Shown here piece after piece: positions 1-64,000 of a stretch of DNA of 64,000 nt (position 1 is the first letter of the stretch; each line of letters opens with the position of its first letter). The DNA is from Desulforamulus reducens MI-1 (GTDB taxonomy: Bacteria > Bacillota > Desulfotomaculia > Desulfotomaculales > Desulfotomaculaceae). Location: positions 1,832,332 through 1,896,331 of the forward strand of contig NC_009253.1 of the NCBI RefSeq assembly GCF_000016165.1. The letters are read 5' to 3'. The notes under the pieces are model-generated. The model ran no database searches and was not told the DNA's origin. It saw only the letters and a program-made list of their open reading frames with translations. A program made the translations under genes and the position numbers.

Positions 1-1026
1 GGTAATTAATGTATTTAAGCAGGGGAGTACTAAACCGGTACCAATACCGGCAACGGAAATGCCGGCAAAAAAGATGTAGACATTGTTAAAAAGAGGAAGT
101 GTAACCAGGGAAGCACCGATTAAACCATGTCCAATAACCACTAGCCACTTCATTAGTTTGATTTTCTTTTTAATTAACGCCCCAGTAACATATGAAGTAG
201 TACTCATGAATAAAACAGGGATAGCAAGGGCGGCACCTTTAATGACCCCATCAAGTCCGAATTTTTTTTCGAGATAGTCAGACAAAAAGAATAATACGCC
301 AAATAAAATCAATAGGGCTGCAGAACCGGCAAAGAAGCTTGTTAAAAGCAAAGGTGATTTTTTTTTGAAAATATTTTTAATGGAACCCACATACTCATTT
401 ACTTTCTTGGGCTGCTTATTGGTTTCTGGTTCCTTGCAAATAAACCATACTCCCAGAATAACTACCGCAATGACAACGGGGAAGAAAAAGAAAATGTACC
501 ACCATGCTATTAAACCAATAAGTGCTCCTAAAATAGGACTGGCCACTTTACCTAAACCGTTGGATGCTTCAATAACACCTAAGGATTTAGCCCTTTCTTT
601 TCCTTTCCATAGATCCCCGCAGAAGGCCATGGCAATGGGAGCCGTACCTGCAGCCCCGATACCTTGCAAAATACGACCACCCAAGATCCAAGGAAAAGCA
701 TTTTCTTTGAAAATAAGTGCCGCAGCACCTGCCAGAAGGCCACCCAGTCCATATAAAAAGAGTCCAGGGATAATGATTTTTTTTCTGCCAAAACGATCAG
801 ATAAAAATCCAGCAAAGGGAATTACAAGTCCGGCTGGTACTGAAAACAATGTAATAATTAAGCTTATTTGCATCTGAGAAACATTTAAGGACTTTGCCAT
901 TTGCGGAAGAACAGGAATTAACATGGAATTTCCAAGGACCATGATTAGAGGCACTCCGGCCAAAGCGGCCAGGGTATATTTATTCACCTTATTTTCTTGA
1001 ATGTCAGTTGATGCAGCTTGTGACAA
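1..1026 (-). CDS. MFS transporter (3' end beyond window)
   Basis: The minus strand is open from a TTG at 1026 to the window edge (342 codons). The product is a multi-membrane-segment major facilitator superfamily protein. The first helix follows a short polar N-terminus. The family loop 2-3 signature (G-x-L-S-D-R-F-G-R-K) lies near residue 65, and a helix containing GRILQGIGAAG follows near residue 105. This is the layout of 12- or 14-helix drug or metabolite exporters. AGGA lies 10 bases before the TTG. An in-frame GTG is nearer but has no usable spacing, so TTG is preferred. Substrate is unknown. It is divergent from the yqhV-like gene and shares a short regulatory gap with it. Confidence 0.85.
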   Translation of the reverse strand, partial: MSQAASTDIQENKVNKYTLAALAGVPLIMVLGNSMLIPVLPQMAKSLNVSQMQISLIITLFSVPAGLVIPFAGFLSDRFGRKKIIIPGLFLYGLGGLLAGAAALIFKENAFPWILGGRILQGIGAAGTAPIAMAFCGDLWKGKERAKSLGVIEASNGLGKVASPILGALIGLIAWWYIFFFFPVVIAVVILGVWFICKEPETNKQPKKVNEYVGSIKNIFKKKSPLLLTSFFAGSAALLILFGVLFFLSDYLEKKFGLDGVIKGAALAIPVLFMSTTSYVTGALIKKKIKLMKWLVVIGHGLIGASLVTLPLFNNVYIFFAGISVAGIGTGLVLPCLNTLIT

Positions 1027-1086
1027 GAGAATCACGTCCTTTTTTGATAAGTAGGCAAAGGGTATTTTGTCTCCAAATTATTTTTA

Positions 1087-1116
1087 ATATGCATTTCATG
1101 AGATGACTCTGCATAT
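1087..1116. promoter_or_regulatory. Inverted repeat in the MFS / yqhV divergent gap
   Basis: ATATGCA at 1087-1093 and TGCATAT at 1110-1116 form a perfect 7-base inverted repeat with a 16-base spacer, midway between two divergent genes. It could be an operator for either gene. No regulator gene is adjacent, and AT-rich palindromes of this size can arise by chance. Confidence 0.25.
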
Positions 1117-1151
1117 TTAAGTAAGGGAAAAAGTAGTAGCGGAGGGATTAT

Positions 1152-1427
1152 ATGTTTTTCGTTACTGACAAGATTGTTTTTGCCATGGCCATGCTGCGAT
1201 GCATATCTGCCAGTATTGAGCTATCAGCGGCATTTTTTATGTTAAAATATGGCAAGGTAGAAACTGCTTTGAAAATAAACGCACTCCTAGCCCTGGTTGG
1301 TCCATCGGTAATGATATTGGTTATGACCCTTGGGTTGGTCGGCTTAGCAGGAAAGGTTTCCCTAAGTAAATTAGGAATTATATTTGCAGGAGTTGCTTTG
1401 ATATTTTATGGCATAAGCCGACCTTAG
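1152..1427 (+). CDS. YqhV family (DUF2619) small membrane protein
   Basis: 91 residues with two or three hydrophobic segments (about residues 5-30, 42-65 and 70-88). The pattern MAMLRCISASIELSAA, then KVETALKINALLALVGP, resembles Bacillus YqhV, a small membrane protein of unknown function encoded near spoIIIA. A GGAGGG ribosome site precedes the ATG. It lies alone between the divergent MFS gene and the pyr promoter. Family assignment is from remembered sequence likeness. No biochemical role is known to me. Confidence 0.7.
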   Translation: MFFVTDKIVFAMAMLRCISASIELSAAFFMLKYGKVETALKINALLALVGPSVMILVMTLGLVGLAGKVSLSKLGIIFAGVALIFYGISRP

Positions 1428-1464
1428 ATTGAGGTAGTTTGTTCGTTATTTATTTATCCTTTGG

Positions 1465-1493
1465 TTGACAGAGCTACCAACCAATGATAAACT
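1465..1493 (+). promoter_or_regulatory. Sigma-A promoter of the pyr operon
   Basis: A perfect -35 TTGACA (1465-1470) is followed by 17 bases and TAAACT (1488-1493). A TG one base before the -10 makes it an extended -10. Transcription would begin near 1500, just before the PyrR leader, which is the position expected for an attenuated operon. Confidence 0.8.
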
Positions 1494-1518
1494 TAGTTTC
1501 GATAAGAGATCCTTTAAT

Positions 1519-2229
<711 letters not shown>

Positions 2230-2256
2230 AGAATACCTGATAGGTACCTTTAAATA

Positions 2257-2379
2257 CGGTCCAGAGAGGCCGGCAAGGTTTATTATCCCCAGAGAGGGGA
2301 ATCAGGCTAAGAAAACCCAACGGGGATTAAGCCAATTTTGCCGGCCTCAACTAGGTATATGTATCTAGTTGAGGCTTTT
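2257..2379 (+). promoter_or_regulatory. PyrR-dependent attenuator 2 (before pyrB), with a second CCAGAGAGG motif
   Basis: Recognition motif GGTCCAGAGAGGCC lies at 2259-2272. The antiterminator is GAGGCCGGCAA (2266-2276) with its exact complement TTGCCGGCCTC (2338-2348). The terminator is GCCTCAACTAG (2344-2354) with CTAGTTGAGGC (2365-2375) plus TTTT. Antiterminator and terminator share 2344-2348, so they exclude each other. A second CCAGAGAGG lies in a short hairpin, TCCCC-AGAGAG-GGGA, at about 2285-2300. It resembles the PyrR loop but lacks the bulged U of the first copy. This leader allows separate control of pyrB-pyrE downstream of pyrR. Confidence 0.9.
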
Positions 2380-2492
2380 GTATTGTTAGGAACGGGTTGT
2401 CCTGGAAAAAACTATATCTGAGAGAATAACTAAAGCAATTGCATGTAATTTTAACAAAGGGCCAATTTGTTGTTTTTAGGGGGGCTGAGAAT

Positions 2493-3431
2493 ATGTTTTG
2501 GCAAAGAAAGGATTTACTGGGCCTGAGGTATTTGACACCGGAAGAAATCAATTTAATTCTTGATACAGCAGTCCCAATGAAAGAAATCATCGGTCGTAAA
2601 ATTAAAAAGACCCCTACTCTGCGGGGTAGGAGCATGGTGACCCTGTTTTATGAGAATAGCACAAGGACCAGATCCTCCTTTGATTTAGCAGGTAAATTTC
2701 TTAGTGCTGACACGGTGGGGTTAACTGCTTCCAGCAGTTCTGTGGCTAAGGGAGAGAGCCTGCGAGATACAGGACTAACTTTGACAGCCATGGGTGTTGA
2801 TGTGGTGGTTATGCGGCATCCTGCCAGTGGTGCTGCAGAATACCTTGCTAAGTGTATTCCGGCGGCTGTGATCAACGCTGGGGATGGCACTCACGAGCAT
2901 CCAACCCAGGCATTACTGGATATGTTTACCATCAGGGAAAAGAAAGGCAGCATGGCCGGACTAAAGGTAGTCATTGTAGGAGATATCCTGCACAGCCGAG
3001 TGGCTAGGTCCAATATTTGGGGTTTAACAAAAATGGGGGCTGAGGTAAGGGTGGTGGGACCCATTACCTTGATGCCCAAGGACATAGAGAAAATGGGCGT
3101 TAAGGTTTATCACCGCCTGGAGGATGCCCTGGAAGGGGCCGATGTAGTTAACGTACTGCGCATCCAGTTAGAAAGGCAACAGCAGGGGCTTTTCCCCTCC
3201 CTTCGGGAATACAGCAGGCTCTATGGAATTAACCAAAAGAGACTTGAATTAACGGCTTCTGATGCCATCATTCTACACCCGGGACCCATGAATCGGGGAG
3301 TTGAAATCGAACATCAAGTGGCCTATGGGAATCGCTCGTTCATAAATGAGCAAGTAACAAACGGAGTGGCGGTGCGTATGGCGCTGTTATATCTGTTAAC
3401 AGGGGGTGAATATCATGCGTTATCTAATTAA
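2493..3431 (+). CDS. pyrB: Aspartate carbamoyltransferase catalytic subunit
   Basis: 312 residues, normal for PyrB. It condenses carbamoyl phosphate with aspartate, the committed step of UMP synthesis. The carbamoyl-phosphate loop NSTRTRSSF is near residue 54, [12 protein letters not shown] near 136 and HPGPMNRG near 263. The ATG at 2493 follows AGGGGGG, so an in-frame ATG 54 bases upstream is rejected. No pyrI regulatory subunit gene follows, as in Bacillus, where the enzyme is an unregulated catalytic trimer. The 3' end overlaps pyrC by 17 bases, suggesting translational coupling. Confidence 0.96.
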
Positions 3432-4698
3432 AGGTGGCATCGTGGTGGATCCGGTGGCAGATACCTTAACCTGCACAGATATTTTAGTGGAAGAGGGAAT
3501 GATTAAAGAAATCGGCCAATTAAGTGATTCAGAGGCAGAAGTGATTGCTGCGGAGGGAAACTATGTTTGTCCTGGCTTCATGGATATGCACGTTCATTTG
3601 CGGGAGCCAGGTTACGAATATAAAGAAGACATCGTTAGTGGGACTAGAGCTGCAGCCATGGGAGGCTTCACTTCAGTGGCCTGTATGCCAAATACCAATC
3701 CTGTGGCAGACAATGCAGCTATTATAAGCCATGTTTTAGCTAAAGCACGTAATGCGGCTGCCAGGGTTTTTCCCATTGGTGCTTTAACCAAGGGATCCCT
3801 GGGCAAGGAACTAACTGAGATGGCTGATTTAAAGGGTGCCGGTGCGGTGGCTCTTTCTGATGACGGCATGCCAGTGATGAATGCTGATATTATGCTTAGG
3901 GTTATGCAATACGCCTCTATGCTGGAAATGACAGTAATCTCCCATTGTGAGGATAACAAACTGTCTGAGGGAGGCCAAATGCACGAGGGTGCAGTTTCAG
4001 CAATGTTGGGTCTGAAAGGCATTCCATCACTGGCCGAGGAGATTATGGTAGCTAGGGATATCCTGCTGTCGGAATACACAGGGTGTAGGCTTCACTTGGC
4101 CCATATCAGTACCGAGGGCAGCGTAAGGTTGGTACGACAGGCCAAAGAAAGGGGAGTGCCGGTAACGGCTGAAGCAACGCCCCATCATTTTACTCTGACC
4201 GAAGAGGCTGTCCAAGGGTATAGCACAAATGCCAAGGTGAATCCCCCCTTACGCAGACAAACAGATGTAGAAGCAATTAAGGAAGGACTGCGTGATGGTA
4301 CCATAGATGTGATCGCCACAGACCACGCGCCCCATGCTTACCACGAAAAGGATGTAGAATTTCAATATGCCCCCAATGGTATGATCGGGTTGGAAACGGC
4401 AGTGGGCTTAATCTTTACTCAATTGGTTCAACCAGGTATTCTGACGGTTCCCCAGGCTGTGGCAAAACTCACCTGCAATCCCCACAGAGTTTTAGGTCTT
4501 TCGGGAGGACGCTTGCTGCCGGGAACACCAGCTAATATAACAATCATTGACCCCAAGCTAAGCGAAGTGGTTGACCCAACAAAGCTACTCAGCAAGAGCA
4601 AGAATACTCCCTTTGGCCGCTGGAAATTAACAGGCCTGCCGGTATTAACAATGAAAGATGGACTATTAGTTATGCGAGATAGACAACTCCTAGAATAA
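3415..4698 (+). CDS. pyrC: Dihydroorotase
   Basis: 427 residues, class I dihydroorotase size. It cyclises N-carbamoyl-aspartate to dihydroorotate in the cytoplasm. Metal ligands are visible in [10 protein letters not shown] (near residue 58), SHCEDN (near 178), HLAHIST (near 228) and ATDHAPH (near 301), the amidohydrolase pattern. The ATG at 3415 follows AGGGGGTGA inside the end of pyrB. An ATG nine bases upstream lacks good spacing. Confidence 0.96.
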
Positions 4699-4771
4699 AG
4701 GTACTAGATAAACATGCAATATGGTGTATAATTATACATTATTAAACTATATGACGGAGGTGTCTGGCATA

Positions 4772-5851
4772 ATGGAAGCTTATTTAGTTTTAGAAGATGG
4801 AACTGTTTTTACAGGCAAAGGATTTGGAGCCACCGGGGAGCAGTGGGGTGAAGTAGTATTTAATACCGGCATGACCGGTTATCAAGAAGTTTTAACAGAT
4901 CCATCCTACTGCGGACAAATCGTGGTGATGACCTATCCTCTGATTGGCAATTACGGTATCAATAAAGACGATTTTGAAGCGAAGAGTTCCTTTGTAAGAG
5001 GTTTTGTGGTTAAAGAAGAGTGCGACCGTCCCAGCAACTGGCGGGTTAGCAACAAAATACAAGAATTCTTGGCCAGAGAGGGTGTTCTGGGGATAGCTGG
5101 CATTGACACCAGAGCTCTCACCAGGCGTATACGAAACCACGGAACCATGCGGGGAATTATCAGTACCCAGGCCATGGATCCCCAAGAACTTGTGGCAAGG
5201 GCAAAAAACTGTCCACAAATATCTGGACAGGAGCTAGTACCTACAGTGGCCACCAAAGAGATCTATACTGTGCCGGGCGACGGACACAGGGTGCTTTTGA
5301 TTGATTTCGGGGCCAAGGCTAATATTGTTCGGTGCCTGAACAACAGAAAATGCGAAGTCATTGTGGTACCACCTACCACAACAGCAAAGGATATCTTGGC
5401 TTTAAATCCAGAGGGCATTATGCTCTCCAATGGACCGGGAGATCCCACCGATGTTCCCTATGCAGTTGAGATAGTTCGAGATCTCATTGGCAAAGTACCT
5501 ATTTTTGGTATATGTTTGGGCCATCAGATATTAGGATTAGCTGTGGGAGCAAAAACATATAAATTAAAGTTCGGACATAGGGGTGCCAATCATCCTGTTA
5601 AGGATTTAGAAAGCGGTCGTGTCTATATAACATCGCAAAATCACGGTTATGCGGTGGCTAAGGATTCCCTGCCAACAGATATGGAAGTAACCCATATTAA
5701 TTTGAATGACAATACAGTGGAGGGTATGCGCCATTTGAATCTGCCGGTTTTCTCTGTGCAGTACCACCCCGAGGCTGCACCCGGACCGATGGACTCTGAG
5801 TATTTGTTTGAAAATTTTCTCGACAACATGAAAAAATATACAGCAGTATGA
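4772..5851 (+). CDS. carA: Carbamoyl-phosphate synthase small (glutaminase) subunit
   Basis: 359 residues. The class I glutamine amidotransferase domain fills the C-terminal half, with nucleophile Cys in FGICLGHQILGLA (near residue 248) and the catalytic His/Glu in VQYHPEAAPGP (near 332). It supplies ammonia to CarB. The chosen ATG (4772) follows GGAGGT by about ten bases. It sits between pyrC and carB in the pyr operon, so it is the pyrimidine-regulated copy (pyrAA in Bacillus naming). Whether a second arginine-specific copy exists cannot be seen here. Confidence 0.96.
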   Translation: MEAYLVLEDGTVFTGKGFGATGEQWGEVVFNTGMTGYQEVLTDPSYCGQIVVMTYPLIGNYGINKDDFEAKSSFVRGFVVKEECDRPSNWRVSNKIQEFLAREGVLGIAGIDTRALTRRIRNHGTMRGIISTQAMDPQELVARAKNCPQISGQELVPTVATKEIYTVPGDGHRVLLIDFGAKANIVRCLNNRKCEVIVVPPTTTAKDILALNPEGIMLSNGPGDPTDVPYAVEIVRDLIGKVPIFGICLGHQILGLAVGAKTYKLKFGHRGANHPVKDLESGRVYITSQNHGYAVAKDSLPTDMEVTHINLNDNTVEGMRHLNLPVFSVQYHPEAAPGPMDSEYLFENFLDNMKKYTAV

Positions 5852-5864
5852 GGGAGGGTAATCC

Positions 5865-8800
5865 ATGCCCAAAAAGCAGGGGATTAAAAAAGTTTTGGTA
5901 ATAGGTTCTGGCCCCATCGTCATTGGCCAGGCAGCTGAATTTGATTATGCGGGAACTCAAGCCTGCCGTTCATTAAAAGAAGAGGGACTGGAAGTAATAC
6001 TGGTTAACTCTAATCCAGCCACCATTATGACCGATGCCAATATGGCTGATAAAGTATTTATTGAACCTTTAACACCGGAGTTTGTCACCCGTGTCATACG
6101 GCAAGAAAAACCGGACGGTTTATTACCAACTCTGGGGGGACAGGTTGGCCTAAACATCGCATTGCAACTGGCCGAGCAGGGAGTTTTGGATGAAGAGGAA
6201 GTTCTTTTACTGGGAACTCCCTTGGATGCCATCCGTAAGGCTGAAGACAGGGAAATGTTTAAACTCATGATGGAACAAATTGCTGAACCGGTTCCGGAAA
6301 GCACCATTGTTTGTTCGGTTTGGGAAGCAGTGGAGTTTGCTGATGACATTGGATATCCGGTCATTGTGCGTCCAGCCTATACGCTGGGTGGTACCGGCGG
6401 CGGGATAGCCAAAAACCAGGAAGAACTCAAGGCGGTTGCCATTCGGGGCTTAAAACATAGTTTAATTGGACAGATTTTAGTTGAACGCAGTGTGGCTGGT
6501 TGGAAAGAAATTGAGTATGAAGTAATACGGGACAGTGCTGATAATTGTATTACAGTTTGTAATATGGAGAATTTTGATCCAGTGGGTGTTCACACCGGTG
6601 ATAGCATTGTGGTGGCACCCTCTCAGACCCTCAGTGACCGAGAGTACCAGATGCTTCGCAGTGCATCATTAAAGATCATACGTTCCCTTGGCATAGAAGG
6701 TGGTTGCAATGTGCAGTTTGCATTGGACCCACATAGTTACCAATATTATGTAATAGAAGTGAATCCCCGGGTCTCCCGCTCCTCGGCACTGGCTTCCAAA
6801 GCAACGGGTTATCCCATTGCCAAGGTGGCCAGTAAAATTGCCATTGGTTTGACACTGGACGAAATTCGTAATTCGGTAACAGGGAAAACCTATGCTTGTT
6901 TTGAACCCACCCTAGACTATGTGGTGCTAAAGTTTCCCCGCTGGCCCTTTGACAAATTTACCGATGCCGACCGTACCCTAGGTACACAAATGAAGGCCAC
7001 TGGTGAAGTCATGTCCATAGACAGAACCTTTGAGGCTGCCTTAATGAAGGCCATCCGTTCGTTGGAAGTGGGAATCCACGGTTTGCAATTGCCAGAATTA
7101 GCGGGTTTATCAGAACCAGAGCTGATAGCAAAGTTAATAAAGGCCGAAGATCAACGGCTGTTTGCCATTGTAGAGTATTTTCGACGGGGTGGTAGCGTTC
7201 AGCGGGTTGCTGAATTAACTTCCATTGATGTTTTCTTCCTGGAAAAGATTTATCATGCCCTGGCCTTTGAAAAGCAGCTTGCGGCTGAGGGTAAAACAAA
7301 ACTGGGTAAAGATACCTTGTTGATTGCAAAAAGAATGGGGTTATCGGATCAATACATTGGTTGGCTGGCGGGAATGACGGAGGCCCAGGTAAGGGGATTA
7401 AGGCAGAGCTTTGGCCTTGAGCCGGTCTACAAAATGGTAGACACCTGTGCTGCTGAGTTTGAGGCCGCAACACCCTATTACTACTCTTGTTACGAAACCG
7501 AGAATGAAGCCCAGCCCACCAATAGAAATAAAATAGTTGTTTTGGGTTCCGGTCCCATTCGGATTGGCCAGGGCATTGAGTTTGACTATTGTTCGGTTCA
7601 TTCCGTGTGGGCCTTAAAAGAAGAGGGCATCGAAGCCATAACAATTAACAATAACCCGGAGACGGTGAGCACAGATTTTGACACTTCCGACCGACTATAT
7701 TTTGAACCTCTGGTAGCAGAAGATGTGATGAACATTTTGGAAAAAGAAAATCCCCTGGGAGTTATTGTCCAATTTGGTGGACAGACTGCCATCAATCTGG
7801 CAAAACCTCTGGAAAAAGCAGGTTATCAAATTTTGGGAACTTCTGTGGATGCCATAGATATTGCCGAAGATAGGGAGCGCTTTGATAAACTGTTGGTAGA
7901 CTTAGATATACCAAAACCGCCGGGAAGGACTGCCTATTCCCTGCAAGAGGCAACCGCCATTGCCGGGGAAATCGGATTCCCGGTACTGGTACGACCCTCC
8001 TATGTACTGGGAGGACGGGCCATGGAGATTGTCTATTCCCAAGAAGAACTTCATGCCTATATGGAAAGGGCTGTAAAGGTAACCCCGGATCACCCGGTTT
8101 TGGTGGATCACTATATGGTGGGCAAGGAATTTGAGGTGGATGCCATTTCTGATGGCAAAACCGTGTTGATTCCAGGAATTATGGAGCATATAGAACGGGC
8201 AGGCGTTCATTCCGGTGACAGTATCTCGGTTTATCCAGCCCAAACCCTAACACCTACCCAGATTGAACAAATGGTAAGTTATACAGAGCGTTTAGCCCGG
8301 GCCTTGGGCGTTAAGGGGTTGGTGAACATCCAGTATGTTCTCCACGAAGGACAGATCTATGTCATTGAGGTAAACCCCCGCTCCAGCCGTACTGTACCCT
8401 ACCTAAGCAAAGTAACGGGTGTTCCCATGGTGAACCTTGCTACCAAATGTGCAATGGGTAAAACCTTGGCAGAAATGGGTTATCCAGGAGGTCTGCTGCC
8501 GGAAACAGGTCTGGTGGCTGTAAAAGCACCTGTGTTCTCCTTTGGCAAACTGTTAAATGTAGATGTATCCCTGGGCCCTGAAATGAAGTCTACCGGCGAG
8601 GTGCTGGGGGTGGATCGTCACTTCTCGGTGGCCTTATATAAAGCTTTAATGGCCGCAGGAACAAGCTTTCCAAAACAGGGAACAGTTCTTGCCACCATTG
8701 CGGACCGTGATAAAGAAGAATCCCTAGCAGTAATTCAAGGACTGGTGGAGTTGGGATATACAGTGTGCGCCACCAAGGGTACGGCGGCATTTCTGCAACA

Positions 8801-9080
8801 ACATAGCATTGAGGTTAAAGAGGTCAATAAGGTAGGCGAAGGCGGAGAAACCATTGTTGATCTAATTAAAGCAGGCAGCATCAACCTGGTAATTAATACC
8901 ATTAGTCGAGGGAAGGAACCCCAGAGGGATGGTTTTAAGATCCGAAGATCTGCAGTGGAACATGGTATTCCATGTTTAACCTCCATGGACACTGCCTGGG
9001 CCATGTTGGAAGTGCTTTACGGAATACAGGAAGGTGAAGTGCCAGATTTAATTCCTCTCCAGAATTACATGAACAAATAG
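5865..9080 (+). CDS. carB: Carbamoyl-phosphate synthase large subunit
   Basis: 1071 residues, full length. Two homologous ATP-grasp halves are visible, each opening with a GSGPI-x-IGQ-x-EFDY motif (near residues 14 and 563) and each containing an EVNPR motif near its end (residues about 300 and 838). An allosteric MGS-like domain occupies the last 130 residues or so ([10 protein letters not shown]). It makes carbamoyl phosphate from ammonia, bicarbonate and two ATP. GAGGGAGGG precedes the ATG, 13 bases after carA. Confidence 0.97.
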
Positions 9081-9153
9081 AGAAATCCTTGCCAATTTTG
9101 GCGAAAAAAGAGTAAACTTAAGACAGATTTCAAATATGAATGGAGGGGAATCG

Positions 9154-9942
9154 ATGTCGAAAGTTTTTGACGCAAAGGTTCTTGCGGTATATATGGTAGC
9201 ACCGAATACCTATTATATGGAGTTTGATGCTCCGGATATTGCCCGGCTGGCAGTGCCGGGCCAATTTGTGCATGTACGTTGCGGTGAAACCAACGATCCA
9301 TTGTTGCGTAGGCCCATATCCATCCATATGGTAAGTCGTCCCAAGGGCGTCCTGGCTCTACTATTTAGGGTTGTGGGCAAAGGAACGGAGATATTATCCC
9401 AACAAAAACCCGGGGACAGGGTTAACATGATGGGTCCTTTGGGAAGAGGATTTACCTTGCCGCTCCCAGGTTCGAAGGTAGCTGTGGCGGCTGGCGGTAT
9501 TGGCGCAGCCCCGCTGGTCTTTTTAGTACAGGAACTTGCCAATATAAAATGCCAGGTTACGGTTTATCTAGGTGCCAGGGATAAAAGAAGCATTCTCTGT
9601 GATGGACAATTTATACAAATGGAGGCAGAGGTGGTCATAGCCACAGATGATGGTTCCCTAGGCTTTAAGGGAACCGTGCCGGAATTAATGAAGAGACATA
9701 TGGATTGGCGTAAAACAGCCATGACCTATGTCTGTGGACCTGGCATTATGATGAAAGAAATATCTACCATGTTAGCAGAAGCAGATGTGCCGGGAGAAGT
9801 TTCACTGGAAGAGCGGATGGGCTGCGGTGTTGGAGCATGCCTATCCTGTGCCGTAAAAATTTCTCATCATGGTCAAATAAGCAATAAAAGAGCTTGTTTC
9901 GAAGGACCCGTATTTCCATCTTGGCAGGTGGTTTGGGAATGA
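9154..9942 (+). CDS. pyrK: Dihydroorotate dehydrogenase electron-transfer subunit
   Basis: 262 residues. It has a ferredoxin-reductase fold with the FAD-binding RRPISIHM near residue 53 and a nucleotide-binding segment [10 protein letters not shown] near 112. A C-terminal [2Fe-2S] site is built from the Cys residues in [13 protein letters not shown] plus a later ACFEGPVF (residues about 225-255). It passes electrons from PyrD to NAD+. The ATG at 9154 follows GGAGGGG. Its stop codon overlaps the pyrD start (ATGA), consistent with a tight PyrK-PyrD complex. Confidence 0.95.
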
Positions 9943-10853
9943 AACTAAATTTAGCAGTTAAAATTGGCCAATTGGACATGATCAATCCTGTTACCACGGC
10001 CTCCGGCACCTTTGGGTATGGACAGGAATATTCCCCCTATGTGGATCTTAATCAATTAGGAGCCATTGTAGTAAAGGGAACAACCCTAGAACCTAGGGAG
10101 GGAAACCCCACCCCAAGGTTAGTAGAAACTCCTTCTGGTATACTAAATTCCATTGGTCTACAAAATTCTGGGGTGGATTATCTGCTTGAACATTATGTTC
10201 CGTTTTTTAAGAAACTACAAACCAACGTAATTGTTAATATTTCTGGTAATACAGCAGAAGAATATGGTCAGTTGGCTGCCCGATTAGATGAAGCAGATGG
10301 AATTGCGGCCCTTGAGGTCAATATATCCTGTCCCAACGTAAAGAAGGGCGGCATGGCCTTTGGTGGAGATTTCCGCACAGCTGCAGAAGTAACAAAGGTG
10401 GTGAAAAATTCTACTGCATTGCCGGTGATTGTTAAGTTATCCCCCAATGTTACAGATATTGCTGAAATTGCCCGGGCAGTGGAAGGGGCAGGGGCAGATG
10501 GGCTATCGGTTATCAATACTTTGTTGGGTATGGCCATCGATGTCCGTAAGAGAAAACCCGTGTTGGGGAATACTATGGGTGGTTTGTCAGGTCCGGCTGT
10601 AAAACCAGTGGCCCTGCGGGCGGTCTGGCAAGTGTACAAGGCTGTTCATATTCCAATCATAGGTATGGGCGGCATCATGAATGCTACAGACGCACTGGAA
10701 TTTATCCTTGCCGGTGCCCAAGCGGTGTCTGTGGGAACGGCTAATTTTGTTAACCCCTATGCAACTAAAGAAATTATCCAGGGTATGGAAAAATACTTAA
10801 TGGAAAACGGCATAGGCGATATAAACGAGCTAGTGGGAGCAGCGCATTTGTAA
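9939..10853 (+). CDS. pyrD: Dihydroorotate dehydrogenase B, catalytic subunit
   Basis: 304 residues, class 1B size. It is an FMN TIM-barrel enzyme oxidising dihydroorotate to orotate. The active-site Cys typical of class 1 enzymes lies in [12 protein letters not shown] (near residue 130). Phosphate-binding segments GMGGI and SVGTANF follow near the C-terminus. The presence of pyrK directly upstream marks it as the NAD-linked 1B type. The ATG at 9939 overlaps the pyrK stop. Confidence 0.96.
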
Positions 10854-10887
10854 ATTCCCTAAGAAAACTTTCTCTTTTGGAGGTTTT

Positions 10888-11625
10888 ATGAATCATAAAG
10901 AGCAAACGGCCAGAGAAAAATTAATAGTAGCTCTGGATGTTGATACAGCAGAAGAAGCAGTAACTCTAACCAAGAAACTCACTCCCTATGCGGCATTCTT
11001 TAAAGTGGGTATGCAGTTATTCTATAGCCATGGGCCGGAGATCATTCGTATAATCAAGGATCAAGGGGCAAAGGTGTTTTTGGACTTAAAGCTCCACGAT
11101 ATTCCCAATACCGTTGGACAAGCAGCAAGGGTCCTGGCAGGGCTGGGAGCGGACATCATCAATGTCCATGCTGCCGGAGGAGTGGATATGATGCAGGCGG
11201 CTGCCAATGCAGTTAGGCAAAGAGCTTACTCCTTAGGAATCCCGGCCCCCATGATAATTTCAGTCACTGTACTGACCAGCATTGACCAAAGGATCTTTGA
11301 GCAGGAGTTGGGAATGCCTGGCACCATTCAGGATAAAGTAAAAAAATGGGCGGTTATGACTCAGAAAGCAGGCTTGGACGGCGTAGTAGCATCGCCCCGG
11401 GAAATACAAATCATACGGGAAGCTTGTGGGACGGCTTTTAAAATTATTACACCGGGCATCCGGCCGTCCTGGTCCGTGAGCGGTGACCAAAAAAGAATCA
11501 TGACACCGGCTAAGGCAATTCAACAGGGGACATCCTACCTGGTTGTGGGTAGGCCCATTACTGGCGACAAGGACCCGGCTGCGGCTGCCCAAAGAATATT
11601 GTCAGAAATAACAGAGGTACTTTAA
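10888..11625 (+). CDS. pyrF: Orotidine 5'-phosphate decarboxylase
   Basis: 245 residues. It decarboxylates OMP to UMP, the last step of the pathway. The catalytic Lys/Asp network is visible in VFLDLKLHDIPNT (near residue 65), and TPGIRPSW near residue 190 matches the phosphate-binding loop. TTGGAGG precedes the ATG. In most Firmicutes pyrE follows directly; here lspA intervenes. Confidence 0.96.
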   Translation: MNHKEQTAREKLIVALDVDTAEEAVTLTKKLTPYAAFFKVGMQLFYSHGPEIIRIIKDQGAKVFLDLKLHDIPNTVGQAARVLAGLGADIINVHAAGGVDMMQAAANAVRQRAYSLGIPAPMIISVTVLTSIDQRIFEQELGMPGTIQDKVKKWAVMTQKAGLDGVVASPREIQIIREACGTAFKIITPGIRPSWSVSGDQKRIMTPAKAIQQGTSYLVVGRPITGDKDPAAAAQRILSEITEVL

Positions 11626-11627
11626 AT

Positions 11628-12077
11628 ATGGTTCGCTTTTTAGTCGTCCTGATGGGTACCGTCTTTATTGATTTGTACACTAAGTATATGGTTATGAACA
11701 AAATGGCCGAGGGACAGACCATACCTGTATGGCCAGAAGTTTTCCATTTAACCTACATTCAGAATCCCGGAGCAGCCTTTGGTATGTTGGCCGGCAAAAC
11801 CTGGATATTTATCGGAATTACCTTGGCAGTGTTAGGTGCTATGGTCCTTGGCTACCGTTGGATAAGCCAAGCCGGTGTACTTTATCAATGGGCCCTTGGC
11901 ATGGTGGCAGGAGGGGCCCTGGGCAACTTGGTGGATCGTATTCGATTTGCTAAGGTTATTGATTTTCTTGATTTTAGAATTTGGCCTATTTTTAATTTGG
12001 CCGATACGGCCATATGTATTGGGGTGGCATTCATATTATGGGATGCCCTGGGAGAATTTAGAGCAACAAGAAAATGA
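11628..12077 (+). CDS. lspA: Lipoprotein signal peptidase II embedded in the pyr operon
   Basis: 149 residues with four hydrophobic segments. It cleaves signal peptides from prolipoproteins in the cytoplasmic membrane. Family motifs are clear: QNPGAAFG, GGALGNLVDRI with the first catalytic Asp, VIDFLDF, and FNLADTAIC with the second catalytic Asp. It starts two bases after the pyrF stop and ends 13 bases before pyrE, so it must be co-transcribed with pyrimidine genes. In Bacillus subtilis lspA lies just upstream of pyrR, so the position here may be a local rearrangement. Confidence 0.94.
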   Translation: MVRFLVVLMGTVFIDLYTKYMVMNKMAEGQTIPVWPEVFHLTYIQNPGAAFGMLAGKTWIFIGITLAVLGAMVLGYRWISQAGVLYQWALGMVAGGALGNLVDRIRFAKVIDFLDFRIWPIFNLADTAICIGVAFILWDALGEFRATRK

Positions 12078-12090
12078 GGTGTCTGTTGAC

Positions 12091-12666
12091 ATGAATAGAG
12101 AAGAGATAATAGATATTTTTACAAAAACCGGGGCTATGTTGTCCGGCCATTTTCGTTTAACTTCCGGTAAACATAGCAATCGATATTTTCAATGTGCTCA
12201 GGTGCTGCAGCATCCGCAATACACCCAGAAACTCTGCCAAGAACTGGCAAATCGTTTCGAGAACCAGGGTGTTCAGACAGTTATTGGTCCAGCTATGGGT
12301 GGTATTCTAGTTTCCTATGAAGTGGCTAGGTCCCTGGGTGTACGCAGTTTGTTTACGGAAAGAGAAAACGGCAAGATGTCCCTTAGACGCAGTTTTTCCC
12401 TGCAGCCTGGAGAAAAGGTATTGGTAGTGGAAGATGTTATCACCACCGGGGGATCTGTGGCGGAAGTTATTGAGGTGGTTAAAAGTTTGGGTGGTGAAGT
12501 TGTAGGAGTAGGAGTGCTGGTTGACCGCAGCAATGGCAAGGCCAACCTTGGTGTAAGAACTGAGGCCCTATTAACGGTTTCGGTGGAAACCTACGACCCG
12601 GACAACTGTCCCCTATGCGACCAAGGACTACCGGCTGTAAAACCCGGCAGTCGACAAATAACCTAG
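12091..12666 (+). CDS. pyrE: Orotate phosphoribosyltransferase
   Basis: 191 residues. It joins orotate to PRPP, giving OMP. The PRPP-binding loop VLVVEDVITTGGSV is near residue 110. The N-terminal GAMLSGHFRLTSGKHSN segment is typical of the shorter PyrE type found with PyrF in Firmicutes and archaea. GAGGTGTCTGTTGAC precedes the ATG at 12091. In-frame codons further upstream overlap lspA and are rejected. Last gene of the pyr operon. Confidence 0.95.
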   Translation: MNREEIIDIFTKTGAMLSGHFRLTSGKHSNRYFQCAQVLQHPQYTQKLCQELANRFENQGVQTVIGPAMGGILVSYEVARSLGVRSLFTERENGKMSLRRSFSLQPGEKVLVVEDVITTGGSVAEVIEVVKSLGGEVVGVGVLVDRSNGKANLGVRTEALLTVSVETYDPDNCPLCDQGLPAVKPGSRQIT

Positions 12667-12679
12667 TATTGGAACCGAT

Positions 12680-12718
12680 AAAACTCCTCCTCATGGTGCA
12701 AACTATAGGAGGGTTTTT
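12680..12718 (+). terminator. Terminator of the pyr operon
   Basis: AAAAC-t-CCTCCT pairs with AGGAGG-GTTTT across a 15-base loop, with one bulged base, and ends in a T run. It lies 14 bases after the pyrE stop. Confidence 0.75.
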
Positions 12719-12738
12719 AATTTTTTGGAGGTGTTACC

Positions 12739-14211
12739 ATGCCCGAGAACAGAAAGAAGGTCATCTATCTGGTGGTGGATTCCTTTCATCCTAGGGCATT
12801 GGAACATTGTATGGCACAGGGGAAGCTGCCGACCCTTTCATATTTAATTCAAAAGGGTTCATTACACAAGGCTTGCATTTCTGCCTTTCCCACCGCAACT
12901 CCGACTTGCACCAGTACACTGGCTACCGGGGTATCGCCGACAGAACATAGAATTCCAGGGATGGTATGGTACCATCGGGGTGAAAGGAGAATTGTTGATT
13001 ACGGGTCTACTTGGCTATCTTTTATAAAGAACGGCATTATACAAACAGTACAGGATTTTGTTTATAATCTGAATCACAAGCAATTGGGATGGCAAATACA
13101 AACGATTTATGAGAATTTAGAGTCAAAGGGATATTATACTGCAGCGGTTAACCCCCTTATCTATAGAGGAAACAAAGAATATATCGCCCATATCCCGTTT
13201 ATATTAAAGCTTATTACACTATTTCAACTGGAGGATATGACAATCTATGGCCCAAAGGGTCTTTCCTTAGGGCGTACCCATCAGCCCCCGGGAGACTTGC
13301 GTCAGAGTATCAAAGAGTTTCGTTATTGGAGAAAATTTGGCATAAATGACAAGTTTGCTGTAAAAGCAACCCAATGGTTCCTAGGGCAACAAAACAGTCC
13401 GGATTTACTAAGCGTTTATCTGCCGGATACCGACAGCATTGCCCATGCCAAAGATCCTGATTGTTGCGAACCCTGCTTGACAAGGCTGGATAAACATCTG
13501 GGAAGTATCCTTAACTGTTTTGGTAACTGGGACAAAGCACTGGCAGAGAGGGTATTTATTATTGTCGGAGATCATGCGCAATCTGCCCTAATACCGGGAA
13601 AAAAGGCTTTGGCTAATGTGCCGGAAATACTTGGGTTGTACTCCCAGCTCAGGGCGGGTGAAGATTTTACCCATGATAAGGATATTGTAATATGTTCCAA
13701 TGAACGCATGGCCTATATTTATCTATTACGGTATCAACGGGGTATGAAGGAAAATATTGTTGCTTGCTTGTTAAAGGAAAAGAAGATAGATCAAATTGTC
13801 TGGAAAGCTGACGGTTGGTATCATGTTGCCACAGACCGAGGAAAGCTTTCCTTCTCTATGGGAACCGGCCATCACGATTGCTATGGCAATCAATGGCAAG
13901 TCAAAGGGGAGAAGGGCGCGTTGGATTTAAAACTGGATGGAGAATCTATCCAGTATGGTGATTACCCCAATGCTTTGGAACGCATTGCTCAATGTTTAGA
14001 TAATCCCCATGCTGGGGATTTTGCAGTCACTGCTAAACCTGGCTTTATCATTCATGGAGAAGGGGCACCAAGGTGGCCGGGCAGGGGAAGCCATGGCTCC
14101 CTGTATCGGGAAGATTCATTGGTTCCTTTAATCATAAGCGGGGCTCCTGCTAAAATGGAGAAGCCCCGGCTGATGGATATAGTTTCCTTTCTTAAGTCCT
14201 TGTTTTTATGA
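12739..14211 (+). CDS. Alkaline-phosphatase superfamily phosphodiesterase / nucleotide pyrophosphatase
   Basis: 490 residues. The N-terminus VIYLVVDSFHPRALE is the metal-binding start of the type I phosphodiesterase / nucleotide pyrophosphatase family. AFPTATPTCTSTLATG (near residue 55) carries the nucleophile Thr. The metal-binding Asp/His residues in LPDTDSIAH (near residue 232) and GDHAQS (near 277) complete the pattern. No signal peptide is visible, so a cytoplasmic location is likely. Substrate is unknown; relatives act on phosphodiesters, phosphonoacetate or 2,3-bisphosphoglycerate. GGAGGTG precedes the ATG. It is a single gene facing rqcH. Confidence 0.8.
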   Translation: MPENRKKVIYLVVDSFHPRALEHCMAQGKLPTLSYLIQKGSLHKACISAFPTATPTCTSTLATGVSPTEHRIPGMVWYHRGERRIVDYGSTWLSFIKNGIIQTVQDFVYNLNHKQLGWQIQTIYENLESKGYYTAAVNPLIYRGNKEYIAHIPFILKLITLFQLEDMTIYGPKGLSLGRTHQPPGDLRQSIKEFRYWRKFGINDKFAVKATQWFLGQQNSPDLLSVYLPDTDSIAHAKDPDCCEPCLTRLDKHLGSILNCFGNWDKALAERVFIIVGDHAQSALIPGKKALANVPEILGLYSQLRAGEDFTHDKDIVICSNERMAYIYLLRYQRGMKENIVACLLKEKKIDQIVWKADGWYHVATDRGKLSFSMGTGHHDCYGNQWQVKGEKGALDLKLDGESIQYGDYPNALERIAQCLDNPHAGDFAVTAKPGFIIHGEGAPRWPGRGSHGSLYREDSLVPLIISGAPAKMEKPRLMDIVSFLKSLFL

Positions 14212-14247
14212 TTTATCACTGTAAGGTATTTCGGTTGGCATGAGCTC

Positions 14248-16026
14248 TTAATCTTTTTTTGCAGCCAATTGGTCCACCAGTTCCTCGCTGGGCGCGACAT
14301 AGAGGGTTTGTTGGTTATCGTATATAACCATCCCCGGTTTGGCACCCTTGGGTTTGCGTACATGCCGCCGCAGAGTGAAATCAACCGGCACCTTCCCGGA
14401 TTGTCTTGATTTACTAAACCAAGCAGCGAGGGTGGCTGCTTCTAGTAAAGTTTGATTTGGCACTTCTCCCGCAGGATTACGAATGATGACGTGAGAGCCT
14501 GGAATATCTTTAGTATGCAACCAAATGTCGTCCTCGCTGGCCAGACGTAAGGATAGGTAATCATTTTGTTTATTATTTTTACCTACCAAAATGGTAAAGC
14601 CCTCGGAAGATAGAAAAGACATGGGTTGGGGACGAAGTTTTTCTTTTTGAGAGCGATTTTTAACCTGTTGTATTTTAGGCTTAAGGTAGGCTTGCTCTTC
14701 TAATTCACTACGTATTTCCTTTAGATCCTCCTGATACATTGCTTGGGAAAGGGCCGTATCCACTGCATCAAGATAGTTCAGCTCGGATTCTGCCTGCTCC
14801 AATTGTTGGGTCACTGCATTCCGGGTATTTTTAGCCTTCAAATATTTTCTAAAGTATTCCTGGGCATTTTGGGAGGGGGTTAACGACGAATCCATTGCGA
14901 TGATTGTTTCTGTTCCCGCTGGATCATAAAAGTTTTGCACCCTGGCCTCTTTTCCCTGGTCAATTTGATACAGATTTGCTGTCAATAACTCCCCAAAGAT
15001 ACGATACTCATCAGCTTTTTCGGCGGAGGCGAGGGATTTCTGATAGAGTGATATCTTCTTTTTTAAGCGACCGATTTCCTTGCGGACTGTCTGTAAAAGA
15101 GAATGGCGGAAGGACTCCAATTGTCTGAGTTCGATAATTTTTCTATAGTAGCCATCCAAAACATGACTGATACTGCCTGTTTCTTTTTTGAAAAACTTTA
15201 GATGTGATAGATCAATGGCAGAAAAATCCACTGGTAATTCGCGGCGGTCCAAAAGTAGTGTGGGTTGAAAGTACCCCTTTTCAAGTAGCTCACCAAGGTA
15301 TTGAATTTGTTGCCACAGTTGAGTTAATTCATAATCGCCACAGTGTTCTAATCTATAGTCAACTGCCAACCCTGCCCTGAACACCAACTCCCGACAGGTT
15401 AAGGGCCCCACACCGGCAATTCTCTGTAAAAAAATATCTGTAACCTTGAGGTCAATATCCCCGGACATCAAGATCTCTCTAAATTGATCCTCCGTTAGCT
15501 TACGGGGATCGAATTTGCTTTGCTCCGGAGGCGACAGGTAAGGACGATTCGGTAAAACTTCCCGATAACGGGAAACGGCATGGGAGTAACGATGAATGCC
15601 ATCCAAAATAGTGTTAGTTGTGGGATCCACCAGTAGTATATTACTATGTTTTCCCATGACCTCGCAGATTAAATGCTTTTCTCCGGGACGGCCCAGTTCG
15701 TCGCGGGAATCTACGGTAAATTGCAAAATTCGTTCTAAACCAATCTGTTCCACAGAACGAATGCGACCGCCTTCAAGGTGTTTGCGCAGCACCATACAAA
15801 AGATCGGCGGAGATAGGGGATTTACATGGGAGGCTTGGGTAAAATGAATGCGGGCATCCCGAGCATCTGCAGAGATAAGGAGCCTTTGTTTACCCTTTTC
15901 TCGGGTATGAATAACCAGTATAAGTTCATGGGTAGTGGGTTGTTGGATTTTCTCAACCCGACCTCCCACTAATCCACTTGTCAGCTCTTGGGCCACAGCG
16001 GCCATGACCAAACCATCAAATGCCAT
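14248..16026 (-). CDS. rqcH: RqcH / NFACT ribosome-associated quality control protein
   Basis: 592 residues. An NFACT-N domain (MAFDGLVMAAVAQEL onward) is followed by helix-hairpin-helix and coiled-coil regions (about residues 280-440). A C-terminal NFACT-R domain carries DDIWLHTKDIPGSHVIIR near residue 505. RqcH binds obstructed 50S subunits and recruits tRNA-Ala to add C-terminal alanine tails; older annotations call it fibronectin-binding protein A. Where I recall an Asp-Arg pair in the Bacillus protein, this one reads Glu98-Arg99 (GLERIL). GGAGAAG precedes the ATG. It is divergent from the Ca2+ ATPase gene. Confidence 0.92.
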   Translation of the reverse strand: MAFDGLVMAAVAQELTSGLVGGRVEKIQQPTTHELILVIHTREKGKQRLLISADARDARIHFTQASHVNPLSPPIFCMVLRKHLEGGRIRSVEQIGLERILQFTVDSRDELGRPGEKHLICEVMGKHSNILLVDPTTNTILDGIHRYSHAVSRYREVLPNRPYLSPPEQSKFDPRKLTEDQFREILMSGDIDLKVTDIFLQRIAGVGPLTCRELVFRAGLAVDYRLEHCGDYELTQLWQQIQYLGELLEKGYFQPTLLLDRRELPVDFSAIDLSHLKFFKKETGSISHVLDGYYRKIIELRQLESFRHSLLQTVRKEIGRLKKKISLYQKSLASAEKADEYRIFGELLTANLYQIDQGKEARVQNFYDPAGTETIIAMDSSLTPSQNAQEYFRKYLKAKNTRNAVTQQLEQAESELNYLDAVDTALSQAMYQEDLKEIRSELEEQAYLKPKIQQVKNRSQKEKLRPQPMSFLSSEGFTILVGKNNKQNDYLSLRLASEDDIWLHTKDIPGSHVIIRNPAGEVPNQTLLEAATLAAWFSKSRQSGKVPVDFTLRRHVRKPKGAKPGMVIYDNQQTLYVAPSEELVDQLAAKKD

Positions 16027-16081
16027 TTTGTATCTTCTCCTTCCACTCCTCTTATTTTAACGAACCCTATGAACGATGTCA

Positions 16082-16098
16082 TCCTATATTCCATAGGA
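16082..16098. promoter_or_regulatory. Inverted repeat in the rqcH / Ca-ATPase divergent gap
   Basis: TCCTAT and ATAGGA flank a five-base centre. A second imperfect repeat, AATACAAGG..CCTGTATT, lies at 16170-16191 just before the ATPase ribosome site. Either could be an operator or an mRNA hairpin. No regulator is known. Confidence 0.25.
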
Positions 16099-16207
16099 GA
16101 ATAAAATCAAAATCAGCGTTACCTAAATAATGGGTCTTTTTTCAGGACAGGCTGAATAAATTTAAAATTAATACAAGGACAAACCTGTATTTTGGAGGGG
16201 AGACACA

Positions 16208-18958
16208 ATGACTACGCGTTGGTTTGAAATGGGGAGACAGGAGGTCATAGACAAACTGGGAAGCTGTCCCGAAAAAGGATTGGACGAGCAACAGGCCAGA
16301 GAAAGGTTGGAGAAAATTGGTCCTAATAAGTTAACCAGCTCTAAAAAAAAATCACCATGGAAAATGCTTTTGGATCAATTTAAAGACTTTATGGTTTTAG
16401 TCCTGATTGCAGCGACCTTTGTGTCAGGCATGTTAGGAGAATGGGCCGATGCAGTGACCATTATGATAATTGTTGTTGTCAATGCAATCCTTGGTTTTGT
16501 GCAGGAGTTTCGAGCGGAAAAATCAATGGAAGCACTAAAGGCTCTAACAGCACCGGAGGCTTTGATAATTCGTGATGGTATTGAAAGGAAAATTCCGGCC
16601 TCTGATCTGGTTCCCGGTGATATTGTTTTATTGGACACGGGCGATAAGGTTCCGGCAGACCTTAGGCTACTGTCTGTAGCCAATTTAGGAGTTGAAGAAT
16701 CTGCTCTTACCGGTGAATCCAACCCTGTAAAGAAAAGGGTGGAAAATATGGCCGACCAAAGTGAAGTTAGTTTAGGTGACACCCATAACATGGCCTACAT
16801 GGGAACGGTGGTTGTCCGTGGTAAAGGTAAGGGCATCGTTGTAGCCACAGGGATGTTTACTGAAATGGGTCATATAACAAAGATGATTCAAGAGGCGGCA
16901 GAAGAACAAACACCCTTGCAAAGAAGGTTAGATCAACTGGGTAAAGCCCTAGTTGTCTTTTGCCTTTTAATCTGCGCCCTGGTTGTGGTGCTTGGCGTTA
17001 TGCGGGGAGAGCCAGTTTATCAAATGTTTTTAGCAGGGGTAAGCCTTGCTGTGGCAGCGATTCCTGAGGGGTTGCCGGCCATTGTAACCATTGCATTGGC
17101 CATAGGGGTGCAAAGAATGATTAAAAGAAATGCCATCATTCGACGATTGCCTGCAGTGGAAACCTTGGGCTGTGCCACAGTTATTTGCAGTGATAAAACA
17201 GGTACACTGACAGAAAACCAAATGACAGTTCGGGAGGTGTTGGTAGGGAACACTAAGGTTAGAGTTAGCGGAGAGGGATATGATCCGAAGGGAGAGTTCC
17301 GCTTTGATGGTCCTAAGGGTCCAGAATTCTCTTTGTTGTTAAAATGCGCTGCCCTTTGTAACAATGCTAAATTAACCAAAGGTGAAATTACGGTCGGTGG
17401 TATTTTTAGAAATTTAAATAAAGGCAATCTTTCCCGAGTATGGGGAGTTGCAGGGGACCCTACCGAAGGGGCCTTAATGGTTATGGCCGCCAAGGGTAAG
17501 ATCTGGCGAAAGGACCTGGAAAGTGATGAACAGCGAATAATGGAATTTCCCTTTGATAGTATTCGTAAACGCATGTCAGTTATATATCAGGATACTAAAG
17601 GCAATTTAACTGCCTATGCAAAGGGTGCCCCGGATGTGATGCTGGATTTATGTACCCATATCCAACGGGATGGTAGGGTGATTCCTTTAAGTGATCATAC
17701 AAAGCAGGAAATTCTAAAGAAAAATTCTGAGATGGCCAATAACGCATTGCGGGTTCTGGCCCTAGCCTATCGGAATTTGGGGACTGTTACTGCCGAGGAC
17801 GACTTAAATGAAGATCAAGTGGAACAACAATTGATTCTGCTGGGATTAGCGGGGATGATTGATCCGCCCAGACCCTCGGCCATTCAGTCCATTCAAGCTT
17901 GCCGTCGTGCAGGCATTCATACAGTCATGATTACCGGTGACCATCAATTAACTGCCCAAGCGGTGGCGAAAGAATTAGGTCTCCTAGCCAGGAATGCCAA
18001 GGTATTAACCGGTGCTCAATTGGATCGGCTCGATGATGATGAACTGCAAGCCCAAGCAGAACTCACTTCGGTATATGCAAGGGTTACACCAAAACATAAA
18101 TTACGTATTGTCAGGGCATTAAAGTGCAATGGGCATGTGGTGGCTATGACCGGTGACGGAGTCAATGATGCCCCAGCAGTAAAAGAAGCAGACATTGGTG
18201 TAGCCATGGGAAAAGCCGGCACAGATGTAACGAAGGAAGCCTCAGCAATGGTGTTGGCCGATGATAACTTCAGTACCATTGCAGCAGCCATTGAAGAGGG
18301 AAGGGCGATCTACGATAACATTCGGAAGTTTATCCGTTATTTGCTTTCTTGCAACGTGGGAGAGGTATTAACGATGTTTTTAGCTGTGTTGATGGGCATG
18401 CCGTTACCGTTATTACCCATTCAAATTCTTTGGATGAATTTGGTGACCGATGGATTACCGGCCATGGCATTGGGGGTGGATCCGCCGGAGAAGGATATTA
18501 TGTATCGACGCCCCAGGGATCCTCAGGAAAGTGTTTTCTCCCAAGGGCTAGGGTGGAGAATTATGAGCACCGGCACTATCTTTGCACTGGGTACTTTGAT
18601 AGCCTTTGCCGTAGGTTTGATGATGGGTCAAGTGGAACTGGCAAGAACCATGGCCTTTAATACCCTGGTTTTCTTTCAACTATTTTTTGTGTTTTCTTGC
18701 CGATCGGAAAGACACTCTGTTGCAGAAATTGGTATGTTTGGAAATCCTCATTTAGTTTTGGCGGTGATAACGTCGGCTTGTCTGCAACTTTCGGTTAACT
18801 ATATCAGTTTCTTGCAACCCATTTTTCACATCACCCCACTTGAACTTAAGCATTGGGTCGTTGTTTTAAGTATTGCCTTGGTACCCCAGGTGCTTAGTTC
18901 CCTCGGTAAGGCCATAAAGGACAGAGCAAAGGAAAAAATCATGTATATCAAAGCATAA
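16208..18958 (+). CDS. P-type Ca2+-translocating ATPase (SERCA-like)
   Basis: 916 residues, the length of bacterial SERCA-type pumps such as Bacillus YloB. An N-terminal cation ATPase domain is followed by paired helices, the actuator motif ALTGES near residue 180, and IPEGLPAIVTIA in helix 4 (Ca2+ site). The phosphorylation motif CSDKTGTLT is near residue 333 and the hinge motif MTGDGVNDAP near residue 650. NLVTDGLPAMALG in helix 6 is the other Ca2+-site signature. It exports Ca2+ (possibly Mn2+) from the cytoplasm. GGAGGGG precedes the ATG. Monocistronic, with a terminator directly after. Confidence 0.92.
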   Translation: MTTRWFEMGRQEVIDKLGSCPEKGLDEQQARERLEKIGPNKLTSSKKKSPWKMLLDQFKDFMVLVLIAATFVSGMLGEWADAVTIMIIVVVNAILGFVQEFRAEKSMEALKALTAPEALIIRDGIERKIPASDLVPGDIVLLDTGDKVPADLRLLSVANLGVEESALTGESNPVKKRVENMADQSEVSLGDTHNMAYMGTVVVRGKGKGIVVATGMFTEMGHITKMIQEAAEEQTPLQRRLDQLGKALVVFCLLICALVVVLGVMRGEPVYQMFLAGVSLAVAAIPEGLPAIVTIALAIGVQRMIKRNAIIRRLPAVETLGCATVICSDKTGTLTENQMTVREVLVGNTKVRVSGEGYDPKGEFRFDGPKGPEFSLLLKCAALCNNAKLTKGEITVGGIFRNLNKGNLSRVWGVAGDPTEGALMVMAAKGKIWRKDLESDEQRIMEFPFDSIRKRMSVIYQDTKGNLTAYAKGAPDVMLDLCTHIQRDGRVIPLSDHTKQEILKKNSEMANNALRVLALAYRNLGTVTAEDDLNEDQVEQQLILLGLAGMIDPPRPSAIQSIQACRRAGIHTVMITGDHQLTAQAVAKELGLLARNAKVLTGAQLDRLDDDELQAQAELTSVYARVTPKHKLRIVRALKCNGHVVAMTGDGVNDAPAVKEADIGVAMGKAGTDVTKEASAMVLADDNFSTIAAAIEEGRAIYDNIRKFIRYLLSCNVGEVLTMFLAVLMGMPLPLLPIQILWMNLVTDGLPAMALGVDPPEKDIMYRRPRDPQESVFSQGLGWRIMSTGTIFALGTLIAFAVGLMMGQVELARTMAFNTLVFFQLFFVFSCRSERHSVAEIGMFGNPHLVLAVITSACLQLSVNYISFLQPIFHITPLELKHWVVVLSIALVPQVLSSLGKAIKDRAKEKIMYIKA

Positions 18959-18990
18959 GAAAAACCCGGGGAACATTCCGGGTTTTTCTT
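18959..18990 (+). terminator. Terminator after the Ca-ATPase gene
   Basis: GAAAAACCCGG and CCGGGTTTTTC are separated by a short loop and followed by TT. The flanking A and T tracts make it able to work on both strands, but the chemotaxis gene's own 3' end lies more than 100 bases away. Confidence 0.85.
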
Positions 18991-19100
18991 ATGAAATCAG
19001 AAAGTATAAAACTTTCCGATTTCATAAGGGCAACTAAGGCTTACGCCGTCGCCTAAAGGCTCTCGTGCCCTATAGGGTATGGCGTAAGCCAAGTTTTCTT
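18991..19100. repeat. Structured intergenic repeat, copy A
   Basis: Between convergent genes. It contains a hairpin GAAATC-a-GAAAGT / ACTTTC-c-GATTTC (18993-19023 or so), then AAGGGCAACTAAGGCT (19026-19041). A long stem follows, GGCTTACGCC / GGCGTAAGCC, closing near 19090. The 16-base core matches copy B (55305-55320) at 15 positions, and CTCTCGTGCCCT (19060-19071) is identical in copy C (59046-59057). No open frame of note. I do not recognise a known RNA family. Confidence 0.7.
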
Positions 19101-19106
19101 TAACAC

Positions 19107-20903
19107 CTATACTTTAAAACGGGCAGCTGTTTCTCTTAATTCCTCGGCCATATTTGAAAGGGTTTCACTGGAAGCGGCCAGTTCTTCCATAATGGCTGTT
19201 TGCTCTTCGGCCGAACCGGCAATGTTTTGCACACCGGAAGAAATTTGATGGGTGGATGACGCAACGTCTTGTATTTGGCTATTTAATTCTTGAATGGAGG
19301 AAAGTATTTTTTGGAATGAACTGGCAACTTGCTTGACAATTTTGGTTCCTTTATCAACTTCATCCATTTCCGTAGCCATGGTATTGACAGCATTACTGGA
19401 CTCGGTCTGTATGGAAAAAATTAAATCCTTAATCTCTTTGGCTGCGGTGGCACTTTCCTCAGCTAACTTCCTAACCTCCTCAGCCACCACTGCAAAACCT
19501 CGTCCCTGCTCACCGGCCCGGGCTGCTTCAATGGCAGCGTTTAATGCCAAAAGGTTTGTTTGTTCGGCAATTTGAGTGATCATTTCTACAATCTGTGTAA
19601 TGCGACCGGAGGTGTGATTTAGTTCATTAATAACCCCGGCTACTTTTTCGGTAGAATCTTTGATGGATTGCATTTGATGTTCAATTTGATTGAGTTCCTG
19701 ATGGCCGTGATCCGCAGATTGATTTGCCATCTCGGAGGCTGTATGTACCATTGCAGTGTTTTGAGTTACTTTTTCTACAGTTGCTGCCAGTTCTGTCAAG
19801 GTAGTAGCAGCTTCGTTAGCTGATGCTGAACACTGTTGGGTGCTAGAGGTTAATTCTTGGCTGGCTGCAGAAACTGTTCCAGCCTTTTCTGATATATGGA
19901 GCACCAGATCCTTCAGGGCGATGGACATTTGGTTGAAGGCTGTACCCAGCTTGCCCACTTCATCGCGGTTTTTGATGTTAATTTCTTCTCCGGTCAGATC
20001 TCCCTCGGCAATTTTAGCTACACTTTGTTCCAAAAGAACAATGGGTTTAGCGATGATGTTTGATGCATAATAAGCAACAATGAGGCTGCTCAATAGGGAA
20101 AATATAATAATCACGGTAATAAGAGTAATTAAGTCTTTGACTGCTTCCTTAACACGGTTATGTTCGATTGTTACTAAGCTATTAACATATGCTATTAAAT
20201 TTTGCCCAGCAGTTACCGTATTGCCGATGGTTCCTTTATCCGCTAAGGTCTGCATTTGGATACTTTTTAAGGTGTTAAATTCCTTTGCGTCTCCATTGAT
20301 AATTTGATCCTGAGAAGTGGCTTGACGAATATTAATTAAGTTTCCTGCATAGGCCTTATAGATTGAAACCTGCCGATTATATTGATTATAGAATTCTTTA
20401 CCCTTTTGGGTTTTCAGAATGGATCGAAGCTTGGCTAAAGAAGCATTGGTTTCAGACATTTTGCTGTTGTGTTGTTCCAAATAGTCCATATCCCCGGTTA
20501 TCAGATAGTTTCTTAGATCTAGGGCTGATTTTTGCAGAAGAATCAGGGATTCATTGGTCTGATTGATAACAAGAACTCGTTGATCAATTAATTGATCGTA
20601 GTTTGTCATTATTTTGTGCATATTGTTGTAGGACAAGCCCCCTACAAGTAGCAGTAAAGTAATAAGTAGCCCAAAGCCAGTAAAAAGTTTTCTTTTAATG
20701 GGAAATGCATTATTGGAAATCTTAGCTTCAAAAAAATCACATTTTCTGCAGAAAGGGATTTTTTCTGCCACTGTTCCTTGAACCTCACCGGTGCAAAGGG
20801 TTCCCGGGACTTTCCAACAATTTATGCCCTGGCTCTGTGTGAAGGCAGGACAAGCTAATTTTCTATCTTCTGGACAATTTAGATAATCCCAACAATTGGC
20901 CAT
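19107..20903 (-). CDS. Methyl-accepting chemotaxis protein with Cys-rich two-CW N-terminus
   Basis: 598 residues. The first 55 residues are Cys-rich ([27 protein letters not shown]), matching the two-CW domain seen on sensor proteins of metal-reducing and sulfate-reducing bacteria. A membrane helix (about 76-94), a helical periplasmic sensor domain, a second helix (about 265-288) and HAMP follow. The signalling domain carries the canonical tip [19 protein letters not shown]. The start at 20903 follows GGGGAGGAA; an in-frame ATG 48 bases upstream has no ribosome site. The Cys-rich part would be cytoplasmic and might bind a metal or sense redox state; that is inference. Confidence 0.92.
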
Positions 20904-21169
20904 TTTAATGTTCCTCCCCGATAATAAGTTAAAAATTGCCAATATTTTCAACCATATTATTTATATTCTATCAACATATCCATGCGCAGTCCATATAAAG
21001 ATTCAAATAACTCATTGCAAACAGGACATCTAAATACCTGCCAAAACGATATACAATGTACATTTTAATAATAAGAAGGAAATATATAGGATTTAGTAGA
21101 AATTTAGCGTTCATATGGATATACTACAAAAATAGTTAAACAAAGATGATTTCAAGGAGGTAAAAAAAC

Positions 21170-22024
21170 TTGTACTTTACCAAAGTGCATGGTTTAGGAA
21201 ACGATTTTATCTTGGTAAATGCAGGGACTGGTCAGGGGTTTACGGATGACTGCAGCACACTGGCCAAAGAAGTCTGTGATCGCAAGTTTGGCATAGGTGC
21301 AGATGGGCTGGTGCTGCTATATGACTCCGGAGTAGCAGATGTAAGGATGAAAATAGTAAACTCCGATGGTAGTGAAGCAGAAATGTGCGGTAATGCCATT
21401 CGGTGTGTAGCTAAGTACTTGTATGATCATGGCATAATAAAAAAGGATGAAATTAAAGTTGAAACATTGGCGGGCATCATAGTGCCCCAAATTATTCAAC
21501 AAGAAGGCAGTGTAAAAGCTGTCAGGGTGGATATGGGGGAACCTAGGGTAGAAAGGGCTGAGATTCCAATGATTGGCCCGCCGGGGCAGGTTATTGGTGA
21601 AGAACTAGCTGTAAACGGTAAGGTATACTTGGTGACGGCTGTCTCAATGGGAAATCCCCATTGTATCATATTTGTGCCTGATCTGGAGGATATTTCTCTG
21701 ACCCAAGTTGGGCCTCAGATAGAAGTACATCCGGCCTTTCCCAAAAAAACCAATGTGGAGTTTGTTCAAGTCTTAGGTCCTAACGAAGTTCGCATGGTCG
21801 TTTGGGAGCGGGGGGCAGGCCCCACCATGGCTTGCGGAACCGGAGCTTGTGCGGTGGCAGTGGCAGGGGTATTAAATGGGTTTACAGAAAGAATGGTCAC
21901 TGTGCATTTGCCTGGTGGCTCCCTTATGATTGAATGGGCAGAGAACGGAAGAATTTATATGACTGGACCAGCCACGGAAGTCTTTAGCGGTGAATATACA
22001 GTATACAACCCGTCCCGGCGTTGA
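21170..22024 (+). CDS. dapF: Diaminopimelate epimerase
   Basis: 284 residues. It interconverts LL- and meso-diaminopimelate for lysine and peptidoglycan. The two catalytic Cys residues sit in [12 protein letters not shown] (near residue 75) and [10 protein letters not shown] (near residue 221). [10 protein letters not shown] is the family N-terminus. The start is TTG at 21170, seven bases after AAGGAGGT. First gene of a dapF-dapL-aminotransferase group. Confidence 0.95.
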
Positions 22025-22084
22025 AATACATTGGCTTAAATTGTTATACTTTGCACGAACTGCAACTTTGAAGGAGGCGTTATT

Positions 22085-23263
22085 GTGCGCTTTAAAGAAG
22101 CGAGGAGAATTAAAAATTTACCACCCTACCTTTTTGCTAGAATTGAACAGGTGATTGCTCAAAAAAAAGAAGAGGGTGTTGATGTCATTAGTCTAGGTAT
22201 CGGTGACCCTGATATGCCCACGCCGGAACATATAATTAAGGATGCAGAAAAGCAACTGTATGTTGCTGAAAACCACCAATATCCATCCTCGGTGGGAATG
22301 CTTTCCTATCGTAAATCTGTGGCGGATTTTTATGCAAGGCGTTTTGGGGTAGAGCTAGATCCTAAAACAGAAGTTGTTTCTTTGATTGGTTCCAAAGAAG
22401 GGATTGCCCATATATCCTGGTGTTATTTAGATCCTGGTGATGTTGTGCTGGTACCAGATCCGGGTTATCCCGTTTACAGCGGTGGTGCCATTTTGGCCGG
22501 CGCTGAACCTTATTACATGCCCCTGACGGCGGATAAGGGATTTTTGCCAGACCTCAACGCCATTCCGGAGGATGTTGCCAGAAAGGCCAAAATGATGTTT
22601 ATCAATTATCCAAATAATCCTACCGGTGCTGTTGCTGACGAGGCCTTTTACATAGAGGTAATCGCATTTGCCAGAAAATATGAAATCTTGGTTTGTCATG
22701 ATAATGCCTACTCGGAGGTTTCTTACGAAGGTTATAAGCCCCTTTCCTTTCTAGAGATTCCCGGGGCCAAAGAAGTGGGCATAGAGTTTAGTTCTGTTTC
22801 CAAAGCCTACAATATGACTGGTTGGCGCATTGGGTGGGCTGTGGGTAACCCGGCGGTAATAGAGGCTTTGGGCCGGTTTAAAACCAATATTGACTCAGGT
22901 CAGTTTCAGGCAATTCAATACGCTGCTATGGCTGGATTAAACGGCCCCCAGGAAATTGTGGCGACCAATAATGAAATATACCGTGAGCGTAGGGACATTG
23001 TTGTGGATGGGCTAAATGCCATGGGCTGGAGTCTAGAAAAACCCAAAGCGACTTTTTACATTTGGGCGCCGGTTCCTAAAGGATTTACTTCGGCCTCCTT
23101 TGCAGAGTATGTTATCGAAAGGGCCGGTGTAGTCATAACACCTGGCAATGGTTACGGGGAACAGGGAGAAGGATATTTCCGTATATCCATTACAATACCC
23201 AAGGAACGTATTGCTGAAGCGCTAGAACGTATGAAAAATAATATTGGCAAGGTTGAATTTTAA
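22085..23263 (+). CDS. dapL: LL-diaminopimelate aminotransferase
   Basis: 392 residues. It converts tetrahydrodipicolinate directly to LL-DAP, bypassing the succinylase or acetylase routes. PLP fold type I aminotransferase: [16 protein letters not shown] at the N-terminus, [10 protein letters not shown] near residue 177, and the PLP lysine in [16 protein letters not shown] (near residue 240). The N-terminal [16 protein letters not shown] is typical of DapL rather than general aspartate aminotransferases. GTG start after GGAGGCG. Adjacent to dapF, whose substrate it makes. Confidence 0.93.
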
Positions 23264-23307
23264 AAATAGATTTGCCAAATTAAAATTGAAAAGTGGGAGA
23301 GAATAAT

Positions 23308-24501
23308 ATGAAATTGTCACAACGAGCTTTGGGAATTAGCCCTTCACCTACCCTGGCCATTGACAGCAAAGCCAAACAAATGAAAGCAAATGGCATTAAA
23401 GTGATAAGTTTTGGTGTTGGCGAACCGGATTTTGACACACCGGAAAACATAAAAGAAGCTGGTATAGAGGCCATTAAGGCTGGCGAAACCCGTTATACAC
23501 CTGCGGGAGGAACACTGAAACTAAAACAAGCCATTGTAGACAAGTTTCTCGGGGAAAACGGCCTAGAATACCAGACAAACCAGATAGCTGTATCCGTAGG
23601 TGCAAAACATTCGCTATATAATGCCTTTCAAGTCCTATGCGAGCCTGGGGATGAAGTGATTTTACCTGCTCCCTACTGGGTTAGTTACATCGAACAAATT
23701 AAGTTGTCTGGGGCCCAAGCGGTTATTGTACAGGCTCGGCAGGATAATGATTTTAAGTTAACACCACAAGAATTGGAACAGGCCATAACTCCTCGCACGA
23801 GGGTTCTCTTATTGAACAGCCCCAGCAACCCCACTGGTTCTGTTTATACTCGGGAAGAACTGGCGGCTTTAGGAGAAGTAATACTTAAACATCAGATTAC
23901 GGTTATTTCCGATGAGATATATGAAAAACTACTCTATGATGGTATGGGGCATGTGAGCATTGCCTCCATCAGCCCTGAATTAAAGGAAAGTACGATTATT
24001 GTCAATGGGGTATCCAAGGCCTACGCCATGACTGGCTGGCGAATTGGTTATGTTGCTGCTCCGGCACCGGTGGCTAAAGCCATCAGTGATTTACAATCGC
24101 ATTCAACTTCGAACCCCACTTCCATAGCTCAGGCTGCCAGTGTGGCTGCACTTAATGGGCCCCAGGATGCTGTGTATGCTATGGTTGAAGAGTTTGAGAA
24201 ACGTCGTAATTATATGTTGGAACGGGTGTCTGCGCTGCCTGGTATCACCTGTCCCAAACCAAATGGCGCCTTCTACCTTTATCCCAATGTAAGTGCGTAT
24301 TTTGGTAAGAGTTATCAAGGAAAGCTAGTAAACAATGCCACTGATTTGGCCAACCTTTGGTTAGAGGAAGTCCAAGTGGCAGCAGTTCCTGGAATTGCCT
24401 TTGGTTGTGATGATAATATTCGCCTATCCTATGCAACATCCATGGAAAATATAAAAGAGGGCTTAGATAGGATTGAAAAATTCTTAGCTGAGTTACAATA
24501 A
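23308..24501 (+). CDS. Aspartate aminotransferase family (class I, PLP)
   Basis: 397 residues. Type Ib aspartate aminotransferase pattern: ISFGVGEPDFDTPENI, LNSPSNPTGSVYT near residue 171, and the PLP lysine in VNGVSKAYAMTGWRIGY (near residue 239). It probably interconverts aspartate and oxaloacetate, feeding the DAP and pyrimidine pathways; prephenate transamination is an alternative within this subfamily. GGGAGA precedes the ATG at 23308. Last gene of the dap group, followed by a strong terminator. Confidence 0.88.
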   Translation: MKLSQRALGISPSPTLAIDSKAKQMKANGIKVISFGVGEPDFDTPENIKEAGIEAIKAGETRYTPAGGTLKLKQAIVDKFLGENGLEYQTNQIAVSVGAKHSLYNAFQVLCEPGDEVILPAPYWVSYIEQIKLSGAQAVIVQARQDNDFKLTPQELEQAITPRTRVLLLNSPSNPTGSVYTREELAALGEVILKHQITVISDEIYEKLLYDGMGHVSIASISPELKESTIIVNGVSKAYAMTGWRIGYVAAPAPVAKAISDLQSHSTSNPTSIAQAASVAALNGPQDAVYAMVEEFEKRRNYMLERVSALPGITCPKPNGAFYLYPNVSAYFGKSYQGKLVNNATDLANLWLEEVQVAAVPGIAFGCDDNIRLSYATSMENIKEGLDRIEKFLAELQ

Positions 24502-24543
24502 TCCAATTCTGGCATACCCCTTAAATAGTGTATTTTTAAATTG

Positions 24544-24580
24544 ACCCGGGCAAATTATAAGTAACTTTGCCCGGGTTTTT
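24544..24580 (+). terminator. Terminator of the dapF-dapL-aminotransferase group
   Basis: ACCCGGGCAAA and TTTGCCCGGGT form a perfect 11-base-pair stem with an 11-base loop, followed by a T run. Confidence 0.93.
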
Positions 24581-24631
24581 CTATTTAAATTAAACCTTTG
24601 CCTAGCATTAAAAAGAAACGGGGGTATTATT

Positions 24632-25336
24632 TTGCTGGATCAACAACAAATAGAATGTTATAAAAACAAGCTATTGAATATGAGAGAACATATGCTGGAC
24701 CGGATTGAGGGAATGAATGAAGGTGGGATGGGGGAGTCCATGTCAGATTCCTTTGGAGAATTATCTACCTATGATAATCACCCCGGTGACGTGGCTACGG
24801 AAATGTTTGAAAGGGGGAAGGACTTCGCATTGCGGGAAGATGCCATAACCACCCTAGGAGCCATCGATGATGCTTTGGATAAAATGGAAGAGGGCATGTA
24901 CGGTATATGTGAAGTGTGTCATCAAGAAATTTCCCAGGATAGATTAGAAGCAATACCCTACACCACTCAGTGCATTGATTGTAAATCCAGGGATGAACAC
25001 CTGCCGAAATCCCATGAAAGAAGTGCCGAAGAGGATGTGCTAAAAAATCCCTTTAGTCGTTCCTGGAAGGATCATGAAGATTATAATGGTTTTGACGGTG
25101 AGGATGCTTGGGAAACGGTGGCCAGATGGAACGAACATGCAGACCGATCTCAGGCAGGTTCCTATTACGGAGACGAAGAAATGATTGTTGAAGAGCACCA
25201 GGAAACCTTCGAAGATCCTGACAGTATACCCTACGAAATTGGGGAAGATGGGGTTATTTATGAATCCTTTAGGGGCAGGGATGATGATAGTTCACCAAAC
25301 GAAAGAATTAACATAGGTTTTAATGAATATAAATAG
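24632..25336 (+). CDS. TraR/DksA-type zinc finger protein, YteA family
   Basis: 234 residues. Helical N-terminus (about 1-90) with the conserved DNHPGDVATEMFER segment of YteA-type proteins. A C4 zinc finger follows: CEVC near residue 93 and CIDC near residue 116. The C-terminus is acidic and family-specific. Bacillus YteA is a sporulation-associated protein of unknown function; relatives such as DksA bind RNA polymerase. TTG start at 24632 after GGGGG. Monocistronic, between a terminator and the structured gap before yicC. Confidence 0.85.
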   Translation: MLDQQQIECYKNKLLNMREHMLDRIEGMNEGGMGESMSDSFGELSTYDNHPGDVATEMFERGKDFALREDAITTLGAIDDALDKMEEGMYGICEVCHQEISQDRLEAIPYTTQCIDCKSRDEHLPKSHERSAEEDVLKNPFSRSWKDHEDYNGFDGEDAWETVARWNEHADRSQAGSYYGDEEMIVEEHQETFEDPDSIPYEIGEDGVIYESFRGRDDDSSPNERINIGFNEYK

Positions 25337-25368
25337 TAGATAATTTTCACAATTAAAATTCTATTTTT

Positions 25369-25422
25369 GGGCCAGACCGGGTATAACTATGAAAAACAAG
25401 GTTATTCAACGGGTACTGGCCC
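25369..25422 (+). other. Nested inverted repeat upstream of yicC
   Basis: GGGCCAG (25369-25375) pairs with CTGGCCC (25416-25422). Inside, ATAAC and GTTAT (about 25383-25405) can form an inner stem. No T run follows, so it is not a simple terminator. It lies 110 bases before the yicC-remA-gmk operon and may be a leader structure or the processed 3' end of yteA mRNA. Confidence 0.4.
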
Positions 25423-25532
25423 TATTGCTTTAAATTACTTGTTTTTATGCATAATTTAAAGGATAATCTAAATTTAGGTAGAAAATATTATTATCATATT
25501 CAGAAGCGCTATAAAACATAGGTGGTGGGAAA

Positions 25533-26411
25533 TTGATTAAAAGCATGACAGGATATGGCCGAGGCGAAGCTTCCGCAGAGGGGAGAAGGTTTACGGTAGA
25601 ACTTAAATCTGTAAACAATCGGTTTTGCGAGGTTATTCTTCGCCAGCCTAGGTCGTTATCTCCTGTGGAGGATAGGATAAAACGAACTATACAGGGAAAA
25701 GTTACACGGGGCCGCGTAGATGGGTATATTTCCATAGAAGAAACAGGAGAAATCACACCTTCGGTAAAAGTTGACAAAGCATTGGCTGTGGCGTATCATA
25801 ATGCAATGGAAGAATTGGCTGAATCTTTGTCCATGGCTGAGAAAATCTCCATAAAAGATCTGATATCGCTACCCAATGTAATCTCCCTTGAACAACCTGA
25901 AGAGAACATCGAACAATGGTACCCTGCTATCAAAGAAGCCACTAACCAAGCCCTAAACGGGTTGTTAACCATGCGACAGACTGAGGGAGAACGCCTAAAA
26001 ATAGATATTTCCAGTAGGGCGACGGTTATTCAACAACTTACTGTACAAATATCGGAAAGAGCCCCTTTGGTCATACAAGAATACCGCGACAAACTATCGC
26101 AAAGATTAGCTGAATGGTTGGAGAATGGTATTATAGAAGAAGCTCGTTTAGCCGCAGAAGTGGCAGTGTTTGCAGATCGGGCAGATATATCCGAGGAAAT
26201 TGTAAGATTGAACAGCCATTTAGTACAACTGTCACAGATACTTTCGGAAGGCGGTCCTGTTGGCAGGAAACTGGATTTTTTGGTTCAAGAGATGAATCGG
26301 GAAATTAACACCATAGGATCAAAGGCCAATGACTTAGTCATTACCAATGCTGTAGTGAATGCTAAAAGTGAGTTAGAAAAAATTAGAGAACAAGTTCAAA
26401 ATATAGAATAA
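25533..26411 (+). CDS. YicC/YloC family endoribonuclease
   Basis: 292 residues. The N-terminal MIKSMTGYGRGE and the C-terminal DUF1732 segment (LDFLVQEMNREINTIGSK) define the family. Escherichia coli YicC is an endoribonuclease involved in small RNA turnover. It starts at TTG 25533 after GGTGGTGGG. It heads the conserved yicC-remA-gmk-rpoZ-coaBC-priA gene string. Confidence 0.9.
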   Translation: MIKSMTGYGRGEASAEGRRFTVELKSVNNRFCEVILRQPRSLSPVEDRIKRTIQGKVTRGRVDGYISIEETGEITPSVKVDKALAVAYHNAMEELAESLSMAEKISIKDLISLPNVISLEQPEENIEQWYPAIKEATNQALNGLLTMRQTEGERLKIDISSRATVIQQLTVQISERAPLVIQEYRDKLSQRLAEWLENGIIEEARLAAEVAVFADRADISEEIVRLNSHLVQLSQILSEGGPVGRKLDFLVQEMNREINTIGSKANDLVITNAVVNAKSELEKIREQVQNIE

Positions 26412-26429
26412 TATTAGGGGGAACAGAAC

Positions 26430-26702
26430 ATGGATATAAAGCTTATTAATATTGGCTTTGGCAATATTGTTTCGGCCAACCGCATTATTGCCATAGTTAG
26501 CCCCGAATCCGCTCCTATCAAACGTATTATTACTGAAGCCAGAGACAGGGGAATGCTGATAGATGCCACTTATGGACGTCGTACTAGGGCGGTAATTATT
26601 ACCGATAGTGACCATGTTATACTATCTGCTGTTCAGCCTGAAACCGTAGCAAACCGCCTGGTAAGTAAAGAAGCTGCTCAGGTTGACGAACCTACGGACT
26701 AG
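26430..26702 (+). CDS. remA: RemA extracellular matrix regulator family
   Basis: 90 residues. [20 protein letters not shown] and [20 protein letters not shown] match RemA (DUF370). In Bacillus subtilis RemA forms rings and activates biofilm-matrix and osmoprotection genes by binding DNA. AGGGGGAACA precedes the ATG. It is conserved between yicC and gmk in many Firmicutes, as here. Confidence 0.93.
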
Positions 26703-26712
26703 GTGAGAAAAG

Positions 26713-27315
26713 ATGACCAGGCAAGGACTACTAATCGTCATTTCAGGACCTTCAGGTGCGGGGAAAGGTACCATATGCCAGGGTTTGCTCAAGAAGAATA
26801 AAGATCTTTGCCTCTCTGTTTCCTGTACAACTAGGCCAGTTAGACCCGGAGAAGTTGACGGAGTCAATTACTTCTTTGTCAGTAAAGAAGCCTTTGAAAA
26901 GATGATTTCTGAAAATGAACTATTAGAGTATGCAAGGGTTTATGATAATTATTATGGAACTCCGTTAAATTTTGTTGAAGAAAAGCTGTCAACGGGCCAG
27001 GATGTGATTTTGGAGATTGATATTCAGGGTGCATTGCAGATAAAACAAAAATACCCCAAAGGGGTATTGATTTTTGTCGTACCACCTAGTTTATCTCTTT
27101 TACAGGAAAGGTTGACAAAAAGGGGTACGGATTCGGCAGAAAGTATTAACAAACGATTACAGTGTGTATGTGATGAATTAAAGAATACCCAACGCTATGA
27201 TTATTTGGTTGTCAATGATATTGTTGATAATGCTGTTGCACAAGTTGAATCAATTATTAATGCAGAGAGATGTCGACCTGCAAACTTTGATATCAAAAAG
27301 TTCTTAGATTGTTAA
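26713..27315 (+). CDS. gmk: Guanylate kinase
   Basis: 200 residues. It phosphorylates GMP to GDP. The P-loop is SGPSGAGKGT near residue 9. The GMP-binding region TTRPVRPGEVDGVNYFFVS is near residue 39. It starts 10 bases after remA and precedes rpoZ, an almost universal arrangement. Confidence 0.96.
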   Translation: MTRQGLLIVISGPSGAGKGTICQGLLKKNKDLCLSVSCTTRPVRPGEVDGVNYFFVSKEAFEKMISENELLEYARVYDNYYGTPLNFVEEKLSTGQDVILEIDIQGALQIKQKYPKGVLIFVVPPSLSLLQERLTKRGTDSAESINKRLQCVCDELKNTQRYDYLVVNDIVDNAVAQVESIINAERCRPANFDIKKFLDC

Positions 27316-27341
27316 AAATTTGATTGGTGGGGGTAATAACC

Positions 27342-27551
27342 ATGATGAATAGACCTTCGCTGGACCAACTAATGACCAGGGTGGATAGCCGTTATACCCT
27401 GGTTGTTGCTGCCGCTAAAAGGGCTCGTTTCCTGACAGAAGATGAAATGAAAACAAACACACCCTTACATGCTAAGCCAGTCACGTTGGCCCTAGAAGAA
27501 ATTTCCGATGGAGACGTAACATACCGCCGCATACGTGGTGGTCAAAAGTAA
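27342..27551 (+). CDS. rpoZ: RNA polymerase omega subunit
   Basis: 69 residues. RPSLDQLMTRVDSRYTLVVA and AAKRARFL match the conserved N-terminal part of omega, which helps fold and assemble the beta' subunit. The ATG at 27342 follows GGTGGGGG; upstream in-frame codons overlap the ribosome site. It follows gmk, as in most bacteria. Confidence 0.94.
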   Translation: MMNRPSLDQLMTRVDSRYTLVVAAAKRARFLTEDEMKTNTPLHAKPVTLALEEISDGDVTYRRIRGGQK

Positions 27552-27569
27552 CGGACGGAGGTGCTCATC

Positions 27570-28781
27570 TTGCAGGCAGGAAAAAGAATTACTATAGGGA
27601 TTACCGGGGGGATTGCAGCCTATAAAACAACCGAACTGGTAAGTTCTCTGGTAAAAGCCGGGTCGGATGTTCGGGTTACCATGACCTCGTCAGCCTGTGA
27701 ATTCATCACACCTCTTACCTTTGAAGTGCTAACTGGAAATACTGTGCACACAGACCTCTTTGAAAGAGAAGCCGACGGTGGTGTGCTGCATATTGAATTG
27801 GCCCAAAAAACTGATTTGCTGGTAATTGTTCCGGCAACGGCAAACATTATTGGCAAGACAGCTAATGGTATAGCAGATGACCTGGTATCCACGCTTATCA
27901 TGGCAGCGACATGTCCAGTTCTTTTTTGTCCGGCCATGAATGTGAACATGTATAATAATCCCATTGTCCAGTCTAACATAAGTAAGCTTAAAGATATGGG
28001 CTATTACTTTGTAGAACCGGCAGAAGGCCGTTTGGCCTGTGGTACAACGGGCAGGGGACGTTTGGCAGATATTTCTGCCATATTACATAGTATTAACCAA
28101 AGGTTAACCCCCCAGGATATGGTGGGGTTAACGGTACTTGTCACCGCAGGTCCAACCAGAGAACCACTGGACCCGGTCCGTTATCTCACGAACCGTAGTT
28201 CAGGTAAAATGGGCTATGCCCTGGCAAGAATGGCTGCCCTAAGGGGTGCTAGAGTAGTATTAGTCAGTGGGCCTACCCATTTAGAGCCTCCGACCCCAGT
28301 TGAAACCATACAAGTAGAAACTGCGGCTGAGATGCATGATGCTGTTATAAGATATGCCCACAGCGCCGACCTTATTATTAAGGCTGCGGCGGTATCGGAT
28401 TATCGCCCAGAGTCAATTAGTACACAAAAAATAAAGAAACAGGCAGAGAACCTTGTGATACCCCTTCAGAAAAACCCAGATATATTAGCTGAACTGGGAC
28501 GCCGGAAGGGGCAACAGCAAATCCTGGTAGGATTTGCTGCAGAGACCCATGATTTGGACCGATATGCTCGGAACAAATTGTCTTCCAAGAATCTTGATCT
28601 ATTGGTTGCTAACGATGTTACACTGCCAGGCGCTGGTTTTGATTGTAACACGAACATAGTGCGAATATTTGCCGCCGACGGATCAGTCGAGGCTTTGCCC
28701 CAAATGGATAAAAATAAAGTTGCCAGTGAGATATTGCATCGCACAATTAAATTATTGAGGACCCACCGGGGAGGACGTTAG
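27570..28781 (+). CDS. coaBC: Bifunctional phosphopantothenoylcysteine decarboxylase / synthetase
   Basis: 403 residues. The CoaC half (about 1-185) is a flavoprotein with ITGGIAAYKTTEL, the PAMNVNMYNNP loop and ACGTTGRGRLAD. The CoaB half has VTAGPTREPLDPVRYLTN, AAAVSDYRPE and KNPDILAELG. It makes 4'-phosphopantetheine for coenzyme A. The TTG at 27570 is eight bases after GGAGG; a GTG at 27561 lies inside that ribosome site and is rejected. Confidence 0.95.
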   Translation: MQAGKRITIGITGGIAAYKTTELVSSLVKAGSDVRVTMTSSACEFITPLTFEVLTGNTVHTDLFEREADGGVLHIELAQKTDLLVIVPATANIIGKTANGIADDLVSTLIMAATCPVLFCPAMNVNMYNNPIVQSNISKLKDMGYYFVEPAEGRLACGTTGRGRLADISAILHSINQRLTPQDMVGLTVLVTAGPTREPLDPVRYLTNRSSGKMGYALARMAALRGARVVLVSGPTHLEPPTPVETIQVETAAEMHDAVIRYAHSADLIIKAAAVSDYRPESISTQKIKKQAENLVIPLQKNPDILAELGRRKGQQQILVGFAAETHDLDRYARNKLSSKNLDLLVANDVTLPGAGFDCNTNIVRIFAADGSVEALPQMDKNKVASEILHRTIKLLRTHRGGR

Positions 28782-28782
28782 G

Positions 28783-30981
28783 ATGCTTTATGCTGAAGTG
28801 GTTGTGCCGGTGCCGGTTCGGTCTATATATCAAACCTTTCATTATTGGGTGCCGGAGGCCCTGCAGAGTGAACTGCTAAAGTTCAGCCGGGTCGAGGTAC
28901 CCTTTTCTGGTAGGTTGATTCAAGGTTTTGTCATTGGTTTTGGCGAACCCCCTCGGCTAGCAAAGATAAAAAGCATCAAAGGTATTGTTGAAAAAAAACC
29001 GTTCTTGGATGAAGAACTCTTCAAAACAGCACAGTGGATGTCACAGCGTTACCTCTGTGGTTTAGGTGACGCTCTTCATTGTATTGCTGGATCATCTGTG
29101 CCCAGTAGGAAAGATGAAAAATATAGCAAGGGACTTTTTGCTACTGTTAATAATAGTGACCAGGCGGGTCTGGTAAGAGCCCCCAAACAAAAACTGGCCC
29201 TAGAGGTGGCTCTTGCGAAACCCGGTTTAAACAAAATGGAGTTAGCCACTGCATCAAGTACCTCAGTAGCCGTTATCAATGCGTTAATTGAGAAGGGTTT
29301 ATTAAAGGAAAAATTTCTACAAATCAAGGAAGATATTAGCTTCCACGGCAAATTACCGCAGTTAACCAAGGAACAGTCCTTTGCTGTGGGGGAGATTTGC
29401 CAGGCATTGACAGCAGAAAAACCATCGGCCTGGCTATTGCATGGTGTTACGGGCAGTGGTAAAACAGAAATATATCTTAGAATCATACAGGATGTCTTAA
29501 AAATAAACCGTCAGGCCATTGTCTTGGTGCCGGAAATAGCGCTGACTCCTCAAATGGTTCATAGGTTTAAAACTCGTTATGGGAACCAAGTGGCTTTATT
29601 ACATAGTGGCCTATCCCAGGGGGAAAGATATGCCGAAAAGGTGCGTATTCGATCTGGCACAGCAAAGGTTGTACTGGGAACTCGTTCAGCTGTTTTTGCC
29701 CCCACACCGAATCTTGGTGTAATTATCATTGATGAGGAACATGAGTCCTCCTATAAGCAGGATGAGAACCCAAAATATCACGCCAGGGAAGTGGCATTAC
29801 AAAGGGCTGCTCAGTATAAGTCGGTAGTTGTTTTGGGAAGTGCAACACCAGCCCTGGAGAGTTTTTGCAGGGCACGTCAAGGAGGACCTTACAAACTCCT
29901 TCGTCTTACCCAACGGGTTGACCATAGAGAACTTCCCCAAGTTCACATCGTTGATTTGCGTGAAGAGTTGGCCAGAGGGAATACAGGAATCTTTAGTAAT
30001 ACATTAAAGAAAGCCCTTAGCAAAAGGATAGAAAAAAAAGAAAAAAGTATTCTGTTTTTAAATCGACGGGGCTATGCCACGGTGGTGGTGTGCCGCCAGT
30101 GTGGTCAGGTTATAAAATGCCCCCGTTGTGATATATCTTTAACACTCCATACCAATGGTTTGCTGAGGTGCCATTATTGCGGTTATGGCACTGGGGCCCC
30201 TAAGAAATGTCCCCAATGTGCCAGCACTGCTATACGAAGCTTTGGTTTGGGAACCCAGAGGGTAGAAGAAGAAGTAAAGCAGTTATTTCCTGATGTGCCC
30301 GTGCTGAGAATGGATGCGGACACCACAACCCGCAAAGGGTCCCATCAGAAATTGCTTGATCAATTTATTCAGGGAAATGCTTCGGTGTTAATTGGCACTC
30401 AAATGATTGCCAAGGGATTAGATATACCGGCAGTAACCCTAGTAGGGGTGGTCAATGCAGACACCACCCTTCATATGCCGGATTTTCGGGCAGCAGAGCG
30501 AACATTTCAGTTATTAACCCAGGTTGCTGGTCGTGCGGGTCGGGGTGAAACAGAGGGAGAAGTTATTATCCAAACCTATGATCCGGAGCATTTTAGTATT
30601 TTAAATGCTCAGCAACATGATTATATTAATTTTTATCAAAAAGAAATGACAACTAGAAAAGTTTTACGCTATCCCCCCTTTAGTTACATTATTCGTATTC
30701 TGTTTTCTGGACTTAATGAAGGGGATGTTATCAGTGCGGCCCAGAGTTGGCAGGAACGATTAACTGTCATTGCAAAAAAAGTTGGTAACGTAGATATTGA
30801 GGTTCTAGGCCCTGCACCAGCAGGCATACCTAGAATCAAAGACCGCTATAGGTGGCAGTTGATCCTAAGGGGTTCAGTGAGCCGTGATATTAGAAAAATT
30901 GCTGCTCTCGTCTTGGAACAGGCGGGTATACGTTTTAAACAAGTTTCTGTTAGTATTGATGTTGATCCGTTAACATTATAA
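28783..30981 (+). CDS. priA: Primosomal protein N' (replication-restart helicase)
   Basis: 732 residues. It reloads the replisome at stalled forks. An N-terminal DNA-binding domain is followed by Walker A HGVTGSGKTEIY near residue 219 and a DEEH box, IIDEEHESSY, near residue 317. An eight-Cys zinc region (CRQCGQVIKCPRC, then CHYC and CPQC) lies near 435-480, then helicase motifs VAGRAGRG. GGAGGA precedes the ATG. It starts one base after coaBC. Confidence 0.96.
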   Translation: MLYAEVVVPVPVRSIYQTFHYWVPEALQSELLKFSRVEVPFSGRLIQGFVIGFGEPPRLAKIKSIKGIVEKKPFLDEELFKTAQWMSQRYLCGLGDALHCIAGSSVPSRKDEKYSKGLFATVNNSDQAGLVRAPKQKLALEVALAKPGLNKMELATASSTSVAVINALIEKGLLKEKFLQIKEDISFHGKLPQLTKEQSFAVGEICQALTAEKPSAWLLHGVTGSGKTEIYLRIIQDVLKINRQAIVLVPEIALTPQMVHRFKTRYGNQVALLHSGLSQGERYAEKVRIRSGTAKVVLGTRSAVFAPTPNLGVIIIDEEHESSYKQDENPKYHAREVALQRAAQYKSVVVLGSATPALESFCRARQGGPYKLLRLTQRVDHRELPQVHIVDLREELARGNTGIFSNTLKKALSKRIEKKEKSILFLNRRGYATVVVCRQCGQVIKCPRCDISLTLHTNGLLRCHYCGYGTGAPKKCPQCASTAIRSFGLGTQRVEEEVKQLFPDVPVLRMDADTTTRKGSHQKLLDQFIQGNASVLIGTQMIAKGLDIPAVTLVGVVNADTTLHMPDFRAAERTFQLLTQVAGRAGRGETEGEVIIQTYDPEHFSILNAQQHDYINFYQKEMTTRKVLRYPPFSYIIRILFSGLNEGDVISAAQSWQERLTVIAKKVGNVDIEVLGPAPAGIPRIKDRYRWQLILRGSVSRDIRKIAALVLEQAGIRFKQVSVSIDVDPLTL

Positions 30982-31024
30982 ATAGATCATAATTACCTTT
31001 ACTTAGAGACAGGGGGACACTGGT

Positions 31025-31483
31025 ATGGCAATATATAAAATTGTGGAAATCGGTGATGAAATCCTACGTGAGAAAGCAAAACCAGTAAAAGAGGTTACTC
31101 CAAACATTCATAAATTACTGGATAATATGGCAGATACCATGTATGAGGCCAATGGGGTTGGCTTAGCTGCACCTCAAATTGGTGTTTCCAAACGGGTTAT
31201 TGTTGTGGACATTGGTGAAGGTCTGATAGAATTGATAAATCCTGAAATAGTAGAGGTGTCAGGACATACCGTGACAGACACCGAGGGTTGTCTTTCTGTT
31301 CCTAATATGATTGGAGAAGTATCCAGAGCGGATAAGCTTGTAGTAAAAGGACTAAACCGTAAGGGTGAAGAAGTTTTGTATCGTGCCAAGGATTTTTTGG
31401 CCCGGGCATTTCAGCATGAAATTGATCACCTAGAAGGAATTATCTTTGTGGATAAAGCCAGTAATCTCCGAAAAGTTGAATAG
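31025..31483 (+). CDS. def: Peptide deformylase
   Basis: 152 residues. It removes the N-formyl group from nascent proteins. The three family motifs are present: [10 protein letters not shown] (near 44), EGCLSVP with the metal Cys (near 88) and QHEIDHLEG with the metal His pair (near 130). Metal is Fe2+ or Zn2+. It precedes fmt, its functional partner. Confidence 0.96.
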
Positions 31484-31497
31484 TTAGGAGTAGAAAA

Positions 31498-32451
31498 ATG
31501 CGTATTGTTTTTATGGGAACTCCGGATTTTGCTGCAACATCCTTAAAAGCTTTAATTGATGCTGGCCAACAGGTGGTTGCAGTGGTAACTCAACCGGATA
31601 AGCCTAAGGGCCGGGGAAGGCAAGTGCAACCGCCGCCGGTTAAGGTTTTGGCCAATGAGTATAAAATACCTGTTTTACAGCCAACAAGCATTAAGATTAA
31701 TGAGTTTCAACAAACCATAGAAGAGCTAAAACCGGAATGTATTGTTGTGGTGGCTTATGGAAAAATCTTACCCACGGAAATACTGGAGTTGCCCCCGAAG
31801 GGTTGTATTAATGTTCATGCATCCTTATTACCCTATTATAGAGGATCAGCTCCCATACACTGGGCCATCATAAACGGAGAAGAAGAAACAGGTGTAACGA
31901 CAATGTTTATGGATAAGGGAATGGATACTGGGGACATGATACTAAAAAGTTCCGTTTCCATCGGCCCCAGTGACACTGTGGGGGCTATTCATGATAAATT
32001 AGCCTCCGACGGGGCAAAATTGCTAATTGAAACCATCCATCTACTGGAAGAGGATTGTGCACCTCGAATACCCCAAAATCATAAGCTAGCTACCTATGCT
32101 CCGATGTTAAGAAAAGAACATGAGCTTATTCATTGGGATTTATCAGCGAAGGATATTCACAATCATGTGAGGGGCATGAATCCTTGGCCAGGTACCTATA
32201 CAATTTGGGATAATAAAATTCTAAAAATATGGCAGACAACTATCCCAGCGCATCAGAATATTGATGCTGATCCTGGTACTGTTTTAGAAGTTAGTCCTTC
32301 TGGTATATTAGTACAAACTGCTGGGGGGCAAATCTTAATCAAGGAATTACAACTTCAAGGTAGTAGACGAATGGAGGTCACTGAATTTCTTCGGGGCAAG
32401 CAAATGTCTCCTGGTACTGTTTTAGGATTTGAAGGGGGGAGAGGCAACTGA
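31498..32451 (+). CDS. fmt: Methionyl-tRNA formyltransferase
   Basis: 317 residues. It formylates initiator Met-tRNA. The 10-formyl-THF site is HASLLPYYRGSAPIHWAI near residue 110, with catalytic Asn/His/Asp in INVHAS and the downstream MDKGMDTGD. The C-terminal tRNA-binding OB-like domain is intact. AGTTAGGAG precedes the ATG. Confidence 0.96.
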   Translation: MRIVFMGTPDFAATSLKALIDAGQQVVAVVTQPDKPKGRGRQVQPPPVKVLANEYKIPVLQPTSIKINEFQQTIEELKPECIVVVAYGKILPTEILELPPKGCINVHASLLPYYRGSAPIHWAIINGEEETGVTTMFMDKGMDTGDMILKSSVSIGPSDTVGAIHDKLASDGAKLLIETIHLLEEDCAPRIPQNHKLATYAPMLRKEHELIHWDLSAKDIHNHVRGMNPWPGTYTIWDNKILKIWQTTIPAHQNIDADPGTVLEVSPSGILVQTAGGQILIKELQLQGSRRMEVTEFLRGKQMSPGTVLGFEGGRGN

Positions 32452-32480
32452 TTACGCCAAGTCATGCGCAGGAACCCCAT

Positions 32481-33248
32481 GTGCGAAAAAGGTTATTCTT
32501 AGGTCTTTTAGCAGCAAGTTTAGTTGTTGTTGGTCTGATGATCTTTACCATATGGTATCTTGTTTACCACCCAACTACATTATTTCATCAAGTAATATTA
32601 ATTGCACTGGTGGTAGCGGTTATTATTGCTATTATATTGGTGGCCTTTGGTGTGGGAGGAATTGTCTTAACTATATGGTTGGCTCAAACATTAAAACCCT
32701 TACAACCTCTAATGCGGGTGGCCATGTCTACTTTATTTCCCTTTGCCGTTGGCCTGGGTAGAATTTTTAAAATAGATAATGACACAATCAAGAATTCCTT
32801 TATTGAGGTCAATAACGAACTTGTTCGAACCAATCAACAAAAATTGCGCCCTGATCAAGTTTTATTATTAGCACCCCACTGTATTCAGGAAAATACTTGT
32901 CCCCATAAAGTAACCAATGATATAAATAATTGTCGACGATGTGGAAAGTGTAAAGTGGCAGACTTATTGAACCTCCGGGACCAATATGGAATTCGAGTGG
33001 GTGTTGCCACTGGTGGTACTCTGGCTCGTAAATATGTTAAGGAATACCGACCTAAAGCCATCGTAGCCATAGCCTGTGAAAGAGATTTGGCCAGTGGCAT
33101 CCAGGATTGCAGTCCGATCCCGGTTTTAGGAGTGCTAAATGATCGTCCCTTTGGCCCGTGCTTTAATACATCTGTATCGATACATGGGGTAGTAAGGGCT
33201 ATCGAATTTTTTCTGATTGACCGGAAAGGGGAAGGGGTAAACAATTGA
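32481..33248 (+). CDS. DUF116 membrane protein with Cys-rich cytoplasmic domain
   Basis: 255 residues. Two or three N-terminal membrane segments (about 5-28, 38-72) are followed by a soluble domain. Its cysteines (HCIQENTCPHK, NNCRRCGKCK, ACERDL, IQDC, GPCF) recall metal or Fe-S binding. It matches the DUF116 family, which has no established function. It starts at a weak GTG (GCAGGA upstream), and its stop overlaps the rsmB start as TTGA, so the two are translationally coupled. The true N-terminus could lie slightly upstream. Confidence 0.75.
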   Translation: MRKRLFLGLLAASLVVVGLMIFTIWYLVYHPTTLFHQVILIALVVAVIIAIILVAFGVGGIVLTIWLAQTLKPLQPLMRVAMSTLFPFAVGLGRIFKIDNDTIKNSFIEVNNELVRTNQQKLRPDQVLLLAPHCIQENTCPHKVTNDINNCRRCGKCKVADLLNLRDQYGIRVGVATGGTLARKYVKEYRPKAIVAIACERDLASGIQDCSPIPVLGVLNDRPFGPCFNTSVSIHGVVRAIEFFLIDRKGEGVNN

Positions 33249-34606
33249 AAAATGTAAGCGCCAGAGAACTTGCACTTCTGGTTAGTAAAGCTGTTGAAGA
33301 TGAGGGAGCTTATGCTAACCTTGCTTTAAACAAATTGCTTGAACAATATCAGCCCGGCAAATTAGACCGGGCTTTTGCCACAGAAATTGTTTATGGAGTA
33401 TTAAGGAATCTGAATACCATTGATTGGGTGTTGGCCCATTTTCTAAAACAACCACTGGCATCGCAAACAGTTTGGATACGGAATATATTAAGAATGGGTA
33501 CTTATCAAATCATGTTTATGCCTAGAGTGCCTGATTCAGCTGCATGCAATGAATCAGTCAACTTGGCGAAAAAATATGGTCATCAGGGTGCACCAAAATT
33601 TGTTAACGGTGTATTGCGAAATGTAGCAAGGCAGCAACATAGTCTAGAATTTCCGGACTCCAAGGAGGCCCCGGTGGATCATATAGCCCTAAAATATTCT
33701 CATCCCACCTGGTTGGTGGAGAGGTGGTTAATGCAATATGGTTTTGAGCAAACTATTGCTCTATGTCAAGCCAATAACCGCCCGGCACCGAACACAGTAC
33801 GAACCAACACCTTAAAAATCTCTAGAGAAGACCTTATGGCTAGGCTAAAAGCTGAAGGTGTTGAAGCGAGGGAAACAAAGTTTGTACCCGAAGGCTTAAA
33901 TTTAAGCGGCTTTTTGTCCTATCGTACTCTGAAATCCTTTCAAGGGGGATTTTTCCAGGTGCAGGATGAGAGTTCCATGTTGGTAGCCCACGTTTTAAAT
34001 CCTTCGTCCGGCGCAAAGGTATTGGATGTAGCTTCTGCTCCGGGTGGCAAAACAACCCACCTGGCACAACTGATGGGTGACTCCGGGCAAATTATTGCCT
34101 TTGATATATACAGTCATAAATTGGATTTAATTATGGATAATTGCAGACGCCTGGGTATTCAATCCATTCAGGCTGAGGTTGCGGATGCCAGAGATCTTCA
34201 CAAAAAATACCAGGGTTGGGCCGACTATGTTCTGGTGGATGCCCCCTGTTCAGGATTGGGTGTGTTAAGAAGAAGACCGGATTCGCGTTGGCGCAAAGAC
34301 CCCAGCCAACTTCCCGGCATTGTTCGGCTACAAAAGGAAATATTACAATCTGCTGCCCAATGCCTTCGCCCAGGAGGGGTCCTCGTCTATAGCACCTGTA
34401 CCATAACCAAGGAAGAGAATATCGGTGTCGTGGAAGAATTCCTTAAAAACCACCCTGAATTCATTATGGGTGACCTAAGGCAGTTACTTCCCCCAGGCTT
34501 GGATGAGGAAAAGTCTGCTGAAAAAGGCTATATTCAACTGCTGCCCCATGTGCATGGCATGGATGGCTTTTTTATAGCTCGCCTGAGGAAAAAAGGATTT
34601 GATTAA
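33245..34606 (+). CDS. rsmB: 16S rRNA (cytosine-967-C5) methyltransferase
   Basis: 453 residues. An N-terminal NusB-like RNA-binding domain (about 1-140) is fused to a Rossmann SAM methyltransferase. The SAM loop is VLDVASAPGGKTTHLAQLM (near 258). The two catalytic Cys residues sit in VDAPCSGLGVLRR (near 327) and YSTCTITKEEN (near 380). TTG start overlapping the DUF116 stop, after GGGGAAGGGG. Confidence 0.94.
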   Translation: MKNVSARELALLVSKAVEDEGAYANLALNKLLEQYQPGKLDRAFATEIVYGVLRNLNTIDWVLAHFLKQPLASQTVWIRNILRMGTYQIMFMPRVPDSAACNESVNLAKKYGHQGAPKFVNGVLRNVARQQHSLEFPDSKEAPVDHIALKYSHPTWLVERWLMQYGFEQTIALCQANNRPAPNTVRTNTLKISREDLMARLKAEGVEARETKFVPEGLNLSGFLSYRTLKSFQGGFFQVQDESSMLVAHVLNPSSGAKVLDVASAPGGKTTHLAQLMGDSGQIIAFDIYSHKLDLIMDNCRRLGIQSIQAEVADARDLHKKYQGWADYVLVDAPCSGLGVLRRRPDSRWRKDPSQLPGIVRLQKEILQSAAQCLRPGGVLVYSTCTITKEENIGVVEEFLKNHPEFIMGDLRQLLPPGLDEEKSAEKGYIQLLPHVHGMDGFFIARLRKKGFD

Positions 34607-34608
34607 AA

Positions 34609-35661
34609 ATGTGTAGAAATAACAACAATAAATTAAATTTAAGGGATTTAAATCAATCTGAAATACAACATTTTATAAAAGACTTGGGTGAAAAACCCTT
34701 TCGTGCTGACCAGATTTGCCGGTGGGTCTTTGCCCAGGGGGTCTCTTCCTTTGATGAGATGACCAATCTTTCCAAGGGGTTACGAGCAAAATTAAATGAA
34801 CTGACAACCCTGAGCCAGGCTACGATTCTGACAAGCCAGGTGTCCGCCAAGGGAGATACCATTAAATTTTTGTTTGGTCTGCCGGATGGCCACGCTGTGG
34901 AAAGTGTTCTAATGAAACATACCTATGGCAATTCTGTATGTGTTTCTACACAGGTTGGTTGCCGCATGGGATGCTTATTTTGCGCCTCGACCATCAATGG
35001 GCTGGTAAGGAATCTTAGTCCCGGGGAAATTTACGACCAGGTGCTGGGCATACAAAGGGAAACCGGCGAAAGAGTCAGTCATATCGTGATTATGGGGGCT
35101 GGAGAACCCCTTGACAATTTTGATAACGTACTAAAATTCTTAGAAAATATCCATGCTGAGTATGGGCTAAATATCGGGTATCGTCATATTACTCTTTCAA
35201 CCTGTGGACTTGTGCCAAGGATGCAGGAGTTGGCCTTAAGAAAGCTGCCTATTACCCTGGCAGTATCTCTACATGCTCCCAATGATGATTTAAGGGACAA
35301 ATTAGTGCCAATAAACAGGAGATATAAAATACATCAATTAATAGAAGCCTGTAGTAATTACATAGAAATCACAGGCCGTCGGATAACCTTTGAGTATGCG
35401 TTATTGTCCGGCATCAATGACAGTGATGAGCATGTCCGTCAGCTGGCTGCTTTATTAAAGAACCTACTTTGCCATATAAATCTAATCCCCGTAAATCCCG
35501 TGGAAGAGAAGGAATTTATCCGGACGCCACCTGAAAAGGTTGAACGATTTCGTCAATATCTAGAGAAGGTTGGTTTAAATGTTACCGTTCGCAGGGAATT
35601 AGGCGGAGATATCGATGCAGCCTGTGGCCAACTTAGACGCAGATATGAAAGCAAAAATTAA
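34609..35661 (+). CDS. rlmN: Dual-specificity 23S rRNA A2503 / tRNA methyltransferase
   Basis: 350 residues. Radical SAM enzyme that methylates C2 of A2503 in 23S rRNA. The CxxxCxxC cluster is CRMGCLFCAST near residue 118. The helper Cys residues are expected in TLSTCGLVP and the C-terminal AACGQLRR. It starts two bases after rsmB, within a run of translation-related genes. Confidence 0.95.
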   Translation: MCRNNNNKLNLRDLNQSEIQHFIKDLGEKPFRADQICRWVFAQGVSSFDEMTNLSKGLRAKLNELTTLSQATILTSQVSAKGDTIKFLFGLPDGHAVESVLMKHTYGNSVCVSTQVGCRMGCLFCASTINGLVRNLSPGEIYDQVLGIQRETGERVSHIVIMGAGEPLDNFDNVLKFLENIHAEYGLNIGYRHITLSTCGLVPRMQELALRKLPITLAVSLHAPNDDLRDKLVPINRRYKIHQLIEACSNYIEITGRRITFEYALLSGINDSDEHVRQLAALLKNLLCHINLIPVNPVEEKEFIRTPPEKVERFRQYLEKVGLNVTVRRELGGDIDAACGQLRRRYESKN

Positions 35662-35700
35662 GTTTACACCCTGGGACTTCATAAAGCGGTGGTGATCAAT

Positions 35701-36495
35701 ATGCGTTTCTTTTCCGCTTTGGAAAGTAGTTTAGAAAAGTACATAGAAGGGTTTTTTAAAGAAAAGTTTAGTTCCGATGCCCTCGTACAGCCTACGGATA
35801 TTGCAAAAAAACTTGCCCGGGCCATGAGGGACAAACGAAGGATTAGTGTAACCAATGTCTATGTGCCAAATGAATATGACATTATTTTGCATACTTCTGA
35901 TTATTCCTATATCCAACCGATGGTCCCGCTGCTCACAAAGGAATTGGTGGACTTTCTCGTTGAAAATGCTACAGAGAAAAAATTTACTTTGGTTTCGGTA
36001 CCCATCCTTCGTTTCTTAGAAAATGAAGATCTTAAGCCCGGTGATATTATTATTGAAAGCAAGTTCGGTGTTAATGAATCCGGTGAGAGCGTAGCACAGA
36101 TACCTTTAATAAAAGAAACCGATGAGTTGGAAAAAGAGAAAGAGGAAACCCGAGCCTTTGAGCCTTTATCAGATACTGCACCACTTCGTATATCAAAAAT
36201 ACCTTATTCTGCAAGCTTGCTAGTAGAAGAAGGCAATGATATGGGAAAGGAATTCCCTTTAGGTGACTATCGTTCCAGTATTGGCCGACGGGATACCTGC
36301 GATATTGTGTTAAATGATAGCAGTATATCAAGAAGACACGCACAAATTGAAAAGAAAAATAATCGATTTTGTTTATCAGACTTAAATAGTACCAATGGGA
36401 CTTATGTTAACGGTATACCCATTGATAGGACGGAATTAACAACCGGAGACGTTATCACCTTGGGTAATACAGTCCTGGTTTTTAAGGAGTTATAA
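35701..36495 (+). CDS. FhaA-type protein: DUF3662 plus FHA domain
   Basis: 264 residues. The N-terminal DUF3662/FhaA domain (about 1-120) is followed by an acidic linker rich in Glu and Lys. A C-terminal FHA domain (about 185-260) has SSIGRRDTCDIVLNDSSISR and LNSTNGTYVNG, the phosphothreonine-binding loops. FHA proteins read Thr phosphorylation by Hanks-type kinases such as the prkC product downstream. ATG at 35701 after GGTGGTGA. It matches the mycobacterial fhaA architecture and neighbourhood. Confidence 0.85.
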   Translation: MRFFSALESSLEKYIEGFFKEKFSSDALVQPTDIAKKLARAMRDKRRISVTNVYVPNEYDIILHTSDYSYIQPMVPLLTKELVDFLVENATEKKFTLVSVPILRFLENEDLKPGDIIIESKFGVNESGESVAQIPLIKETDELEKEKEETRAFEPLSDTAPLRISKIPYSASLLVEEGNDMGKEFPLGDYRSSIGRRDTCDIVLNDSSISRRHAQIEKKNNRFCLSDLNSTNGTYVNGIPIDRTELTTGDVITLGNTVLVFKEL

Positions 36496-36497
36496 AA

Positions 36498-37004
36498 GTG
36501 CTGGCTCTTGTTATAACACTTCTACGTGGTCTCTTTTTAATTTTACTTTATTTATTTATTTTCAGGTTAACTGTGAGTATGATTGAGCAGCTCAGGAACA
36601 GTGACCTGCCAAATCATTCTCTTTACCCTGCAGGAAATGGGAATGGAAGTTCACCCAAACCTGTGGTAACTGGGGGCGACGGGGCTGTACTCCAAGTGGT
36701 AACATCCAGGGAAGCACATATTAAGTCAGGGGAGATCTTTCAACTGGGTGATATTACAAAGCTTGGTCGTGGTCGGGGAAATCATATTATTTTGGATGGT
36801 CATTACGCCTCCCAGGAGCATGCCTGTATTTTATATAAACAAGGACAATACTGGATTGAGGATTTAGGAAGCTTAAATCATACTTATTTGAATAATGTAC
36901 CCATAAAAAAGCAAACGGTTCTGGCCAATGGAGATCAGATACAAATTGGTGACGTTATTTTTCATTTTGTGAGGTGGGCGTATGAAATGGAGTCAAATAA
37001 GTGA
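36498..37004 (+). CDS. FhaB-type membrane-anchored FHA protein
   Basis: 168 residues. One N-terminal membrane helix (about 4-28) is followed by a flexible Gly/Ser/Pro linker. The C-terminal FHA domain (about 75-160) has KLGRGRGNHIIL, ASQEHACI and LGSLNHTYLNN. Some positions differ from the strict FHA pattern (N-H-T for N-G-T). GTG start after AAGGAG. Its 3' end overlaps the phosphatase gene by 23 bases. It corresponds in place to mycobacterial fhaB/fipA, which links kinases to the divisome. Confidence 0.85.
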   Translation: MLALVITLLRGLFLILLYLFIFRLTVSMIEQLRNSDLPNHSLYPAGNGNGSSPKPVVTGGDGAVLQVVTSREAHIKSGEIFQLGDITKLGRGRGNHIILDGHYASQEHACILYKQGQYWIEDLGSLNHTYLNNVPIKKQTVLANGDQIQIGDVIFHFVRWAYEMESNK

Positions 37005-37698
37005 TGTCGGTCGGGTTAGGCCCGGCAATGAAGACAGTATGTGCGCTTGCCCAGATATCGGTCTATTTGCTGTGGCTGATGGCATGGGAGGACATAAGGC
37101 CGGTGAGATTGCCAGCAGAACAGTCATAGAATACCTAGTAGAAAATTTAAGAAACTCAAATGTAGAGAAAGAGGATATTGCTACGAATTTACTTCGGATT
37201 CTGGATGAAGCAAATCTGCGTATCCACCGACTTTCCAACGAAATTGAAGAATACCGGGGCATGGGAACAACAGTTACCGCAGGCATTTTTGTAGATAATA
37301 AACTGATCATTGCCCATGTTGGTGACTCCCGAGCCTACTTAATACGTCATGACGATATTATTCAAATTACAAATGATCATTCCCTGGTGGGGGAGATGCT
37401 GCGCTGTGGCGGTATCACAGAAGAACAGGCAATTAATCATCCCCAAAAAAACGTATTAACAAGAGCCATGGGCACTGCGCCAATGGTACGCTTGGATTTG
37501 CATACTGTAGACTTAAAGGTTGGAGATAAAATATTATTTTGTACGGATGGCTTAATTAACCACCTACGACCTGAGGAAATTAAACATGTTATTAAGGGGC
37601 AACCCGACCTTGACAAATGTCTAGAAGAGTTAATGGATTTAACATTAGAACGCGGCGGGACTGATAATAGCACCATAGTGCTGGTTGAAGTAGAGTAA
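36982..37698 (+). CDS. PP2C-type Ser/Thr protein phosphatase
   Basis: 238 residues, the size of PrpC/Stp. Metal-binding and family motifs are in order: VGRVRPGNEDS, VADGMGGHKAGE, GTTVTAG, HVGDSRAYL, NDHSLVGEML, LTRAMG, LFCTDGL and GGTDNSTIVL. It reverses phosphorylation by PrkC. No membrane anchor, unlike mycobacterial PstP. It overlaps the upstream FHA gene. Confidence 0.94.
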   Translation: MKWSQISDVGRVRPGNEDSMCACPDIGLFAVADGMGGHKAGEIASRTVIEYLVENLRNSNVEKEDIATNLLRILDEANLRIHRLSNEIEEYRGMGTTVTAGIFVDNKLIIAHVGDSRAYLIRHDDIIQITNDHSLVGEMLRCGGITEEQAINHPQKNVLTRAMGTAPMVRLDLHTVDLKVGDKILFCTDGLINHLRPEEIKHVIKGQPDLDKCLEELMDLTLERGGTDNSTIVLVEVE

Positions 37699-37719
37699 CC
37701 AGTAAAAGGAGTGTTACCT

Positions 37720-39045
37720 TTGTTGGCTCATCTTCGTAAAGAAGAACGCAGCTTACTACAATATATTACTGCATTCCTGGCTGTGGGAATAATGATCCTA
37801 TATCTTGGCAAGCCGGAGCTTACACAGATCTACGAGCTATCTCTAAGCAGCGGAACCAAGCTGCCCTTTTGGTGGTTTGTGGTATTTTTAAGCGTTGGCA
37901 CCATGGCTGGATTTTACTTGGTCAGTATCTACTGGAAACTGTTGGGTTTTCGTTGCGACCCATTTCTCATGCCTTTAACGGCCGCCCTTACTTCCTTAGG
38001 GTTAATATTTTTATTTAGGCTACGTCCGCAATATGCAGAGCGGCAATTTGCCTGGTTGCTGATAGGTTTATTAGTTTTGGTTATAGTCACCACCGTACTG
38101 AGGAAAATGGATCGCTTGGCTGACTATAAGTACATTTATGTTGCTGTGGGTGTGATACTGTTAATTATTCCGATATTTTTCGGGCAAGAACAGTATGGCG
38201 CACGGAGTTGGTTAAATCTGGGGATCTTTCAAATTCAACCTTCAGAATTTGTTAAGATATTATTAGTTCTTTTCCTGGCAAGTTTTCTTGCAGAAAACCA
38301 AAGAATTCTTACCACTGGTAACAACCAATTATTTGGTATAAGCATACCGGGGATACGAGAAATTGGCCCTTTAGTGGGAATGTGGGGGATTTCCCTGCTG
38401 ATCTTAGTGTTTCAAAGGGATCTAGGTACGGCATTAATCTATTTTTGTACCTTTCTAGCCATGATCTATGCCGCTACGGCCAGATTATTTTATGTGTTAC
38501 TGGGATTGCTGATGTTTTTAATTGGGGGAACCTTTGCTTACCATATATTTAGCCATGTACAAGCCCGAGTTGATATTTGGCTAAATCCTTGGATATATAT
38601 GGAGGGCAGTGGTTATCAAATAATTCAATCCTTGTTTGCTCTGGGGTCCGGAGGTCTCTTTGGCAGTGGGCTAGGGGAAGGATTACCCAACCTAATTCCG
38701 GCGGTTCATACTGACTTTATTTTTTCTGCCATTGTGGAAGAATTGGGTCTTCTGGGTGGCTGTGCTGTTCTGGTTTTGTATATGTGTTTTATATTTAGAG
38801 GTTTAATGATTGCCTTAGCGTGTAAAGATGATTTTTTCGCCTTAGTAACTGCTGGTCTTACAGTATTAATGGGGTTTCAGACCTTTATTATTATTGCGGG
38901 TGTTATCAAGCTATTACCAATGACTGGTGTAACATTACCCTTTATTAGTTACGGAGGCAGCTCATTAATTGCAAATTTTGTTATATTGGGTATAATTTTA
39001 AACATCTCCCATGAGGTAAATGGAGGAAATGATACAGAACATTAA
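37720..39045 (+). CDS. FtsW/RodA/SpoVE (SEDS) glycan polymerase
   Basis: 441 residues with about ten to twelve membrane helices. SEDS signatures include ARSWLNLGIFQIQPSEFVKI near residue 165, QRDLGTALIYF near 232, and GVTLPFISYGGSS near the C-terminus. It polymerises peptidoglycan glycan strands with a partner class B PBP, which is the next gene. TTG at 37720 follows AAAGGAG at eight bases. RodA versus FtsW cannot be decided from sequence alone; the locus resembles mycobacterial rodA-pbpA. Confidence 0.92.
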   Translation: MLAHLRKEERSLLQYITAFLAVGIMILYLGKPELTQIYELSLSSGTKLPFWWFVVFLSVGTMAGFYLVSIYWKLLGFRCDPFLMPLTAALTSLGLIFLFRLRPQYAERQFAWLLIGLLVLVIVTTVLRKMDRLADYKYIYVAVGVILLIIPIFFGQEQYGARSWLNLGIFQIQPSEFVKILLVLFLASFLAENQRILTTGNNQLFGISIPGIREIGPLVGMWGISLLILVFQRDLGTALIYFCTFLAMIYAATARLFYVLLGLLMFLIGGTFAYHIFSHVQARVDIWLNPWIYMEGSGYQIIQSLFALGSGGLFGSGLGEGLPNLIPAVHTDFIFSAIVEELGLLGGCAVLVLYMCFIFRGLMIALACKDDFFALVTAGLTVLMGFQTFIIIAGVIKLLPMTGVTLPFISYGGSSLIANFVILGIILNISHEVNGGNDTEH

Positions 39046-40459
39046 AAAGCTAGGGTATTTCTTATTATTTACCTTTGTAACCTTAATTTTATATTTAACC
39101 TACTTGGTTATGGTTGAAGGAGATACCCTAGCCACGCATCCCCAAAATCGGAGAATTGCAGTAAAAGAAGCGGGCATTATCCGCGGCACCATTTATGACA
39201 GAGTTGGCACAAAATTAGCCGAAACCAAGTGGCTGGGTCAACGGGGTGAAAGAGTTTATTTAAAAGAAGGAAAAGACACCCCCTTTGCTCATATTACAGG
39301 CTATGTGTCAGATCGCTATGGTTCCTTTGGGCTGGAAGCTTCCTATAGCAAAGAACTTCTTGGCTTGACTGAGGCAGATGTCCTAGAAAATGTCCTTGAT
39401 AAGATATTAAACCGCACACCCCAGGGCAACGATTTAGTACTGACGCTGGATGCAGTCCTTCAAAGGACGGCACTAAAGGCTTTGGCAGGGCGTCGTGGTG
39501 CTGTGGTGGCTCTGAACCCTAGGACCGGTGAAATACTTGCTTTGGCCAGTTCACCAACCTTTGATGCAAATAAAATTGATCAGCCCGGAGTATGGCAGCA
39601 ATTGAATCAAGATGCCGAAAATGCACCCTTACTGAACCGGGCCACCCAGGGGGCCTATCCGCCAGGATCTGTGATCAAAGTTGTCACAGGTGCAGGAATT
39701 CTTTCACAAAATATCCTGCAACCCCAGGCAACCGTTCAGTGTCCAGGATATGCAGTTATAGACGGTCAAAGAATCAAGGATAATAAAGCCCATGGTAGTG
39801 TTGATTTTATTAAAGCCATTGCTCTGTCATGTAATGCCTATTTTGCTCTGGAAGGATCAAAGCTAGGTTGGGGAAAATTCGAGGAAGTGTTTAATCAGTT
39901 TGGCCTCAATGAAAAGCCGGAAATTGGCATACCTGTACGACCAGGAACCATCGCCCAAAAAGATCGAAGAAACCAGAGTCAACTGGCAGAGTCTGCCTTT
40001 GGACAGGGCGATACCTTGCTAAGTCCTTTGCATATGGCCTTGGCTTGTTCCGCTGTTGCTAACCGAGGAATTATTATGAAACCTTTTCTGGTAAAAGAAA
40101 TTCGCAAGCCAGATGGCAGCCCGGTGAAGATCACTGAGAGTACCCCCTGGCTCACTGCCACAACCCCCCAAGTGGCTGAACAGATTGCACAGGGCATGAC
40201 CGCTGCTGTCAATTGGGGCACGGCATCCTCGGCCTCCATAAGGGGCATAGAAGTGGCAGGAAAAACAGGTACCGCAGAAATCCAAAGTGCAACAGAAACC
40301 GCTGTATTACCCCATGCATGGTTTATTGGGTATGCACCGGCAAAGGATCCCCAAATAGCAGTGGCTGTCATTGTAGAAAAATCCGGGGCAGGTGGCAGGA
40401 TTGCAGCCCCGGTAGCCAGAGAGGTTATGGCTGTTGCTCTTATGAGGGATGAACGATGA
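39020..40459 (+). CDS. Class B penicillin-binding protein (transpeptidase)
   Basis: 479 residues, short for the class, like mycobacterial PbpA. One N-terminal membrane helix (about 10-30), a small linker domain (IIRGTIYDRVGTKLAE) and a transpeptidase domain. The active Ser is in YPPGSVIKV near residue 218, then SCN near 263 and AGKTGTAE near 413. It crosslinks peptidoglycan outside the membrane. It overlaps the SEDS gene by 26 bases. A second ATG nine bases downstream is an alternative start. Confidence 0.92.
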   Translation: MEEMIQNIKKLGYFLLFTFVTLILYLTYLVMVEGDTLATHPQNRRIAVKEAGIIRGTIYDRVGTKLAETKWLGQRGERVYLKEGKDTPFAHITGYVSDRYGSFGLEASYSKELLGLTEADVLENVLDKILNRTPQGNDLVLTLDAVLQRTALKALAGRRGAVVALNPRTGEILALASSPTFDANKIDQPGVWQQLNQDAENAPLLNRATQGAYPPGSVIKVVTGAGILSQNILQPQATVQCPGYAVIDGQRIKDNKAHGSVDFIKAIALSCNAYFALEGSKLGWGKFEEVFNQFGLNEKPEIGIPVRPGTIAQKDRRNQSQLAESAFGQGDTLLSPLHMALACSAVANRGIIMKPFLVKEIRKPDGSPVKITESTPWLTATTPQVAEQIAQGMTAAVNWGTASSASIRGIEVAGKTGTAEIQSATETAVLPHAWFIGYAPAKDPQIAVAVIVEKSGAGGRIAAPVAREVMAVALMRDER

Positions 40460-40502
40460 GGCTTGTCTGTAAGTCAGGTGGATTTAAGGAGTGAGACAGT
40501 AG

Positions 40503-42368
40503 ATGATAGGCAAACTTCTGGGTAACCGTTATGAAATATTAGAACAATTAGGCGGCGGAGGCATGGCTCTGGTATGGAAAGGGAAGGATACCTTTTTAAA
40601 CCGGCTGGTTACCATTAAAGTGTTGAGGCCAGAATATGCCAGTGATCAAGAGTTTGTTCGCCGCTTCCGTCGGGAAGCCCAGGCTGTGGCCAGCCTGTCC
40701 CACCCCAATATTGTAAGCATATACGATGTCGGACAAGAAAATGAAAGTCATTACTTGGTCATGGAGTATGTTGATGGGGAAAGTCTTAAGGAAATGATTC
40801 GCAGAGAAGCGCCCCTGGCCCCATTTAGAGTTATTCAACTGGGGCGGCAAATTGCCGATGCCCTAGAACATGCCCATGAAAATAGTATTATTCACCGAGA
40901 TGTTAAGCCCCATAATATATTAATTACCAGAAGCGGACGGGCCAAGTTAACGGATTTTGGCATTGCCCAGGCCAGTGCTTCTACCATTACTCATACGGAT
41001 ACCATTGTTGGTTCAGTTCATTATATATCGCCGGAACAGGCCAAAGGGGAACCGGCTGGGCCAAAATCGGACATCTATGCCCTAGGTGTTGTTCTTTATG
41101 AAATGTTAACCGGACAGGTTCCTTACCAAGCCGATGGAGCAATTGGAGTGGCCCTAAAGCATATTCAAGAAGAGCCCCTTTCGTTAAGAGAAATAAACCC
41201 AAACGTTCCAGAGGACTTAGAAAAGGTCGTATTACGGGCCATGGATAAACGACAGGATAGAAGACATAAAAGTGCAAAGGCCTTAGGTGAAGACCTGGTT
41301 TCCATCAGTGATGAAACGAGGAATATGGTCCCCTATAATCATGAGGAAGAATATACTCGTGTTTTACCAAGTCCTGTCATTATAAAAAACGAAGCAAAGG
41401 CAAAATTCGCAGAAGAAAAACCTGTCAAGAAGAAGCAGATGAAACCAGCGGCTTGGGCCATGCTGGGCTTACTGGTTTTGTTACTTTTGGCCGGGTCTTA
41501 CTTTGCTCTTAGCAGTTATTTAAATGTTGGGGAAGTCAAAATTCCTAAGGTAACAGGAATGAAAGTGGATAAAGCTGAGAAAGTCTTGAAGGATCTTGGA
41601 CTCAGCGTAAATATTTCCAAAGTGTACCATGATACCATTGAAAAGGATTATGTCATATCCCAGGACCCAGAGGCTAATGAAGTTGTTAAAAAGGTGCGAC
41701 CCGTTACCCTGGTGGTTAGCCGTGGCCAGGACTTAGTTGAGGTACCGGATGTCATTAGGCTTCCTTATGATGAGGCGCGACTAACCTTACTAAATTTACA
41801 GTTTCAAGTTGATACACCCGATAGTGTATACAGCAATAGTATTGAAAAGGACAGGGTGGCAGAGCAAAAACCAGAGGGAAAAACCAAGGCACCTCGGGGC
41901 AGCCACGTAAAGTTAAGTCTCAGTCAGGGGCCAGAGCCGAAAATGCAAAAGGTTCCTAATCTTTCTGGTCTTACACAGGAAGCTGCTAGGGCTCAGCTAG
42001 CCAGTCTTGGACTTGAAATGGACGAAAACATTGACCAAAGGGAAAGTGATGAATATCTAAGTGGTCAGATTGTTGGCCAAGAACCGGCCCCTGGGAGTGA
42101 TCTGGCCGAGGGGAATAAGGTAAAGGTAACCATTAGTACTGGACCGGGACCTGTAGCAAAGCAAATGACAGTTACGATACATGTTCCGGATGACGGGAAA
42201 ACCCACGAGGTTAGAATAGAGACTGAAGATGTGAGAGGAAGATACAATCAATATATCAGTACGCATCAACCGGGAGACGATGTGACTAGAAATATACGGT
42301 TCTATGGAAAAGGAAAAGTAAGGGTTTATATAGATAATGTTTTACAGGAAGAGGAACCTATCGAATAA
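40503..42368 (+). CDS. prkC: PASTA-domain Ser/Thr protein kinase
   Basis: 621 residues. The cytoplasmic kinase domain (about 10-270) has LGGGGMALVWKG, VTIKVL with the ATP lysine, IIHRDVKPHN and DFGIA. A juxtamembrane segment and one helix (about 325-345) follow. Three extracellular PASTA repeats (about 350-420, 421-490, 491-560) are followed by a roughly 60-residue C-terminal domain. PASTA kinases sense muropeptides or lipid II and control cell wall growth and spore germination. The PP2C gene four genes upstream is the likely antagonist. Confidence 0.95.
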   Translation: MIGKLLGNRYEILEQLGGGGMALVWKGKDTFLNRLVTIKVLRPEYASDQEFVRRFRREAQAVASLSHPNIVSIYDVGQENESHYLVMEYVDGESLKEMIRREAPLAPFRVIQLGRQIADALEHAHENSIIHRDVKPHNILITRSGRAKLTDFGIAQASASTITHTDTIVGSVHYISPEQAKGEPAGPKSDIYALGVVLYEMLTGQVPYQADGAIGVALKHIQEEPLSLREINPNVPEDLEKVVLRAMDKRQDRRHKSAKALGEDLVSISDETRNMVPYNHEEEYTRVLPSPVIIKNEAKAKFAEEKPVKKKQMKPAAWAMLGLLVLLLLAGSYFALSSYLNVGEVKIPKVTGMKVDKAEKVLKDLGLSVNISKVYHDTIEKDYVISQDPEANEVVKKVRPVTLVVSRGQDLVEVPDVIRLPYDEARLTLLNLQFQVDTPDSVYSNSIEKDRVAEQKPEGKTKAPRGSHVKLSLSQGPEPKMQKVPNLSGLTQEAARAQLASLGLEMDENIDQRESDEYLSGQIVGQEPAPGSDLAEGNKVKVTISTGPGPVAKQMTVTIHVPDDGKTHEVRIETEDVRGRYNQYISTHQPGDDVTRNIRFYGKGKVRVYIDNVLQEEEPIE

Positions 42369-42400
42369 AAGAAGGAACCAAACCAAGGGAGTGCAGGTAT

Positions 42401-43279
42401 TTGTTTGAAGGGGTTTTAATAAGGGCCTACGGTGGTTTTTACTATGTAAAAAAGGGCGATGAAATCTGGGAATGCTCCCTAAGGGGGAAATTTCGGCTTG
42501 GCAAAAGCTCACCAGCCCTGGTGGGTGACCGTGTCATGGTAACGCCTGTCAGGCAGAATACAGGACGAATTGATGAAGTAATGCCAAGAAAGACAGAGCT
42601 GTTTCGACCAGCGGTTGCCAATATTGACCAAGCAGTGATTGTTTTTGCAGTGGAAAATCCCGAACCAAACATGACCCTTTTGGACCGCTTTCTTGTTCTT
42701 GCTGAGAATGCCGAAGTATTGCCGGTGGTATGTCTTAATAAAGGAGATCTCCTCACTTCTCGTAGAGATCATGAATGGCTCAAGCTATATAAAAGAATTG
42801 GCTATCCCACCATTATCACCAGCACTAAACTAGGTGAAGGCATTAACGAATTACGGCAGTTACTCATTGGTAAAACCACTGTATTTGCGGGTCCTTCGGG
42901 TGTAGGAAAATCCAGTTTACTAAATGCTATTCAACCGGGCTTGGAACTTAAAACAGGTGATATTAGCCATAAGCTAAAAAGAGGAAAACACACGACTCGT
43001 CACGTTGAATTACTCCCACTAAATAAAGGGGGCTATGTGGTGGATAGCCCTGGGTTTTCCAGCCTCGATCTACCACAGATGAACAAAGAAGATTTGGCAT
43101 ACTATTTCCCCGAATTTACTGGGTTTATTGCAGACTGTAAGTTTAATGGATGTCTGCATCATCGTGAACCCCAATGTGCAGTTAAGGATGCCTTAGATGC
43201 AGGTCTAATCAATAAAGAAAGATACCAAAACTATTTATTATTTTTGGAGGAAGTTCTTCAGCAAGAGAGGAGATACTAA
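42401..43279 (+). CDS. rsgA: Ribosome small-subunit GTPase A
   Basis: 292 residues. Circularly permuted GTPase that matures 30S subunits: OB domain, then NKGD (G4) near residue 111, GPSGVGKSSLLN (G1) near 166 and DSPGFSS (G3) near 212. A C-terminal zinc region has DCKFNGCLHHREPQC. Start is TTG at 42401 after CCAAGGGAG. In Bacillus it likewise follows prkC and precedes rpe. Confidence 0.95.
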   Translation: MFEGVLIRAYGGFYYVKKGDEIWECSLRGKFRLGKSSPALVGDRVMVTPVRQNTGRIDEVMPRKTELFRPAVANIDQAVIVFAVENPEPNMTLLDRFLVLAENAEVLPVVCLNKGDLLTSRRDHEWLKLYKRIGYPTIITSTKLGEGINELRQLLIGKTTVFAGPSGVGKSSLLNAIQPGLELKTGDISHKLKRGKHTTRHVELLPLNKGGYVVDSPGFSSLDLPQMNKEDLAYYFPEFTGFIADCKFNGCLHHREPQCAVKDALDAGLINKERYQNYLLFLEEVLQQERRY

Positions 43280-43281
43280 TA

Positions 43282-43938
43282 ATGATTAAGATTGCACCCT
43301 CCATTTTGTCAGCGGATTTCGCTAACCTTGCTCAATCAGTTCAGGTAGTGGAACAAGCAGGAGCTGAATACTTACATATTGATGTGATGGATGGTCATTT
43401 TGTACCCAATATAACCATTGGTCCCTTGATTGTTAAAGCCTTAAGACCCAATAGCAATATGGTATTTGATGTACACTTAATGATTAATAATCCCGATGCA
43501 TATGTTCCTGAATTTATAAAAGCAGGAGCAGACTTAGTTTGTGTCCACGCCGAAGCTTGCCCACATCTTCATCGGTCCCTTAGCCAAATAAAGGAGCTAG
43601 GCGCCAAGGTTGGTGTGGCCCTAAATCCGCATACACCGCTTAATGTGATTGAGTATGTACTACCTATGTTGGATTTGGTATTACTAATGACCGTAAACCC
43701 TGGTTTTGGTGGACAAAAATTTATTCCAGAAGTATTACCTAAAATCAAGATGTTGTCCAATATGATCCAGGAACGTGGTTTAGCCACGGAAATTGAAATT
43801 GATGGGGGAATCAATACAGAGACTGCTCCATTGGTTGCCCAGGCCGGAGCCAATGTTCTGGTAGCAGGTTCCGCCATTTTTGGTGCAACTAATCCTGCTC
43901 AGGCAGTTGCTGATATCCGAAAATCTGCAGGGGCTTAA
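43282..43938 (+). CDS. rpe: Ribulose-phosphate 3-epimerase
   Basis: 218 residues. TIM-barrel enzyme interconverting ribulose 5-phosphate and xylulose 5-phosphate. Motifs: APSILSADFANL at the N-terminus, HIDVMDGHFVPNITIGP near 34, MTVNPGFGGQKF near 137 and EIDGGIN near 172. It overlaps the ribosome site of rsgA's end with a two-base gap and closes the long housekeeping run. Confidence 0.96.
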   Translation: MIKIAPSILSADFANLAQSVQVVEQAGAEYLHIDVMDGHFVPNITIGPLIVKALRPNSNMVFDVHLMINNPDAYVPEFIKAGADLVCVHAEACPHLHRSLSQIKELGAKVGVALNPHTPLNVIEYVLPMLDLVLLMTVNPGFGGQKFIPEVLPKIKMLSNMIQERGLATEIEIDGGINTETAPLVAQAGANVLVAGSAIFGATNPAQAVADIRKSAGA

Positions 43939-43972
43939 TACCATTGCTCCAAACAAAAGGAGGTGGAAAGAG

Positions 43973-44041
43973 ATGGCTGTATGGAAATGTCAAAAATGCG
44001 GTGCCACCAAGGAAGATTATGTAAAGGATGAGGCAAAGTAA
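43973..44041 (+). CDS. 22-residue microprotein with one CxxC knuckle
   Basis: The frame reads MAVWKCQKCGATKEDYVKDE plus two residues and a stop. It is preceded by AAAGGAGGTGG at seven bases, one of the strongest ribosome sites in the window. The start resembles rubredoxin-like RCKP-type proteins (MAVWKCxxCGATKE-), but those continue to a second CxxC, absent here. It could be an intact microprotein that dimerises around a metal, or the remnant of a longer gene. It lies between rpe and a bidirectional terminator. Confidence 0.6.
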   Translation: MAVWKCQKCGATKEDYVKDEAK

Positions 44042-44086
44042 TATATTTCACATGGCTGAAAAGATGGACCACGGTAGAAAAAACAA

Positions 44087-44110
44087 ACTGCCGGAAACCC
44101 GGCAGTCTTT
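44087..44110. terminator. Bidirectional terminator between microgene and the minus-strand gene
   Basis: ACTGCCGG-AAAC-CCGGCAGT with CTTT on the plus side. On the minus strand the same stem is followed by TTTGTTTTTT. It would end both the rpe-side transcript and the minus-strand gene at 44109-44348. Confidence 0.8.
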
Positions 44111-44348
44111 AATTTGTGTTTTTTTCAGTTTCATTTACCATTTCTGATACCAGACGGAGGGTAGATACTGTGTTGGTGAGAAGGATCTCATAAAGCATAA
44201 TGGGTAAAACATCTTGCAGGGTAGCTCCCAACTCCCCGGATTGAACCTTCTTAGCAACAATATCACCTGCTCTGTTTAAACTGTTATTAACCAAAGTAAT
44301 AATTTCTTCTTGGTGCTCTTGAACAAATTTGTCAACATCGACGGTCAT
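44109..44348 (-). CDS. Unrecognised small helical protein
   Basis: 79 residues, predicted mostly helical, no Cys and no membrane segment. N-terminus MTVDVDKFVQEHQEEIITLV; the middle has a hydrophobic LPIMLYEILLTNTVSTLRLV stretch. I do not recognise a family. GGAAAGG lies about eleven bases before the ATG and a terminator follows the stop. A dimeric helical bundle is plausible, but no function can be inferred. Confidence 0.6.
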   Translation of the reverse strand: MTVDVDKFVQEHQEEIITLVNNSLNRAGDIVAKKVQSGELGATLQDVLPIMLYEILLTNTVSTLRLVSEMVNETEKNTN

Positions 44349-44441
44349 CTATAAACACGCCTTTCCGAGTTTTAATTTATTATAACCTTAGAATTATAGT
44401 TTTCCAACATAAACATTTTTTGTATTAATTGTTAAACCATA

Positions 44442-45153
<712 letters not shown>

Positions 45154-45195
45154 TTAAGTTAAAAAACTCTCGCTTGGCGAGGGTTTTTAACTTAA
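45154..45195 (+). terminator. Terminator of adk
   Basis: TTAAGTTAAAAAACTCTCGC pairs with GCGAGGGTTTTTAACTTAA (one mismatch or bulge). The core is AAACTCTCGC / GCGAGGGTTT with a three-base loop. It begins directly after the adk stop. Confidence 0.88.
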
Positions 45196-45226
45196 CTAAG
45201 ATAGCCGTACTTTACCATAGACCCCA

Positions 45227-45256
45227 CACTCCAAAAGTCCTTTTGGGGTGTTTTTT
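45227..45256 (+). terminator. Second terminator downstream of adk
   Basis: CACTCCAAAA and TTTTGGGGTG form a ten-base-pair stem (one GT pair) with loop GTCC, then TTTTTT. With the previous hairpin it isolates the sigma-54 regulator gene from adk. Confidence 0.85.
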
Positions 45257-45345
45257 ATTCCTTCATTCTGTCAAGTAGTTGTACATTTTTAGCCTCGGAT
45301 TTATTAAAACATTCTATAAAATTGCAGGATTTTTTACTGACAGTG

Positions 45346-45375
45346 TTGAACTTATTTTAAACATTAAAATATAGA
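45346..45375 (+). promoter_or_regulatory. Possible promoter of the first sigma-54 activator gene
   Basis: TTGAAC (45346-45351), 18 bases, TATAGA (45370-45375). It would start transcription within a few bases of the GTG at 45384, so either the leader is extremely short or translation starts further downstream. Confidence 0.35.
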
Positions 45376-45383
45376 ACCTGGAT

Positions 45384-47144
45384 GTGATTTGGGCTATGGG
45401 GATACATCATAAATTCTATCCGAGAGCTATCGACATGTACAGTTTGCCTGTCCAGGAAATTGATGAAACAGTTTCTGTTTTGGAAGGACAGAGGTTACTG
45501 GAATCGGGTCTATTGGGTGGCTTATTATTACAAAAATCAGATCAATATTTTGTTATAATGCCATCGGATATCTTCTGTGCAGCGGAGACGGATAGTTTAA
45601 GCAAAAGAGCTTGGCGGCCGGCCTTGTTTATAACAGAAGATTGTACAATGACTGAATTGCTTAAACAGTGGGGAAAGGCTCCTACTGCAATACCGGTTGT
45701 CAATAATACATCCAATAAACCCATAGGGCTTTTGGAGCCATTATCTGTAGCTAATGAAATATATGCTGGGTTTGTCAAGTTGAGGTGCTTTTTTGAGACA
45801 GTATTAGATCAGGTAAATGAAAGTATATGTGGAATTGACAAATTGCACAGGGTTATGATCTGGAACCCCAAAGCAGAAGAGCTTTACAATGTTAAAGCTG
45901 AAAAAATCCTTTCCGGACGTATAGAAGATTTCTTTTCCAACTTGCGTATTAGTAACTGTATGCATGAGAAAAAAGAGGTTAGGGGTCTATATCACCAACC
46001 CTGCGAGGGTGCCCATGTATTAATTAACTCGGCACCTGTTTTTGACTCTGGGAAGGTTATTGGCGGCCTAGCAGTTGAAAAGGATATTACAGAAATTGTT
46101 CAATTAAATCAAGAGTTGAATAAAGCCAGTACTCAGGTCAAGCTTTTAGAACAGGAAATTAGAAAAATATCTGGGCAAGATTGTGCTTTTAATAAACTAA
46201 TTGGACGCAGTGAGGCAATACAGAAGCTAATTGTGTTTGGCAAAAAGATTAGTGTCACCGAAGCGACAGTCCTTCTTCGGGGTGAGAGTGGTACAGGTAA
46301 AGAATTACTGGCCAGGGCCATTCACCAGAATAGTCCTCGTCATATGAATCCTTTTATTGTAGTCAATTGCGGAGCGATTCCCAATAACCTTTTCGAAAGT
46401 GAACTCTTTGGTTACGAAGGGGGCGCCTTTACCGGAGCTGATCGTAAAGGCAAACCGGGCATGTTTGAGCTGGCTAACGGAGGAACATTGTTTTTAGATG
46501 AAGTTGGCGAAATGCCCATAGAAATGCAAGCAAAACTACTTAGGGTATTGCAAGAGGGGACATTCTATCGGGTTGGTGGATCACAATCAGTCCATGTAAA
46601 TGTAAGGGTTTTGGCTGCCACCCACCGTAATTTAGAGGATATGATCAATCGGCGCCAATTTAGAGAGGATTTGTATTATCGTCTTAATGTTGTTGCTTTG
46701 GAAATACCCCCACTAAGAGACCGTAGGGAGGACATACCAGAGCTGGTTCATTTATTTATGCAGGAATTCTGTCAAAAGTATGATAAAAATATTAAAAAGA
46801 TTGAGCCTGCGGTTATGACAGCTTTCCTTGATTATACATGGCCAGGAAACGTCCGGGAGCTAAAAAATGCCGTTGAAAGATTGGTTGTTTTAACAGATGG
46901 AGACATCATTGATGAAGCAGCATTACCCGAAAACTTGAGAAGAAATACCTATATATCTTTGGTGACAAGTCCCGTCTCCCAGGGCAAATTAATGAATGTC
47001 GCAGTGGAAGCTGAGAAACAACTTATATTAAAAACCTTACAACAAGTAAGGGGAAACCGTTCAGAAGCAGCCAGAGTCCTTGGTATACCAAGGAGCACTT
47101 TATATTACAAGCTAAGACAACTGGGAATTCCCGCAAAGGGTTAA
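45384..47144 (+). CDS. Sigma-54-dependent activator with PAS domain (EBP 1)
   Basis: 586 residues. N-terminal sensor region (about 1-135, weakly CBS-like), PAS domain (about 140-255) and coiled linker. The AAA+ domain has Walker A GESGTGKE near residue 301, the sigma-54 contact loop GAFTGAD near 351, and LFLDEVGE. A Fis-type HTH (GNRSEAARVLGIPRSTLYYK) lies at the end. It activates sigma-54 RNA polymerase from upstream sites. The GTG start is weak; Met codons at 45396 and 45438 are alternatives. It is a close paralogue of the protein at 51898 and sits just upstream of the amino-acid ABC transporter. Confidence 0.88.
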   Translation: MIWAMGIHHKFYPRAIDMYSLPVQEIDETVSVLEGQRLLESGLLGGLLLQKSDQYFVIMPSDIFCAAETDSLSKRAWRPALFITEDCTMTELLKQWGKAPTAIPVVNNTSNKPIGLLEPLSVANEIYAGFVKLRCFFETVLDQVNESICGIDKLHRVMIWNPKAEELYNVKAEKILSGRIEDFFSNLRISNCMHEKKEVRGLYHQPCEGAHVLINSAPVFDSGKVIGGLAVEKDITEIVQLNQELNKASTQVKLLEQEIRKISGQDCAFNKLIGRSEAIQKLIVFGKKISVTEATVLLRGESGTGKELLARAIHQNSPRHMNPFIVVNCGAIPNNLFESELFGYEGGAFTGADRKGKPGMFELANGGTLFLDEVGEMPIEMQAKLLRVLQEGTFYRVGGSQSVHVNVRVLAATHRNLEDMINRRQFREDLYYRLNVVALEIPPLRDRREDIPELVHLFMQEFCQKYDKNIKKIEPAVMTAFLDYTWPGNVRELKNAVERLVVLTDGDIIDEAALPENLRRNTYISLVTSPVSQGKLMNVAVEAEKQLILKTLQQVRGNRSEAARVLGIPRSTLYYKLRQLGIPAKG

Positions 47145-47148
47145 ACAA

Positions 47149-47180
47149 TACCTCATGGGTCGGGAGGTGAGATTTTTTTT
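47149..47180 (+). terminator. Weak terminator between EBP 1 and the ABC operon
   Basis: TACCTC (47149-47154) pairs with GAGGTG (47164-47169), and eight T residues follow at 47173-47180. The short stem suggests partial termination. Confidence 0.45.
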
Positions 47181-47223
47181 AGATAATTAACAAGTTAAAA
47201 ATATTGAACGGAGGACAATAGAG

Positions 47224-48414
47224 ATGAAAAAAAATAAGTTATGGAAGGTTATGTCTCTGATGTTAGTTCTTTCTTTTCTCTTGGTCGGTTGCGGTGGAGA
47301 AGAGAAAAAGACCACCGAAGGAGATAAGGGATCTTCCAACGGCGAAAGCATTAAAATTGGATTTTTAGGAGCAAAAAACGGTAATCATGCTGCATTTGGC
47401 ATTCCTACTTTGGAAGGTATGAAGATGGCAGCAGAGGATATTAATAAAGCCGGCGGGTTACTGGGCAAAAAGATTGAAATTATTGAAGAAGACCATGGCA
47501 GCAAAAATACCGAAGGTGCTAACGTAACTCAAAAGCTTATTACCCGTGATAAGGTTGTAGCCATTGTAGGTGATCCCACCACTGCCATTACAAAAATTGC
47601 TGCACCCATCGCACAAGAGAAAAAGGTTGTATTGCTTTCTGCTGGTGCTGTAGGAACCGGTGTTGTGGAAAATGGTGACTACATTTTCCGTGATACACTA
47701 CTGGATGCCGTGGCGGCTCCTGCTGTTACCAAATATGTAAAAGAAAATCTTGGTTGGAAAAAAGTTGCTGTCATCACTTCGATGAATAATGACTATAGTG
47801 TTGGACTATCAAAATTATTCAGAGCCGCTTTAGTTGATAATGGTATTGAAATTGTAGCAGAACAAAGCATTCAAGACGGAGATCAGAACTTCAGTGCCCA
47901 GGTTACTGCCATTAAGGAGAAGAATCCTGACGGAATTGTTTTTACAGGCTATTACACTGAGGGTGGACTGTTTATGAAAGAAGTTCGTAAACAAGGCATG
48001 AAGACTGTTATGGTTGGCGGCGACGGTCTGTTGGGTGATGTTCTGATGAAGATGGGTGGAGAAGCTGTTGAGGGCAGCATGATTTATTGCGGCTTTGCAG
48101 CCGACGAGAACAAAGCAGGGGAGAAAACAAAGAAGTTTATTGAAGCTTATAAAACAGGAAATAATGGTACGCTGCCTGATATGTTTGCAGCCCAGGGCTA
48201 CGATGCTGTCATGCTTATTGCAGATGCCATAAAAGCAGCTAATAGTGATGTACCAGAAAAATTCCGTGCAGAATTGGCCAAAACGAAGGATTGGACAGGT
48301 GTGTCGGGCATCATTACATTCCAAGAAAACCGCGAACCTATCAAAAGTCCGGTTTACCTTTTGGAAGTGAAAGGCGGAAAATTTACTGTAAAAGAAACAG
48401 TAGAAATAAAATAA
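47224..48414 (+). CDS. LIV-type ABC transporter substrate-binding lipoprotein
   Basis: 396 residues. Lipoprotein signal with lipobox LLVGC near residue 22, then a Glu/Lys-rich linker. The periplasmic-binding-protein type I fold follows (IKIGFLGAKNGNHAAFG, GMKMAAEDINKAGGLLGKKI), typical of LivJ/BraC. It captures an amino acid outside the membrane. The neighbouring permease and ATPase genes complete the importer. The adjacent proline-oxidation operon suggests proline or a related amino acid as ligand; branched-chain amino acids are the family default. Confidence 0.9.
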   Translation: MKKNKLWKVMSLMLVLSFLLVGCGGEEKKTTEGDKGSSNGESIKIGFLGAKNGNHAAFGIPTLEGMKMAAEDINKAGGLLGKKIEIIEEDHGSKNTEGANVTQKLITRDKVVAIVGDPTTAITKIAAPIAQEKKVVLLSAGAVGTGVVENGDYIFRDTLLDAVAAPAVTKYVKENLGWKKVAVITSMNNDYSVGLSKLFRAALVDNGIEIVAEQSIQDGDQNFSAQVTAIKEKNPDGIVFTGYYTEGGLFMKEVRKQGMKTVMVGGDGLLGDVLMKMGGEAVEGSMIYCGFAADENKAGEKTKKFIEAYKTGNNGTLPDMFAAQGYDAVMLIADAIKAANSDVPEKFRAELAKTKDWTGVSGIITFQENREPIKSPVYLLEVKGGKFTVKETVEIK

Positions 48415-48431
48415 TTTTTATGACATAAAAG

Positions 48432-48466
48432 TTTGCAGCCATTGCTGTATTAGTAATGGCTGCAAA
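48432..48466 (+). other. Intercistronic stem-loop between binding protein and permease genes
   Basis: TTTGCAGCCATT and AATGGCTGCAAA form a perfect 12-base-pair stem with an 11-base loop, and no long T run follows. It probably stabilises the binding-protein mRNA or causes partial termination, giving more binding protein than permease, as in other ABC operons. Confidence 0.7.
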
Positions 48467-48497
48467 TTGTTCATACCCCGCAGGAAGGAAGGGTTTT

Positions 48498-49370
48498 ATG
48501 CTTGGACAGCAGCTACTTAATGGAATAACATTAGGTGCAACCTATGCGTTAATCGCCCTAGGTTACACGATGGTTTACGGTATTATTCAGTTGATTAACT
48601 TTGCCCATGGAGAAATCTATATGGTTGGTGCTTTTGTAGGGGTGTTAATGGTTACTGTTTTTCAACAGGGGTTAGCTGCTTCGTTGGTTGCTGCTATGCT
48701 TACCTGTATGGTTATCGGTGTATCCATTGAACGCATTGCTTATCGTCCCCTCCGCAGGTCCACTCGGTTAGCTCCGCTAATTTCTGCCATTGGAGTTTCT
48801 ATTTTTCTACAGACATTAATGACAAAGCTCAAAGGTCCACAACCTGTAGGGTTTCCCCATGTAATTGAAGATGCCATTTATAAATTTGCTTCAATTGAAA
48901 TCAGCAAGGTACAGATTATTATCTTAGTATTATCCAGCCTACTTATGGCAGGACTACATTTTATTGTGAAGTATGTTAAGATTGGTAAAGCCATGCGAGC
49001 TGCTTCGGAAGATTATGATACGGCAGCGTTAATGGGTATAAATGTCAACAGAGTTATCTCATTTACCTTTGCTATTGGATCAGCTCTGGCTGCAGCGGGT
49101 GGGGTACTGGTAGGGATTTATTTTAACTCTGTATCGCCGCTAATGGGAGTAACGGTAGGTTTAAAGGCCTTCTGTGCTGCTGTCTTAGGGGGGATCGGAA
49201 GTATACCAGGGGCCATGTTGGGAGGTTTGTTTTTAGGTGTGGCGGAGACCCTGGGCGTAGCCGGCGGTTTTGATTTATATAAAGACGCCATTGCCTTTAC
49301 CCTGTTAATTGTAGTTTTACTTTTCCGGCCCACGGGGTTGCTAGGACGGCCAATTCAAAGGAAAGTGTAG
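48498..49370 (+). CDS. LIV-type ABC transporter permease (LivH-like)
   Basis: 290 residues with about eight membrane helices. Family motifs: LLNGITLGATYALIALGYTM at the N-terminus, INFAHGEIYM near residue 34, RAASEDYDTAALMGINVNRV (ATPase-coupling loop) near residue 165, and GGIGSIPGAMLGG. The ATG at 48498 follows AGGAAGGAAGGG. In-frame codons from 48456 overlap the stem-loop and are rejected. Confidence 0.93.
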   Translation: MLGQQLLNGITLGATYALIALGYTMVYGIIQLINFAHGEIYMVGAFVGVLMVTVFQQGLAASLVAAMLTCMVIGVSIERIAYRPLRRSTRLAPLISAIGVSIFLQTLMTKLKGPQPVGFPHVIEDAIYKFASIEISKVQIIILVLSSLLMAGLHFIVKYVKIGKAMRAASEDYDTAALMGINVNRVISFTFAIGSALAAAGGVLVGIYFNSVSPLMGVTVGLKAFCAAVLGGIGSIPGAMLGGLFLGVAETLGVAGGFDLYKDAIAFTLLIVVLLFRPTGLLGRPIQRKV

Positions 49371-49380
49371 GTAAATTGCC

Positions 49381-50283
49381 ATGGATAGTATTTTTAGCAT
49401 GTTTTTAAATGATTACTATATCCAGGTATTGACTATGCTGGGTATATATCTAATTGGTGCCCTAGGACTTAATTTAATAACTGGTGTAACTGGCCAACTA
49501 TCCTTTGGACATGCAGCCTTTTTAAGTATTGGGGCCTATACCTCAGCAATCTTTAGTGTGAAATTAGGAATGTCCTTCCCTGTTGCTATCATTGCTGGTG
49601 GTCTTATGTCTGGTTTTTGGGGTATATTACTGGGTTACCCTACCCTTCGGTTAACTGGTGACTATTTAGGTATTGCCACCTTAGGCTTTGGCGAAATTGT
49701 ACGAGTTGTTTTTCTTAACTTAAGTATCACTGGCGGCGCCCTGGGTATGGCAGGGATTCCCCGTAGCTCAAGTCTTACCGTGGTAATTTTAGTGGTTATT
49801 GTGACTGTCTGGGCTATGGTTCGATTAGAAAATTCTCGCTTTGGCCGATCGTTGTTAGCAATTCGGGAAGACGAAATTGCTGCCGAGGCCATGGGCGTTA
49901 ACATTACCACTTCAAAGATTACTGCCTTTGCCATAGGTACCTTCATTGCCGGAGTTAGCGGAGGATTATATGCCCACCTGCTAACCTATCTAAATCCATC
50001 GGATTTCGGTTTTCTAAAATCCTTTGAATTTTTAACCTTCGTTGTTTTGGGTGGGTTGGGAAGCATTCCTGGCGTTATTCTGGGCACTAGTATTTTGACA
50101 TTGGCACCTGAATTTCTACGTTTTATTGCTGACTATCGAATGATGGTTTATGGCTTACTGATGGTAGTAATGATGATTGTTCGCCCCAGAGGATTGCTGG
50201 GTGGTGTAAAAGTAAGCCGGATCTTAAATAAGAAATCTCTCCCAAAAAACAAAAACACATCTGCCACCGGCGGGGTCAACTAA
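49381..50283 (+). CDS. LIV-type ABC transporter permease (LivM-like)
   Basis: 300 residues with about nine membrane helices. It has GQLSFGHAAFLSIGAYTSA near residue 38, the coupling loop RSLLAIREDEIAAEAMGVN near residue 158 and GGLGSIPGVILGT near 224. It pairs with the LivH-like subunit to form the channel. A GTAGGT site precedes the ATG. Confidence 0.93.
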   Translation: MDSIFSMFLNDYYIQVLTMLGIYLIGALGLNLITGVTGQLSFGHAAFLSIGAYTSAIFSVKLGMSFPVAIIAGGLMSGFWGILLGYPTLRLTGDYLGIATLGFGEIVRVVFLNLSITGGALGMAGIPRSSSLTVVILVVIVTVWAMVRLENSRFGRSLLAIREDEIAAEAMGVNITTSKITAFAIGTFIAGVSGGLYAHLLTYLNPSDFGFLKSFEFLTFVVLGGLGSIPGVILGTSILTLAPEFLRFIADYRMMVYGLLMVVMMIVRPRGLLGGVKVSRILNKKSLPKNKNTSATGGVN

Positions 50284-50296
50284 TGGAGGCGAAGCA

Positions 50297-51067
50297 ATGT
50301 CAAAGGTAATTTTAGAATTAAACAGTGTGACCATCCGATTTGGCGGGCTTACTGCCGTTGACAATGTTAACATGAAAATAGAGCAGGGGACCATTCGGGC
50401 CCTTATCGGACCCAATGGAGCTGGAAAAAGTACAATATTCAATCTGATTACAGGCATCTATCCGCCATCCGCAGGGGAAATCTCTTTTTTAGGTGCTAGG
50501 ATCAGTGATCTAAAGCCCCATGCTATTACAGAAATGGGTATCGCCAGAACCTTCCAAAACATACGTTTATTTGATGAAATGACGGTATTGGATAATGTCA
50601 AAATAGGTCAGCACTGTCGAACTAAAACCGGTTTTCTTGGATCCATAATAAGGGGACCCAGCGTAAAGGCGGAGGAAAAGGCCATTACGGAGGCTTCTAT
50701 GGAGGCCCTAAAGTTAATGGAACTGGAACATAAAGCAGATGAATTGGCTATGAATTTACCCTATGGAGAACAGCGCCGACTAGAAATAGCTCGAGCACTG
50801 GCCACAAATCCAAAGCTTATTCTGCTTGATGAGCCTGCTGCTGGTATGAACCCACAGGAAAAAATGACACTTGTAGCTATGATACGAAAAATCCAAAGCA
50901 GGGGGCTAACTATTTTCTTGGTTGAGCACGATATGAAATTTGTTATGAATTTATCCGATCGCATCGCGGTTCTGGATTATGGCAGAAAAATTGCTGCGGG
51001 ATCTCCGGCGGAAATTCAGCGGGACCCAGCGGTTATTGCTGCTTATTTGGGAAAGGAAGTGGTATAG
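50297..51067 (+). CDS. LIV-type ABC transporter ATPase (LivG-like)
   Basis: 256 residues. Walker A GPNGAGKSTIFN near residue 38, signature region LPYGEQRRLEIARAL near 155, Walker B LILLDEPAAGMNP near 175. The GIARTFQNIRLF segment is typical of LivG. It drives the importer in the cytoplasm. GGAGGCG precedes the ATG. Confidence 0.93.
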   Translation: MSKVILELNSVTIRFGGLTAVDNVNMKIEQGTIRALIGPNGAGKSTIFNLITGIYPPSAGEISFLGARISDLKPHAITEMGIARTFQNIRLFDEMTVLDNVKIGQHCRTKTGFLGSIIRGPSVKAEEKAITEASMEALKLMELEHKADELAMNLPYGEQRRLEIARALATNPKLILLDEPAAGMNPQEKMTLVAMIRKIQSRGLTIFLVEHDMKFVMNLSDRIAVLDYGRKIAAGSPAEIQRDPAVIAAYLGKEVV

Positions 51068-51070
51068 CCC

Positions 51071-51778
51071 ATGCTGCTAGAAGTTAATGACCTACATGTT
51101 TCCTATGGGGCTATTCGTGCACTGAAAGGTGTTTCTTGTCAAGTGGGCGAAGGTGAAATTGTAGCGTTAATTGGTGCCAATGGTGCGGGGAAAACTACAA
51201 CCCTGCGCACCATTTCAGGTTTGATTCGGCCTCAGTCAGGTTCCATTACATATAAGGGAATTGCTATTACAAAAATGCCTCCTCATGAAATTGTTGGTCT
51301 GGGTCTGTGTCAAGTGCCGGAAGGAAGACGGGTTTTCACCAGAATGACAGTCATGGAAAATTTAGAGATGGGAGCGTATATACGAAAGGATAAGTCCAGC
51401 GTTAAAGAGGATATAAAAAAGGTATTTCAACGGTTTCCTCGTTTGGAAGAGCGCAAGGATCAATTATCGGGAACCCTTTCCGGTGGTGAACAACAGATGC
51501 TGGCAATGGGTCGAGCATTGATGTCTCGGCCTAATGTTTTGTTAATGGATGAACCTTCCATGGGATTAGCCCCTATGCTTGTTCAAGAAATATTTGCTAT
51601 AATAAAAGAAATCAATGAAACTGGGACAACAATTCTGTTGGTTGAGCAAAATGCTCATATGGCGTTATCCATTGCCCATAGGGCCTATGTGCTGGAAACC
51701 GGGGAGGTTGTTCTGGTGGGTCCTGCCAAAGATTTAGCTAATAACCCAGAGGTTCAAAAGGCTTATTTGGGTGAATAA
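51071..51778 (+). CDS. LIV-type ABC transporter ATPase (LivF-like)
   Basis: 235 residues. Walker A GANGAGKTTTLR near residue 36, CQVPEGRRVFTRMTVMENL (LivF signature), LSGGEQQMLAMGRAL near 138, Walker B LLMDEPSMGLAP near 158. It starts three bases after the LivG-like gene and ends the transporter operon. Confidence 0.93.
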   Translation: MLLEVNDLHVSYGAIRALKGVSCQVGEGEIVALIGANGAGKTTTLRTISGLIRPQSGSITYKGIAITKMPPHEIVGLGLCQVPEGRRVFTRMTVMENLEMGAYIRKDKSSVKEDIKKVFQRFPRLEERKDQLSGTLSGGEQQMLAMGRALMSRPNVLLMDEPSMGLAPMLVQEIFAIIKEINETGTTILLVEQNAHMALSIAHRAYVLETGEVVLVGPAKDLANNPEVQKAYLGE

Positions 51779-51787
51779 AACGGAAAA

Positions 51788-51817
51788 CTAAAAGTAGGAA
51801 ACTCTCCTACTTTTTAG
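51788..51817 (+). terminator. Terminator of the amino-acid ABC operon
   Basis: CTAAAAGTAGGA and TCCTACTTTTTAG form a stem of about 12 base pairs with loop AACTC and an internal T run. It lies ten bases after the last transporter gene. Confidence 0.9.
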
Positions 51818-51820
51818 CGT

Positions 51821-51836
51821 GTATACCACTGTATAC
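51821..51836. promoter_or_regulatory. Double GTATAC palindrome upstream of EBP 2
   Basis: GTATAC-CACT-GTATAC, itself an inverted repeat, lies 60 bases before the start of the second sigma-54 activator gene, directly after the terminator. It could be an operator for that gene. Confidence 0.35.
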
Positions 51837-51897
51837 AATATTATAAAAACAGGTAGAGTTATAAACTTTCTGATAGTGATATGACTGGGGTGATTAA

Positions 51898-53625
51898 ATG
51901 CATAAAGGTTTTTTAACTGTAAAAGAGATGTTGTATAAGGATCTTCTATCGGTTACTCCAGAAGAAACCATAGGTAAAGTTAGGGAAAAGGGTGTTCCGA
52001 ACCGTCCTGTTGTGCTGGCAATGGATGGTGATCGTTTAGTGGGAGTAATGCTTTGGAAGGATGTTATTAATCGTAAGCTCGAATCAGATGTGCTAGTGAA
52101 CCAAGTGATGAGAAGGGATTTTTCTTCTCTGGATGAAGAAGACCTTGAGAGGGAAATCTTGGCCTTTTTACCGGAACTTCGCTACCATGCCCTTGTTTGC
52201 CGAAATAATCAGGGAGATATATTAGGGGTTCTATCCTATGATCAGGTATTTCATGATCTTGCTTTACGAGTTTGTGAAACCGAAGCAAGGATTAATGCGG
52301 TTGTGGAAACTGTAGACGAAGCTGTATGTATTGTTGATAATAATGATATGGTTACCAGCTGGAACAGCCGTGCTGAAGAACTATATGGAATAAAAGCACA
52401 GGATATCATTGGCAAACCGATTTGTAGCTTTTTTACCAACCTGGTGGTAACCAGAGTGAATAAAGAGTGGCAGGAAATACGATCTCTACACCATCAACCT
52501 GTACCGGGTACCCACGTTTTAATAAATGCTACTCCTGTACGATTAGGACCTAAAGTGATAGGTGGTGTAACCGCTGAAAGGGATGTTACTGAGATAGTAC
52601 AACTGAATCAAAAATTAAACCAGGCCAGTTCTCAAGTGCAGCGTCTGGAAAAGGAAATTGATAAATTTTCTACCGACCGAAATCCCTTTGCTGCTGTCAA
52701 GGGTCACCATAAAAGATTGACAGAATTAATCAATGTTGCCAGAAAGGCAGCCTTAACCAGTGCTGTTGTGCTATTACGTGGGGAAAGCGGTACAGGCAAG
52801 GAATTGTTTGCTAAGGCAATTCATGAAGCAAGTCCCCGTATAGACAAAAAGTTTTGTGTTATCAATTGCGCCGCAATTCCCCCCAGTCTTTTTGAAAGTG
52901 AAATGTTCGGTTATGAGAGTGGTGCCTTCACAGGTGCCGATAAAAAAGGGAAAATAGGTGTGTTTGAAATGGCAGATGGCGGCACTTTGTTTCTAGATGA
53001 AATAAGTGAATTGCCGCTGGATATGCAAGTTAAGTTGCTCAGAGTTCTGCAAGATGGTGTATTCTTTAGAATTGGCGGTTCAACTCCCATAAAAGTAGAT
53101 GTAAGAATTATAGCTGCCACCAACCGTTCCTTGGAGGATATGATGGCCCATGGAACCTTCCGGGAAGACCTTTATTACCGTTTGAATGTCGTATCCTTGG
53201 AAATCCCACCCTTGCGCGAGAGAAGAGAAGACATTCCGGAACTGGTATACTTATTCTTACAAGAATTCAGTCAACTTTATAATAAGCAGATTTCCAAATT
53301 GGAGCCAGGTGTCATGGCTACCTTCTTGGCTTACTCATGGCCCGGAAATATTAGGCAGCTAAAGAATATCATCGAACGAATGGTTATCCTAACAGAGGGT
53401 GACACAGTTCTTGAAAGTGCCATTCCTGAATCATTAAAGCTGAGTTCCAGACAGGACCAAGCCACTGCTACCATAGGGTTGGCCTCAGTCACTGAACAAA
53501 CAGAACGGGAACTTATCATACGAACCCTAAAGCAGGTCAATGGCAATCGATCAGAAGCTGCCCGTATGCTGGGTATTCCTAGAAGTACACTATATTATAA
53601 AATGCATCAACTGGGAATTATGTAA
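51898..53625 (+). CDS. Sigma-54-dependent activator with CBS-like and PAS domains (EBP 2)
   Basis: 575 residues. A CBS-pair-like N-terminus (about 1-125: FLTVKEMLYKDLLSVTPEET, VNQVMRRDFSSL) is followed by a PAS domain (about 135-245). The AAA+ domain has GESGTGKE near residue 297, the sigma-54 loop GAFTGAD near 344, and a C-terminal Fis-type HTH (GNRSEAARMLGIPRSTLYYK). ATG after GGGGTGA. Immediately upstream of the oxidoreductase operon with its sigma-54 promoter, so it is the likely direct activator. The signal, possibly proline, is unknown. Confidence 0.9.
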   Translation: MHKGFLTVKEMLYKDLLSVTPEETIGKVREKGVPNRPVVLAMDGDRLVGVMLWKDVINRKLESDVLVNQVMRRDFSSLDEEDLEREILAFLPELRYHALVCRNNQGDILGVLSYDQVFHDLALRVCETEARINAVVETVDEAVCIVDNNDMVTSWNSRAEELYGIKAQDIIGKPICSFFTNLVVTRVNKEWQEIRSLHHQPVPGTHVLINATPVRLGPKVIGGVTAERDVTEIVQLNQKLNQASSQVQRLEKEIDKFSTDRNPFAAVKGHHKRLTELINVARKAALTSAVVLLRGESGTGKELFAKAIHEASPRIDKKFCVINCAAIPPSLFESEMFGYESGAFTGADKKGKIGVFEMADGGTLFLDEISELPLDMQVKLLRVLQDGVFFRIGGSTPIKVDVRIIAATNRSLEDMMAHGTFREDLYYRLNVVSLEIPPLRERREDIPELVYLFLQEFSQLYNKQISKLEPGVMATFLAYSWPGNIRQLKNIIERMVILTEGDTVLESAIPESLKLSSRQDQATATIGLASVTEQTERELIIRTLKQVNGNRSEAARMLGIPRSTLYYKMHQLGIM

Positions 53626-53631
53626 GAGTCT

Positions 53632-53662
53632 TGTCTAGACATAACTGTCATAAAGACTGACA
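53632..53662. promoter_or_regulatory. Candidate activator-binding palindromes (UAS)
   Basis: TGTCTAGACA (53632-53641) is a perfect palindrome. TGTCA-TAAAGAC-TGACA (53646-53662) follows with the same TGTC/GACA half-sites. They lie about 170-200 bases upstream of the -24 element, a normal distance for enhancer-binding proteins. Inference only. Confidence 0.4.
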
Positions 53663-53697
53663 CTTGTGCAGAAAATCATACTGTATTTATGATGATT

Positions 53698-53735
53698 ATC
53701 AAGAAAAACACGCATTGTTGCGTGTTTTTCTTGAT
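53698..53735 (+). terminator. Terminator of EBP 2
   Basis: ATCAAGAAAAACACG and CGTGTTTTTCTTGAT form a perfect 15-base-pair stem with loop CATTGTTG; the right arm contains TTTTT. It separates the regulator transcript from the sigma-54 promoter downstream. Confidence 0.9.
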
Positions 53736-53832
53736 TTTAAAACTTTTTAAATATTCTATATACTGACGAATGACTGATTTACCTTATGACTGGAGCAACA
53801 ACCTGTACACTCTGGGTGGAAATATGTCCTTA

Positions 53833-53850
53833 TTGGCACAATAATTGCTT
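53833..53850 (+). promoter_or_regulatory. Sigma-54 (-24/-12) promoter of the proline-oxidation operon
   Basis: TTGGCACAATAATTGCTT matches the sigma-54 consensus TGGCAC-N5-TTGC, with the invariant GG (53835-53836) and GC (53847-53848) exactly ten bases apart. The start codon of the first gene is 30 bases further on. No other site this good was found near the ABC operon. Confidence 0.85.
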
Positions 53851-53877
53851 TTTATATAACCAAGGAGGTATTGACCC

Positions 53878-54183
53878 ATGAGAATTGAAAAGCACCCCAT
53901 ACTAGAATTTAAATCCAGCAGCAAAATCAAATTTACTTATAATGGAAATGAATTGGAAGGTTACGAAGGTGAGACAATTGCTGCTGCCCTCCATGCTGCA
54001 GGTGTTCGAATTATGCGGGAAAGTGGACATTTACATCGTCCCAGGGGTTTGTTTTGTAATATTGGTAACTGCTCTTCCTGTTTGATGGTTGTTAACGGCG
54101 AACCCAATGTTCGGGTATGTGTAGAAAGGTTACGGGAGGGGATGGTCGTGGAGACCCAGAAGGGGAAGGGTGAGCTAAAGTGA
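53878..54183 (+). CDS. 2Fe-2S subunit of amino-acid dehydrogenase complex
   Basis: 101 residues, beta-grasp ferredoxin. FTYNGNELEGYEGETIAAAL is followed by four Cys in LFCNIGNCSSCLMVV and NVRVCVE. This corresponds to the N-terminal domain of sarcosine oxidase alpha, HcnA or dye-linked proline dehydrogenase small subunits. It would transfer electrons from the flavin subunits. AAGGAGGT precedes the ATG; its 3' end overlaps the next gene by four bases. First gene behind the sigma-54 promoter. Confidence 0.88.
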   Translation: MRIEKHPILEFKSSSKIKFTYNGNELEGYEGETIAAALHAAGVRIMRESGHLHRPRGLFCNIGNCSSCLMVVNGEPNVRVCVERLREGMVVETQKGKGELK

Positions 54184-55259
54184 AATACACCGAAGTAGCC
54201 ATTGTAGGTGGGGGACCCGCTGGTTTAACTGCTGCAATGAGTGCCGCTAAGTTAGGTGCGGAGGTTATCTTAATTGATCGAAATGATTATTTAGGGGGCC
54301 AACTGATAAAACAAACACACCGTTTTTTTGGTTCTAAACAACAGAGGGCATCGGAACGGGGTATTGACATTGCACGGGAGTTAAGTGACCAGGTTATGAA
54401 TATCCCGAATATACAGGTTATGACTGAAGCCACTGTACTGGGTTATTACGAAGACGGTGTATTACTGGTTGAGCAAAATAAAAAAATCATTACAATTCAT
54501 CCCAAAAGAATCGTTATTTCCACTGGCGGGGCAGAAAAGACATTGTTGTTTCCCAATAATGATTTGCCGGGTGTTTACGGTGCGGGGGCAGTCCAAACCC
54601 TTGTTAATGTTTACGGTGTAAAACCAGGCAAAAAAGTCCTGATGGTAGGTGCAGGGAATATTGGCGTCATTGTAAGCTATCAATTACTTCAGGCAGGCAT
54701 AGAGGTAGTTGCTATTATAGAAGCAGCACCTAAGATTGGTGCTTATTGGGTTCATGCTGCGAAAGTCGTCAGGGCCGGTGTCCCCATTTTGACCCGGCAT
54801 ACTATCGTCAAGGCCCATGGAGAAAGGGAAGTTAATGGTGCCACTGTGGTACGATTGGACGAAAACTGGCAGCCCATAACGGGCACCCAAAAGAAACTGG
54901 ATGTTGATGTTATCTGCTTATCCGTAGGGCTAACACCCCTGTCGGAATTGCTATGGCAAGCGGGCTGTAAAATGGTCTATGTTCCTGAATTAGGTGGCAA
55001 TGTGCCCCTGCGGAATGAACATCTAGAAACCTCAGTACCTGGTATCTACGTAGCCGGCGATGTTGCAGGGATTGAAGAGGCCTCTGCAGCTATGATGGAG
55101 GGATCCTTAGCAGGTTTAGAGGCAGCTGCCAGCCTTGGCTATACCAGTGAAACATTGCAAGAAAATCTAAGGGATGTATTAGAACAATTAAAGGGTTTAC
55201 GATCAGGTTCTGTGGGAGAAAAGATACGCAAAGGGATGGAACAAGTCAGTCTAGGGTAA
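54180..55259 (+). CDS. FAD/NAD(P)-type oxidoreductase subunit (HcnB / PDH alpha-like)
   Basis: 359 residues. FAD-binding VAIVGGGPAGLTAAMSAAKL at the N-terminus, with LGGQLIKQTHRFFG. A second Rossmann motif, VLMVGAGNIGVIV, is near residue 155, and a closing YVAGDVAGIEEAS near residue 290. No redox-active CxxC, so it is not a thioredoxin reductase. Relatives carry a C-terminal BFD domain; here that part is a separate gene at 55896. Role: electron-transfer or NAD-linked flavin subunit of the complex. Confidence 0.87.
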   Translation: MKYTEVAIVGGGPAGLTAAMSAAKLGAEVILIDRNDYLGGQLIKQTHRFFGSKQQRASERGIDIARELSDQVMNIPNIQVMTEATVLGYYEDGVLLVEQNKKIITIHPKRIVISTGGAEKTLLFPNNDLPGVYGAGAVQTLVNVYGVKPGKKVLMVGAGNIGVIVSYQLLQAGIEVVAIIEAAPKIGAYWVHAAKVVRAGVPILTRHTIVKAHGEREVNGATVVRLDENWQPITGTQKKLDVDVICLSVGLTPLSELLWQAGCKMVYVPELGGNVPLRNEHLETSVPGIYVAGDVAGIEEASAAMMEGSLAGLEAAASLGYTSETLQENLRDVLEQLKGLRSGSVGEKIRKGMEQVSLG

Positions 55260-55263
55260 TCAG

Positions 55264-55370
55264 AATGATTTCCTAAATCAAGGAAAACACTTTGCGATAT
55301 GCACAAGGGCAACCAAGGCTGGGGTGCCCCTCGGAAGATAGTGCCAGCCCAAGCTTTCCCAAGGAGCTGA
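55264..55370. repeat. Structured intergenic repeat, copy B, inside the operon
   Basis: It fills the 141-base gap between the FAD and 4Fe-4S subunit genes. It has the hairpin TTTCCT..AGGAAA, the core AAGGGCAACCAAGGCT (55305-55320) and closing CCAGCCCAAGCTTTC. GTGCCCCTCGGAAGATAGTGCCAGCC aligns with copies A and C, so at least three copies exist in 64 kb. It would be transcribed within the operon mRNA. Confidence 0.65.
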
Positions 55371-55400
55371 TAAATAATTGATTGCTAGGAGTGATATCCC

Positions 55401-55895
55401 ATGTTGCCACAAGACGGTATTGTAAGACCGGAAGATGTGGCCTCTGTTTTACCCCCGGAGGAACGTCTGGCCCAAGGTCCGGTGGCCATTGCCGAGTGCT
55501 TTCAAAACATTCCCTGTGACCCCTGCTATCACAACTGTAAGCAGGGAGCAATTCAAGAGTTTAAAGAAATAAACGATCGCCCCCAAATTATATTTGACAA
55601 ATGCAACGGTTGCGGTACCTGCATGAGTCGCTGTCCAGGCCTTGCCATATTTGTAGTGGACGCTACTTTTTCCGACTCAGAGGCTATAGTCAAGATTCCC
55701 TATGAATTTTTGCCGATTCCGGATGTCAATGAAACCGTCACAGCTATTAACAGAGCCGGTCAGGCAGTGGGAGAGGCAAGGGTCGTACGTGTTCAAAACA
55801 CTAAGGTTCAGGACCGAACTGTCATTGTATGGTTAGCTGTACCCAAAGAATTAATGCTGGAAGTACGGCATTTCAAAGTCAGGGGGGTGCAGTAA
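55401..55895 (+). CDS. 4Fe-4S ferredoxin-type subunit
   Basis: 164 residues. Two cluster motifs: ECFQNIPCDPCYHNCKQGAI near residue 35 and CNGCGTCMSRCPGLAI near residue 73. About 80 further residues form an unassigned C-terminal domain. It would carry electrons between the flavin subunits and an external acceptor. GCTAGGAGTG precedes the ATG. It sits between the FAD subunit and BFD-type genes, as in multi-subunit proline or hydroxyproline dehydrogenases. Confidence 0.85.
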   Translation: MLPQDGIVRPEDVASVLPPEERLAQGPVAIAECFQNIPCDPCYHNCKQGAIQEFKEINDRPQIIFDKCNGCGTCMSRCPGLAIFVVDATFSDSEAIVKIPYEFLPIPDVNETVTAINRAGQAVGEARVVRVQNTKVQDRTVIVWLAVPKELMLEVRHFKVRGVQ

Positions 55896-56195
55896 ATGAG
55901 TCAAAAGGATGAAAATGACGTTACCATCCTCTGTCGCTGTGAAGATATAACCATTGAAGAAGTACGTTCTTATATTCAACGGGGAATCACCGATTTAGAA
56001 CAATTGAAGAGGTTATTAAGGGTAGGTATGGGTCCCTGCCAGGGCAGAACCTGTACTCCCTTATTAGTAAATGAATTGGCCAGAGCTACCGGGCAGGAAA
56101 TAAAAAGGATTCACCTGACGGTATTCCGTCAACCAACTACCCCTGTAAAGCTGGGGGTTCTGGCAGGAGGTACCGATCATGAAGAAAACAGCTGA
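55896..56195 (+). CDS. BFD-type 2Fe-2S subunit
   Basis: 99 residues. The bacterioferritin-ferredoxin-like domain is seen in CRCEDITIEEV (near 14) and VGMGPCQGRTC (near 44), giving four Cys for one [2Fe-2S] cluster. In many homologous dehydrogenases it is fused to the FAD subunit; here it is a free gene. It starts immediately after the 4Fe-4S gene stop and overlaps the next gene by 17 bases. Confidence 0.87.
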   Translation: MSQKDENDVTILCRCEDITIEEVRSYIQRGITDLEQLKRLLRVGMGPCQGRTCTPLLVNELARATGQEIKRIHLTVFRQPTTPVKLGVLAGGTDHEENS

Positions 56196-57327
56196 TTATG
56201 TTGTCATTGGGGGTGGCGTGATTGGTTGTTCCATTGCCTATCATTTAGCCCAAAAGGGCGCTAAAAACATTGCATTAATCGAAAAAAAATATCTTACCAG
56301 CGGTGCCACCGGTCGTTGTGGTGCAGGAGTAAGGATGCAATTTGGTACTGAAACAAACTGTTTGCTTGCAAAACACAGTGTAGAACTCTTTGAAAATTTG
56401 GAAGAAGAGCTGAGTTATGACGGTAGTATTGAGTTCAAGCAGGGTGGCTATTTGTTGCTAGCCTATACCGAAAAAATGGTTGAACAATTTCATAAAAATT
56501 TGGGCATACAGCATCAACTTGGTATACCATCCAGTTGGGTAACTCCGGAGGAGGCAAAGGAAATTGTCCCCTATTTAAATACCCAGGGATTGTTGGGTGC
56601 TACTTTCTGCCCAAAGGACGGTCATTGTAATCCCTTTAAAACCACCGATGCCTATGCCAAAGCTGCCCAGAAGCTGGGAGTAGAGATTATGACCTACACC
56701 GAAGTTACTGAATTGTTAGCCCAGGAAGGCCGGATAAAAGGGGTTAGAACCAGGGAAGGCATTATTGAAACGCCTGTGGTCATTCTATGTGCCGGGTCCT
56801 ACTCTCGGGATTTAGCAGCAACCATCGGCATAGAATTACCAATTACCCCTGAACGACACCAGATTCTTGTGACTGAACCAGTGGAAAAGATGCAGGAACC
56901 GATGGTCATGAGTTTTTATCATGGACTTTACTGTCAGCAGGTTCCCCATGGTGGCTTTGTGATGGGTCTTGGTGACCCCAATGAGCCCAAGGAATACAAT
57001 TATAACGGTAGTTGGCAATTTCTTCATGAAATGGCAGCTAAGGCCACCTTTATATTGCCTCCATTGGCCAATTTAAGGGTGGTACGTCAATGGGCAGGTC
57101 TATATGACTTAACTCCCGATCGTCAACAAATCTTGGGCAGTGTTCCCGGTTGTGAAGGATTCCATCTTGCCGCAGGCTTCTCTGGTCATGGATTTATGAT
57201 TGCGCCCATGACAGGCAAATTAATGGCAGAACACATTCTAGGAGAACCCACCAGCTTACCCATTCAAATGTTTGATTTCAGCCGCTTCGAGCGTGGGGAC
57301 CTATTTATTGAACCTTCGGTGGTATAG
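56179..57327 (+). CDS. DAO-family FAD-dependent amino-acid dehydrogenase (proline dehydrogenase beta-like)
   Basis: 382 residues. FAD motif VIGGGVIGCSIAYHLAQKG at the N-terminus, SGATGRCGAGVR near residue 43, and the C-terminal AAGFSGHGFMIAPMTGKLMAE typical of DadA, sarcosine oxidase beta and archaeal dye-linked L-proline dehydrogenase beta subunits. It is the probable catalytic subunit oxidising a secondary amino acid. The P5C dehydrogenase gene next to it favours proline or hydroxyproline. Glycine, sarcosine or opines cannot be excluded. It overlaps the BFD gene. Confidence 0.87.
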   Translation: MKKTADYVVIGGGVIGCSIAYHLAQKGAKNIALIEKKYLTSGATGRCGAGVRMQFGTETNCLLAKHSVELFENLEEELSYDGSIEFKQGGYLLLAYTEKMVEQFHKNLGIQHQLGIPSSWVTPEEAKEIVPYLNTQGLLGATFCPKDGHCNPFKTTDAYAKAAQKLGVEIMTYTEVTELLAQEGRIKGVRTREGIIETPVVILCAGSYSRDLAATIGIELPITPERHQILVTEPVEKMQEPMVMSFYHGLYCQQVPHGGFVMGLGDPNEPKEYNYNGSWQFLHEMAAKATFILPPLANLRVVRQWAGLYDLTPDRQQILGSVPGCEGFHLAAGFSGHGFMIAPMTGKLMAEHILGEPTSLPIQMFDFSRFERGDLFIEPSVV

Positions 57328-57373
57328 TCCCACAGAAAGTTAAGATAAAAAATGAATTTTTAAGGAGGATTCC

Positions 57374-58918
57374 ATGAAAAACTTTAGCAACGAACCCTTT
57401 ACAAATTTTGCTTTGGCAGAAAATGCTGCTGCCATTAAGTCCGCCCTAGCACAGGTCCGGCAGGAATTAGGGAAAAAATATCCCCTGTATATTGGGGGGG
57501 AAACCATATATACAGATGAAGTAATTATATCCACAAACCCAGCCGATGAAAATGAAGTTATTGGCAATGTATCCAAGGCGAACTTGGAATTAGCTGATAA
57601 GGCCATAGATACTGCTTTTCAAACCTTTAATAACTGGTCTAAGGTAGAACCCGGGGAACGGGCTATGTATCTATTTAAAGCGGCTGAACTCATGAGACAA
57701 AGAAAACATTATTTTTCTGCCTGGTTAGTTTTAGAAGCCGGTAAAAACTGGGCAGAGGCAGACGCAGACACAGCAGAGGCCATTGATTTTATGAACTACT
57801 ATGCCAATGAAATGTTGCGCTATGCTAATCCCCCCCAACTGGTTACGGTCAATGGGGAGTATAACAAAATGAAATATATCCCACTGGGTGTAGGAGTTGT
57901 CATTCCCCCTTGGAACTTTCCGCTGGCAATTATGGCCGGGATGACAGTGGCATCGGTGGTAACCGGTAATACGGTTGTTCTTAAACCGGCCAGTGCCACA
58001 CCGGTCATTGCAGCAAAATTCATGGAACTTCTTAGGGAGGTAGGACTGCCCGACGGCGTAGTTAACTACCTGCCAGGTTCTGGTGGCGCCATTGGCGATT
58101 ATTTAGTATCTCATAAACTAACCCGTTTTATCAATTTTACCGGTTCTAAGGAAGTGGGCTTGCGGATCAGTGAACTGGCGGCCAAAGTGTCTCCGGGTCA
58201 AAAATGGATTAAGCGAGTGGCTGCTGAAATGGGTGGGAAGGATTCCATCATTGTAGATGAAACTGCAGATCTGGATAAAGCAGCCCAGGGGATTGTTGCC
58301 TCTGCCTTTGGTTTTCAAGGTCAAAAGTGTTCTGCTTGTTCAAGGGCCATTGTGGTAGAAAGGGTTTATGATGAAGTGATAGAAAAAGTTCTGACCCTAA
58401 TGCCAAAACTGACTCAGGGTTCCCCTGAAGAAAATTTCCCCATGGGACCTGTCATTGAGAAAAGAGCCATGGAGAAAATTTTGGAATATATCGAAATAGG
58501 AAAACAGGAAGCTTCCCTGATATTGGGCGGGGAAAGATTAGGTGAAAAGGGTTGGTTTGTTAAACCCACCATCTTTAAAGACGTACCTCCAACGGCTAGA
58601 ATTTCTCTGGAAGAAATATTTGGACCCGTTCTGGCATTTATTAAAGTAAAGGATTTTGATGAAGCCTTGCAAGTTGTTAATAATACGGAATATGGCTTAA
58701 CTGGATCTTTATACACTAGAAACAGAGAAAATATTCGCCGGGCCAAGGAAGAATTCAATGTTGGAAACCTGTATTTTAATCGGAAATGCACCGGAGCCCT
58801 GGTGGGCGTACATCCCTTTGGCGGATTTAATATGTCCGGCACATGCTCCAAGGCAGGCGGTATTGATTATCTAGGATTATTTATGCAGATGAAAATAACT
58901 TCAGAGGTTTTAGGCTAA
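57374..58918 (+). CDS. rocA: L-glutamate gamma-semialdehyde (P5C) dehydrogenase
   Basis: 514 residues, RocA/PruA length. NAD-dependent ALDH with PPWNFPLAIMAGM near residue 177, general base Glu in AAEMGGKDS near 288, and nucleophile Cys in GFQGQKCSACSRA near 322. HPFGGFNMSGTCSKAGG near the C-terminus is typical of P5CDH. It converts glutamate semialdehyde to glutamate. AAGGAGG precedes the ATG. Its place as last gene of the operon is the main evidence that the upstream dehydrogenase makes P5C. Confidence 0.92.
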   Translation: MKNFSNEPFTNFALAENAAAIKSALAQVRQELGKKYPLYIGGETIYTDEVIISTNPADENEVIGNVSKANLELADKAIDTAFQTFNNWSKVEPGERAMYLFKAAELMRQRKHYFSAWLVLEAGKNWAEADADTAEAIDFMNYYANEMLRYANPPQLVTVNGEYNKMKYIPLGVGVVIPPWNFPLAIMAGMTVASVVTGNTVVLKPASATPVIAAKFMELLREVGLPDGVVNYLPGSGGAIGDYLVSHKLTRFINFTGSKEVGLRISELAAKVSPGQKWIKRVAAEMGGKDSIIVDETADLDKAAQGIVASAFGFQGQKCSACSRAIVVERVYDEVIEKVLTLMPKLTQGSPEENFPMGPVIEKRAMEKILEYIEIGKQEASLILGGERLGEKGWFVKPTIFKDVPPTARISLEEIFGPVLAFIKVKDFDEALQVVNNTEYGLTGSLYTRNRENIRRAKEEFNVGNLYFNRKCTGALVGVHPFGGFNMSGTCSKAGGIDYLGLFMQMKITSEVLG

Positions 58919-58944
58919 GATATTTACCATCCATTACTTTCATT

Positions 58945-58973
58945 CCATAGTCTCTATGAGACTATGGTTTTTT
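58945..58973 (+). terminator. Terminator of the proline-oxidation operon
   Basis: CCATAGTCTC and GAGACTATGG form a perfect ten-base-pair stem with a TAT loop, followed by six T residues. Confidence 0.93.
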
Positions 58974-58993
58974 GTTTAAGTGGTCAAACTAAT

Positions 58994-59095
58994 CATACTA
59001 GGCCCATCAGGGTGTGCCTGCCTGTGCTTTCAGAGTGCGGAAAGACTCTCGTGCCCTTTAGTATGGTGGAGCCAGGTTTACTTTAGAAGATACAC
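58994..59095. repeat. Structured intergenic repeat, copy C
   Basis: CATACTA (58994-59000) pairs with TAGTATG (about 59060-59066), enclosing AGAGT..ACTCT. CTCTCGTGCCCT (59046-59057) is identical to copy A, followed by the shared TAG..TATGG..GAGCCAGGTTTACTTT. It lies between the rocA terminator and the gerA-like gene and forms the 5' leader region of the germination operon. Confidence 0.6.
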
Positions 59096-59138
59096 AATTA
59101 GGATAATTCTACATTTTGTGGTGAAACTAATAACGGTG

Positions 59139-61046
59139 ATGAAAATGAATTGGTGGAAAATAATTAAAAAGACCTTTGAATATAAACCAAATACTGATCG
59201 AGAAGGCTTTGTCCTCAAAGAGACAAGTCAGGAAAAGGAACAATTGGCTCGGGAGCAAAATCCATGCCATGGAAAAGAAGGCAAGGGTAACGATGAAGCA
59301 CAGAAAAAGGATGAGAAAATAGGCAGTCAAAAACGTGCCCAAATAAGGAAACCGGATAAAATATTCTGGAAGCAGGAAGGTGTTCAAAAACAAGGGACAA
59401 GAGAGGGGCTTAAAGATTCTGAAGTTGACAAAGATAAGAGAATAATAAAAAAGAAAGAAGAAAAAAAAGAGGATCGGCAAAATATTAAAAAACCCTTAAA
59501 GGTCCATGAGGCCCAGGATAACCATGATCCAGATCGAGTTAGTCCTTACTTGGAAGTGAATAAAAAACGCATTGAAGAAATTTACGGCTTGCCGGATAAT
59601 AAAGATTTTATTATCCGTGAGTTTACCATTGCCCTGGCGCCTCCGGTACAGGCCTTTGCCCTTTTTCTGGAAGGTATGAGCGAGAAAGCCATTATTAACC
59701 AGAACATCCTGCAGCCCATGATGTTGTTTTCCAATTTTCATGAGGAAGTGGAAGGTTATCTGCTGGATCATGTTAAAAAGAGGGTCTTAACCGGCAATCA
59801 GGTTACCGCCCATGAAAGGTATGAGCAAATAATCGGTGGTGTTAACTTTGGTTCCACGGCAGTGTTTATCGACGGATGTGATCAAGCACTGGTGGTGGAA
59901 ACCAAGGGGTGGGAGCACCGTGGCGTGGGAATTGCGCTAAATGAGTCAGTTGTCCGCGGTTCCCAGGAAGGTTTTGGCGAAATTTTACGGACAAACACAG
60001 CGCTGATAAGAAAATATATTCGTTCGTCAAAATTAACCACTGAAATGCTTAAAGTAGGGAATGTGGCCCAAAACGATGTGGCCCTAATGTATATCAGAGA
60101 TATAGCCAATGAGTCGTTGGTTCAAGAAGTGAAGCGAAGGATTAAATCACTGAAGATTGATGGGGTTATAGACAGTGGTATCTTGGAACAGTTGATAGAG
60201 GAAAGGCCCTGGAGCATTGCACCTCAGGTAATGGCCACCGAAAGACCGGACCGAGTAGCTTTAATGCTTCTGAGGGGTAAGGTTGCTATTTTTCTGGACG
60301 GCAACCCCTATGTATTGCTGGTTCCCACTACTTTATTTGATCAGCTACATACCCAGGAGGATTATTACCTGAGGCCCCTGTTTGGTAGCTTTTTGCGGCT
60401 TGTTAGAGGCTTAGCTTTTTATATTTCCTTCCTAACCCCAGGCGTTTATTTAGCCATAGTTTTATTTCATAAAGAAATGATTCCCACAGAACTGTTACTG
60501 GCGATATCGGGGTCCAGGGAAAAGGTACCGTTCCCCAGCTTTTTAGAAGTCTTACTTATGGAAATATCCTTTGAGATGCTCCGAGAAGCAGGCCTCCGGG
60601 TACCGGGAATATTAGGAAACACCATCGGCATTGTCGGCGCCATCGTTCTAGGTCAAGCTGCCGTTCAGGCCAACATTGTCAGTCCCATTCTGGTCATAGT
60701 GGTGGCAGTAACCGGTTTAGCATCCTTTGCTATCCCGTCCTATTCTCTTCAGTTTTCCCTAAGGATTATGCGCTTTGTCTACATTGCCCTGGCTGCGATG
60801 ATGGGCTTTGTGGGTATTGTGTTCGGGTTGTTTGTTCAAATGCATATGATGGCTTCTTTAAAATCCTTTGGTGTACCTTACCTAGCTCCTATGTCCCCCA
60901 CCACTGGCACCACCGGGGATGCAGTGTTTCGCAGACCTGTTTTTTCCTGGGAAATCCATCCAGACTTTTTAAATACCAAGAAACAAGGATCACAGCCTAA
61001 AATCGCCAGGGGTTGGGTGAAAGAATCCACAAAAAGGGAGAAATAA
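59139..61046 (+). CDS. GerA-family spore germination receptor subunit A
   Basis: 635 residues from ATG 59139. The first 130 or so residues are very rich in Lys, Glu and Gln and precede the conserved GerA domain (SPYLEVNKKRIEEIYGLP onward). Membrane helices lie in the C-terminal part (about 410-585). It is part of the inner-spore-membrane nutrient receptor. The start is uncertain: no good ribosome site, and GTG 59136 and ATG 59145 are near. Reading further upstream would translate repeat C and is rejected. First gene of the ger operon. Confidence 0.9.
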   Translation: MKMNWWKIIKKTFEYKPNTDREGFVLKETSQEKEQLAREQNPCHGKEGKGNDEAQKKDEKIGSQKRAQIRKPDKIFWKQEGVQKQGTREGLKDSEVDKDKRIIKKKEEKKEDRQNIKKPLKVHEAQDNHDPDRVSPYLEVNKKRIEEIYGLPDNKDFIIREFTIALAPPVQAFALFLEGMSEKAIINQNILQPMMLFSNFHEEVEGYLLDHVKKRVLTGNQVTAHERYEQIIGGVNFGSTAVFIDGCDQALVVETKGWEHRGVGIALNESVVRGSQEGFGEILRTNTALIRKYIRSSKLTTEMLKVGNVAQNDVALMYIRDIANESLVQEVKRRIKSLKIDGVIDSGILEQLIEERPWSIAPQVMATERPDRVALMLLRGKVAIFLDGNPYVLLVPTTLFDQLHTQEDYYLRPLFGSFLRLVRGLAFYISFLTPGVYLAIVLFHKEMIPTELLLAISGSREKVPFPSFLEVLLMEISFEMLREAGLRVPGILGNTIGIVGAIVLGQAAVQANIVSPILVIVVAVTGLASFAIPSYSLQFSLRIMRFVYIALAAMMGFVGIVFGLFVQMHMMASLKSFGVPYLAPMSPTTGTTGDAVFRRPVFSWEIHPDFLNTKKQGSQPKIARGWVKESTKREK

Positions 61047-61048
61047 CA

Positions 61049-62158
61049 TTGATCCAAGAAGGTAAAATTGGCTTTGCTGAAGGATTTTCATTGCTACTAA
61101 TAACCAATATATCTATTTTATTCTTAACTTTACCTGCAAAGCTAATCGGAGAGCATAAAACCATGGCCTATCTTGTTTATTTCCTGGTGCTAGTTATGGT
61201 TTTATTGATCTTCTGGCTCATGGCAGCCCTAATGAAAAGGCACCAAAACATAACCTTGATTGAGGTCAGTGAGAAGTTGCTGGGCCCATACCTTGGGATG
61301 GTGATTAATCTAGTTTTTGTTTTGTATTTTATTGTTTGGGAGTCACTCCTGCTTAGGATGTATTCAGAAACGTTTATTACCACGGCATTACCAAGAACTC
61401 CCGTTAGCGCAGTTCTTACAACGCTGGTTCTGGCGGCCTTTATCAGTGCATTTTACGGTTTGGAAGTCCTTGCAAGGGTGGCCCGAGTATCCTTAACTTT
61501 TATTGTATTGGGATTGACCATTGTGTTTTTGTCTATCATGAAGGAAGTAGATGTTACCAATCTTTATCCTCTCTGGACGTCTGAACCTATAACATTATTT
61601 TCCAATGGAGTATTGCATTACACGGCAGCCGCTGATTTGTTAGTGCCGGCCATCATAATTCATGCCTTTGGGGGGTGGCGTCACTTTTGCAGGGCAGGCC
61701 TATTGGCTTTTTTGACGTCACGGATAATCGTAGGGATTGCACTTCTGTTAATCTTACTCACCTTTGGTGTTCAACCGTCATCGGAAATGCTCCTTCCCTT
61801 TTATGAGTTAAGTAAACTTATTAGTTTTGGGCGATTTTTTCAACGTCTTGAAGCCGTTTTTCTATTGACCTGGTCCATGGTTGGTTATATTAAGATAGGG
61901 TTATACCTGTATATAATCGCAGTTATTTTGGCCAGAATGTTTCGTTTAGAAGATTACCGTCCCCTGTTATGGGTTGTTGCCTTACTCTGCTATGTTTTAA
62001 GTATTTTGCCAGCAGATCTGCCTACCGCCCTAGTGTATTATGAAGCCATGAGAGGAACTTTGGGATTAGTCCCAACCTTGGCAGTACCATTGCTTTTGTT
62101 ATTGGTATCGATGTTTAAAAAAAATGAGGAGCTAGGCAATGATGACAGCAAAACCTAA
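61049..62158 (+). CDS. GerB-family spore germination receptor subunit B
   Basis: 369 residues with about ten membrane helices, related to the APC amino-acid transporter fold. EGKIGFAEGFSLLLITNISI is the usual GerAB start. It probably forms the ligand-binding transmembrane part of the receptor. The TTG at 61049 follows AAGGGAG, three bases after the gerA stop. It overlaps the gerC gene by 20 bases. Confidence 0.9.
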   Translation: MIQEGKIGFAEGFSLLLITNISILFLTLPAKLIGEHKTMAYLVYFLVLVMVLLIFWLMAALMKRHQNITLIEVSEKLLGPYLGMVINLVFVLYFIVWESLLLRMYSETFITTALPRTPVSAVLTTLVLAAFISAFYGLEVLARVARVSLTFIVLGLTIVFLSIMKEVDVTNLYPLWTSEPITLFSNGVLHYTAAADLLVPAIIIHAFGGWRHFCRAGLLAFLTSRIIVGIALLLILLTFGVQPSSEMLLPFYELSKLISFGRFFQRLEAVFLLTWSMVGYIKIGLYLYIIAVILARMFRLEDYRPLLWVVALLCYVLSILPADLPTALVYYEAMRGTLGLVPTLAVPLLLLLVSMFKKNEELGNDDSKT

Positions 62159-63410
62159 AAAGAATTGTTACTGGTTAATAATATTTCTGTTACTAATTTT
62201 ATCATTAATGGTTACCGGTTGTTGGGGAGGACAGGAAACTGATGAAGTGCTCACAATTTTAGCAATAGGCCTTGATAAAGGAGAGAAAGCACCTCTGAAA
62301 ATGACAGTTACAGTAGCCAACCCCAGTGCCTTTGCCGGCGGTGGCGGTGGTGGCGGTGGTAAGGAGGAACGCTTTATTAATTCAACCGTTGAGGGTTCCT
62401 CGGTCTGGAATTGTTTTATCCTGCAGCATATGTATGGAAGTGCCAGGACGATAAGTTTCCAGCATACCCAGGCCTTTATTATCGGGGAAGAGTTGGCCAA
62501 AGAAGGTATAGCAAAACACATGGGGGAGTTACTGCGTCAACAGGAAGTTCGGAGAAGTAGCTCTCTGTTTATCTGCCGGGGCACAGCAGAGGATTTTATA
62601 GAAAATAATAAATCCAAAGTGGAAACCTCCCCCGCAAGACAATACCAATTTATAGATAGGTTATCTCATTATACTAGCTTATTTCCTAGTAGTGATCTTT
62701 ATAATTTTTATGATGCACAAAAAACATTATATAGCAGTCCTGTGATTCCTTTAGTGGGGGTATCCAAAGTCTCCAAACAATTGCTGAAAGCAAAGTTCGG
62801 AGACCCTCTCAAGGTACCCTATTATGCCGGCGAAGTGCCTGAAAAGGCAGGAACATCTAATGCGCAGTTTATTGGTGCCGCAGTATTTAGAGATGGTAAA
62901 ATGGTTGGACAGTTAACTGGGGGTGAATCACGTATTATGTTGCTCCTACAGGGTAAAGCTGGTTTATCAACCTTTACAATGAAAGACCCTAGACATAAGG
63001 ACAAATTGCTTTCCTTCGTACTTAAACAGGCTAAAAAACCTAAAATAGCAATGTCAAATGAGCAAGGGCATTTGAGAATCCACCAGACCATATTTTTAGA
63101 AGGTGAGTTTATGGGTATCCAAAGCGGCGAAAATTATGAAAGTTCCTCACAAAAGAAGTTGGTGGAGCAAGCCTTTAATCAGCAAATGAAACAGCTTACA
63201 AGGGATTTGATAGACAAGACGAAGGAAAAGAACTGGGGCGATATTTTTCACTATGATAGGTTCTATCGCAAGGAATTATGCTGTTGGGAAGAGTGGGATA
63301 AACTAAATTGGCAACAATTGTATAACGAGGCTGACATAACGGTGGAATTTAAGGCTAATATTCGGAGAGTAGGGTTATTAAGAAAAACAGCTACAACTCA
63401 TGGGGAGTAG
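62139..63410 (+). CDS. Ger(x)C-family germination lipoprotein
   Basis: 423 residues. Lipoprotein signal with lipobox MVTGC near residue 27, directly followed by WGGQETDEVLTILAIGLDKG, the GerAC start. An eight-Gly run near residue 67, encoded by GGC/GGT repeats around 62337-62361, interrupts the N-terminal domain. The remainder matches three-domain GerC proteins. It completes the A-B-C receptor on the outer face of the inner spore membrane. GAGGAG precedes the ATG. Confidence 0.9.
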   Translation: MMTAKPKKNCYWLIIFLLLILSLMVTGCWGGQETDEVLTILAIGLDKGEKAPLKMTVTVANPSAFAGGGGGGGGKEERFINSTVEGSSVWNCFILQHMYGSARTISFQHTQAFIIGEELAKEGIAKHMGELLRQQEVRRSSSLFICRGTAEDFIENNKSKVETSPARQYQFIDRLSHYTSLFPSSDLYNFYDAQKTLYSSPVIPLVGVSKVSKQLLKAKFGDPLKVPYYAGEVPEKAGTSNAQFIGAAVFRDGKMVGQLTGGESRIMLLLQGKAGLSTFTMKDPRHKDKLLSFVLKQAKKPKIAMSNEQGHLRIHQTIFLEGEFMGIQSGENYESSSQKKLVEQAFNQQMKQLTRDLIDKTKEKNWGDIFHYDRFYRKELCCWEEWDKLNWQQLYNEADITVEFKANIRRVGLLRKTATTHGE

Positions 63411-63415
63411 ATACA

Positions 63416-63586
63416 ATGAATTTTATACTGGCCTTGATTCCAATTGCCATCGGAGTTTACACACTCTCCTTTGCCTCCTGGTTGTGGAGACATAATAATA
63501 AGCGAGGGGCTGTTGGTACTTTTCTACTAACTGTTACGACTTTAACCCTATCATTTTATGCCATATTTATTCGGCAAAGCTTTTAA
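63416..63586 (+). CDS. 56-residue two-helix membrane protein
   Basis: Reads MNFILALIPIAIGVYTLSFA, a basic SWLWRHNNKRGAVG turn, a second hydrophobic helix and IRQSF at the end. GGGGAG precedes the ATG, five bases after the gerC stop, so it belongs to the operon. Small two-helix proteins (GerD-like position or the GerX/GerW type of accessory) occur beside some receptor operons, but I cannot name the family. Confidence 0.7.
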   Translation: MNFILALIPIAIGVYTLSFASWLWRHNNKRGAVGTFLLTVTTLTLSFYAIFIRQSF

Positions 63587-63698
63587 AAGCGTCTATTTTA
63601 GCTGAAAAAATACCAACAGCTGGATATTCAGTGAAAAAGGATATATCTCGCTCGCTGTGGAATATTACCATTGGATATTATTGGGGGATGTGATTTGA

Positions 63699-64000
63699 TT
63701 GGATATTAAGGTCCAGCCAAGGCCAATGGAAGGGGAAGGTAATTTAGCAGAAGCATTGGAGAAGCTATTTATAGACGAATGGGGTGGTCCCAAGAATCCC
63801 CTGGCCCTTGCCTATTTAAGGGGGACCGTAATTCCTGATCTAATCCATTGCATCAAGAAAAACTGGATTTTTTTAGAGAATAAAACCTTTCAAGAAATTC
63901 TTAGTTCTAAACTCAACACACAGTTTGCTTACCCTCCTGCCTTTGCCGACGGCCTTGCTGGAGAAATCTTGGACTGTGCCAAGCATGTTTTAGGAACCAG
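63699..64000 (+). CDS. Unrecognised gene, 5' part only
   Basis: Open from TTG 63699 to the window edge (100 codons). GGGGGAT lies about ten bases upstream; ATG 63726 is an alternative start. The visible part is soluble and helical, with LAEALEKLFIDEWGGPKNP, a Pro-rich turn and few charged clusters. No family recognised. It follows the germination operon by 112 bases, a gap in which I see no clear terminator or promoter. Confidence 0.55.
   Translation, partial: MDIKVQPRPMEGEGNLAEALEKLFIDEWGGPKNPLALAYLRGTVIPDLIHCIKKNWIFLENKTFQEILSSKLNTQFAYPPAFADGLAGEILDCAKHVLGT

Follow-up and report, generated by a model that had tools for sequence, protein, structure and literature searches.

A 22-codon one-knuckle frame in Desulforamulus reducens MI-1 is probably a truncated remnant of an RCKP-type rubredoxin-like gene

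We report that a frame of 22 codons with a single CxxC knuckle, located downstream of rpe in Desulforamulus reducens MI-1, is best read as the remnant of a recently truncated RCKP-type rubredoxin-like gene that has lost its function and is decaying, a reading to which we give a probability of roughly three in four. That the frame arose by an in-frame deletion within this known small family is, on the sequence comparisons given below, close to certain. This corrects a possible annotation as a "minimal metal peptide", as a single deletion in a single lineage accounts for both the length of the peptide and its number of knuckles. The window, i.e. the whole stretch of 64,000 nucleotides that was analysed at C1:1832332-1896331 of the genome, has the features given in Table 1, together with two sets of loci in other genomes that are referred to in the text.

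Table 1. Coordinates of the features discussed (window positions unless a locus is named)
Feature	Position	Strand	Basis or remark
rsgA, conserved second upstream neighbour	42401..43279	+	profile match, gene order
rpe, ribulose-phosphate 3-epimerase, conserved upstream neighbour	43282..43938	+	302.5 bits, cut-off 212.6
Ribosome-binding site AAAGGAGGTGG	43956..43966	+	six bases 5' of the ATG; similarly strong sites in nine relatives
Shortened RCKP-type rubredoxin-like gene, 22 codons plus stop, one CxxC knuckle	43973..44041	+	translation, NF045720 match, alignment to relatives
Remaining knuckle CQKC, codons 6-9	43988..43999	+	Cys6 and Cys9 invariant in the 13-row alignment
Deletion junction, at which one copy of ACCAAGGAAG is left (TKE and one further base)	44006..44015	+	two copies in relatives, 45 bp apart
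Terminator-like hairpin between the 22-codon gene and the convergent gene	44087..44106		found on both strands
79-residue convergent gene, function unassigned, family-conserved at the locus	44109..44348	-	gene order in relatives
adk, adenylate kinase, downstream	44512-45153	+	
Shortened RCKP gene of G050	L147 (G050:C26), about 762-824		20-residue one-knuckle frame
Loci with a CxC second knuckle	L070:4001-4111, L071:195-305, L072:4001-4111, L073:4001-4105; also L012, L014, L015, L018, L019		

Results

The short frame and its ribosome-binding site

The frame opens with the ATG at 43973, its stop ends at 44041, and its 22-residue translation (MAVWKCQKCGATKEDYVKDEAK) has the single KCQKCG knuckle that the first-pass annotation, made from the sequence alone, had described. 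A longer gene of 53 codons starting from the in-frame TTG at 43880 was considered and rejected, since both the homology and the ribosome site start at 43973. Pfam searched with the 22-residue peptide gave HalOD2 alone, at 16 bits and under the cut-off of 27.

The anti-Shine-Dalgarno pairing energy of AAAGGAGGTGG is -16.9 kcal/mol. None of the 51 long ORFs of the window (at least 100 aa, chosen greedily with little overlap) reaches this value with its best start, their best being -15.3, and among the 2287 ATGs on both strands the one at 43973 is alone in doing so. Because this is the best ribosome site in the window, the 22-codon frame with its strong signal is real and chance is excluded. The site had been described as stronger than that of most genes and as lying seven bases before the ATG; in pairing energy it in fact exceeds that of all the long ORFs, but the spacing is six bases. 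Judged from the relatives, this strength is an inherited trait of the full-length gene, the sites of which in nine relatives range from -14.3 to -17.9 kcal/mol against -16.9 in the window. The peptide is perhaps still translated, in some amount.

The parent family and the full-length relatives

The NCBIfam model NF045720 for RCKP-type proteins matches residues 1-14 of the peptide to model positions 1-14 of 34 with 29.5 bits (E 4e-7; 26.4 bits in the genome search), i.e. below the curated cut-off of 45 bits, and the earlier remark that the start resembles RCKP-type proteins is thereby borne out. The first knuckle, MAxWKCxxCG, is present, and residues 1-10 are identical in eight of the nine relatives, the ninth having Leu3. 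Deleted from the peptide are the RCKP/RCRP motif and the second cysteine knuckle; the alignment has Arg-Cys-x-Pro, as well as a second knuckle, in all 13 full-length rows.

The nine relatives are the eight other genomes of the genus that were searched and one more of the family (G009); they include D. putei, D. aeronauticus and D. aquiferis. G002 and G009 are metagenome-assembled genomes. All nine encode a full-length RCKP-type protein of 35-38 residues (e.g. MAVWKCQKCGATKEGRCRPQKCVCGGTKEDFVKDEAK) with residues nearly those of the peptide, and these proteins score 52.8-55.1 bits with NF045720, over the cut-off of 45. When 60 related genomes were searched with the peptide, members of the genus matched twice, with starts approximately 60 bases apart, the two matches covering residues 1-17 and 5-22 (5-20 in D. 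aquiferis). The length is thus 35-38 residues in 9/9 relatives and never 22, the short form being present in one of the nine genomes of the genus, that of the window; no further short form near the query was seen in a class-wide search (113 genomes, apparently the same set as for the order). Of the two possibilities raised in the first-pass annotation, a truly minimal metal-binding peptide of its own kind does not agree with this, as the 22-residue length recurs in 0/9 relatives, while a truncated gene does, as the full-length version is found at the same place in the relatives.

As a separate observation, all nine full-length proteins of the family to which the window belongs have CxC (KC[VA]CG) as their second knuckle, with one residue fewer than in CxxC; in the 13-row alignment CxC is seen in the four rows from this family and CxxC in the other nine. 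This is an earlier one-codon change, by which the metal site may have been altered before the deletion in the window.

A profile search of the genome of the window (single contig, 3,608,104 bases) gave no other NF045720 match over the cut-off. Nine matches below the cut-off were listed. One (L002) is the 22-codon gene itself. Six of the other eight (L001 and L003-L007) were read by eye and belong to other proteins or are a small frame of another kind; by our labels they are two rubrerythrin-like proteins, a P-loop ATPase, a flavin-reductase-like protein, an AbrB/SpoVT-like regulator and a 65-residue frame with its own second CxC. A second intact copy elsewhere in the genome was rejected on these grounds. 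In the PDB, a sequence search with a full-length relative gave only weak matches to rubredoxin, rubrerythrin and L37Ae (best E 0.02). In the literature, "RCKP" as a whole word was found only in papers unrelated by title and "RCKP-type" was absent among the matches listed, no halved rubredoxins were found, and "rubredoxin" does not occur in the main text of PMC4759654, a proteome paper on D. reducens.

The locus

The 22-codon gene follows rpe (stop ending at 43938) after 34 bases, and the order rsgA-rpe-RCKP-convergent gene-adk is identical in 8/8 genomes of the genus; in G009 the contig begins after rpe, and the convergent gene and adk are present. The gene thus shares its place with the full-length members, with rpe upstream and the convergent gene and adk downstream, in all eight genus genomes, and here we count this shared locus as a sign of membership by our own criterion of descent, not by one of NCBIfam. 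The convergent 79-residue gene shows 75-89% identity in 9/9 relatives, has no Pfam match, and its best NCBIfam score is 13.9 bits against a cut-off of 95. A promoter-like site lies 5' of adk at 44442-44469.

Some features of the neighbourhood are recorded here for their own sake. Only 67 bases lie between the 22-codon gene and the convergent gene in the window. At the corresponding place in G009 (L071:311-548) there are arrays of a 34-bp unit (CTAACAACAGGACCC...) that face each other and form large inverted repeats, with arms of up to 90 nt that are 81% complementary, and D. putei has a shorter version of these arrays in the same intergenic place (L070:4136-4302). D. putei also has a second rpe paralogue on another contig (G001:C35:6050-6697), with 63% identity to that of the window and no RCKP gene behind it. 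The adk product has an intact four-cysteine LID (CKNCG ... CNSCNG); the like domain of the Bacillus subtilis adenylate kinase is counted as rubredoxin-like in the review PMC13348028.

An in-frame deletion of 45 bp between direct repeats

Alignment of the DNA to the nine relatives reveals a 45-base gap (15 codons, in frame) in the window alone; the tail of one relative (L016) has a 6-base gap of its own. The deleted 45 bp sat between two copies of a TKE-coding repeat: in 9/9 relatives the two TKE codon stretches are exactly 45 bp apart, and 13-18 of 22 bases agree between them. The 15 lost codons correspond to GRCRPQKC[VA]CG[GA]TKE and include three of the five cysteines, all five of which are conserved in the 13 full-length relatives aligned. 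Because the deletion is in frame, the tail of the peptide, DYVKDEAK, is the C-terminus of the parent protein itself. This native tail rules out a frameshift as the lesion, and the first-pass annotation, which had expected a frameshift, missed the nature of the damage in this respect. On comparison with the relatives, the event is a 45-bp loss between TKE direct repeats, and a gap so placed is what a repeat-mediated in-frame deletion is expected to leave.

The parent was, as the relatives show, a 37-codon RCKP-type rubredoxin-like gene with TKE encoded in both halves. It lost 45 bp in frame, and with them went the RCRP motif and the second knuckle, including three of the five conserved cysteines; the first knuckle is now fused to the native C-terminal tail, with the inherited ribosome site and the stop codon in place. 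We propose that the deletion arose by slippage or recombination between the short direct repeats. As a single chain with two cysteines falls short of a four-cysteine metal site, the function of the parent would be lost, and the shortened gene would be at an early stage of decay.

Presence and loss of the gene across the order

The order has 57 RCKP matches, 55 over the cut-off and two (G091 and G036) slightly under it, and 51 of the 57 are on the strand of rpe and follow it by no more than 280 bases; the other six are that of G009, which is without an rpe hit, and five elsewhere, including that of G032, which falls within an open frame of 346 residues. By this distribution, the link between the RCKP gene and rpe reaches beyond the genus and is old.

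For 105 genomes of the order with an rpe hit, many of the surveyed genomes being incomplete, the region downstream of rpe was surveyed for frames starting with ATG, GTG or TTG in the first 500 bases of each stretch (approximately 450 beyond rpe) and having C-x(1,2)-C. Frames in L093, L101, L102, L109, L112, L118, L120, L122, L132, L135, L137 and L142 and the second frame of L146 were set aside by eye as unrelated. The RCKP gene is beside rpe in 51 genomes (including G067, where it is cut by a contig end with model positions 1-27 seen, and G091 and G036 with their scores slightly under the cut-off), it is shortened in two (the genome of the window and G050), none was seen in 51 (five with a match elsewhere; three of the stretches, L090, L111 and L122, are cut by contig ends), and the remaining one (G094) has its rpe hit at a contig edge.

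The second shortened gene, in G050 of another family, has an independent in-frame deletion of 108 bp when compared with three sister genomes. Its product VAAWKCEECEQSVFLKGLDP has 20 residues with a GTG start, as placed by alignment, and keeps one CxxC; Val3 is replaced by Ala, and at the junction the Gly that follows the knuckle has been lost. The frame continues past the stop of two of the three sisters, and the third sister (G087) likewise continues. The Gly is invariant in the 13 aligned rows but Asp in G091, and its loss in G050 is therefore a weak sign of decay. Both deletions kept the first knuckle and the frame. Because the second half has been lost twice independently and the gene is absent in many genomes, the RCKP gene is, across the genomes surveyed, dispensable and often lost.

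Age of the deletion

Over the shared codons, the window differs from each of the nine relatives by 3-10 synonymous codons and by 1-4 amino-acid codons (for L016, one counted amino-acid difference is its earlier stop). Every one of the 22 residues is found at its place in some relative, which supports the remnant reading, and none is private to the window. With approximately 51 nonsynonymous sites and zero private changes, neutral divergence after the deletion is by our estimate no more than about 0.06 changes per site (3/51). Only a small part of the branch is covered by this, given that dS of rpe is beyond measure in 8/8 comparisons and that dS over the shared codons, where measurable, takes the values 0.67, 0.92 and 2.1 (twice). 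As there is no private change against so large a dS, the deletion would be young or the remnant under selection (one genome of the species), and a young deletion is the simpler reading.

Discussion

Taken as a decaying remnant, the gene would probably encode a non-functional product. Counter to decay, its ribosome site, frame, knuckle and tail are intact and the deletion is the sole damage, and the explanation that ranks next, although we consider it unlikely, is a working half-rubredoxin in which two peptides would pair through their CxxC knuckles around a single ion of iron or zinc. In rubredoxin-like folds one metal sits between two knuckles; one knuckle cannot hold the metal alone, but two chains can. 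The genus of the window is anaerobic, so that reduced thiols survive there. Moreover, the two halves of the parent are alike around the knuckles and TKE, and its predicted model (mean pLDDT 86.4, pTM 0.52) is most like rubrerythrin and rubredoxin domains, with TM over the query of 0.83 for the rubrerythrin 9fj2 and 0.69-0.77 for several rubredoxins; this structure search gave no match with E <0.001 (E 0.12 and above), and MCM helicase zinc domains were also listed. The strong ribosome site, the intact frame and the lack of private residues also fit a working peptide, which at the sequence level has its one two-cysteine hairpin per chain in CQKC (residues 6-9). In the designed peptide METP, two chains come together on a metal to form a Cys4 site, and iron is bound (PMC8434281), but METP is a design and binds Zn only in the micromolar range (Kd 2.7 uM; PMC8434281). 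Against such a function are also the occurrence of the short form in 0/9 relatives and the alteration around the knuckle in the other natural remnant, that of G050. Slightly less probable still is the fuller proposal of a natural "hemi-rubredoxin", in which the repeat deletion would have returned a two-knuckle protein to a 22-residue, one-knuckle, metal-bridged homodimer in an anaerobe; if true, the kind of duplication that may have given rise to such two-fold folds would here have run in reverse, in a living genome.

An artefact of sequencing or assembly, in which the internal repeat of a full-length gene was collapsed, would agree with the single genome and with a deletion that ends within a short direct repeat. 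We find it improbable, as the short copies of the repeat (about 10-20 bp) lie 45 bp apart and should be spanned by ordinary reads, and the genome, a single contig, has a completeness rating of 100%.

A short frame with a strong ribosome site that is followed by a hairpin terminator is also reminiscent of a leader peptide or attenuator by which translation would be sensed and a downstream gene regulated. There is, however, no long frame on the + strand past the hairpin before adk, approximately 0.4 kb on, adk has its promoter-like site, the convergent gene is on the other strand, and the RCKP homology accounts for the frame, which makes this explanation very improbable. A known RNA family was likewise rejected: the sole Rfam match up to E 1 has E 0.42, is below the gathering score and lies on the other strand. 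Finally, a minimal metal peptide born de novo and unrelated to the RCKP genes, as its 22-codon length alone might suggest, is refuted by the alignment, given that the full-length gene of the relatives lies at this locus, encodes nearly the same residues and has a ribosome site of equal strength.

The locus is also a natural experiment, in which native sequences of 37 and 22 residues can be used to find out if metal binding survives in half of a rubredoxin-like fold. The peptide resembles the NF045720 RCKP-type proteins in that its residues 1-14 match the start of the model, its gene has the same place and its tail is like that of the relatives; it is unlike them in being without the RCKP/RCRP motif and the second knuckle, and in having 22 instead of 35-38 residues. 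With METP, which was modelled on rubredoxin (PMC8434281), it shares one two-cysteine hairpin per chain; METP is, however, designed and has 11 residues, while the window peptide is a natural deletion product known from its sequence alone. The one-knuckle rubredoxin halves treated in PMC8434281 and PMC13348028, in the parts cited, are designed peptides, and the window would provide a natural one-knuckle sequence of miniprotein size by which the idea of a half-rubredoxin becomes testable. METPsc1 (PMC10130062), a designed rubredoxin miniature, has both turns in one chain, unlike the window peptide. A natural METPsc1-like Zn-ribbon of 37 residues from Lactobacillus (PMC13348028) is likewise a very small natural rubredoxin-like protein; it has two turns per chain, a trait that the full-length RCKP proteins share and the window peptide does not. 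The same review presents METP, the natural 37-residue two-turn protein and the half-ferredoxins as steps between peptides and miniproteins. The half-ferredoxins, or semidoxins, are likewise halves of a two-fold-repeated metal protein; the putative natural ones are limited to anaerobic bacteria, and half-ferredoxins worked poorly in a cellular assay except at very low oxygen (PMC13348028). Semidoxins bind 4Fe-4S, whereas the window peptide has a rubredoxin-like knuckle and is a half that has arisen by loss from a longer gene.

Follow-up and report, generated by a model that had tools for sequence, protein, structure and literature searches.

A likely PrdR-like, sigma-54-dependent system for the control of oxidative proline catabolism in Desulforamulus reducens

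In C. difficile, PrdR activates the prd genes in response to proline from promoters TTGGCATAGGAATTGCTTA and TTGGCATAGAAATTGCTTT (PMC7438776), and its upstream activating sequences (UAS) follow the pattern TGT-N10-12-ACA (PMC6615313). The PrdR lineage has so far been described for proline reduction in Clostridia, and our literature search found no text with both PrdR and proline dehydrogenase. Here we analyzed a 64,000-base stretch of D. reducens MI-1 DNA (the window; positions are counted from its first base), in which a relative of PrdR is encoded next to an operon for an oxidative pathway. We consider it likely that this PrdR-like protein is a proline-responsive enhancer-binding protein that activates oxidative proline catabolism, which would extend the lineage to proline oxidation. 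The two related activator genes and the transporter genes between them are as follows.

45384-47144, plus strand: PrdR-like activator paralogue with nearly the same HTH recognition helix (NCBIfam, tree)
47224-51778, plus strand: LIV-type amino acid ABC transporter (binding protein, two permeases and two ATPases), a conserved neighbour
51898-53625, plus strand: PrdR-like sigma-54 activator (enhancer-binding protein, EBP) of 575 amino acids (Pfam, NCBIfam, tree, structure)

The 51898 protein consists of an N-terminal CBS pair, a PAS domain, an AAA+ sigma-54 interaction domain and a Fis-type HTH (IPRSTLYYKM). Pfam recognized the sigma-54 interaction, Fis HTH and PAS domains, with CBS borderline, and the predicted structure of the N-terminus (pLDDT about 90 for residues 10-120) matched CBS pairs in the PDB. 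Its best NCBIfam model was PrdR (NF041552), at 597 bits, with the next model at 343. The alignment was full length (residues 5-571 on model positions 5-575) and covered the entire CBS-PAS-AAA+-HTH architecture. In a maximum-likelihood tree, the 51898 and 45384 proteins grouped with orthologues from Negativicutes in one clade (support 100/99), sister to the prd-linked PrdR proteins (95/93); the tree included some of the other activators of this genome, which fell apart from the PrdR-like clade. Since the protein matches PrdR over its full length and occupies the sister position, yet scores below the equivalog cut-off of 795 bits, we classify it as PrdR-like and not as PrdR. Its neighbours are genes for a dehydrogenase complex and a P5C dehydrogenase rather than prd genes. 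The initial annotation had described the activator's signal as undescribed, which is probably wrong: PrdR is the nearest family, the prd-linked proteins form the sister clade, and the target operon appears to serve proline oxidation, all of which points to proline, or one of its close derivatives, as the probable signal. Some 60 bases ahead of the 51898 gene is a TGT-N12-ACA dyad, TGTATACCACTGTATACA (51820-51837), which is kept only in part in relatives; autoregulation through it is possible.

The operon downstream of the activator gene encodes six proteins.

53878-54183, plus strand: [2Fe-2S] subunit (Fer2_4; profile match)
54180-55259, plus strand: FAD/pyridine-nucleotide oxidoreductase subunit (profile match)
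55401-55895, plus strand: 4Fe-4S ferredoxin-like subunit (profile match)
55896-56195, plus strand: BFD-like [2Fe-2S] subunit (profile match)
56179-57327, plus strand: DAO-family subunit (best solved relative 1y56_B, E 2.9e-94)
57374-58918, plus strand: L-glutamate gamma-semialdehyde (P5C) dehydrogenase (TIGR01237, 764.9 bits; cut-off 659.65)

The DAO-family subunit, present in a single copy in the genome, scored 320 bits against 1y56_B and 173 against the beta subunit of sarcosine oxidase. The PDB labels the 1y56_B chain as a sarcosine oxidase; we take 1y56 to be the L-proline dehydrogenase complex of Pyrococcus horikoshii. The natural reading of these matches is that the operon makes an Fe-S/FAD complex of the L-proline dehydrogenase type together with P5C dehydrogenase, which would convert proline to P5C and then to glutamate, the substrate being deduced from the gene families. 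The same wiring might instead answer another signal, with operon and activator serving hydroxyproline, an opine or another cyclic imino acid, as the operon's subunits are similar to those of a broad family that includes sarcosine oxidase, glycine oxidase and opine dehydrogenases (PMC4575208). We regard this as unlikely: the operon contains a P5C dehydrogenase, the nearest solved relative of its catalytic subunit is an L-proline dehydrogenase, and neither a classical proline dehydrogenase (PF01619) or other proline dehydrogenase in the genome nor a racemase or epimerase in the operon was found.

Between the activator gene and the operon we distinguish five elements.

53632-53641, no strand: TGTCTAGACA, a possible weak third half-site (TGTNCAAACA or absent in relatives)
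53646-53662, no strand: UAS A, TGTCATAAAGACTGACA, TGT-N11-ACA, the main predicted enhancer dyad (matrix rank, conservation)
53664-53683, no strand: UAS B, TTGTGCAGAAAATCATACTG, a degenerate TTGTACA-N6-TGTACAA (consensus kept in relatives)
53698-53735, plus strand: predicted intrinsic terminator of the activator gene, with a 17-bp stem, a 4-nt loop and a T-rich 3' arm (folding)
53833-53849, plus strand: predicted sigma-54 promoter, -24/-12 element TTGGCACAATAATTGCT (exact match, conservation)

The promoter sequence TTGGCACAATAATTGCTT (53833-53850) has GG at 53835-53836 and GC at 53847-53848, separated by 10 bases and set in a TGGCAY/TTGC context, which confirms the perfect GG-N10-GC spacing reported in the initial annotation. 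The pattern TTGGCACNNNNNTTGCW had no other perfect match in the window and only six, this site included, in the 3,608,104-base genome. With up to one mismatch allowed, 65 sites were found genome-wide as opposed to 21 for the reversed control, an approximately threefold enrichment. The genome encodes the sigma-54 factor itself (rpoN; PF04552, E 4.0e-63) and about 17 sigma-54 activators. When the gap between activator and operon was aligned across the family, GGCA(C/T)-N5-TTGC occupied the same place in 10 of 10 genomes, and the mean pairwise identity of the -24/-12 block was 0.73; in some relatives the -24/-12 pattern also matches ribosome-binding sites, and the sites there were read by eye. 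We predict from these matches that the promoter is real and expect the operon transcript to start near 53860.

The two UAS dyads are centred at 53654 (A) and 53673.5 (B), about 19.5 bp or nearly two helical turns apart. The centre of UAS A lies ~194 bp ahead of the -12 GC, a usual distance for an enhancer. The initial annotation had placed two activator sites with one and the same half-site, TGTCTAGACA and TGTCA-N7-TGACA, 170-200 bases upstream, and had proposed their conservation in related genomes as a check. Both palindromes do lie there, 171-201 bases from the -24/-12 element, and the second one, our UAS A, is kept in relatives. The first palindrome is not supported as an equal site, being weak and not kept as such: TGTNCAAACA stands in its place in six of nine relatives and three have no counterpart, its sequence varies with no dyad in register, and the mean pairwise identity is 0.46.

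On their own counts, the palindromes could be chance occurrences or part of an RNA structure near the terminator, with the sigma-54 promoter activated from other sites. With two mismatches at most, the two patterns were found 23 and 32 times in the window, compared with 19.5 and 25.7 in shuffled sequence. Neither palindrome is therefore significant alone, and comparative support is needed. A UAS A matrix built from seven sites outside the window ranked 53646-53662 first in the 64 kb, and a UAS B matrix built from nine relatives ranked 53664-53683 second. In the family alignment, the mean pairwise identity was 0.52 for UAS A and 0.67 for UAS B, as opposed to 0.38 for the promoter-proximal spacer. 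A half-site model trained solely on sites from distant classes placed the 53646 site second in the window; because shuffled sequence reaches an equal score about 0.7 times in every 64 kb (roughly 0.003 per 250-base gap), it is position and conservation that carry the case for UAS A. When the UAS stretch was folded, nothing beyond shuffled sequences was seen (z -0.22), so the stretch more likely acts as DNA. Given also the recurrence of the dyads in other families and classes, described below, we consider chance or RNA structure very unlikely. The upstream dyads are conserved together with their cognate activator, and by this evidence UAS A is predicted to be a real, conserved enhancer and UAS B a second enhancer dyad. 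The latter was absent from the initial annotation, as its copy in the window is degenerate.

The form of UAS A is not rigid. Its spacing varies between N10 and N11 in the family, and in three close relatives (L031-L033) the dyad form is lost and UAS B alone is intact. The strict pattern TGTNNNAAANACTGACA had three perfect matches in the genome, namely the 53646 site and two sites at a LIV operon, and genus-wide it occurred in only one other genome, away from a 53878-type operon. Because both spacing and centre drift, the strict search is less informative than positional alignment. On the minus strand at 780100, 132 bp upstream of a -24/-12 element, a sequence close to UAS A was rejected as a further target: a different dyad, TGTTCGAAATTA...TAATTTCGGAACA, is present there, and the locus yielded no PrdR-like gene. 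At L061 5969-6150 (minus strand), a -24/-12 element with this dyad precedes the gene of a 132-amino-acid protein of unknown family; we regard it as a separate sigma-54 system that has no activator gene beside it.

We next consider how far the arrangement extends. Orthologues of the 51898 protein (about 78-90% identity) were present in 10 of 10 family genomes, in each of which orthologue and paralogue are about 6.4 kb apart with the LIV transporter between them. In other families of the order, UAS A precedes the operon as TGTTTAAAAAACTGACA, TGTTCAAAAAACTGACG or TGTACAAAAAACTGACG (L040, L045 and L046, respectively); a recognisable -24/-12 element was not found in L045 and L046. A genome scan with the N-terminal domain matched Desulforamulus and related genera and, beyond these, Sporomusa acidovorans and three MAGs, one each from Sporomusaceae, Negativicutes and another Bacillota lineage. 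All four of these distant genomes have the activator, dyads (TGTCGAAAAACTGACG, TGTCAAAAAGTTGACG) 19-20 bp apart, a -24/-12 element and the same operon, and three of the four have a clear terminator between dyads and promoter. The order activator, sites, terminator, promoter, operon thus recurs across classes. In Schnuerera sp., TGTCGAATTATTGACA lies about 130 bp upstream of the -24/-12 element of prdC, beside a prd-linked PrdR. Because such dyads recur both beside the orthologues and at Schnuerera prdC, the half-site TGTC(A/G)AA appears to go with the PrdR-like activator clade. In L058, the UAS motif occurs twice within GCGTCGGAATACTGACA-catg-TGTCAGTATTCCGACGC, a perfect inverted repeat of 17-18 bp directly 3' of the activator gene.

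This distribution bears on whether TGTCATAAAGACTGACA is a nitrogen box of the GlnR/TnrA type, through which nitrogen supply would repress or modulate the operon with no relation to the activator. The GlnR/TnrA consensus is TGTNAN7TNACA, 17 bp long, and 53646-53662 fits it exactly; moreover, the operon would yield glutamate. The fit is lost in relatives, which have TGTCAGAAAAACCGACA, TGTTTAAAAACACGACA or 16-bp forms, whereas the TGTC half-sites and the A-rich centre persist from class to class, and always next to an activator of this type. A location about 190 bp ahead of the -24/-12 element also suits an enhancer. We therefore hold a nitrogen box to be very improbable.

The paralogue 45384 might bind the sites instead of the 51898 protein, or the two might act as partners, with 51898 sensing proline and 45384 providing a second input. 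The proteins belong to one clade, have the helix IPRSTLYYK in common and are invariably found as a pair in the genus, and TGTCAAN(5)TTGTACA-like sites precede both the paralogue gene and a second LIV operon. In the Negativicutes and several order-level genomes, however, the UAS are retained although the search found no such activator other than the orthologue adjoining the operon, which makes a role of the paralogue at these sites quite improbable. A sigma-54 promoter with upstream sites for the adjacent 51898 activator, as initially proposed, is the best reading of the region.

The hairpin at 53698-53735 is stable (-24.6 kcal/mol, z -8.35), and an ACGT-type hairpin with a T tract is kept in nearly all 10 family genomes; the 97-base spacer on its 3' side drifts. 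A terminator had been noted between palindromes and promoter with a 15-bp stem; its placement holds, and the stem is 17 bp long with a 4-nt loop. No RNA element above the gathering score was found when positions 44000-59000 were scanned with Rfam. Because the terminator stands between enhancers and promoter, the operon should depend on the sigma-54 promoter.

From these elements, their conservation and the families of activator and operon, all read from sequence, we infer binding, the proline signal, looping and the start site. Dimers of the 51898 protein would bind UAS A and UAS B, in the 3' untranslated part of their own gene. On detection of proline or a close derivative by the sensory domains, the AAA+ ring would form, nucleated by the dimers at A and B, and the DNA would loop over about 190 bp. 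ATP hydrolysis would then open the sigma-54 RNA polymerase waiting at 53833-53849, and the terminator would end the activator transcript before the operon. Since the enhancers lie within the transcribed 3' region of the activator gene, transcription through the sites might, less probably, add feedback.

The paralogue and LIV genes (45384-47144 and 47224-51778), which the initial annotation did not cover, have related sites upstream. Ahead of 45384, TGTCAAGTAGTTGTACA (45269-45285) is followed by a SigH-like promoter, GCAGGATTTTTT...TGTTGAAC (~45324-45353), and this site and promoter (GCAGGAATTTT...TGTGGAATT in relatives) occur in nearly all family genomes. The second LIV operon is located at 2.45 Mb in this genome and directly upstream of the paralogous activator in relatives. 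Sites of the TGTCAATTAGTTGTACA type are conserved upstream of both the paralogue gene and this operon; a -24/-12 element was not found upstream of either, and their AGGAATTT-N-GTGGAATATT promoters resemble those used by SigH. UAS A-like sites at L060 6063-6079 (minus strand) and 6206-6222 (plus strand) lie on either side of the second LIV operon's SigH-like promoter; they account for two of the three exact occurrences of the UAS A pattern in the genome and are conserved in the genus. An almost invariant TTTTCGTAGAAATTTTTAATCAA is found just 3' of this promoter, ~90-110 bases before the livJ start (L067-L074). The genus-wide flanking of SigH-like promoters by TGTCA..TTGTACA sites suggests a small proline regulon, in which the 51898 protein or its paralogue would also act on promoters that do not use sigma-54 and catabolism would be joined to SigH-driven uptake; we find this doubtful. 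The LIV transporter at 47224-51778 is possibly a proline importer.

The proposed system is a modest extension of a known regulator lineage and no surprise. For sulfate-reducing Firmicutes and Sporomusa-type bacteria, it would specify a concrete site, protein and signal through which oxidative proline catabolism is controlled. Its dyads resemble NtrC/NifA-type enhancers (TGT-N10-ACA for NifA) in lying ~100-200 bp upstream of -24/-12 and about two turns apart, but half-site and activator subfamily differ. The P. horikoshii 1y56 complex likewise combines a catalytic subunit of the DAO family and an FAD/Fe-S partner subunit; it is archaeal, has no sigma-54 control and is divided into subunits in another way, the 53878 operon encoding separate 2Fe-2S, BFD and 4Fe-4S proteins. 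The B. thuringiensis sarcosine oxidase cluster with its regulator SoxR (HD73_3141), likened here by its published description, also combines a PAS-type sigma-54 activator, sarcosine-oxidase-like subunits and an aldehyde dehydrogenase; unlike the 53878 operon, it has proline-racemase-type and dihydrodipicolinate-synthase-like genes (PMC4428206). The closest counterpart is C. difficile PrdR at the prdA and prdC promoters, which shares the CBS-PAS-AAA+-HTH activator, TGT/ACA dyads as UAS, the TTGGCAY-N5-TTGC promoter and proline-linked targets. The 51898 protein falls in a sister clade and not inside PrdR (597 bits versus the 795 cut-off), and its predicted targets are a dehydrogenase complex and P5C dehydrogenase, whereas PrdR targets proline reductase.
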